IMG/VR virus record: IMGVR_UViG_3300021137_001032
Coordinates: 1-27,749 of that record
Length of the DNA: 27,749 nt
Origin: a virus
Strand: one strand, 5' to 3'
Under the pieces are notes generated by a model that searched no databases, was not told the origin of the DNA, and saw only the letters and a list, made by a program, of their open reading frames with translations. This document shows, in pieces, positions 1 to 27,749 of this stretch. Numbering within the stretch: the stretch's first letter is position 1; every line of letters begins with the position of its first letter. Made by a program: the position numbers and the translations under genes.

Positions 1-20
1 CGACTCCCCAGTGTTTGATG

Positions 21-191
21 CCTTCATTTTGAAGGATACTCTCATAAAGAGCTTTTAACAACAATAATAAACCCACACACGTTTCTTAAGTCTCAATATG
101 CTATGGGCATATCGTATGGATTTATTATTGTTGTAAAAATTCAACCACAACACGTATCCCTAGAAGATTATGCTACATAATTGTTGTGGTT
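21..191. repeat. Structured noncoding region with nested inverted repeats
   Basis: I see no gene in 1-242. The stretch holds a CCTTC/GAAGG hairpin (21-25/31-35), a CTCT/AGAG hairpin (39-42/48-51), a perfect 14-bp inverted repeat (58-71/121-134) that encloses an ATATGC/GCATAT hairpin (96-101/107-112), and a perfect 10-bp inverted repeat AACCACAACA/TGTTGTGGTT (143-152/182-191) followed by CTTTTTAC. It could be a noncoding RNA, a long-loop terminator, or the 3' UTR of the minus-strand gene that ends at 243. The strand is undecided. Confidence 0.5.
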
Positions 192-242
192 CTTTTTACA
201 AGCAATCAATTGATACAATTGACTTGAATTTAAAAAACTTTA

Positions 243-722
243 CTAATTGTTCCATTTATACTTATATAAGTAAGTATCCAATCTTCCATTTGGTTTTAAG
301 AATTTTGGATTTCCTACCCGTATTGGTGTATATTCAATTGTGCGAACTACTATATCATACACTGTGATACTGCCAAGCAATTCTACGTTAACTTCATCTA
401 GAAACCAGCATTCTTTAGTTACCTCAGCATCAAATACAAGGTTTTTACCAACAATAGTTTTATTGGAAACAATTTGTTTGCTATCAATAATTACTGGGGA
501 ATATACATATAATATTACTTCCCCATTGATAAAATCATCTTTGGATAATTGTAAACCAAGAATACAACCATCTATTGCTGGTGCGAATGATACTCGTTTA
601 ATAGTATCATCTTCAAATGCATTCTTTCTACTTGCTACTTTAGAAGGCACTCTTGGTGTCAGTTTTTTTATATCATCAGATTTACTTAAATGATATAATG
701 TTTCAATTTCTTTTATATGCAT
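243..722 (-). CDS. Conserved hypothetical phage protein, 159 aa
   Basis: Function not recognised. The N-terminal third (LYHLSKSDDIKKLTPRVPSK, then EDDTIKRVSFAPAIDGCILG) resembles small proteins I recall from other phages and prophages that share a pattern of TPR-x-P followed by a 'FAPSID-C' block; no activity is known to me. There is no signal peptide or membrane segment. The start at 722 is chosen because TATAAATA lies only 4 nt upstream (727-734), which would make the late transcript nearly leaderless, and no Shine-Dalgarno is visible. A sigma70-type promoter and a structured leader lie further upstream, so the gene may be read both early and late. It is convergent with nothing: downstream is the structured region at 21-191. 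Confidence 0.8.
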   Translation of the reverse strand: MHIKEIETLYHLSKSDDIKKLTPRVPSKVASRKNAFEDDTIKRVSFAPAIDGCILGLQLSKDDFINGEVILYVYSPVIIDSKQIVSNKTIVGKNLVFDAEVTKECWFLDEVNVELLGSITVYDIVVRTIEYTPIRVGNPKFLKPNGRLDTYLYKYKWNN

Positions 723-726
723 GTTG

Positions 727-734
727 TATTTATA
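727..734 (-). promoter_or_regulatory. Late promoter TATAAATA
   Basis: Exact T4-type late -10 box (TATAAATA), 4 nt upstream of the ATG at 722. The expected start of transcription falls at or next to the start codon. Confidence 0.6.
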
Positions 735-736
735 AG

Positions 737-796
737 AACATACTAACTACCGCATTTCACGGGGTAGATTTATGGACTACTCGTCATTAGTATGTT
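737..796 (-). ncRNA. Structured leader, possible three-way junction
   Basis: On the minus strand a perfect 10-bp stem AACATACTAA/TTAGTATGTT (796-787 with 746-737) closes a 40-nt interior. The interior can form GAC/GTC and CTACC/GGTAG hairpins, giving a three-way junction. The outer stem begins within 1-2 nt of the start predicted from the TATAAT at 802-807. It could be a riboswitch-like or mRNA-stabilising element; it does not fit any riboswitch consensus I could recall. Confidence 0.5.
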
Positions 797-801
797 TAAC
801 T

Positions 802-829
802 ATTATACCATAATAAATCAGTTTGTCAA
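802..829 (-). promoter_or_regulatory. Sigma70-type promoter, TTGACA-16-TATAAT
   Basis: TTGACA (829-824) and TATAAT (807-802), both exact, with a 16-bp spacer. It reads into the leader at 796-737 and the gene at 722-243. Confidence 0.75.
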
Positions 830-839
830 CCTTTATTTA

Positions 840-905
840 TTATCTTTTCACTCTAGCTTTAGTTCTTGGTTTACCAGTTACTTTATTATTTCTGCTTCTA
901 GCCAT
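840..905 (-). CDS. 21-residue highly basic peptide
   Basis: A short frame starting MARSRNNKVTGKPR and ending KARVKR: 9 of 21 residues are Lys or Arg, with no acidic residue. It lies about 25 nt downstream of a TTGACA/TATACT promoter (937-964) and just before the promoter at 802-829. There is no clear Shine-Dalgarno (GGG lies about 10 nt upstream). If real it could bind nucleic acid, for example RNA or the ribosome; that is only suggested by charge. Moderate to low confidence because of the size. Confidence 0.4.
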   Translation of the reverse strand: MARSRNNKVTGKPRTKARVKR

Positions 906-936
906 TATTTAAAACCCATAAATTTTAAGAGTGTTT

Positions 937-964
937 AGTATACCATATTTACGTGTGATGTCAA
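937..964 (-). promoter_or_regulatory. Sigma70-type promoter, TTGACA-16-TATACT
   Basis: Exact TTGACA (964-959) and TATACT (942-937) with a 16-bp spacer, oriented to the basic-peptide frame at 905-840. Confidence 0.6.
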
Positions 965-972
965 TACTAGTG

Positions 973-980
973 GATAAATA
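973..980 (+). promoter_or_regulatory. Late promoter GATAAATA
   Basis: NATAAATA box 5 nt before the ATG at 986. With T4-like spacing the transcript would start on the A of the start codon, and no Shine-Dalgarno is present. Confidence 0.55.
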
Positions 981-985
981 TTTTT

Positions 986-1606
986 ATGAAAATTAAATCA
1001 AGATTAGATAATACTGAAATTTGTATAGAAATGAAAGAAGGTAGTAGGTATGGAATAATGTTAAGTGGTGGCATAGACAGTGCAGTTCTTTTATATCTTC
1101 TTCTGCTAGAATGTGAGGAGACTAATATAACACCAACTATAACACTTTTCACAATACCAAAACATGATGGGTCATTAACATATATAAATGGAATTGTACA
1201 ATATATGAATAACCGATTTAATATAACATTACCGGACACTATAACAGTTGGAAATCCGGATGCGCATCACACTAAACAGAGTACAACTGCATACTTTGAT
1301 ATTAAGATAAAATATCCAGAAATAGAATACATTTTTTTTGGTACAAATAAAATTCCTCCTACTACCGTTGCAGGTTTGGCACCTGTGAGAGTTAATGCAA
1401 ATACAGAAATGGTAATAGCTCCATTTTTTGATTTGTATAAAACACATATTATTGACCTATTATTTCAGTATGAAATGGAAGGGTTACTAAAACTAACTCA
1501 TACGTGCACTGAGCAAGTTATTGGACGATGTAATAAATGCTGGCAATGTGGTGAACGTGCATGGGCATTTAATATTATGGGTAGAAAAGATACTGGTATT
1601 AACTGA
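986..1606 (+). CDS. queC: QueC-like PP-loop ATPase (7-cyano-7-deazaguanine synthase family)
   Basis: QueC converts 7-carboxy-7-deazaguanine to preQ0 using ATP and ammonia; in phages the pathway can feed queuosine tRNA or 7-deazaguanine DNA modification. The sequence shows the PP-loop SGGIDSAVLLYLL (about residues 28-40) and a C-terminal four-cysteine cluster CTEQVIGRCNKCWQC followed by GERAWAF, matching the QueC zinc site with slightly different spacing (C-x7-C-x2-C-x2-C). It is 206 aa, a little shorter than the roughly 230 aa of bacterial QueC. No queD, queE, folE or dpdA is seen here, so partners would have to be elsewhere. It could instead be another PP-loop amidotransferase relative. Translation appears leaderless. 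Confidence 0.7.
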   Translation: MKIKSRLDNTEICIEMKEGSRYGIMLSGGIDSAVLLYLLLLECEETNITPTITLFTIPKHDGSLTYINGIVQYMNNRFNITLPDTITVGNPDAHHTKQSTTAYFDIKIKYPEIEYIFFGTNKIPPTTVAGLAPVRVNANTEMVIAPFFDLYKTHIIDLLFQYEMEGLLKLTHTCTEQVIGRCNKCWQCGERAWAFNIMGRKDTGIN

Positions 1607-1612
1607 TAAATA
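1605..1612 (+). promoter_or_regulatory. Late promoter GATAAATA overlapping a stop codon
   Basis: The box overlaps the TGA of the QueC-like gene (1604-1606) and serves the GTG-start membrane protein at 1636. CTCC and GGAG further on (1614-1617, 1625-1628) can pair around the Shine-Dalgarno. Confidence 0.5.
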
Positions 1613-1635
1613 CTCCTAATAATGGAGCAAACGCG

Positions 1636-2046
1636 GTGCCTAATTTTGATTTTTTCAGTCTAGTACAACAATGTGGGTTCCCAATTGCACTTGCTGTAGT
1701 TTGCGGTTGGTTTATCATGCAAGCAATCTCATTGGTTCTTGGTTCTGTTGTAAAATCAATTAAAAAAATCATAGGTCTTATAAAGTCAATGGATGGAAGA
1801 GTCCGTCAAATGAATGTTGATGTATTAGATTTAGATAAATTGGTTTCAGCATCGTTGGATGTGGATGCACTTCCAATGAAAGTTCATCATGAAGTAGCAG
1901 CGATAATGAATAATAATGGTGAAAAACCACCTGCACATCCTGCACCTAAAAAAACAATAATGGAAAAGATTAAAGACAGCGTTGATAATGTAGTAGAGAA
2001 CAACGTTGATAAAATTATTGATAAAGTAGAGAAAGTTACGAAATGA
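1636..2046 (+). CDS. Small membrane protein with coiled-coil tail
   Basis: 136 aa starting at GTG with GGAG about 8 nt upstream. One hydrophobic segment (about residues 10-37, containing CGFPIALAVVCGWFIM) is followed by a region with hydrophobic spacing and a charged Lys/Asp C-terminus (MEKIKDSVDNVVENNVDKII) that looks helical. The QCGFPIA entry to the membrane segment resembles the N-terminus of BhlA/UviB-type holin-like peptides and is echoed by KYGFPII in the protein at 3878. A holin or other envelope function is an inference. Its stop overlaps the next start (ATGA at 2043). Confidence 0.7.
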   Translation: MPNFDFFSLVQQCGFPIALAVVCGWFIMQAISLVLGSVVKSIKKIIGLIKSMDGRVRQMNVDVLDLDKLVSASLDVDALPMKVHHEVAAIMNNNGEKPPAHPAPKKTIMEKIKDSVDNVVENNVDKIIDKVEKVTK

Positions 2047-2492
2047 ATATTAGAGAAATTATTTGTGAATCGGAAGAACCAGAGATATCAAAACGTGAAC
2101 TAATACTACGTAAACGGCAACGCGTTAGAGATTTCATCAACACAATGAATAGTAGATATCCAGAAACGCATCCAATGTTCGGACCAGATAAGCATTTGAA
2201 AATAATTAGTTCAAATGATTTTGTTCAATTTACATTGCAGCCGGACGATGCTGAAAATAGTGTTGAAATAAGTTGGATATCCGCACATCCTCAAAGAAAA
2301 GGATATGCAAGTGCTTTCATTAAAGAAATGCAGGATTTGGCAACTGACTATAAGGTAGATTTGACGTTGACTGCATGGGCAAATGGTCGGGTTGAACAAA
2401 AAAATCTTATTAAAATTTACGAAAAATCTGGTTTTAAAATGATCCCAAACACCAACAAGTTAAAATGGAAAAATCCGGAAACAGAAATATGA
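2043..2492 (+). CDS. GNAT-family N-acetyltransferase with capsid-targeting-like N-terminus
   Basis: 149 aa. The C-terminal half has the GNAT acetyl-CoA motif A (EISWISAHPQRKGYASAFIK, with the QRKGYA turn) and the motif B-like end LIKIYEKSGFKMI. The acceptor substrate cannot be read from sequence. The N-terminus MNIREIICE-SEEPE fits the T4 capsid-targeting pattern (I-x-E cleaved by the prohead protease), also seen in the genes at 4366, 4656 and 5239. If so, this enzyme would be packaged and injected with the DNA, analogous to T4 Alt and the internal proteins; that is inference. It overlaps both neighbours by 4 nt. Confidence 0.75.
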   Translation: MNIREIICESEEPEISKRELILRKRQRVRDFINTMNSRYPETHPMFGPDKHLKIISSNDFVQFTLQPDDAENSVEISWISAHPQRKGYASAFIKEMQDLATDYKVDLTLTAWANGRVEQKNLIKIYEKSGFKMIPNTNKLKWKNPETEI

Positions 2493-2773
2493 GCCCAGAA
2501 TATATTAAATTCTTTTCAGATGTTATTATCCCTATCCTAGCAAGTTGTGCAGGTGGGGCATTTATCTTTACAGCATTAAAATTTGTATTAGGTGATATTA
2601 TTGCATCTGTTAAAACATTAGCTTCAATTGTAATGGCATTAGAGAACCGAGTTAAAACCTGTTCTCATGAATTGATTAAAATTGACGTTACCATATCATC
2701 AGTGTTAGGATTAAGACCAGATTTAGATAGAATATCAAGAAGTGACGGAAAACTTGATGCTAGACGCGACTAA
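2489..2773 (+). CDS. Small membrane protein, holin-like
   Basis: 94 aa from the ATG at 2489, chosen because it gives an ATGA overlap with the upstream stop and starts MSPEYIKFF; an upstream ATG at 2465 would add 8 residues. One membrane segment (VIIPILASCAGGAFIFTALK, about residues 11-30) is followed by an amphipathic helix and a polar tail. Its architecture matches the proteins at 1636 and 3878: a short N-terminus, a single membrane helix, then a coiled-coil-like stretch ending near a (V/L)LGLRPDL or VLQIREN motif. The function is unknown; a lysis or envelope role is possible. Confidence 0.65.
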   Translation: MSPEYIKFFSDVIIPILASCAGGAFIFTALKFVLGDIIASVKTLASIVMALENRVKTCSHELIKIDVTISSVLGLRPDLDRISRSDGKLDARRD

Positions 2774-2778
2774 TTTTT

Positions 2779-2786
2779 GATAAATA
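2779..2786 (+). promoter_or_regulatory. Late promoter GATAAATA of homing endonuclease 1
   Basis: NATAAATA box 3 nt before the hairpin at 2790-2819. Confidence 0.5.
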
Positions 2787-2789
2787 ATC

Positions 2790-2819
2790 ATAGGTCGCGG
2801 AATTGGAGTTCCCACCTAT
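2790..2819 (+). ncRNA. 5' hairpin of homing endonuclease 1
   Basis: Outer stem ATAGGT/ACCTAT (2790-2795/2814-2819), a CGC bulge opposite a single C, inner stem GGAA/TTCC (2799-2802/2809-2812) and loop TTGGAG. The same architecture precedes the other two homing endonucleases (17100, 21211), where the outer stem is GTAGTT/AACTAC. Two base pairs therefore change with pairing kept. Confidence 0.7.
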
Positions 2820-2852
2820 TCTAAACATTTTAACAATAATCGGGAGACTAGT

Positions 2853-3878
2853 ATGTTCAGTAATACTATTTATACATTACCGTATTTCTATATTATAGAA
2901 CATAAAAAAACAAAAATCAAATATGCAGGGGCGCGATGGGCTAAAGGCTGTCATCCATCCGAATTTATGACTATAGGTGGGTATACAACATCATCTAAAA
3001 TGATTAATGAGATAATACAGAAGGACGGGATTGATATTTTTGAAATACTGGAAATTATAACTATAGATGAATTACAAATGCCGTTCGGAACCAACTCTAT
3101 TTTTGTATATGAATCGTGGTTCTTAACATTTCATAACTGTGCAACATCGAGTAACTGGTATAACTGTCATAATAACATGGGCATGGCTTTCGGTACTAAC
3201 TCATTTTATAGTAGTTCTAAACAATCGTGTTTAAGAAAATATGGTGTTGATAATGTTTTTAAATCTGTTGACATACAAGAAAAAATAAAAGAAACCCATA
3301 TGAACAATTTAGGAGTCGAATACCCTATGCAATCGGATCTAGTAAAGAATAAATCGAAAGTTTCTTGTAAAGAAAAGTATGGGTATGAATTTACAGCGCA
3401 GGTACCACATATTCGTAAAAAACAACTACAAACTAGGTTGATGAATAATGATAGTAATTATTTCTCACAACAATCATTAGATAAACGAACAGCCACTTCA
3501 ATTAAAAAATATGGGGTTGACAATCCTATGAAATCATCTAATATAAAGCAAAAAGTTAAAAAAACTAAATTTGCGTTATACGGCGATGAAAATTACAATA
3601 ATATGCAAAAAAATAGGCAAACTAAACAGGAAAAATATGGCGATGAAAATTACAATAATTATGCCAAAAATAGAAAGACCTGTTTAGAAAAATACGGGGT
3701 GGATAATGCATCGAAGTCGGACATAGTAAAGAAAAAAATATGCAATACTATTATGGAAAGACATGGCGTTAATTATATATCTGAAATTATATTAATTTGT
3801 CCATATTGTGGTAAAAGTGGTAGTAAACCTCCCATGACGAGATGGCATTTTGATAACTGCAAATTTAAGGACTTATAA
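2853..3878 (+). CDS. Homing-endonuclease-like protein with repeated KYGVDN modules and C-terminal zinc finger
   Basis: 341 aa. The N-terminal part (YFYIIEHKKTKIKYAGARWA, then GGYTTSSKMINEII) resembles the diverged GIY-YIG-like N-terminus of phage homing endonucleases. The middle carries at least six imperfect repeats of the type KYGVDN-x2-KS-x2-I-x2-K-(I/V)-K-x-T, as in Hef-like phage nucleases. The C-terminus has a Cys/His finger, CPYCGKSG...MTRWHFDNCK, nearly identical to that of the decayed endonuclease ending at 17978. It sits between two membrane-protein genes, and its TAA overlaps the next ATG by 1 nt. It has its own late promoter and hairpin. GGGAGA precedes the start. Its target site is unknown. 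Confidence 0.75.
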   Translation: MFSNTIYTLPYFYIIEHKKTKIKYAGARWAKGCHPSEFMTIGGYTTSSKMINEIIQKDGIDIFEILEIITIDELQMPFGTNSIFVYESWFLTFHNCATSSNWYNCHNNMGMAFGTNSFYSSSKQSCLRKYGVDNVFKSVDIQEKIKETHMNNLGVEYPMQSDLVKNKSKVSCKEKYGYEFTAQVPHIRKKQLQTRLMNNDSNYFSQQSLDKRTATSIKKYGVDNPMKSSNIKQKVKKTKFALYGDENYNNMQKNRQTKQEKYGDENYNNYAKNRKTCLEKYGVDNASKSDIVKKKICNTIMERHGVNYISEIILICPYCGKSGSKPPMTRWHFDNCKFKDL

Positions 3879-4141
3879 TGGACATAACACAACTAGCAGA
3901 ACTCATTAATAAGTACGGATTTCCAATCATATCTAGTTTTTATATGCTCAGGATGGTAAAGTATGTTTGGTCATTTACCATAGATGAAATTAATCCAGTA
4001 TTGGGGGAAGCATCTAAAGAATTGATTGCATTAATAGATCGTATACGATTATTGGATAATGATCTTTTGCGATTAACTGCAAAACTAAATACAGTATTGC
4101 AGATCAGAGAAAATGCTCAAAAACAAAAGGAACTAGAATGA
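3878..4141 (+). CDS. Small membrane protein, holin-like
   Basis: 87 aa: a hydrophobic stretch near the N-terminus (KYGFPIISSFYMLRMVKYVW), then a long amphipathic helix (LLDNDLLRLTAKLNTVLQIR). It looks related in layout to the proteins at 1636 and 2489. AAGGA precedes the start by 7 nt, inside the 3' end of the endonuclease gene, so the two are translationally close. The following ATG overlaps its stop (ATGA at 4138). The role is unknown; a holin-like or envelope protein is the best guess. Confidence 0.65.
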   Translation: MDITQLAELINKYGFPIISSFYMLRMVKYVWSFTIDEINPVLGEASKELIALIDRIRLLDNDLLRLTAKLNTVLQIRENAQKQKELE

Positions 4142-4362
4142 AATTTTTATTTACTGATTCACATTCTGGAAAACTAAGTAGTTCAAAAATATGGACACAT
4201 ATTTCATATAGTGTTGCAACCTATGTAGTGATTAAAAGTGTAAATGATGCTACAAATTGGGAGATGTTGCTTGTATATATGGCAGTTGTAGGTGGCAGTG
4301 AAATTGCTAAAAAGATATTAACAGTTGCTTATCAAGGTAAAGAAGAAAAGAAGGAAGATTAA
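4138..4362 (+). CDS. Small membrane protein, putative phage holin
   Basis: 74 aa. The opening LFTDSHSGKLSSSKIWTHIS, followed by two hydrophobic stretches (ISYSVATYVVIKSV and MLLVYMAVVGGSEIAKKI) and a charged KKED tail, is a layout common among short phage membrane proteins annotated as holins. The 'GKLSSSK' turn before the first helix is the most recognisable part. It overlaps the preceding gene by 4 nt and is the last of the short membrane-protein genes here. No endolysin is nearby apart from the distant RlpA-like protein, so a lysis role is unproven. Confidence 0.6.
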   Translation: MKFLFTDSHSGKLSSSKIWTHISYSVATYVVIKSVNDATNWEMLLVYMAVVGGSEIAKKILTVAYQGKEEKKED

Positions 4363-4365
4363 TAT

Positions 4366-4659
4366 ATGAGAATAAGTGAATTAATTAGTGAAGATTGGCA
4401 AAAAGTCAATAAACAAGATAAAACCGACGGAATGAGTAAAAAGGCCGTTAGTACATATCGTAAAGAACATCCTGGAAGCAAACTAAAAACTGCTGTTACA
4501 AAAAAACCTAGTGAATTAAAGAAAGGTAGTAAAGACTCTAATAGACGAAAAAGTTTTTGTGCAAGGTCAAACGGACAAAAGAATATGCATCACATTGATT
4601 GTTCAAAAACACCCGATAAACCAATCTGTAAAGCACGTAGTCGATGGAACTGTGAATGA
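4366..4659 (+). CDS. Lys/Arg-rich conserved phage protein (DUF6321-like) with capsid-targeting-like N-terminus
   Basis: 97 aa, strongly basic. The core (GMSKKAVSTYRKEHPGSKLK, then KTAVTKKPSELKKGSKDSNRRKSFCAR and an end RSRWNC) matches a widespread phage family that I associate with DUF6321; the domain name is from memory. The usual final W-N-C is present. The N-terminus MRISELISE-DWQK fits the I-x-E capsid-targeting pattern, and a small basic DNA-binding protein is what a packaged internal protein would look like. AAGGAAG lies 6-12 nt upstream of the start. The stop overlaps the next gene (ATGA). Confidence 0.7.
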   Translation: MRISELISEDWQKVNKQDKTDGMSKKAVSTYRKEHPGSKLKTAVTKKPSELKKGSKDSNRRKSFCARSNGQKNMHHIDCSKTPDKPICKARSRWNCE

Positions 4660-5126
4660 AGATTAAAGAAATTTTAGAAGTAACTATGAATAGTAAAACA
4701 GGTGCTGGTGCTGTAAGCAATAATGATGAAGTAGATTACTTTGGAATTCGTGTAAAAATGAAACCATCAACATTTTTAAAGTTAGCAGAAGAAATGCCAG
4801 TAGATTCAGAAGTAAAACAACAAATTTTAAAATTAGCACAGTATATAAAAGATGGCGGGGAAATTGGTCAACCATTTTTTGGTATACATATTCCAGAAAA
4901 ATGGCATTCTGGAGACTTTACAGAACCTGCTGAAATTACAAATCATGAAGGACGACATCGCATGGAAGCAATTATATTAGCGGAAGGTGATAACCCTGTT
5001 GAAGTGCATTTATTTCCACAATATTATAGAAATAGACATATAACACTTGAATGGATTAAACGACTTAATAAAAGTATTATTAGCGAGACTGGACAATTGA
5101 TATCAGGCCCATTGTTTACAATTTAA
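4656..5126 (+). CDS. Conserved phage protein with HEGRHR motif
   Basis: 156 aa. Blocks SKTGAGAVSNNDEVDYFGIR, NHEGRHRMEAIILAEG, PVEVHLFPQYYRNRHIT and SETGQLISGPLF belong to a phage family I recognise by pattern but cannot name. The HEGRHR-x2-A motif recalls the Gly-Arg nucleotide-binding loop of ParB/sulfiredoxin-fold proteins, which is only a resemblance. The N-terminus MKIKEILE-V fits the I-x-E capsid-targeting pattern seen in three neighbours. An internal ATG at 4686 is the alternative start, but the first ATG gives a 4-nt overlap with the previous gene and keeps the motif. Confidence 0.7.
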   Translation: MKIKEILEVTMNSKTGAGAVSNNDEVDYFGIRVKMKPSTFLKLAEEMPVDSEVKQQILKLAQYIKDGGEIGQPFFGIHIPEKWHSGDFTEPAEITNHEGRHRMEAIILAEGDNPVEVHLFPQYYRNRHITLEWIKRLNKSIISETGQLISGPLFTI

Positions 5127-5141
5127 GAATTGCCCTTAGGA

Positions 5142-5216
5142 CCGTAACATTTGTTACGTGGCATAGGTGTCTACCACCTTTAGAACATTGATTCGCTACC
5201 AGTATTCTATAAAGGG
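5142..5216 (+). other. Hairpin-rich leader before the HicA-like gene
   Basis: Three stems in about 80 nt: CGTAAC/GTTACG with loop ATTT (near 5143-5158), AGGTG/CACCT (near 5165-5179) and CTACC/GGTAG with a wider loop (near 5196-5218). No NATAAATA box or TTGACA/TATAAT pair is seen. It could be a terminator remnant, a processing site or translational control. It lacks a T-arm, so it is not a tRNA. Confidence 0.35.
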
Positions 5217-5238
5217 TAGAATTAATTTGAGAAATATA

Positions 5239-5481
5239 ATGAAAATATATGAAATAATATTTGAAGATGAATTGTTAGATGAAGATGGGATTCCATCATT
5301 AAAGGATGTATTAAGAGAATTAAAACGTCAAGGATGGACTAAAAGAGAAGGTGGTTCACATGAAAAATGGTTCCCACCTGAAGGGTTTATATTACCAAAT
5401 AACAGACCTTTTATACCAATTCCTAGATCTCATTGTAATCCACATACTCTTAGGGATATTATAAAAATAGCCAAATTATGA
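5239..5481 (+). CDS. HicA-like (YcfA family) protein with capsid-targeting-like N-terminus
   Basis: 80 aa from the ATG at 5239. An upstream in-frame ATG at 5167 would run through the hairpin region and is less likely. Residues 20-80 (LKDVLRELKRQGWTKREGGS, then HEKWFPPEG and PRSHCNPHTLRDIIKIAKL) match the dsRBD-like HicA mRNA-interferase fold, with the GSH catalytic-type histidine. No hicB antitoxin is adjacent. The first residues MKIYEIIFE-DE closely follow the T4 internal-protein leader (M-K-x-Y..I-x-E). A packaged RNase-like protein acting right after injection is an attractive inference. It could also be a non-toxic HicA homologue. Confidence 0.65.
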   Translation: MKIYEIIFEDELLDEDGIPSLKDVLRELKRQGWTKREGGSHEKWFPPEGFILPNNRPFIPIPRSHCNPHTLRDIIKIAKL

Positions 5482-5484
5482 TTT

Positions 5485-5655
5485 TTAATATCTATTTTGC
5501 CAAATAAAAAACCAATCTTTTAATGATTTATAAATCATTTCTGGGACTATTACAAATAGACTAAGTACTGCTACTAATAGTAATATAAACATAATTCCTA
5601 TTGTAGCAATTATTCCGCAAATCGATGATATAAAACTTCTGTTTCTAAATGCCAT
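5485..5655 (-). CDS. Single-pass membrane protein, 56 aa
   Basis: Start at 5655 is chosen over the upstream in-frame ATG at 5727 because AAAGGA lies just before it and because this leaves a 10-nt gap after the cyclase stop instead of a long overlap. One hydrophobic helix (ICGIIATIGIMFILLLVAVL) is preceded by a short basic N-terminus and followed by an aromatic tail. It is the last gene of the minus-strand block and convergent with the HicA-like gene. No function recognised. Confidence 0.6.
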   Translation of the reverse strand: MAFRNRSFISSICGIIATIGIMFILLLVAVLSLFVIVPEMIYKSLKDWFFIWQNRY

Positions 5656-5665
5656 TTTGAATCCT

Positions 5666-7720
5666 TTATTTTGTTGTTGCTCGAAGAATTCCATCCCAGT
5701 CTTTGGGAAATGAGATATCTTCACCATATGTTTCTATTCGTTTAATCATCATATCATAATAGTAGTCAAGTGCACCATTAAAAGAACCTTTTAATTCGAG
5801 GCATTCAACTGTTGCTAGCCACCATTGTTGTGATTGATAATAATTAAACATTTTATTGTGTTTTAATCGATGTGCGTGTGAACTATTATTTGGTAATATT
5901 GTATAGATATCTAACCCAATAGTTTTTCCTTTAACTGCTATATCATCCAGTTTAATAACAAAATAATCATTCTCTACAAGTTTAGCAGTTGTGGGGCCAA
6001 TTATTAATAATACACCATAACCTTTGGTTTGTCCTTCTAATCTAGCAGCAGTTGATACTGAATCACCAAGTACATCATACCCAAACCTTGCTTTAGACCC
6101 AATATTTCCGATTAATGTTGGTCCAGTATTAACACCAGCTCCCATACCAATTTTGGGTTTACCTTGTCGTACTAATTGCTCATTAAATTTGTCAACGGCT
6201 TCGATCATTTCTAAAGCAGTTCTTACCGCATTCTTAGCGTGGTATTTATCATCTAATGGTGCCCCATGTACATGTAAACTGGCATCACCTATGAATTTTA
6301 TTAAACACCCATCATTCTTTAATACTGGGTCTGAAATAGCAGTCATATAGTCATTCATGATTTTAGTTAACCCTTCTACATCTTCCCCATATGATTCCCC
6401 AAGAGTTGTAAACCCTCTTAGGTCTGTCATCACTATAGACAGCTCTTTCTTTTCGCCACCAAGTTTAATTAACTCTGGATTCTTCTGAAGTCTTTCAACC
6501 ATTACAGGTGACACATAACTTCCAAATTGTTTCTTGATTTGTTGTTTTTGTAAAAATTCATTTACAAATTTAATTCCATATGCATGTAAAGCAACCAAAA
6601 TAATACCGCTAACTAGTGCAGTGATATCTAAAAGATACAGATATTCTGTAAAAGCAAACCTACTTCCAATAACAATACACATTATGATAATGAAAGTGCT
6701 TGCTAACCCAACATATACCCATCTTGTTAAAATTAGTAAAAGTAAACATGAAAATAGTAGAATCCCTTCTTCAGCGGTATCTGCCCAAAACGGTCGTTGG
6801 ATATTCACGTTATTCATCATTGTACTAATTACCGTTGCTTGCATATCTTGCGGCCAAACACTACCAATACTTGTAGGAACTGGGTTACCTAGTCCAGCAG
6901 CACTTGTACCCACGATTACTATAGCACCATCAAAATCATCAGGTAAATGTTCTAAACTAAGTGATTTATGTTGTTGACTCCAATCTATCCATATACGTCC
7001 TAAGTTATCTGTGCTTATAGTACCAAACTCAGGAATACGCATTTTATCAACACCAAATTCATTCAATTTTACTTGAAATGTTGATACACCTGATGCAACT
7101 CTAAGTGCTTCAATTGCAATACTAGGATACAGTTTTTCATTTACTGATACAACTAGCGGCATACGTCTATTAACACCATCAATTTCTGGTAATGTATTTG
7201 TTGTTCCTACACCAGCAGCATTCATTTCTAATGATTCTATATTTGCAATCAATCCAGGATATTGCACAATTCTATCTAAGTATTCTGAACCAATAACTAC
7301 ACTTCCTGGTGTTTTTGGTAAATTTTTAAATTGCTGAGACGGAACATTGCTTAACACAACAGGAAATTCTGATAAGTATTTTGCAAGTTGGGAATCTTGT
7401 CCACTACGATCCTTATCTGGCATAAGAACATTCCAAACAACTAGACCTGCATTTTTAGAATATAAATCATTAATAATTTTTGCATACTCACCACGTGGGA
7501 ATGGCCATTGACCATATTTGTTTAATGATTCTTCATCAATATTTACAGTAACAACACTATTTTCGGTTGGGTGTTTATTTGCTATTAATGTGTCAAAATA
7601 TCTTAATCTAATTGATTCTACAAATGTCGGGTCTGATATTCTTATAACTAAGATTATTGCTAGTGTAATTAACGCTGTCCACACACTTGTTGCTATTTTT
7701 CTAAGGATCTGTTTGGTCAT
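5666..7720 (-). CDS. CHASE2-domain transmembrane adenylate cyclase
   Basis: 684 aa. After an N-terminal membrane helix, an extracytoplasmic CHASE2 sensor (about residues 35-310: DTLIANKHPTENSVVTVNID, GQWPFPRGEYA, GVNRRMPL) is followed by three membrane helices (about 315-385) and a class III cyclase domain (about 415-585). Catalytic features: metal-binding Asp in VMTDLRGFT and in KFIGDASLH; Lys (IKFIGD) and Asp (GYDVLGD) in the ATP-selecting positions; and the Arg of STAARLE. The Asn usually found before it is Ser (GDSVSTAAR), which I also associate with other CHASE2 cyclases. Predicted product is cAMP. A cyclase in a phage is unusual. It lies downstream of a FecR-domain gene, a pairing I associate with bacterial sensor loci. 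Confidence 0.88.
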   Translation of the reverse strand: MTKQILRKIATSVWTALITLAIILVIRISDPTFVESIRLRYFDTLIANKHPTENSVVTVNIDEESLNKYGQWPFPRGEYAKIINDLYSKNAGLVVWNVLMPDKDRSGQDSQLAKYLSEFPVVLSNVPSQQFKNLPKTPGSVVIGSEYLDRIVQYPGLIANIESLEMNAAGVGTTNTLPEIDGVNRRMPLVVSVNEKLYPSIAIEALRVASGVSTFQVKLNEFGVDKMRIPEFGTISTDNLGRIWIDWSQQHKSLSLEHLPDDFDGAIVIVGTSAAGLGNPVPTSIGSVWPQDMQATVISTMMNNVNIQRPFWADTAEEGILLFSCLLLLILTRWVYVGLASTFIIIMCIVIGSRFAFTEYLYLLDITALVSGIILVALHAYGIKFVNEFLQKQQIKKQFGSYVSPVMVERLQKNPELIKLGGEKKELSIVMTDLRGFTTLGESYGEDVEGLTKIMNDYMTAISDPVLKNDGCLIKFIGDASLHVHGAPLDDKYHAKNAVRTALEMIEAVDKFNEQLVRQGKPKIGMGAGVNTGPTLIGNIGSKARFGYDVLGDSVSTAARLEGQTKGYGVLLIIGPTTAKLVENDYFVIKLDDIAVKGKTIGLDIYTILPNNSSHAHRLKHNKMFNYYQSQQWWLATVECLELKGSFNGALDYYYDMMIKRIETYGEDISFPKDWDGILRATTK

Positions 7721-7916
7721 TGATGGTATGTCCTAGTGTTGTTGCTCCAGCAATTTCTGCTGCTGTAAAATGTTTGCATTTATCACCAATTTTGTAATCA
7801 CAGATTGGTTTTTTTGGAGATGGTCTAATAAGTTTTAACTCATTAATTGGTGCTGCTATATGTTGAGTTGCACAACCTGACAGAATTATTAATGAAAATA
7901 ATATTATTTTTCTCAT
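7701..7916 (-). CDS. Small lipoprotein
   Basis: 71 aa with a lipoprotein signal peptide (MRKIILFSLIILSGC, lipobox LSGC, Cys15), so the mature part would be anchored in a membrane on the periplasmic side. The mature region has a Cys-x8-Cys pair (ICDYKIGDKCK). Its 3' end overlaps the cyclase start by 20 nt. Size and lipobox are compatible with an outer-membrane spanin subunit, but no inner-membrane partner is embedded or adjacent, and a cyclase-linked accessory is equally possible. AATAAATA lies 3 nt upstream of the ATG and there is no Shine-Dalgarno. Confidence 0.65.
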   Translation of the reverse strand: MRKIILFSLIILSGCATQHIAAPINELKLIRPSPKKPICDYKIGDKCKHFTAAEIAGATTLGHTINDQTDP

Positions 7917-7919
7917 GTG

Positions 7920-7927
7920 TATTTATT
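7920..7927 (-). promoter_or_regulatory. Late promoter AATAAATA overlapping a stop codon
   Basis: The box contains the TAA of the glycosyltransferase gene (7925-7923) and stands 3 nt before the lipoprotein ATG. Confidence 0.45.
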
Positions 7928-8942
7928 TTGTTTGCATATCTATTAGATTATCTTTAAAAATCTTCCAACAATTGTCCCAAGTCCATTTACTACTTGCATT
8001 ATACACAATATCTCTATCTAAAGTTAAACATGATTCAACACTAAATGATAGATCATCAGACATATGTCCAGTAACATTCTGTTCTAAAATATCAATAGGA
8101 CCTGGAACAGGATATGCAGCAACTGGCGTTCCTACACTCAAACTTTCAATGATAACTATACCAAACGTATCAGTTCTACTAGTAAACACAAAGACATCTG
8201 ATTTAGCAAAATATTTTGCTAAATCACTTCCAGTTTTTGAGCCAACAAACCATACATTTTTATATTTCTTTTTTAGCTCTTCTAGGTATGGGCCATCACC
8301 AACTACTATTTTAGACACGTTTTTATAGTTTGGTAATACTAACTGACAGAAATCATCTAGACCTTTTTCTTTACTTACACGACCAACACTTAATAGTATT
8401 ATTTCTTTATCTGAAAACTTTTTATTTTCATCACGTTTAAAAATAGTTCGATCAACACCACGTGTCCATGGTATGATATCACCATTAAACCCATGTGCTT
8501 TTAAATCATCGACCATTGTTTTAGTAGTTGTTAGCACTTTACCAGAATGCTTATGAAACCATCTTACATAAGAATATGTAATATTTTCTGGAATATTATA
8601 TAACTTTTTTAGAAATTCTGGAAATTTTGTATGATATGCTGATGAAAAATTTATATTATGTTTCTTGCACCAAAAAAGAACGGCTAATCCAAGTGGTCCT
8701 TCTGTCGCAATATGAATATAATCTGGGTTAATTGCTTTGATTTTTTTATCAATCTGCCACGGAATACTTATTTTTACTTCTGGGTATCCAAATGCTGGAA
8801 AATTGAAGAACATATCTGGAAAGATATATTTTACAATATATCCATTTGTTAGTGCGTGTTTTTCTATATTTTTATAAGTAGTAACTACACCGTTGATCTG
8901 GTTATGTGAATTATCTGTGACTATCAATATTGTTTTTTTCAT
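7923..8942 (-). CDS. GT4-family glycosyltransferase
   Basis: 339 aa, GT-B fold. N-terminal NGVVTTYKNI loop, acceptor-domain segment HIATEGPLG, C-terminal donor-domain elements LLSVGRVSKEKGLDDF, VVGDGPY and the E-x7-E-type signature FTSRTDTFGIVIIESLSVGTP. This matches retaining GT4 enzymes of the SqdX/PimB/mannosyltransferase type. Donor and acceptor are not readable; a surface lipid or polysaccharide is likely. It starts 1 nt after the upstream small gene and lies near an LpxH-like phosphatase, a pairing I recall from proteobacterial genomes. Modification of host lipid or LPS to exclude other phages is an inference. Confidence 0.85.
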   Translation of the reverse strand: MKKTILIVTDNSHNQINGVVTTYKNIEKHALTNGYIVKYIFPDMFFNFPAFGYPEVKISIPWQIDKKIKAINPDYIHIATEGPLGLAVLFWCKKHNINFSSAYHTKFPEFLKKLYNIPENITYSYVRWFHKHSGKVLTTTKTMVDDLKAHGFNGDIIPWTRGVDRTIFKRDENKKFSDKEIILLSVGRVSKEKGLDDFCQLVLPNYKNVSKIVVGDGPYLEELKKKYKNVWFVGSKTGSDLAKYFAKSDVFVFTSRTDTFGIVIIESLSVGTPVAAYPVPGPIDILEQNVTGHMSDDLSFSVESCLTLDRDIVYNASSKWTWDNCWKIFKDNLIDMQTK

Positions 8943-8943
8943 A

Positions 8944-9111
8944 CTATTTCTTTAAGCAAACATATAGTTCGTTATCCCTGTGATCTTTTGATTTTTGTAA
9001 TTGTTCCATTGCTACCTTGCATGAATCTTGAGAACTAAATTCACCGATTGGTTGCCAAAATAGACTAGTACCCAATGCTGCAACTGCTTGTAATGCTACT
9101 AAAATATACAT
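8944..9111 (-). CDS. 55-aa hypothetical, possibly secreted
   Basis: Starts MYILVALQAVAALGTSLFWQ and ends ELYVCLKK; AAGGAA stands 6 nt before the ATG. A hydrophobic N-terminus is followed by a polar region with two cysteines (DSCK and YVCL) that could form a disulfide. This layout is typical of very short phage proteins. No function recognised. The stop is followed after one base by the glycosyltransferase ATG, so the two are probably co-translated. Confidence 0.65.
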   Translation of the reverse strand: MYILVALQAVAALGTSLFWQPIGEFSSQDSCKVAMEQLQKSKDHRDNELYVCLKK

Positions 9112-9163
9112 AAGTTATTCCTTTATATTATTATAATGGTGTAATATACGGCCATATATCATG

Positions 9164-9916
9164 TTATTCTTGAATTGAAGTCCAGTATATTATTTCAAAT
9201 GACCCATCATGATTTTCAACTAATGCAGATAACGATTCAACCCAATCTCCATCATTCATGATTATAATACCATCTATATCTTTTATAACAGGGGTGTGTG
9301 TATGCCCTGCTATGACACCATCAAACCCTCGTTTTTTACAATAGTTTGCCAATGTTACTTCAAACTGAAACAAAAAGTCAACCGCTGATTTAACTTTGTG
9401 TTTAAGGTATTTACTTAAACTCCAATAACCAAATCCTAATTTATGTCTAATCCAATTAAATTTGTTGTTAACCGCTAATATTAAATCATAACCTTTATCA
9501 CCTAAAAATCCAAGCCATGGTGCAATTTTACTAATCCCATCAAATAGATCGCCGTGAGTAACAAGATATCTTTTACCATCTACCCCAATATGTTCTGCTT
9601 GATTATGAATTGAAATTTTACCAAATGAAATGCCAAGACCAATCATTGGACGTAGAAATTCATCGTGATTTCCAGCTACATAGATTACTTTTGTACCATG
9701 CTTTGCAATACCTAGTATTCTACGAACCACATTGGAATGACTTTGCTTCCACTTGAGTTTATTTTGTTGAATCTTCCATCCATCTATGATATCTCCTATT
9801 AGGTATAGGGTCTCACAAGAATTATGTTTTAGAAAATTATTTAGTTGATCTGCTTTGCAATCACGAGTTCCAAGATGAACGTCGCTAATAAAAATAGTGC
9901 GATATGTTTTATTCAT
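9164..9916 (-). CDS. LpxH-like calcineurin-type metallophosphatase (UDP-2,3-diacylglucosamine diphosphatase family)
   Basis: 250 aa with the complete metallophosphoesterase signature: SDVHLGTRD, GDIIDGW, GNHDE, THGD and GHTHTP, giving the two-metal site. These are the hallmarks of the LpxH/LpxH2 group, which cleaves UDP-2,3-diacylglucosamine in lipid A synthesis. Exact substrate is uncertain, since many relatives act on other lipid pyrophosphates. It shares a direction and neighbourhood with a GT4 enzyme, suggesting joint work on envelope lipids. GATAAATA stands 4 nt before the ATG with no Shine-Dalgarno. Confidence 0.82.
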   Translation of the reverse strand: MNKTYRTIFISDVHLGTRDCKADQLNNFLKHNSCETLYLIGDIIDGWKIQQNKLKWKQSHSNVVRRILGIAKHGTKVIYVAGNHDEFLRPMIGLGISFGKISIHNQAEHIGVDGKRYLVTHGDLFDGISKIAPWLGFLGDKGYDLILAVNNKFNWIRHKLGFGYWSLSKYLKHKVKSAVDFLFQFEVTLANYCKKRGFDGVIAGHTHTPVIKDIDGIIIMNDGDWVESLSALVENHDGSFEIIYWTSIQE

Positions 9917-9920
9917 AAAG

Positions 9921-9928
9921 TATTTATC
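9921..9928 (-). promoter_or_regulatory. Late promoter GATAAATA
   Basis: 4 nt upstream of the LpxH-like ATG (9916); predicts a leaderless late transcript. Confidence 0.55.
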
Positions 9929-9959
9929 GCACTATTTTTAAAAATATATTAAATTTATG

Positions 9960-10118
9960 TTACAGTTTTACGATTGTCCAACGGGCTGAAAATGGTTTAT
10001 TTTTTTCTTTATGTTTTAATATTTTTTTATATTCTTCTATTCTTAATGAATATAATTTTTCATTATCACCAGTTAGACAAGCATTTAAAACTTCTTTTAC
10101 AAGTTTCTTTTGTTTCAT
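9960..10118 (-). CDS. 52-aa basic hypothetical
   Basis: Starts MKQKKLVKEVLNACLTGDNE and ends ARWTIVKL, with GGAG 6 nt before the ATG. Lys-rich, predicted mostly helical, no membrane segment. It lies between the ATP-grasp ligase and the LpxH-like gene in the same direction; a partial late box (CTAAATA) overlaps the ligase stop upstream. I recognise no function, but the clean ribosome-binding site and spacing support a real gene. Confidence 0.65.
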   Translation of the reverse strand: MKQKKLVKEVLNACLTGDNEKLYSLRIEEYKKILKHKEKNKPFSARWTIVKL

Positions 10119-10141
10119 GCTATTCTCCAGTAGACTAGTAT

Positions 10142-11014
10142 TTAGTTTAATTTGCTTTCTATAAAAGAAACAATAGCACCTGCAACATCGGTATTACAAT
10201 ATTTTTCAAAACCACTAAATCCTGGGTTTGAGTTGGCTTCACATACTCTAAATCCTCGTGAATCAAACAGTAAATCTATACCTGCTATATCTAATTTTAG
10301 TATATTAGCAGCATTTACAGCTATTTCAGCTATTTCTGGGGTTATTTCAAATGATTCACCAGTTCCACCATTTGTAATGTTAGCACGGAAATCTCCATCA
10401 GGTGCAGTTCTTTTCATAGCACCTAGAACTTTCCCACCTATGACCAATACTCTTAAGTCTTCACCAGGTCTTTCACCAATATACTCTTGTGCTATTAATA
10501 CCTTTGTATTATATACAATATTGACAAAATCTACAAATCTTCGATAATCTTCTGTGGTATTACATAAATGAACACCTTCACCAAAACTTCCAACTACTAC
10601 TTTTATAATACATGGAAATCCAATATGTTCATTTACAAGATCATTTGTTATTGGGTGTTTTACTATTATTGTTGTAGGAACCGCAATACCGGCTTTACTT
10701 AATATTTCACCTGAATGAAATTTATCTTGAACTATGTTAATACTATCACTTGAATTAAAACATGGTATATTAGATAGTTCAAAATATCTTACAACTGATA
10801 GATCTTTTCTGCCGATACCAGCACCTACCCTTACTAGAATTGCTTTTGGTAATTCAAGTTTTTCACCATCATAGTAAATACCATCGTTAATTATGATATC
10901 AATTTTTTCAAAATAACAAACTTTAGCGACAATTTCTTTCTCTTCAAACTTTTCGATTAGCTTTGTTGTTTCATATTCGTGTTTACTTTGTTTAGCTAAA
11001 ATTATAACTGACAT
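10142..11014 (-). CDS. RimK-like ATP-grasp ligase
   Basis: 290 aa. ATP-grasp features: ILVRVGAGIGRKDLSVVRYF, the IVQDKFHSGEILSKAGIAVPTT entry, IAQEYIGERPGEDLRVLVIG, MKRTAPDGDFRANITNGG and the metal-binding end CEANSNPGFSGFEKY. This is the RimK/LysX layout; RimK adds glutamate to the C-terminus of ribosomal protein S6, other members ligate amino acids to peptides or small molecules. The natural acceptor here is unknown. AAAGGA precedes the ATG. The start lies 25 nt downstream of the PqqA-like peptide, so the peptide is a possible substrate, but this is only inferred from adjacency. A ribosomal target is the alternative. Confidence 0.82.
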   Translation of the reverse strand: MSVIILAKQSKHEYETTKLIEKFEEKEIVAKVCYFEKIDIIINDGIYYDGEKLELPKAILVRVGAGIGRKDLSVVRYFELSNIPCFNSSDSINIVQDKFHSGEILSKAGIAVPTTIIVKHPITNDLVNEHIGFPCIIKVVVGSFGEGVHLCNTTEDYRRFVDFVNIVYNTKVLIAQEYIGERPGEDLRVLVIGGKVLGAMKRTAPDGDFRANITNGGTGESFEITPEIAEIAVNAANILKLDIAGIDLLFDSRGFRVCEANSNPGFSGFEKYCNTDVAGAIVSFIESKLN

Positions 11015-11039
11015 AAATTCCTTTATATAATGATAATTG

Positions 11040-11114
11040 TTAACGGGTATTGATATAGCAGGTTACTTCAAACCCTAATCTAATATCATTGTATGTAGGT
11101 GTACTCCAAATCAT
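11040..11114 (-). CDS. pqqA: PqqA-like peptide (PQQ precursor), 24 aa
   Basis: The 24-codon frame reads MIWSTP, then NDIRLGFEVTCYINTR. This matches PqqA (M-W-x2-P..D-x-R-x-G-x-E-V-T-x-Y), including the Glu and Tyr (residues 16 and 20, spacing E-x3-Y) that PqqE cross-links to begin pyrroloquinoline quinone synthesis. Length equals that of bacterial PqqA. AGGAG stands 6 nt before the ATG, and GATAAATA about 30 nt upstream gives it a late promoter. No pqqB-E gene is visible, so host enzymes would have to process it. Spacing to the downstream ATP-grasp gene is 25 nt. Alternative: a PqqA-derived peptide for another modification. Confidence 0.85.
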   Translation of the reverse strand: MIWSTPTYNDIRLGFEVTCYINTR

Positions 11115-11143
11115 AATAATTCTCCTAAATTATCTAAGTACGG

Positions 11144-11151
11144 TATTTATC
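11144..11151 (-). promoter_or_regulatory. Late promoter GATAAATA of the pqqA-like gene
   Basis: NATAAATA box in the gap between the PA14-curlin gene and the PqqA-like frame; the leader carries AGGAG. Confidence 0.5.
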
Positions 11152-11172
11152 AAAATTAATATTACAGAAAAA

Positions 11173-12291
11173 TTACTGTCCTTGTTGTACAGAAATTTTA
11201 GGACATCCACCGGTTGTAGCACAGTTGAAGTTTATTGAATATGATTGTTGTAAAGATCCAGCTTGATTTAGACTTAAATCTACTGGTAAACCTGACAACG
11301 TGACATTTGCCATATGATTACCAGAGCCTTGTTGTGTGATATCAACATTTTTATTACCACCACTTAATGTGGTTTCTATATACTGATTGCCATTACCCGA
11401 TTGATTTGTAATTAATGATGAATTATTACCTATTATATTAGCAGAAACTTGTTTACTTCCACCTTCATTTGATTGTGTCAATGATGCGGTATTTGAGTTT
11501 CCTATTATATTTAATGTTGCGTAGTTGGTAGAGGTACTATTGGATGATGATTGTGTAATGTTTACGGAATTACTGTTACCATTGCCATAATAATTTGCGT
11601 AGTTATTTTTAGTACCTGTTTGATTTACGGTTATTGTATTTGCAGACCCAATTTGATCAATATAAACCTTACTATCCGATGTTGCTCTATTGATATAGGA
11701 TTGGATATTGGCATTATCAAATACATTTATAGTAAATGGCGATGATGATGCACCACAACATACTGGTGGAACAAATACATTAACAGATGTTCCTAAGTTT
11801 GTAAATGGAACAACCGCTATGCCACCAATATCCCAGTCAAGTTGTATAACAGCCCCACCACCATTTTCATAATACCAAACATCCATGGTATATATTTGCC
11901 CTGAAGTAAGTAATATACTACCAGAACTATTATAATTTGCCGGACCTTGTTCTATCCAGTTATTGATTACAGTGGTACCATTTATAGTCATATAAAATCC
12001 ATCATCACTACGATCATAAAATGTTACATTTTTCAAACCAGTGTTTGTAGCACCGGGCCACAGAATATATCCAGTAAAGTGTATTAAAACCCCATCGGAT
12101 AATCCACTATTCATAACAACTCCAGAACCCCAATCATAGTTTAACGTATTAGCAACTCCAGATGCTAAGACTGTTCTGTTAGTTGTCATTGATGGTGTTG
12201 CACCACCTGCTGCATATACTGTATAATTTAATCCAGCAATATCAACTGCGTAAACATTAAAACTCAATAAAAATAAAATGATATATCTCAT
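11173..12291 (-). CDS. Secreted PA14-like domain fused to curlin-type repeats
   Basis: 372 aa. Signal peptide MRYIILFLLSFNVYA. Residues about 17-170 look like a PA14 domain (NVTFYDRSDDGFYMTINGTT, ILLTSGQIYTMDVWYYENGG, then IQLDW), a sugar- or surface-binding beta barrel. After a CCGASSS linker, about residues 200-350 carry curlin-like repeats rich in Asn, Ser, Gln and Gly (VYIDQIGSANTITVNQTG; VNITQSSSNS; SLTQSNEGG; VDITQQGSGN). It ends with a Cys pair and QQGQ. A fibre-tethered adhesin exported through CsgG is the natural reading. It overlaps the FecR gene by 4 nt and is last in the curli block. Confidence 0.75.
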   Translation of the reverse strand: MRYIILFLLSFNVYAVDIAGLNYTVYAAGGATPSMTTNRTVLASGVANTLNYDWGSGVVMNSGLSDGVLIHFTGYILWPGATNTGLKNVTFYDRSDDGFYMTINGTTVINNWIEQGPANYNSSGSILLTSGQIYTMDVWYYENGGGAVIQLDWDIGGIAVVPFTNLGTSVNVFVPPVCCGASSSPFTINVFDNANIQSYINRATSDSKVYIDQIGSANTITVNQTGTKNNYANYYGNGNSNSVNITQSSSNSTSTNYATLNIIGNSNTASLTQSNEGGSKQVSANIIGNNSSLITNQSGNGNQYIETTLSGGNKNVDITQQGSGNHMANVTLSGLPVDLSLNQAGSLQQSYSINFNCATTGGCPKISVQQGQ

Positions 12292-13373
12292 TGTTTTGGT
12301 ACTCCTGGATTTTGAATAATTGTAACAATATTTCCACCAGGAGTACCAGTACCTATAACTGCTGCCCCCGGACTATAGTTTTGTGTAATAAATACTGATG
12401 TGTTTGATGCAAAGCCAAATGTTTTTACTTCTGCGTAATCTTGTGAACCTAATACCCTAAATGCAATACCTTTTCCTTTACCTTGTGTATCAGTTGCTGC
12501 TGAATTTTCCCATGAAATACATACATTAGTAGTTGGGTCACACCCATTCTCATTTGCTTCACGTATTAATGAAAGTAATCTTGCTTCGGAATCTTGTGTA
12601 TTTTTGGAAACTTGATTAACTAACCTTCTAGCCATTTCCTCTTCCATTGCTTGAACTTCTTTATCTTTTGGTGATTTACTGGACTCCTTGACTACCTTTT
12701 GCACTTCCAGTGGTTTGACTAGAATAAGGTTATTTGAAATCTTTGATTCTATTATGTTAACAGTTGTTGGTAGACTGGGTGACATTGTTGCACTTTGGAC
12801 ATATGTAGCTTCATATGCTTTATCTAATGATACGGTACCAGCAAGTGTCGTAACATCTATTTTACCTACTGCGCATATATTTTCTTGAAGTTCGTACTGT
12901 TTGATATCTTTTTTATCTTTACAACTTGGTACTAATACTATTAAAGACTGACCAGCTTCATCTACAGTCATTGTGAAATCTGTACCTCTAACTGCAATAG
13001 TAGCTGTAGGTGTTTTTATTCCAACTTGCTGTGGATTATTTTTAGCAATTTGCCCAGATGCATACCTTACTGTACCCATACCTACTTTTAAAGCAAGTTT
13101 TCCAGCATCTGATTGTTTTGGGTCAAACACAAAATCATCTATTAATAATCTACTATTTTCATTTACTTTGACGTTTGTATCATCTTTGAATTTTATATCA
13201 GCAACACAACCACCGGTAATATAAGTGTCCATACTTTCTATTGAAGCACCTTTATTACCTGGTAGTTTTTGTTTATTACGTTCTATTTGGCAGGATATTC
13301 CTTTAGTTTCTCCCACTGAGCCAATATCAGCCCATACATTAGAAGAAACCAACATGAATATAATCCACCACAT
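12288..13373 (-). CDS. Secreted FecR-domain protein
   Basis: 361 aa with an N-terminal signal (MWWIIFMLVSSNVWA). A FecR domain covers about residues 45-160: DTNVKVNENSRLLIDDFVFD, VGMGTVRYASGQI and KTPTATIAVRGTDFTM. After a Lys/Glu-rich stretch that looks coiled-coil (EVQAMEEEMARRLVNQVSK) the C-terminus is repeat-poor and Gly-rich (VFITQNYSPGAAVIGTGTPG), with one ITQ motif like the curlin repeats of its neighbours. FecR domains sense or bind in the envelope; here it lies within the curli block, 1-2 nt after the curlin gene, so it may anchor or nucleate fibres, or sense for the CHASE2 cyclase downstream. Both are inference. Confidence 0.8.
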   Translation of the reverse strand: MWWIIFMLVSSNVWADIGSVGETKGISCQIERNKQKLPGNKGASIESMDTYITGGCVADIKFKDDTNVKVNENSRLLIDDFVFDPKQSDAGKLALKVGMGTVRYASGQIAKNNPQQVGIKTPTATIAVRGTDFTMTVDEAGQSLIVLVPSCKDKKDIKQYELQENICAVGKIDVTTLAGTVSLDKAYEATYVQSATMSPSLPTTVNIIESKISNNLILVKPLEVQKVVKESSKSPKDKEVQAMEEEMARRLVNQVSKNTQDSEARLLSLIREANENGCDPTTNVCISWENSAATDTQGKGKGIAFRVLGSQDYAEVKTFGFASNTSVFITQNYSPGAAVIGTGTPGGNIVTIIQNPGVPKQ

Positions 13374-13374
13374 A

Positions 13375-14160
13375 TTATCTTGCTATTGCTGATTGTGGGC
13401 TCACTATGGTTGCAGAACTTGTTCTAACAGTAACGGTATTGAAGTCACCTTGAGTTAATATATTAACGTTAGTATTGTTTGCACCTTGTTGTTGGGTGTA
13501 TATAACATTACTACTTCCAGTAATATTCTCAACTAAAGAATGAACACCAACATCATTTTGTTGTGTGTTTATAATGTTGCTATTACCTGAAATATTAATA
13601 GTACTATTATCGCTAGAACCTGCTATTCCAGAAGTACTAGTTATATTTTGTGTAACTTGGTTGAAGTTACCAGATGCTGATAAGAAACTGGTAATATAGT
13701 TACCTATTAAATTTTGTAATGATAAGTTGCTATCACCTGTTATTAATTCGGTAATAGTATTATAGTTATTAGATGGATTTCCTTGACTACCAACTGTTAA
13801 TGATGTTTGGTTACTACTTCCAGTAATGGTACTAGTATACATATTGTTACCACCTAGGATATTATATTGCGCCCAATCGTTATTACCATGTTGTGTAATG
13901 TTTAGAATATTGCTACTACCTGTAACGGTTCCATAGTTCAATGCACTTGCTGCTACTGGTGTAACCGATGTAACACCAGCTGAATCAACCGAAATAGTTC
14001 CAGATGTTCCACCAACGGTGTTAGTTCCACCTACTTGTTCAACATTAATAGTATTTGATGTTCCTATTTGTTCTATATAAACATTATTTGGTCCAGTTGA
14101 TATTCCAACTCCAAATGCTGTTTGTGATAGAAATGTTGTTAATAAAAGATATTTTTTCAT
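13375..14160 (-). CDS. Curlin-repeat protein (CsgA/CsgB-like)
   Basis: 261 aa. Signal MKKYLLLTTFLSQTAFG, then repeats with the curlin pattern (S/N-x-I-x-I-x-Q-x-G-x-x-N): NVYIEQIGTSNTINVEQVG, NILNITQHGNNDWAQYNI, NFNQVTQNITS, NSNIINTQQNDVG, SNVIYTQQQGANNTNVNILT. Asn, Ser, Thr, Gly and Gln dominate. Such repeats form amyloid beta-helices secreted through CsgG. It follows csgG by 5 nt with GGAG before the start, so it is the probable substrate of the pore. The N-terminal part is less regular than E. coli CsgA, and the protein is longer (CsgA is about 150 aa). Confidence 0.8.
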   Translation of the reverse strand: MKKYLLLTTFLSQTAFGVGISTGPNNVYIEQIGTSNTINVEQVGGTNTVGGTSGTISVDSAGVTSVTPVAASALNYGTVTGSSNILNITQHGNNDWAQYNILGGNNMYTSTITGSSNQTSLTVGSQGNPSNNYNTITELITGDSNLSLQNLIGNYITSFLSASGNFNQVTQNITSTSGIAGSSDNSTINISGNSNIINTQQNDVGVHSLVENITGSSNVIYTQQQGANNTNVNILTQGDFNTVTVRTSSATIVSPQSAIAR

Positions 14161-14165
14161 TGCTC

Positions 14166-14972
14166 CTACCCCTTAAATGCCCAGATTCCTTTTCTAGCAC
14201 CTTCTTTAATTGTTTCGACAACTGCTGCTTGTATTGCCTTATTAGTAGCTCTATTAATGCTCTCGTTAATAGAACCGCCTACCTCTGCTTCCACTGCCAT
14301 TGTTCCGGCATCTATAAATTTAAGTAATCCAACACGATCTAAATAACTTAAAACAGTTTTAGTGATTGTAACACTAGTTAATACTTCTCCTGTATTAACC
14401 GAAACAGTTCTTAAACTGATAGTTACTGTATCACTTTGGTATTGTGTATCTGCTCCAATACCAAAGAATCTTACACCTGCTCCACCTGTTATTGTATTAG
14501 AATCATATCCTACGATTGACCCTTCTACTATAATACCAGCAAATGTCATAGCAGGCAATGATATTGCATCTTTACCTTGAAATTGTTCACGCATTTGACG
14601 AATCATTTGACGTTCTTTAATCAAATTCTCTAATCCAACACGTTCTACAACTTTAAACCACACACCATTACCAGCATCTTGTAATGCTTTAATCAAGTAT
14701 CCTTCACCACCTTGAGTAACAGCAGAACTTAAACTGGCAATTCCAGTTATTGATTTACGTTGACCAGTTTTATCCATAAAACCATATACTGCAACAGGAA
14801 CAGGTCCACCAACTGGCGGTTTTAATTGATTTTCTTCTTTTTTAAGGTATGTGCTAATACTTTCATTTACCGGATCATCAAACTGTTCACCAGTTAATAA
14901 CTTATGTATAGAACTACCTGTTGCACATCCTTGTAATAATGTTATTGCACATAATATAATAATCTTTTTCAT
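14166..14972 (-). CDS. csgG: CsgG-like outer-membrane curli secretion lipoprotein
   Basis: 268 aa, close to E. coli CsgG (277 aa). Lipobox LLQGC (MKKIIILCAITLLQGCATGS) anchors it in the outer membrane. Family features: PVPVAVYGFMDKTGQRK, VVERVGLENLIKERQMIRQ, then the beta-barrel-forming part (GIIVEGSIVGYDSNTITGGA, GIGADTQYQSDTVTISLR, VNTGEVLTSV) and a helical C-terminus. CsgG forms a nonameric pore that exports curlin subunits. Its start lies 2 nt after the csgF stop, the same pairing as in bacterial csg operons. In a phage the pore could export curlin or disturb the outer membrane. Confidence 0.9.
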   Translation of the reverse strand: MKKIIILCAITLLQGCATGSSIHKLLTGEQFDDPVNESISTYLKKEENQLKPPVGGPVPVAVYGFMDKTGQRKSITGIASLSSAVTQGGEGYLIKALQDAGNGVWFKVVERVGLENLIKERQMIRQMREQFQGKDAISLPAMTFAGIIVEGSIVGYDSNTITGGAGVRFFGIGADTQYQSDTVTISLRTVSVNTGEVLTSVTITKTVLSYLDRVGLLKFIDAGTMAVEAEVGGSINESINRATNKAIQAAVVETIKEGARKGIWAFKG

Positions 14973-14974
14973 AG

Positions 14975-15460
14975 CTAAAAATAAAATGTCCCCGCTGGTA
15001 CTGAAATTTGTGTGGTTTGACTAGGATTTGAGTTGTTGGTAATATTAATTAAAATCATACCATTATTTGAACCACTTCCTAATCCCCAGGTTACCGTATT
15101 CCCACCAAGATCTGGAATTGTTCCACAGACTGTACCTGGTGTAGTACATGTTGGATTTCCAGTCCCACCAAAAATACTATTTGTTAGTTGTTGAGCCAGT
15201 TGTGAATAAATTCTAGATTGTAAATTTGCTATAAATTGTGCCTGTGGTGTATTTGCAGCTGCAGCCTCAGCTTGTTGTTTTATGGCAGCAGCAGCTGCTT
15301 GATTCTGTGATGTCGCTTGGTTTTCTAACTGCTGAATAGTTAATATATGTGAACTATAGCCAGCACCACTGAATGATGGACTATTAAATCCAAATTGTAT
15401 TTCGGCAGCAAAAGATGGCATAGCTGCTAAAAATAATATAAAACCTACTATTTTACTCAT
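14975..15460 (-). CDS. csgF: CsgF-like curli accessory protein
   Basis: 161 aa with a signal peptide (MSKIVGFILFLAAMPSFA). Mature N-terminus EIQFGFNSPSFSGAGYSSHI matches the conserved CsgF start (x-F-x-F-x-N-P-S-F-G-G) that inserts into the CsgG pore and couples it to fibre nucleation. A Gln/Ala-rich helix (QNQAAAAAIKQQAEAAAANT) and a C-terminal domain ending SVPAGTFYF follow. First gene of the curli block; AGGAGC stands 6 nt before the ATG, and a weak TTAAATA box lies upstream. It is somewhat longer than E. coli CsgF (138 aa). Confidence 0.85.
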   Translation of the reverse strand: MSKIVGFILFLAAMPSFAAEIQFGFNSPSFSGAGYSSHILTIQQLENQATSQNQAAAAAIKQQAEAAAANTPQAQFIANLQSRIYSQLAQQLTNSIFGGTGNPTCTTPGTVCGTIPDLGGNTVTWGLGSGSNNGMILINITNNSNPSQTTQISVPAGTFYF

Positions 15461-15516
15461 GTTTGTTGCTCCTAATATTATATTTAAGCGATAACAAATA
15501 TGAGTAAAACTAGTAG

Positions 15517-16194
15517 TTAACTAGATGGGAATAGACAGTTATTAATATATTCTACTGCTTCTTCTTCTGACAATCCTAACATCATCAATACTTTAGGATT
15601 GTGTGGGTTAAGACGTTGATTTTCAACATAATATTTATGTTTATTTGAAATATCATCGCTTGTGTTGTTTGTATCAGATAACGATGCTAGATATACGTCT
15701 AATGTATCTGCTATCATATCAGATATTTGCGTTAGCTCTTCATCTGATTGTACGTTACCAGCAGCAATAATATCATTTGAAAATATACGTTGTGCCCATT
15801 CTGGTAATTCACGTTTCTTATTCCAAGATAACTTTGCAGATTCATTTGCAAACCATTCTGATAACGGATGATTATCTGATACTGGACTAAAATCATGAAA
15901 ACAACCTGTGATTTTATTCTTACCAGCAAATACATCAAACCCAAATATTGGAGCAGGATTATGAAAATGTGGATAAATGCAACAATGCATCATCCACAAC
16001 CCACGAGTATCTATTGCATCAATAATATTGACATGTGCTTTTCTATATAAATCAGATTCCCAGGTTAGATTACTCCAACCTGGCTTGTTAAACTGAACAG
16101 CTTCTGGTATATGAATTTCTTCACCTGAATGATCAAATTTATATTTAAATAGCTGACTTATATCAATAAGCGACATTTGAATGTTATTCATCAA
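15517..16194 (-). CDS. pcyX: Ferredoxin-dependent bilin reductase (PcyX/PcyA-like)
   Basis: 225 aa. The central block APIFGFDVFAGKNKITG, then DFSPV, the PEWAQRIFS segment and the C-terminal helix YVENQRLNPHNPKVL with EEAVEYI are hallmarks of ferredoxin-dependent bilin reductases. His70 (WMMH) and Asp87 (FGFD) are spaced as the catalytic His88/Asp105 of PcyA. The enzyme reduces biliverdin IX-alpha to a phycobilin. Phage homologues next to heme oxygenase were described as PcyX, which makes phycoerythrobilin; I assign that name from context, and PcyA- or PebS-like product specificity is not excluded. It overlaps the preceding small gene by 11 nt; electrons would come from host or phage ferredoxin. 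Confidence 0.82.
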   Translation of the reverse strand: MMNNIQMSLIDISQLFKYKFDHSGEEIHIPEAVQFNKPGWSNLTWESDLYRKAHVNIIDAIDTRGLWMMHCCIYPHFHNPAPIFGFDVFAGKNKITGCFHDFSPVSDNHPLSEWFANESAKLSWNKKRELPEWAQRIFSNDIIAAGNVQSDEELTQISDMIADTLDVYLASLSDTNNTSDDISNKHKYYVENQRLNPHNPKVLMMLGLSEEEAVEYINNCLFPSS

Positions 16195-16498
16195 TAGGTA
16201 GCCATGCCCACGATTTTATTATATTCTTAATACTAGGTCTTCGCCTAAATAACCATATTTTACGATGTGGTCTTGTTTTTACAATAAAATCATATGGATC
16301 CATCTGCGTAACTACTTTAGAAAATGGTGATTCTATTCTAATATACCATCCATCATTTTGTGTGCCAATTACGTCTGATGAATACACGTGCTTGCTATAC
16401 GGTTGATATTTGACTTTTATAGATTTACCAAATGATAATAGAACATTTGAAACATATGGTTCACCTTGAATATTTGTTTTTATCTTAATTAGTTTCAT
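16184..16498 (-). CDS. 104-aa hypothetical in the heme-oxygenase cassette
   Basis: Not recognised. Basic at the C-terminus (KTRPHRKIWLFRRRPSIKNI), beta-rich elsewhere (NVLLSFGKSIKVKYQPYSKH, GWYIRIESPF). No signal peptide or metal motif. It overlaps heme oxygenase by 14 nt at its start and the bilin reductase by 11 nt at its end, so the three are almost certainly co-translated and functionally linked. A partner protein or chaperone for the bilin pathway is possible but unproven. Confidence 0.65.
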   Translation of the reverse strand: MKLIKIKTNIQGEPYVSNVLLSFGKSIKVKYQPYSKHVYSSDVIGTQNDGWYIRIESPFSKVVTQMDPYDFIVKTRPHRKIWLFRRRPSIKNIIKSWAWLPIDE

Positions 16499-17027
16499 CC
16501 AATGCCTTCATGATTTTTATAGCCCATTCAAATGCTACTCTAGCTTCATCTCCTAAATCATCAGTTAATTCTGCTCTAATAGCATTTCGTAGACCTTCAA
16601 CATCTTCAAATTGATAGAACTTACCAGAACCTGGAACAGTCTTAGCGATATATTGCCCACCATTCAATGTCCCTAGGTGATGAACATATAAATGAGCTTT
16701 TATTAAATGCTTACGTTCTAAATCGTTGATTAAATCTTGCAGATATCTAATATATTCCAATGTTTCTTGTGTCCACGTGTAATGAATCTCTTTATCAGCT
16801 AATTCAAGAAAATCTTGATAGATATATTTTGTTCTATCAATACCAGATAATTTAGAAAAAAATCCCTGAACTTGCGCTCCAAATTCAATAGTGGAATATA
16901 TTGGGATCATTTGCCACAAATAGTTTATATATAATTCTCTTGGTAATTTTCCTGAAATGATTAATTTCATAAAATCAGTTTGTTCAGCTTGTGTATGTAA
17001 ATCTTTAGTGATTTCGCGTAATGACAT
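16485..17027 (-). CDS. ho1: Heme oxygenase
   Basis: 180 aa, somewhat shorter than bacterial HO (about 200-240 aa). Proximal-ligand helix LREITKDLHTQAE with His11, and the distal helix YVHHLGTLNGGQYIAK with the flexible GxLxGGQ glycines. It oxidises heme to biliverdin IX-alpha, CO and iron. The downstream bilin reductase would use the biliverdin directly. An exact TTGACA-17-TATAAT promoter and AAGGA before the ATG point to early, strong expression. Iron release, bilin production or heme turnover in the infected cell are all conceivable roles. Confidence 0.9.
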   Translation of the reverse strand: MSLREITKDLHTQAEQTDFMKLIISGKLPRELYINYLWQMIPIYSTIEFGAQVQGFFSKLSGIDRTKYIYQDFLELADKEIHYTWTQETLEYIRYLQDLINDLERKHLIKAHLYVHHLGTLNGGQYIAKTVPGSGKFYQFEDVEGLRNAIRAELTDDLGDEARVAFEWAIKIMKALDETN

Positions 17028-17051
17028 ATATTGTTCCTTTAATAAACGTAT

Positions 17052-17080
17052 ATTATAACACTATGATAATATAATGTCAA
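17052..17080 (-). promoter_or_regulatory. Sigma70-type promoter of ho1, TTGACA-17-TATAAT
   Basis: Exact -35 (17080-17075) and -10 (17057-17052) boxes with a 17-bp spacer. The -35 box directly abuts the homing-endonuclease cassette. Confidence 0.85.
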
Positions 17081-17086
17081 GAAAAA

Positions 17087-17094
17087 TATAAATA
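17087..17094 (+). promoter_or_regulatory. Late promoter TATAAATA of homing endonuclease 2
   Basis: Exact box; with T4 spacing the start of transcription is 17100, the first base of the hairpin. Confidence 0.65.
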
Positions 17095-17099
17095 AAGAT

Positions 17100-17129
17100 G
17101 TAGTTCACGGAATTGGCGTTCCCAACTAC
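17100..17129 (+). ncRNA. 5' hairpin of homing endonuclease 2
   Basis: Outer stem GTAGTT/AACTAC (17100-17105/17124-17129), CAC bulge opposite C, inner stem GGAA/TTCC (17109-17112/17119-17122). Same fold as at 2790 and 21211. Confidence 0.75.
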
Positions 17130-17155
17130 ACTAACGTCTATGGAGGACAATCAGC

Positions 17156-17978
17156 ATGAGTATTTATACAGAAATACAACCAACATATCTTTATATAAAA
17201 AAGCATTCAATTACTGGTCTAAAATATTTTGGAAAAACTAGTAAAAAAGACCCATACAAGTATCTAGGATCTGGAAAATATTGGAAAAAACATATCAAAA
17301 AACATGGAAAACAATTTGTAGAAACATTATGGGTTTCAGAATTATATTATGACACTTCAATTATTGACCATGCTTTGCATTTTTCAAATGAAAATAATAT
17401 AGTATTGTCAGATGATTGGGCCAACTTGGTAATGGAAAATGGTATAGATGGAGGGGTATCTGGGGTATCTGGGACATCACCATCGGTAGAAACTAGATCT
17501 AAGTTATCAATCGCTAATAAAGGTCATACAGTGACTCAGGAAACACGCACTAAAATATCATCAGCGCATAAAGGCAACCCGAAATCAAAAGAAACTAGAT
17601 AAAAAATATCAGTTGCAAAAAAAGGCACAATATGTTCTTATGAAACTAAACTAAAATTATCTATTGCTAATAAAGGAAAGATAAAAATCTGATGAAACTA
17701 AAGCAAAATTGTCTATAGCAAATACAGGAAAAAAAGCATCAGCGGATACTTTAATAAAAATGTCTATCGCCGGTAAAAATATTTCTGACGAAACACGTAG
17801 GAAAATGTCTGATTCTAAAAAGGGTAGTATATTATCAGTTGAAGTTAAATCAAAAATTTCAGCTGCACACAAAGGACGAATTTTTAAAACAGCAGAATGT
17901 CCACATTGTAATAAGTCTGGAAGAATTAATAATATGACCAGATATCATTTCAATAATTGTAAATTAAAATATCAATAA
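17156..17978 (+). pseudogene. Decayed GIY-YIG homing endonuclease with NUMOD3 repeats
   Basis: Reading from the ATG at 17156 (GGAGG about 12 nt upstream), a GIY-YIG-like domain (YLYIKKHSITGLKYFGKTSK, KYLGSGKYWKKH) is followed by NUMOD3-type repeats (SVETRSKLSIANKG, TQETRTKISSAHKG). The frame meets TAA at 17600-17602 in the middle of an ETR-x-KIS repeat, most simply AAA to TAA, and near 17680-17692 shifts by one base. Beyond that the repeats continue (SDETKAKLSIANTG, ETRRKMSDSKKG) to a C-terminal finger CPHCNKSG...MTRYHFNNCK. At least two lesions make it inactive, though a 148-aa N-terminal piece could be made. Confidence 0.85.
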
Positions 17979-17983
17979 AACAA

Positions 17984-18006
17984 CTGTATGCATTAAATGC
18001 ATACAG
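17984..18006. terminator. Hairpin between convergent genes
   Basis: Perfect 10-bp stem CTGTATGCAT/ATGCATACAG with loop TAA, between the endonuclease stop (17978) and the clpS stop (18025). Probably a bidirectional terminator; T-rich sequence follows on either side but no long T run. Confidence 0.65.
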
Positions 18007-18024
18007 TATTATGATTATTTATTA

Positions 18025-18327
18025 TTATTCAGATTGTTCAATTTTGATCTGTAATGGAAAACCATTTTCTCTTGCAAGTTTTGTCGCTTCTACTGCTTTA
18101 ATTTCTGCAATTTCAAAATCATAAAATCCAGCAATACCAGATCCAGATTCGTGGACTTGTAATGTAACATTTGTTGCGGAATCCATTGAATGTTTAAATA
18201 TTTCAATAAGCATAGCAATTACAAAATCAATTGGTGTATGATCATCATTGATTATGATAACTTTCCATCGTTTTGGTTCTGACACTTTAATACTTACTTT
18301 TTCTTCGGTGATAACATCTGTTGACAT
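18025..18327 (-). CDS. clpS: ClpS N-degron adaptor
   Basis: 100 aa. WKVIIINDDHTPIDFVIAML matches the substrate-binding pocket of ClpS (N-D-D-x-T-P...V), and QVHESGSGIAGFYDFEIAE the second signature. ClpS delivers proteins with destabilising N-terminal residues to host ClpAP. Length matches E. coli ClpS (106 aa). AAGGA precedes the ATG by 9 nt. It follows hsp20 and dnaK in the same direction, so the phage carries a small proteostasis set. It could redirect host proteolysis to host or phage targets. Confidence 0.9.
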   Translation of the reverse strand: MSTDVITEEKVSIKVSEPKRWKVIIINDDHTPIDFVIAMLIEIFKHSMDSATNVTLQVHESGSGIAGFYDFEIAEIKAVEATKLARENGFPLQIKIEQSE

Positions 18328-18345
18328 ATTGTTTTCCTTTAATGT

Positions 18346-18363
18346 GGGGGAGTTTCCTCCCCC
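18346..18363 (-). other. Intergenic hairpin with GAAA tetraloop
   Basis: On the minus strand GGGGGAG/CTCCCCC with loop GAAA, between the hsp20 stop and clpS. No T run follows, so a processing or stabilising hairpin is likelier than a full terminator. Confidence 0.55.
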
Positions 18364-18374
18364 TGGTGATAAAA

Positions 18375-18800
18375 TTATTTAATTTCTATTTGACGAGGTT
18401 TATGTGCCTCTGGCACTACGTATTCTACTGAAATTTTTAACATTCCGTCTTTAACTACTGCACCTCTAACTTCCATAAATTCTACTAATGGAAATTCGGT
18501 TACAAAATTTCTAGCAGCTAATCCACGATGAATAAATTCAGTACCTTCTGGTAATGATGTATCATGTTCTCCTCTAATAGTGATAATATTTTGGTCAACT
18601 TCGATAGAAATATCTTCTCTACTAAACCCAGCCACTGCTAGTTCAATAGCGTAATCTGTTTCAGTATATCTTATGATATTATGAGGTGGATAGTTTGATT
18701 GTGGTGAATTAGTTCTGGCATTTACCATTCTATCAAACCCTACTAGTGCTTTACTTAAATTAGCAAGTTCTGCTGCAGTTATTGTTCTTAATTGTGTCAT
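18375..18800 (-). CDS. Hsp20/IbpA-like small heat-shock protein
   Basis: 141 aa. The alpha-crystallin domain covers about residues 38-130 (YTETDYAIELAVAGFSREDI, then IITIRGEH, the IHRGLAARNFVTEFPL block and DGMLKISVEYVVPE). It ends with the I-x-I tail motif (RQIEIK) needed for oligomer contacts. A holdase that keeps proteins soluble, normally working with DnaK, whose gene is upstream. GGAG stands about 9 nt before the ATG. It has its own exact sigma70-type promoter and a leader hairpin with the same loop as dnaK. Confidence 0.92.
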   Translation of the reverse strand: MTQLRTITAAELANLSKALVGFDRMVNARTNSPQSNYPPHNIIRYTETDYAIELAVAGFSREDISIEVDQNIITIRGEHDTSLPEGTEFIHRGLAARNFVTEFPLVEFMEVRGAVVKDGMLKISVEYVVPEAHKPRQIEIK

Positions 18801-18826
18801 TTTATTTTCTCCTTATATTAAGCAAG

Positions 18827-18861
18827 ATGTTCATAATACCCAAATGGCATACTATGAACAT
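18827..18861 (-). promoter_or_regulatory. hsp20 leader hairpin with conserved 11-nt loop
   Basis: Minus strand: 12-bp stem (ATGTTCATAGTA with TATTATGAACAT, one G-U) around loop TGCCATTTGGG (18849-18839). The dnaK leader has TGCCAATTGGG on a different stem. With sigma70 spacing the start would fall inside the 5' arm (near 18855), leaving about 6 bp. Confidence 0.65.
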
Positions 18862-18889
18862 ATTATATCACATTTTTCTTAAATGTCAA
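18862..18889 (-). promoter_or_regulatory. Sigma70-type promoter of hsp20, TTGACA-16-TATAAT
   Basis: Exact boxes with an extended -10 (TGATATAAT). The TTGACA contains the TGA stop of dnaK. Confidence 0.85.
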
Positions 18890-20778
18890 ACTTCAGTGAA
18901 TTCAGCATCCAACGGTTCGTCAGAATTAGCTTCTGATGATGTTTGTTTAGCTTGTTCAGCTTCTTGTTTTTTTGCAAATACTGGACTTGCTGCTTCATAC
19001 AATTTTGTTACTGAATTGGTAATTGCCTCAACATCATCACCTTTGGTAGCTTCTTCAACTTTAGATAATGCTGATTCAAACGCTAGTTTTTCATCATCTG
19101 ATAATTGGTCAGCAACTTCATCAAAGTCTTTTTCTAATGAATGTTTTTGAGCATCGGCATTATTACGAGCTTCAATTAGTTCTTTAGCTTTTTTATCAGC
19201 ATCTGCATTTGCTTCGGCATCTTTTATCATTTGTTCAATTTCAGATTCACTTAATCCAGAATCAGATTTAATGGTAATATTATTTTTCTTACCAGTACCT
19301 TTATCTTGTGCTGATATATGCATAATACCATTAGCATCAATATCAAAGGTTACTTCAATTTGTGGAACGCCACGACGAGCTGGTTCAATACCTTCCAAAT
19401 TAAATTCACCTAATTGTTTGTTATATTGATATAACTCACGTTCACCTTGCCCAACTTTAATATTTACTGCAGGTTGGTTGTCATCCGCAGTTGAGAATAC
19501 TTGACTAGCTTTTGTAGGGATCGTAGTATTCTTTTGAATGATTTTGGTAAACACACCACCCATTGTTTCAATACCCAATGACAATGGTGTAACATCCAAT
19601 AATAATACGTCAGTTTTATCACCTGACAATACTGCACCTTGGACCGCAGCACCAGCCGCAACTGCTTCATCTGGGTTAACATCTTTACGTGGTGCTTTGC
19701 CAAATAGTTTTTCAACTGCTTCTTGTACTTTGGGCATACGTGTTTGACCACCAACTAAAATAATTTCATCAATATCTGATAATTTTACTTTAGCGTCTTT
19801 AATAGCAATTTTACATGGGGCAATACTTCTTTCAATTAAATCTTCTACTAATGCTTCAAATTTAGCACGAGTTAATTTAACATTCAAATGTTTTGGACCA
19901 CTTGCATCTGCTGTTAGGTATGGTAGATTAACGTCTGTTTGTTCAGCTGATGATAATTCAATTTTAGCTTTTTCAGCTGCTTCTTTTAAACGTTGCAATG
20001 CTAATGTATCATTTTTAAGATCAACACCACTATCTTTCTTAAATTCAGTTACTAAGAAATCCATGATACGTTGATCGAAATCTTCACCACCTAAGAATGT
20101 ATCACCATTAGTTGATAATACTTCAATTTGTTTCTCACCATCTATGTTTGAGATTTCAATGATAGAGATATCAAATGTACCACCACCTAAGTCATAAACA
20201 GCAACTTTGCTATCTATATTATCTTTTTTATCAACACCAAATGCTAATGCAGCAGCAGTAGGTTCATTGATGATACGCAATACTTCTAGCCCAGCAATAC
20301 GGCCAGCATCTTTAGTTGCTTGTCTTTGTGAATCATTGAAATATGCAGGAACTGTGATAACAGCTTGTGATACAGAATATCCTAAATAATCTTCTGCAGT
20401 TTTCTTCATTTTACGAAGAACTTCGGCTGATATTTGTGGTGGGGCTAATTTCTCACCATTTGCTTCGACCCAAGCATCTCCATTATCTGCTTCCAGAATA
20501 GTGTATGGCATTAAGTCTATGTCTTTTTGAACTGCGTCTTCAGCAAATTTACGACCAATCAAACGCTTTGCAGCATAGATTGTATTTTTTGGATTAGTTA
20601 CTGATTGACGTTTTGCTGCAGCACCAACTAAAACTTCATTGTCAGTGTATGCTATGATAGAAGGCGTTGTTCTTGTACCTTCTGAATTTTCGATTACTTT
20701 TGCTGAACCATTTTCTAAAATAGCTACGCAAGAATTTGTAGTACCTAAATCGATACCGATGACTGTATTTTTACTCAT
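18886..20778 (-). CDS. dnaK: DnaK (Hsp70) chaperone
   Basis: 630 aa from the ATG at 20778, chosen because AGGAG stands before it and DnaK proteins begin M[13 protein letters not shown]. Complete: nucleotide-binding domain ([34 protein letters not shown]), linker [19 protein letters not shown], substrate-binding beta domain, helical lid ([20 protein letters not shown]) and an acidic end [10 protein letters not shown] similar to bacterial DnaK tails. Length equals host DnaK (about 638), so this is a full chaperone. Upstream lies a late GATAAATA box and a leader hairpin sharing its loop with hsp20. No dnaJ or grpE is seen. Confidence 0.96.
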
Positions 20779-20823
20779 AATATTTTCTCCTTTTATTAAG
20801 CGAGGTGTTATTGGCATTATGCC

Positions 20824-20854
20824 ATATATTAAACCCAATTGGCATTTAATATAT
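20824..20854 (-). promoter_or_regulatory. dnaK leader hairpin with conserved 11-nt loop
   Basis: Minus strand: perfect 10-bp stem ATATATTAAA/TTTAATATAT around loop TGCCAATTGGG (20844-20834), followed by GGCATAATGCC. Downstream, GCTTAATA-x-AAGGAGAAAATA is shared with the hsp20 leader. Confidence 0.65.
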
Positions 20855-20855
20855 T

Positions 20856-21131
20856 TTATTTATCATTTTGTTTAAAAATATTGGACCATTTTTGCAATTT
20901 TACTATTTTAGCAGCAGCAGCTTCATCAACTTTATCTTTATTGATAACGCCATTCTGTTCTAACAGAGTAATTAATGCTTTAAGGTCTCCAATTTCTTCT
21001 TCTAGGTGTTCACGATTAGTTTCACCTTTCCAAGAAGTATCAATGCCAAATCTAAAAATTTTTGAAATTGCCAAAATTATTTCAGCTGCTTCTTCAGCTG
21101 CTATTTGCAATAGTTCGGTTTCTATATTCAT
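20856..21131 (-). CDS. MazG-like nucleotide pyrophosphohydrolase
   Basis: 91 aa. [20 protein letters not shown] with the E-E-x2-E metal motif, FRFG, then [16 protein letters not shown] with E-x2-E-x-x-D: the all-alpha NTP pyrophosphatase fold (MazG/MazG-like, dimeric short form). Phage MazG proteins hydrolyse dNTPs or ppGpp-type nucleotides; substrate here is open. An exact TTGACA-17-TATAAT promoter precedes it, whose -35 box abuts the third homing-endonuclease cassette. Its stop overlaps the dnaK late promoter. The ribosome-binding site is weak (GGATTAAATAAA). Confidence 0.85.
20857..20864 (-). promoter_or_regulatory. Late promoter GATAAATA of dnaK
   Basis: Overlaps the mazG stop codon and ends 2 nt before the dnaK leader stem. 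Confidence 0.5.
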
Positions 21132-21162
21132 TTTATTTAATCCAATGTTTTATTAGATGAAT

Positions 21163-21191
21163 ATTATACTATAGATTACTATATCTGTCAA
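21163..21191 (-). promoter_or_regulatory. Sigma70-type promoter of mazG, TTGACA-17-TATAAT
   Basis: Exact boxes (21191-21186; 21168-21163). Divergent to the late promoter of homing endonuclease 3. Confidence 0.85.
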
Positions 21192-21197
21192 GAAAAA

Positions 21198-21205
21198 TAT
21201 AAATA
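21198..21205 (+). promoter_or_regulatory. Late promoter TATAAATA of homing endonuclease 3
   Basis: Exact box; predicted start 21211, the first base of the hairpin. Confidence 0.65.
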
Positions 21206-21210
21206 AAGAT

Positions 21211-21240
21211 GTAGTTCGCGGAATGGGGATTCCCAACTAC
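21211..21240 (+). ncRNA. 5' hairpin of homing endonuclease 3
   Basis: Outer stem GTAGTT/AACTAC (21211-21216/21235-21240), CGC bulge opposite C, inner stem GGAAT/ATTCC (21220-21224/21229-21233), loop GGGG. Confidence 0.75.
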
Positions 21241-21265
21241 TTTAATACTGAAAAGGAGTATCAAC

Positions 21266-22117
21266 ATGAGTATTTATGATAATACTATAACACCAACATT
21301 TTTATATATAAAACAACATTCGGTTACCGGCTTAAAATATTTTGGCAAAACAACTAGAAATCCTATTAAATATATGGGTTCTGGGAAATATTGGAAAACA
21401 CATATTGTCAAACATGGAATAGAATTTGTAGAAACGGTATGGGTTTCCGAACCATATACGGATAAAAATCAAATTAAAGAAATTGCATTAAAATTTTCAA
21501 TAGAAAACAATATAGTAGAATCTAACGAATGGGCTAATTTAATACCAGAAAATGGGCTAGATGGTGGAAATTCAACGGGTAGAAAACATTCTGATGAAAC
21601 AATTGAAAAAATAAAATTTGCAAAGTCATCCAAGACGCACGTAGAAAAAATGTCAATTAAAGAAAAGATAGCCGCCGCAAGAAATTCTAAATCTATCACA
21701 GAAAAACTTGATATTGAACATAGAAGAATGACTACTTTGCTATCTAAAACACTGGAAGAAAAAAAGGCAATTAAAGAAAAGACAGCTACTACTAAAAAAT
21801 CAAAAACATTAGAAGAAAAATTAGTAATAAAAGAAAAATTTAAACAGTCAATACTGAACCGAACTCCTGAACAACGCCTTCAATCTAAACTAAAACAAGC
21901 CAATTCTGTCAAAGAACAAACTCCTGAGCAAAGAATAGCCATTAAAGAAAAAACATGTAAAACATACATAGTGACATCACCGGATGGTAAAGCAACCACT
22001 ATTTTAGGATTATCACCATTTTGCCGAGAAAACAACTTAAATGTTGGAAATATGCACGCGGTCATACGAGGAACACGTGCACATCATAAAGGTTGGACTT
22101 GCACAAAAGTTAACTGA
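21266..22117 (+). CDS. GIY-YIG homing endonuclease, intact
   Basis: 283 aa. Diverged GIY-YIG domain at residues 8-95 (FLYIKQHSVTGLKYFGKTTR, IKYMGSGKYWKTHI), highly similar to the decayed gene at 17156. The middle is a long Lys/Glu-rich series (KEKIAAARNSKS; TLEEKKAIKEKTATTKK; TPEQRIAIKEKTCK). The C-terminus (ILGLSPFCRENNLNVGNMHA, then GTRAHHKGWTC) is a NUMOD1/IENR-type DNA-recognition helix-turn-helix instead of the zinc finger of the other two. AGGAG precedes the ATG. It lies between the mazG promoter and a truncated MazG-like start on the other strand, overlapping the latter by 8 nt, so its insertion probably cut a gene. Confidence 0.85.
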   Translation: MSIYDNTITPTFLYIKQHSVTGLKYFGKTTRNPIKYMGSGKYWKTHIVKHGIEFVETVWVSEPYTDKNQIKEIALKFSIENNIVESNEWANLIPENGLDGGNSTGRKHSDETIEKIKFAKSSKTHVEKMSIKEKIAAARNSKSITEKLDIEHRRMTTLLSKTLEEKKAIKEKTATTKKSKTLEEKLVIKEKFKQSILNRTPEQRLQSKLKQANSVKEQTPEQRIAIKEKTCKTYIVTSPDGKATTILGLSPFCRENNLNVGNMHAVIRGTRAHHKGWTCTKVN

Positions 22118-22175
22118 TAATTTCTGAGCATTCTTCTATAGTAATACTCAATATCTCGTGTATTTGTGGATCCAT
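22110..22175 (-). pseudogene. Truncated MazG-like N-terminus (21 aa)
   Basis: ATG at 22175 with GGAG 6 nt upstream and an exact sigma70-type promoter. The product MDPQIHEILSITIEECSEII then S ends at TAA inside the 3' end of the endonuclease gene. ILSITIEECSEII aligns with [13 protein letters not shown] of the MazG-like protein at 21131 and with the E-E-x2-E start of that fold. Strong expression signals on a 21-codon remnant suggest a gene cut by arrival of homing endonuclease 3. It could alternatively be a functional micro-ORF. Confidence 0.5.
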
Positions 22176-22221
22176 TTAAATCTCCAATGTAAGTTTGTAT
22201 TATAACATAGGAGATTTAAAT
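22174..22221. repeat. 12-bp inverted repeat spanning promoter and ribosome-binding site
   Basis: ATTTAAATCTCC (22174-22185) and GGAGATTTAAAT (22210-22221), perfect, 24 nt apart. One arm is inside the -35/-10 spacer, the other covers the GGAG and start codon of the 21-codon frame. Because one arm lies upstream of the predicted start, a DNA operator is likelier than an RNA hairpin. Confidence 0.55.
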
Positions 22222-22227
22222 TGTCAA
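22199..22227 (-). promoter_or_regulatory. Sigma70-type promoter, TTGACA-17-TATAAT
   Basis: Exact boxes. The sequence TATAATACAAACTTA here recurs in the promoter at 26223-26251, suggesting a common origin. Confidence 0.8.
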
Positions 22228-22231
22228 TCAG

Positions 22232-22705
22232 TTATTCACCAAATAATTCTGCTTGTGCTCTTAACATTTCATCTCGTAATGAATTTAATCCAAATTCATA
22301 ATTATATGTTAATGCATCTGCACATACAATATTTGTTTCTACGATATGTCTTAGATGTTCTTGACCACATAATAGTCTATCCCTGCATATTGCCACATTA
22401 TCAGGCATTAATTCAACTCCATAAATACCTGATAATGCTGTTTCAAAATCAATACCGTTTTCAAGTTTGCGAATCAACACTTCTGCTAAGAATTGACCAT
22501 CACCACATGAATTATCAATAAAGTTTTTTGAAGGATCTTTAAACAACTCAGGAGATAATGTATCTAACATCTCTTGTACTAGATCAGTAGGTGTAAATAC
22601 TTCAGCTGTTTGTTTAATTCGTTTCTTATCTCTAGAAACACTACTCATAAATGCATGTTTTCGTAAATGTGTTGTTGCATCTACTACACTTATGATATCG
22701 GCCAT
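22232..22705 (-). CDS. N6-adenine methyltransferase-like protein, small
   Basis: 157 aa. QTAEVFTPTDLVQEMLDTLS (about residues 32-51) is the typical start of an HsdM/Eco57I-type N6-adenine methyltransferase, and NFIDNSCGDGQFLAEVLI (61-78) is its SAM-binding motif I. YGVELMPDNVAICRDRLL follows. The protein ends without the catalytic NPP(Y/F) motif, which instead occurs in the large protein encoded immediately upstream. The two overlap (TAATG), so they could form one split enzyme. Alternatively it is a regulatory or degenerate methyltransferase. Confidence 0.7.
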   Translation of the reverse strand: MADIISVVDATTHLRKHAFMSSVSRDKKRIKQTAEVFTPTDLVQEMLDTLSPELFKDPSKNFIDNSCGDGQFLAEVLIRKLENGIDFETALSGIYGVELMPDNVAICRDRLLCGQEHLRHIVETNIVCADALTYNYEFGLNSLRDEMLRAQAELFGE

Positions 22706-25700
22706 TACACAGCTCCTTCAATAAACTCTTTTACTTCATTATTTGTCCAAGATTTTGAGATATCAAATGGAGGCAAATATTTTAATGCATATGCAAATCC
22801 ATAACCATCAAGTTCTTTCCACTTTCTTGTATGTTCTAAGAAGTACTCAGAAAAAATGAATGATTTGATATTATTAACTTCAGTTTCATTATTTACTTTT
22901 ATACACATATACCCGACATCAAAATCAAGATCTGAAACAATTGATGCTTCTTCAGTAATCATTTTTGTCATTGCAATAGAAAACTTTAATTCCCCAAAAA
23001 AGTATGGGGTATTTTTTGTATAGTACGTTAATAATGGCACACCTTTATTCAATTTATATAATGCATTTGTATGTACGGCATCTTTAACTTTAACAGACGA
23101 CTTCCCAAAGTTATTTTGACAAAACATACGTTTTGATGGTTTGTCTGTTAATTCTTTTAATTTATAATATAATGTTACAAAATCTTTATCAACTTTGCTA
23201 TATTTTACTATAGCGTTGTTTTGTGGTTGATAATCTATAACATCATCGTACATAACTTTAACATCACCAGTATATGTTCTATCAATAGTCCATGAACATA
23301 TTCCAACACCAACATTAAAATATTTATTGACGTTATAATTTACTAATTTAAGACCATGTTCTCCAATTATTGAATATCTTGAAGAATTCTTAAGTAGTGA
23401 TTCTGGTGTTACTAATGTTATTGACCCATCAGGACTTAATATTTCTAAAAGTTTCTTACAAATAAACGTATAGATCTTATTTTGACCACCATCTTTAGTA
23501 CCGTCTTGGTATGGTGGGTTTCCTATTGCCACGTGAAATTCTTTACCTTGCATTTTGAAATCCTTTTCAATATTGCATAGATCTTTATAGTCTACGACTT
23601 CAAACCCAAGTGATTTCAAATATTGTTTGTGATAGTCAAATATTTCTACACAAATAATTTTTGAATCTGGGTATTGCTCTCTTAAAGCTAATGGAATACT
23701 ACCATTAAGTGCATTAATAACAAGAATAATACTTTTGTCTTTTGCACCTGAGATATTACTAACTAATTCATCAGCTAACGCAAAATCCGTATATACTAAT
23801 CCTTTTCTTTGTTTGAATTCTGAATTATCAAACAACAGTGGGTATATTTGTCTTTCTGTTAATGATGAATATGCATTCTTTTTTTCTTTGAAATCTTTAT
23901 TAAGCATTTTTTTAAATTCTCGTGAATTTTTTGCAGCTTTTAAGATTGCATCGATTACTTCCTTGCCATATATTGCAATAAGATCTTCATTTTTGAAGAC
24001 TTTACGATAATCATAGCATTTTGTATAATAACATACTACTCTTGAATCTCCTATTAAAGACTGTATTGTATCTTTAATATTTAACTCTAAGTTTGCTACT
24101 TCTTTAGGAGTTGGGATATTCCCATTTATTCTTGTAATAATTTTAGATTTGGATCCGTTTGAATCACTAACCTCATGTGTACATTTTTTATTACCAGAAT
24201 TAACCAACTCTAACTTAGCAAACTCATTGATATCAAATGATGATACTACTTTTTTCAATTGTACATCTGGTAGTTTGCCATTTTTAACTTGCTTTTCACA
24301 CCATTCTTGAGTATATTCTAAAATCTGAATTGAATTAACATCTCGTCTTGACCCATCTACATCAAAGTCGGTAAATGAAATCATATCTAAGAATGATAAA
24401 ATTTGTTCACCATTTGACCCATCCGCTTTAGCAAGTCTTCCAATCATTATTTGTAGGTTATACCCAGGTGTTAATGAATACACTTTAACTCTATCTTTAC
24501 CTTTGTAAATACGAATTAATCTACCTAGTAACTGCTCAAAACCACAAAGGCTTTCGATTTTGTCAAACATTACTAAATGCCCTAGTGATGGGATATCAGT
24601 ACCAGTTGTAAATTTTCTACAAGTTAATATTATAACATTCTTACCAATATTATCATCTAACAATCCCTGAATAAAATCTCCAGTTGTTATGTATTTTGGA
24701 CATTGATCACTAATTTCATAACTAGAAATAAATACTGTATGAGTTTGATATGAATTAAGAGTTTTTGCCAATAATGGAATATAATAATCTGCTGAAATTT
24801 CACCAGCGCCAATTGGTAATACCCACATTCCATTTCTTTTAGCTACGTCACTTAATGAAGTATCATTGGTAATACTCATTGAATTTTTAAATTTAGATTG
24901 GTTGGTATTATAACACAATTCAACAATTCGGTGTAGTTCAAGAGAATGTACAAAATTACCCTCTTGCATTGCAAATAACTTTTGTGGAGAAAATCCTTCT
25001 TCAATTGAATATATATCTTTTAATACTGGTGATACGTTGCAGAATGGGGTGTTAAAAGTTTCCATTTTTATAGATGGAATCTTAGTATAATGGGTATTTC
25101 TAACAGCCCATGGAAGCCCACGTAGTATACATTGATCTGGATCGTATTGATCCATAATTTCATATGGAGTTGCGGTCAAATCTAATGTATAAGTTGCGTT
25201 AATGTTTTCAAATTTTGCAGAAGTGACGTCACCTTCGTATTGAAAATGTCTTTCGTCACAAATCCATAAATCTACATTTCCAGTAAGTTCTACATATTTT
25301 TCACGAATTTTGTTCTTTGCAGTGTTCATTTGGTCATAACGAATATCCTGAACACTAAGTACCACTATAATAATCTCTTTATTTGCAGCACGTCTATGAA
25401 TTTCAGATATCGACGTCTTACTAAATTCTTTAGATTCCATAATTGTGATAATAACCTTTCGGTCACCGCCAAAATGATAAGAATTAACATTTGAAATCAA
25501 TGTTTTCATCGTATCAACGATTGGTGTTGTAACTAAACATACTCCACCGTTTGTTAATAGATTAGCTGTGATTTCTAGTGAAGTAAGTGTTTTACCAAAA
25601 CTTGGATATGCAGCCAACAAACAGCGGCCTGTACTTTTGAGAATATTAACTGCTTCAGTAATAACTGGAGCTTGATAGATTCTTGGTACTGATGGTTTAT

Positions 25701-26154
25701 GGATATTGAATGATATTTCTAACTTGAAATACTGCTTTACAACATTTATTAGATCAGTCATATGACTTTCGTCATTATACCCAATCATAGATTCGCCATT
25801 TGTTCCGTCTATTTGATATCCTGGAAAAAGGGCATCAAAACCAATCTCTTGTTTTACATATAAATCATGAATAAATTTTCTGACTTCATCATCTACTTCA
25901 GTTGTTAAAACAACTGACTTATCATAGACGATAATGAGAGAAGCTACATAATCTTCGTGCAAATTAGATTGATGCTTTGTATATCTATCTTCAAATGCTT
26001 CTGATGGAGTAAACCCAGATAAGTCTTTACTATTTCGTTGACCTAGTTTACCATTTACTACATATAAAATACCATGGCTAGATGTTAATTTGCCAATATT
26101 ATGATTATTTGAAAACCATACGATTTTCGCTTTTGATCCATCTATAGTGATCAT
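22705..26154 (-). CDS. SF2 helicase fused to N6-adenine methyltransferase-like domain
   Basis: 1149 aa. N-terminal part contains an SF2 ATPase: Walker A AAYPSFGKTLTS (about 181-192), DEAH-like box ICDERH (about 298-303), motif III LTATP (about 326-330) and motif VI QLLGRLIRIYKG. The C-terminal part has a SAM-like fold (SIILVINALNGSIPLALREQ) and NPPY (about 878-881, AIGNPPYQDG), followed by LLEILSPDGSITLVTPESLL as in Eco57I-type enzymes. No nuclease motif was found. It resembles helicase-methyltransferase proteins of phage- or island-borne modification systems. Its own sigma70-type promoter and hairpin leader lie upstream. Function could be DNA modification against host restriction. Confidence 0.75.
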   Translation of the reverse strand: MITIDGSKAKIVWFSNNHNIGKLTSSHGILYVVNGKLGQRNSKDLSGFTPSEAFEDRYTKHQSNLHEDYVASLIIVYDKSVVLTTEVDDEVRKFIHDLYVKQEIGFDALFPGYQIDGTNGESMIGYNDESHMTDLINVVKQYFKLEISFNIHKPSVPRIYQAPVITEAVNILKSTGRCLLAAYPSFGKTLTSLEITANLLTNGGVCLVTTPIVDTMKTLISNVNSYHFGGDRKVIITIMESKEFSKTSISEIHRRAANKEIIIVVLSVQDIRYDQMNTAKNKIREKYVELTGNVDLWICDERHFQYEGDVTSAKFENINATYTLDLTATPYEIMDQYDPDQCILRGLPWAVRNTHYTKIPSIKMETFNTPFCNVSPVLKDIYSIEEGFSPQKLFAMQEGNFVHSLELHRIVELCYNTNQSKFKNSMSITNDTSLSDVAKRNGMWVLPIGAGEISADYYIPLLAKTLNSYQTHTVFISSYEISDQCPKYITTGDFIQGLLDDNIGKNVIILTCRKFTTGTDIPSLGHLVMFDKIESLCGFEQLLGRLIRIYKGKDRVKVYSLTPGYNLQIMIGRLAKADGSNGEQILSFLDMISFTDFDVDGSRRDVNSIQILEYTQEWCEKQVKNGKLPDVQLKKVVSSFDINEFAKLELVNSGNKKCTHEVSDSNGSKSKIITRINGNIPTPKEVANLELNIKDTIQSLIGDSRVVCYYTKCYDYRKVFKNEDLIAIYGKEVIDAILKAAKNSREFKKMLNKDFKEKKNAYSSLTERQIYPLLFDNSEFKQRKGLVYTDFALADELVSNISGAKDKSIILVINALNGSIPLALREQYPDSKIICVEIFDYHKQYLKSLGFEVVDYKDLCNIEKDFKMQGKEFHVAIGNPPYQDGTKDGGQNKIYTFICKKLLEILSPDGSITLVTPESLLKNSSRYSIIGEHGLKLVNYNVNKYFNVGVGICSWTIDRTYTGDVKVMYDDVIDYQPQNNAIVKYSKVDKDFVTLYYKLKELTDKPSKRMFCQNNFGKSSVKVKDAVHTNALYKLNKGVPLLTYYTKNTPYFFGELKFSIAMTKMITEEASIVSDLDFDVGYMCIKVNNETEVNNIKSFIFSEYFLEHTRKWKELDGYGFAYALKYLPPFDISKSWTNNEVKEFIEGAV

Positions 26155-26192
26155 GTGCCTTTCCTTGTGCCTAAATTTATAATTTCCCTATA

Positions 26193-26214
26193 AATTGGAA
26201 GTCATTTTCCAATT
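26193..26214 (-). promoter_or_regulatory. 5' hairpin of the helicase-methyltransferase transcript
   Basis: Perfect 8-bp stem AATTGGAA/TTCCAATT with loop AATGAC (minus strand), beginning about 2 nt after the predicted start of transcription. Confidence 0.6.
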
Positions 26215-26222
26215 AAGTTTGT

Positions 26223-26251
26223 ATTATATAATAAAATATAATGTTTGTCAA
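26223..26251 (-). promoter_or_regulatory. Sigma70-type promoter, TTGACA-17-TATAAT
   Basis: Exact boxes (26251-26246; 26228-26223), 2-3 nt downstream of the terminator of the bS21 gene. Confidence 0.85.
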
Positions 26252-26253
26252 CT

Positions 26254-26277
26254 AAAAAGGGGAATAAATCCCCTTTT
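26254..26277 (-). terminator. Rho-independent terminator after the bS21 gene
   Basis: Minus strand: AAAAGGGG/CCCCTTTT stem with loop ATTTATT and a run of five T, starting just after the stop of the bS21 gene. Confidence 0.8.
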
Positions 26278-26278
26278 A

Positions 26279-26503
26279 TTAATGCTTTTTTGGTAATGCT
26301 TCTTTCTGCAGTTTTTTCTTTAATCTAGCTTTAGCCGAACCTTTAGCTCTTTTGCGTTCAGTTGTTGGCTTTGTATAGAATTCTTTTTCACGTAGATCAT
26401 CAAGTTTTCCCGATTCTTCTACTTTCTTTTTAAATTTTCTTAGAGCTTGGTTTATATTATCATTCTCTTTTAAATAAACCCCAGTTCTAATTCTCTGATT
26501 CAT
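26279..26503 (-). CDS. rpsU: Ribosomal protein bS21
   Basis: GVYLKENDNINQALRKFKKK, EFYTKPTTERKRAKGSAKAR, then KKKLQKEALPKKH: the bS21 sequence, basic at the C-terminus. bS21 sits on the 30S platform near the anti-Shine-Dalgarno, and phage copies may replace the host protein to change mRNA choice. The start is uncertain: three ATG codons in a row (26509, 26506, 26503) precede MNQRIRTGVYLKE, and further in-frame ATGs reach 26533; the nearest is used here. It overlaps the acidic hypothetical upstream by 17 nt, which suggests coupled translation. Confidence 0.9.
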   Translation of the reverse strand: MNQRIRTGVYLKENDNINQALRKFKKKVEESGKLDDLREKEFYTKPTTERKRAKGSAKARLKKKLQKEALPKKH

Positions 26504-26915
26504 CATCATCTTCGTCATTGTCCTCATCGTCAATATTTTGTTGTAGTTGTTCAGCTACCCAGTCTAAATTATAAATCCTATTTTTTGATATTAGATTATA
26601 TGGAGTTAGTTCATCAGTTGTAATATAATGTACATTTGGTTGTGCTAACAGAAATGTAATAAATTGTTTAGTTATATCGTTGCAATTATCAACATCAATA
26701 ATTACAACGTCAACCATAAATGATACACTAAGCAACCAATCAATATCATTTTCGTCATTTTCATAAATGAATACATTTAAATCATCTATGCTTTTACTCA
26801 AAATAGTTTGAAATTGCTGTTTAACATGAAGTGATGGGCATATCAAAAGATAGCTTACATTCAGATTAAAGATTTTATCTGGGGGTGATATTATTGTTAT
26901 CTGTCCTAAATTCAT
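26487..26915 (-). CDS. Hypothetical with acidic tail, 142 aa
   Basis: Not recognised. The central segment VSFMVDVVIIDVDNCNDITK looks like a strand followed by acidic residues, reminiscent of a response-regulator or Rossmann-type beta-alpha fold, but no clear phosphoacceptor set is present. The last 18 residues are nearly all Asp, Glu and Asn (DDEDNDEDDDESEN), as in proteins that interact with basic partners; its downstream neighbour, read through a 17-nt overlap, is the very basic bS21. GAGG stands 7 nt before the ATG, and a late AATAAATA box lies upstream. Confidence 0.7.
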   Translation of the reverse strand: MNLGQITIISPPDKIFNLNVSYLLICPSLHVKQQFQTILSKSIDDLNVFIYENDENDIDWLLSVSFMVDVVIIDVDNCNDITKQFITFLLAQPNVHYITTDELTPYNLISKNRIYNLDWVAEQLQQNIDDEDNDEDDDESEN

Positions 26916-26941
26916 ATTTCCTCTTAGTAATTTATGTATAG

Positions 26942-26949
26942 TATTTATT
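26942..26949 (-). promoter_or_regulatory. Late promoter AATAAATA overlapping the rlpA stop
   Basis: Begins within the TAA of the RlpA-like gene and precedes the acidic hypothetical by 27 nt. Confidence 0.5.
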
Positions 26950-27403
26950 AACTGATAATATCTAATGATACTTTTTGTAAACCATTGATACCAATTGATT
27001 TAGCAGCTGATTTTGATAAATCAATAATACGATGTTTAACATATGGACCACGATCATTTATAACAACTACAATAGATTGGTTATTATGTAAGTTAGTGAC
27101 TTTAACTTTTGTTCCAAATGGTAATTTACGATGTGCTGCGGTATTTTTATATGGGCTGAAAACATCACCGTTTGCAGTCCTTGGTACTCTTCTGCCTTTT
27201 CTAACAGATTCATATCCATACCAACTAGCTATACCAATATTACTATATGCTGAGTTATGATTTACTACTGATTTTTTAGTAGTAAATTTTTTATGTTTAT
27301 GTTCAATATGTGAAACTTTATGAACATGGTTCTTAGTTTTTGCTTCCGTATAAGAAGCCGATAGACTAGCAATAATTGCTAGAATTATAAGTGAATATTT
27401 CAT
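26948..27403 (-). CDS. rlpA: RlpA-like double-psi beta-barrel protein
   Basis: 151 aa from the ATG at 27403 (AAAGGAG before it); an upstream in-frame ATG at 27469 lies in the structured leader and is less likely. Signal peptide MKYSLIILAIIASLSASYTE, a His/Lys-rich linker, then the RlpA DPBB domain: GIASWYGYE, RRVPRTANGDVFSPYKNTAA, HRKLPFGTKVKVTNL, VVINDRGPYVKHRIIDLS. Bacterial RlpA is a lytic transglycosylase acting on denuded peptidoglycan. The Asp of NDRGPY and the GE-like acidic position (here GD) are in place. No SPOR domain. A role in lysis or entry is likely. Confidence 0.88.
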   Translation of the reverse strand: MKYSLIILAIIASLSASYTEAKTKNHVHKVSHIEHKHKKFTTKKSVVNHNSAYSNIGIASWYGYESVRKGRRVPRTANGDVFSPYKNTAAHRKLPFGTKVKVTNLHNNQSIVVVINDRGPYVKHRIIDLSKSAAKSIGINGLQKVSLDIIS

Positions 27404-27693
27404 TTTTTCTCCTTTCACTTGGTGCATTCTAGAGCAGCAATGCATTACATTAAGGGAGATAACAACCAAGGTTTTTTAAACCCTTTGTCACTGGCGTTTT
27501 CTCCATCAGTCATAACTTCTGTCACAAGTTATGCCTTTGGCGAGTATGGCTTCCCGACTTTCGGGTTTCTACATTGGCCAAGACTCGCAGGTTCAAATAA
27601 ACTGCATTTGAACCAACTACTCTTAGTTTCTTTCGAAACGATCTGTTTATATCTCAATAAAAAGATATAGCACTAAGTATTTATTACTTAATG
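27404..27693 (-). ncRNA. Long structured leader (about 290 nt) before rlpA
   Basis: No convincing gene. Minus-strand hairpins in order: CATTAAGTA/TACTTAGTG (27693-27671), whose first base is the predicted start of transcription; TATATCT/AGATATA (27669-27648); GTTTC-GAAA-GAAAC with GNRA loop (27639-27626); GGTTCAAAT/ATTTGAACC (27614-27590); a compound helix GCGAGT/ACTCGC with GGC/GCC and CCCGA/TCGGG inside (27588-27540); CATAACTT/AAGTTATG (27533-27511); and a TGCATT/AATGCA hairpin near the gene. It could be a regulatory leader or a separate stable RNA. Confidence 0.65.
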
Positions 27694-27699
27694 TTTGAT

Positions 27700-27728
27700 A
27701 TTATACTACTATATTATATATTTGTCAA
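27700..27728 (-). promoter_or_regulatory. Sigma70-type promoter of the rlpA leader, TTGACA-17-TATAAT
   Basis: Exact boxes (27728-27723; 27705-27700). The predicted start (27693) is the first base of the first leader hairpin. Confidence 0.85.
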
Positions 27729-27749
27729 TGTTTAATTTACTGAACTGGT

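Follow-up and report, generated by a model that had tools for sequence, protein, structure and literature searches.

A stand-alone gene for a PqqA-family precursor peptide in a phage genome and its recurrence in other phages

The pqqA frame and its phage setting

The DNA analysed here, referred to as the window, is the complete IMG/VR record IMGVR_UViG_3300021137_001032 (27,749 nucleotides; 27.7 kb), in which a minus-strand frame of 24 codons lies between a gene for a RimK-like ATP-grasp ligase and a curli-type gene module (Table 1). An earlier sequence-only reading had placed a PqqA-like frame at exactly this interval, leaving the strand unstated; the plus-strand reading of the same bases is interrupted by a stop. 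The encoded 24-residue peptide contains RLGFEVTCY, which follows the pattern R-x-G-F-E-V-T-x-Y with its Glu-x3-Tyr pair, and scores above the curated cut-offs of both PF08042, the Pfam PqqA family (E 7.4e-8, 32.7 bits; cut-off 21.1), and the TIGR02107 equivalog (E 3.8e-10, 39.4 bits; cut-off 20), in agreement with the PqqA signature, including E-V-T-x-Y, that had been recognised from the sequence. A six-frame PqqA search of the whole record returned this frame as its sole match (E 2.0e-8). In addition, of the three occurrences of the loose motif E[VILM][TS].Y across the six frames, only the one in the pqqA frame is accompanied by the remainder of the PqqA pattern. The frame is thereby confirmed as a PqqA-family precursor gene and not a chance occurrence. 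Within E-V-T-C-Y, the Glu and Tyr are predicted to supply the atoms of PQQ; the position separating Thr from Tyr is occupied by Cys in this peptide and by Met or Leu in the other peptides compared.

Table 1. Features of the window, with positions counted from its first letter.
Feature	Positions	Strand	Basis and remarks
Homing-endonuclease-like genes	2853-3875, 17156-17978, 21266-22114		
CHASE2-nucleotide cyclase	5666..7720	(-)	context; best phage matches Melnitz and HTVC008M
RimK-like ATP-grasp ligase, downstream gene	10142..11014	(-)	context
pqqA-bearing segment missing from relative L126	11029..11194	(-)	comparison with relative
pqqA, PQQ precursor peptide of 24 aa, MIWSTPTYNDIRLGFEVTCYINTR	11040..11114	(-)	profile matches and translation; ATG at 11114, stop at 11040
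Shine-Dalgarno AGGAG	11122..11126	(-)	sequence; 7 nt before ATG
GATAAATA, T4/cyanophage late-promoter-like (cf. NATAAATA)	11144..11151	(-)	29 nt before ATG
PA14 and curlin-repeat protein, upstream gene	11173..12291	(-)	context
FecR, curlin-type, CsgG and CsgF genes of a curli-type module	12288..15460	(-)	context; syntenic with Melnitz
Heme oxygenase adjoining ferredoxin-dependent bilin reductase	15520-17027		
DnaK, full-length	18886-20838		
Fusion protein of 1149 aa: helicase/ResIII part and Eco57I-type methylase part	22708-26154		

The ribosome-binding site, described as good by the sequence-only reading, precedes the start codon, and further upstream lies a motif resembling NATAAATA, the cyanomyovirus late promoter consensus (PMC2984593). 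The window contains 13 copies of the motif ATAAATAC, where 4.3 would be expected and none of 100 shuffles reached that count; of the 38 listed gene starts, 8 have ATAAATA no more than 60 nt upstream, versus 1.0 at random (0 of 500 randomisations). Because the late-promoter-like GATAAATA stands upstream of it, pqqA may be expressed late in infection. No Rfam family was matched in the window.

With respect to genomic context, the window shares more than 17 kb of sequence at 100% identity with two other IMG/VR contigs, 3300020682_000046 and 3300020724_000225, which reach beyond it by about 25 kb on the left and 10 kb on the right and extend the sequence of this phage to about 62 kb. Their additional genes encode a long-tail-fibre-like protein, a phage ATP-dependent DNA ligase, a phage-type RNA-binding protein and a Nol-like carbamoyltransferase. 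Tail-fibre proteins and virion structural proteins are encoded on the 88-kb contig of a relative, L126, and one of them has its best match in Synechococcus T4-like phages. In the window itself, the order CsgF-CsgG-curlin-FecR-curlin, with the CHASE2-cyclase further on, is the same as in the Methylophilales phage Melnitz. From the phage genes on these contigs and the synteny, the window lies in a genuine phage genome, as had been proposed. Features reminiscent of T4-like (Kyanoviridae-like) phages comprise a cyanophage-type virion structural protein, T4-type tail-fibre matches and the late-promoter-like motif. No capsid or terminase gene was recognised in the window, and for T4 core genes (gp23, terminase, polymerase type) no Melnitz core protein found a match in the available fragments; for this reason the phage is described only as a myophage-like caudovirus that has a module in common with Melnitz.

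Several further features of the window deserve mention. The curli-type module as a whole (11173-15460) encodes CsgF, CsgG, FecR and two curlin-like proteins, one of them with PA14; the Melnitz record annotates the same curli set, although the Melnitz paper calls csgA and csgB missing. The adjoining heme oxygenase and bilin reductase genes form a cyanophage-style pair, in a phage with a beta/gammaproteobacterial-looking DnaK. With regard to the homing-endonuclease-like genes, two segments, 17054-17341 and 21149-21567, show approximately 74-78% DNA identity to other copies. Hsp20-like and other host-like genes are also carried by the window.

The absence of pqqBCDE noted earlier extends beyond the window: no other pqq gene is seen in the window, and profile searches of the two longer identical contigs yielded neither a PqqE above the cut-off nor a PQQ alcohol dehydrogenase. 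The usual linkage of pqqA to pqqBCDE is therefore missing here. Such linkage is usual and not obligatory, however, as extra chromosomal copies of pqqA stand alone (PMC9851590).

Insertion, recurrence and selection of phage pqqA

The nearest non-identical relative, L126 (71% DNA identity), keeps the curlin-RimK junction, at which 166 bases of the window (11029-11194) correspond to a 32-base spacer; no pqqA was found elsewhere on its 88-kb contig. Since the junction is retained there without pqqA, the gene is accessory. The search for the same frame in related contigs, suggested earlier as a check, recovered it in the identical contigs and not in this next relative. Among 24 contigs found via the neighbouring RimK gene, PqqA occurs in three (the two identical contigs and one distant contig with two copies), and pqqA has no counterpart in the other 21. 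In Melnitz, pqqA sits at another site, beside a tRNA-Leu gene. Given this different site and the patchy distribution among RimK-related contigs, pqqA has probably been gained more than once. A 94.5-kb viral contig (L146 / G018) contains two separate pqqA genes, one of which lies just downstream of rimK and is followed by a terminator-like hairpin. A pqqA-rimK functional pair was considered and rejected as a rule, as a rimK match was found in 0 of the 120 other pqqA contigs listed, within the stretches examined.

With a Methylophilaceae-type PqqA as query, 12 of 50,697 phage records gave matches: nine belong to isolated Methylophilales/Methylophilaceae phages, one is from an uncultured phage, and a single 'phage' accounts for the other two. 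The nine isolates (four Melnitz strains, P19250A, Venkman, MEP301, MEP401 and MEP402) belong to several unrelated lineages. PqqA is annotated in none of the matching phage records; at the match sites in Melnitz and MW202481 the annotated feature lies on the opposite strand and is called a hypothetical protein, and no phage pqqA is mentioned in the publications on Melnitz, Venkman, MEP301 and MEP401/402. The gene has probably been overlooked because it falls below gene-calling limits, in line with the earlier remark that 24 codons are fewer than usual ORF-calling cut-offs allow. 'Acinetobacter phage MD-2021a' was rejected as a case of phage pqqA, the opened record being plainly bacterial with a whole pqqABCDE operon. 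This GenBank entry, CAKLQF020000010.1, holds bacterial chromosome, and CAKLQH020000055.1 probably does likewise.

A pattern scan of IMG/VR returned at least 120 contigs, and nearly all of those listed show a PqqA-like frame on inspection. Among the matches listed, 89 of 120 pqqA contigs have proteins in common with the isolated phages that served as a yardstick, and for 72 of them there are at least two such proteins. Phage pqqA is usually alone, since among the 50 longer pqqA contigs in the matches listed, PqqE above the cut-off was found in none and a PQQ alcohol dehydrogenase in one. A 72-kb viral contig (L043 / G038) carries pqqA close to a cyclase of the curli-module type, together with a PQQ alcohol (methanol-type) dehydrogenase, and is possibly a second case like the Lake Baikal virus VP_266 discussed below.

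Selection was estimated for the pqqA of other phages as a group, from the nine codons preceding the scan pattern; only these were measured because the pattern fixes Glu and Tyr by construction. The pN/pS ratio is 0.33 in frame, compared with 1.6 and 2.2 in the other two frames. As estimated from these codons in other phages, purifying selection acts on phage pqqA as a group; in the lineage of the window copy, all known copies are identical.

Host-side pqqA and candidate hosts

PqqA was detected in all 80 Methylophilaceae genomes, with a mean of 4.46 copies, and 78 PqqE in 76 genomes, i.e. about 4.5 pqqA per pqqE. Cultured members of the family have been described with 3-12 pqqA genes and one pqqBCDE (PMC4109929). 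The common viral peptide (23 aa) is identical to host Methylophilaceae PqqA. The window peptide is not of the Methylophilaceae type, being 48% identical to the copies found in a single Methylophilaceae genome and reaching 78% identity with other gammaproteobacterial PqqA. Homologues occur in plausible hosts, with 47 of 369 genomes of the class matching the window peptide at E<=0.001.

The host is most likely a PQQ-making beta- or gammaproteobacterium. The possibility that the owners of the closest bacterial PqqA are methanotrophs was rejected: pMMO/AMO was found in 3 of 25 searched, and the owners of the closest peptides were without it. Polynucleobacter was likewise set aside as a pqq host, no PqqA being found in 61 genomes by a search in which no control matched; in Limnohabitans, PqqA was present in 6 of 41 genomes. 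The phage DnaK is approximately 70-76% identical to Burkholderiales DnaK and has a very long branch. In the DnaK tree it falls on the Burkholderiales side, and because its end branch is 1.28 and no well-supported set holds it, the tree is not taken as proof of the host.

Proposed role and significance

These observations make it likely that the phage pqqA is a genuine stand-alone auxiliary metabolic gene feeding PQQ synthesis in the host. The 24-residue peptide would be made late in infection, a timing suggested by the promoter-like motif; its Glu and Tyr would then be cross-linked by the host's PqqD and PqqE, with the completion of PQQ left to host proteases, PqqB and PqqC. One peptide is used per PQQ, and therefore extra precursor copies could raise or sustain PQQ output without any phage-borne enzyme, so that periplasmic PQQ dehydrogenases of the methanol/alcohol type would stay loaded while host gene expression declines. 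By analogy, an added phage precursor gene probably follows the Methylophilaceae logic of many precursor genes and one enzyme set. The substrate-only idea of the sequence-only reading is thus better supported than before, through recurrence in phages of PQQ-using methylotrophs and through the multi-copy pqqA of their hosts. In Acetobacter, overexpression of pqqAB increased PQQ by 29%, as against eight-fold for the whole operon (PMC7936290), which indicates that extra precursor can help and is not the sole limit.

An alternative explanation, considered unlikely, is that pqqA is a passenger, i.e. a host fragment caught by recombination, translated or not, that confers no benefit and is soon lost. 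The lack of pqqA in L126 and in 21 of 24 RimK-related contigs is compatible with this, as is the unusual Cys before Tyr. However, the frame is intact and equipped with a ribosome-binding site and its own promoter-like motif, the gene has probably been gained repeatedly by unrelated phages, all of which infect methylotrophs where hosts are known, and phage pqqA as a group is under purifying selection. It is quite improbable that the peptide acts outside PQQ synthesis, whether as a regulator or competitor of PqqD/PqqE or because a different enzyme, for instance the neighbouring RimK-like ligase, uses it as substrate. The direct adjacency of pqqA and rimK in the window and in the distantly related L146 would fit such a role, and the variable position, being occupied by Cys, could change how the peptide is processed; what speaks against such a role is the missing rimK match in the other 120 contigs listed, within the stretches examined, the retention of the residues joined by PqqE and the identity of the common viral peptide to host PqqA. 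The notion that the window is chimeric or of bacterial origin, prompted by its lack of a recognisable capsid or terminase gene, its DnaK, Hsp20-like and other host-like genes and the plainly bacterial GenBank 'phage' with pqqA, is already largely refuted by the two identical contigs encoding phage proteins, the synteny with a cultured phage, the virion structural proteins of L126 and the precision of the pqqA insertion, and is hardly credible.

Phage-encoded PqqA is not without precedent, and the suggestion that no characterised case was known does not hold. In 2020, the Lake Baikal virus VP_266 was reported to encode PqqA and a methanol dehydrogenase, proposed to raise PQQ for methanol oxidation (PMC7678222), and phage PqqA also appears in a gene list from 2026 (PMC13188868). 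Compared by description and not by peptide sequence, VP_266 resembles the present phage in encoding PqqA with the same proposed role, and differs in its methanol dehydrogenase, none having been found on the contigs that extend the window phage to about 62 kb. Melnitz (pqqA at 76134-76205), P19250A, Venkman, MEP301, MEP401 and MEP402 share a lone PqqA frame below ORF cut-offs, and Melnitz also has the curli/cyclase module in common with the window, whereas these six differ in their insertion sites, in peptides that are 38-54% identical where aligned and in having known Methylophilaceae-group hosts. The stand-alone pqqA genes of Methylophilaceae are similar as additional precursor genes located outside the pqqABCDE operon (PMC4109929, PMC9851590), and differ in being chromosomal and in encoding a peptide about 48% identical to that of the window. 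New in the present analysis are the breadth of the phenomenon, the rule that the gene occurs alone, the promoter motif, the exactly defined site that lacks the gene in a relative, and the copies that had gone unnoticed in cultured phages.

Auxiliary metabolic genes of cyanophages, such as those of photosynthesis, derive from the host and are considered to support its energy metabolism while infection proceeds. They encode enzymes or photosystem proteins, whereas the pqqA of the window encodes a substrate peptide consumed for a cofactor. On balance, the evidence leans slightly towards substrate-only help as a general phage strategy, in which unrelated phages of PQQ-dependent bacteria repeatedly take only the gene for the precursor peptide of a ribosomally made cofactor, mirroring the excess of pqqA over pqqB-E in their hosts, and go unnoticed below gene-calling limits; the window would add a non-Methylophilaceae host type. 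Since nine cultured methylophages carry unannotated pqqA, this idea is directly testable in culture pairs such as Melnitz/H5P1. More broadly, genes for peptides of about 24 aa, which gene callers pass over, can recur in phages as metabolic genes, and pqqA would, if the proposal is true, serve as an easy marker of phages whose hosts depend on PQQ. Methanol oxidation, one of the steps by which methane and C1 carbon are cycled, is driven by PQQ dehydrogenases, and infection may sustain or raise it if carriage of the PQQ precursor is routine among phages.
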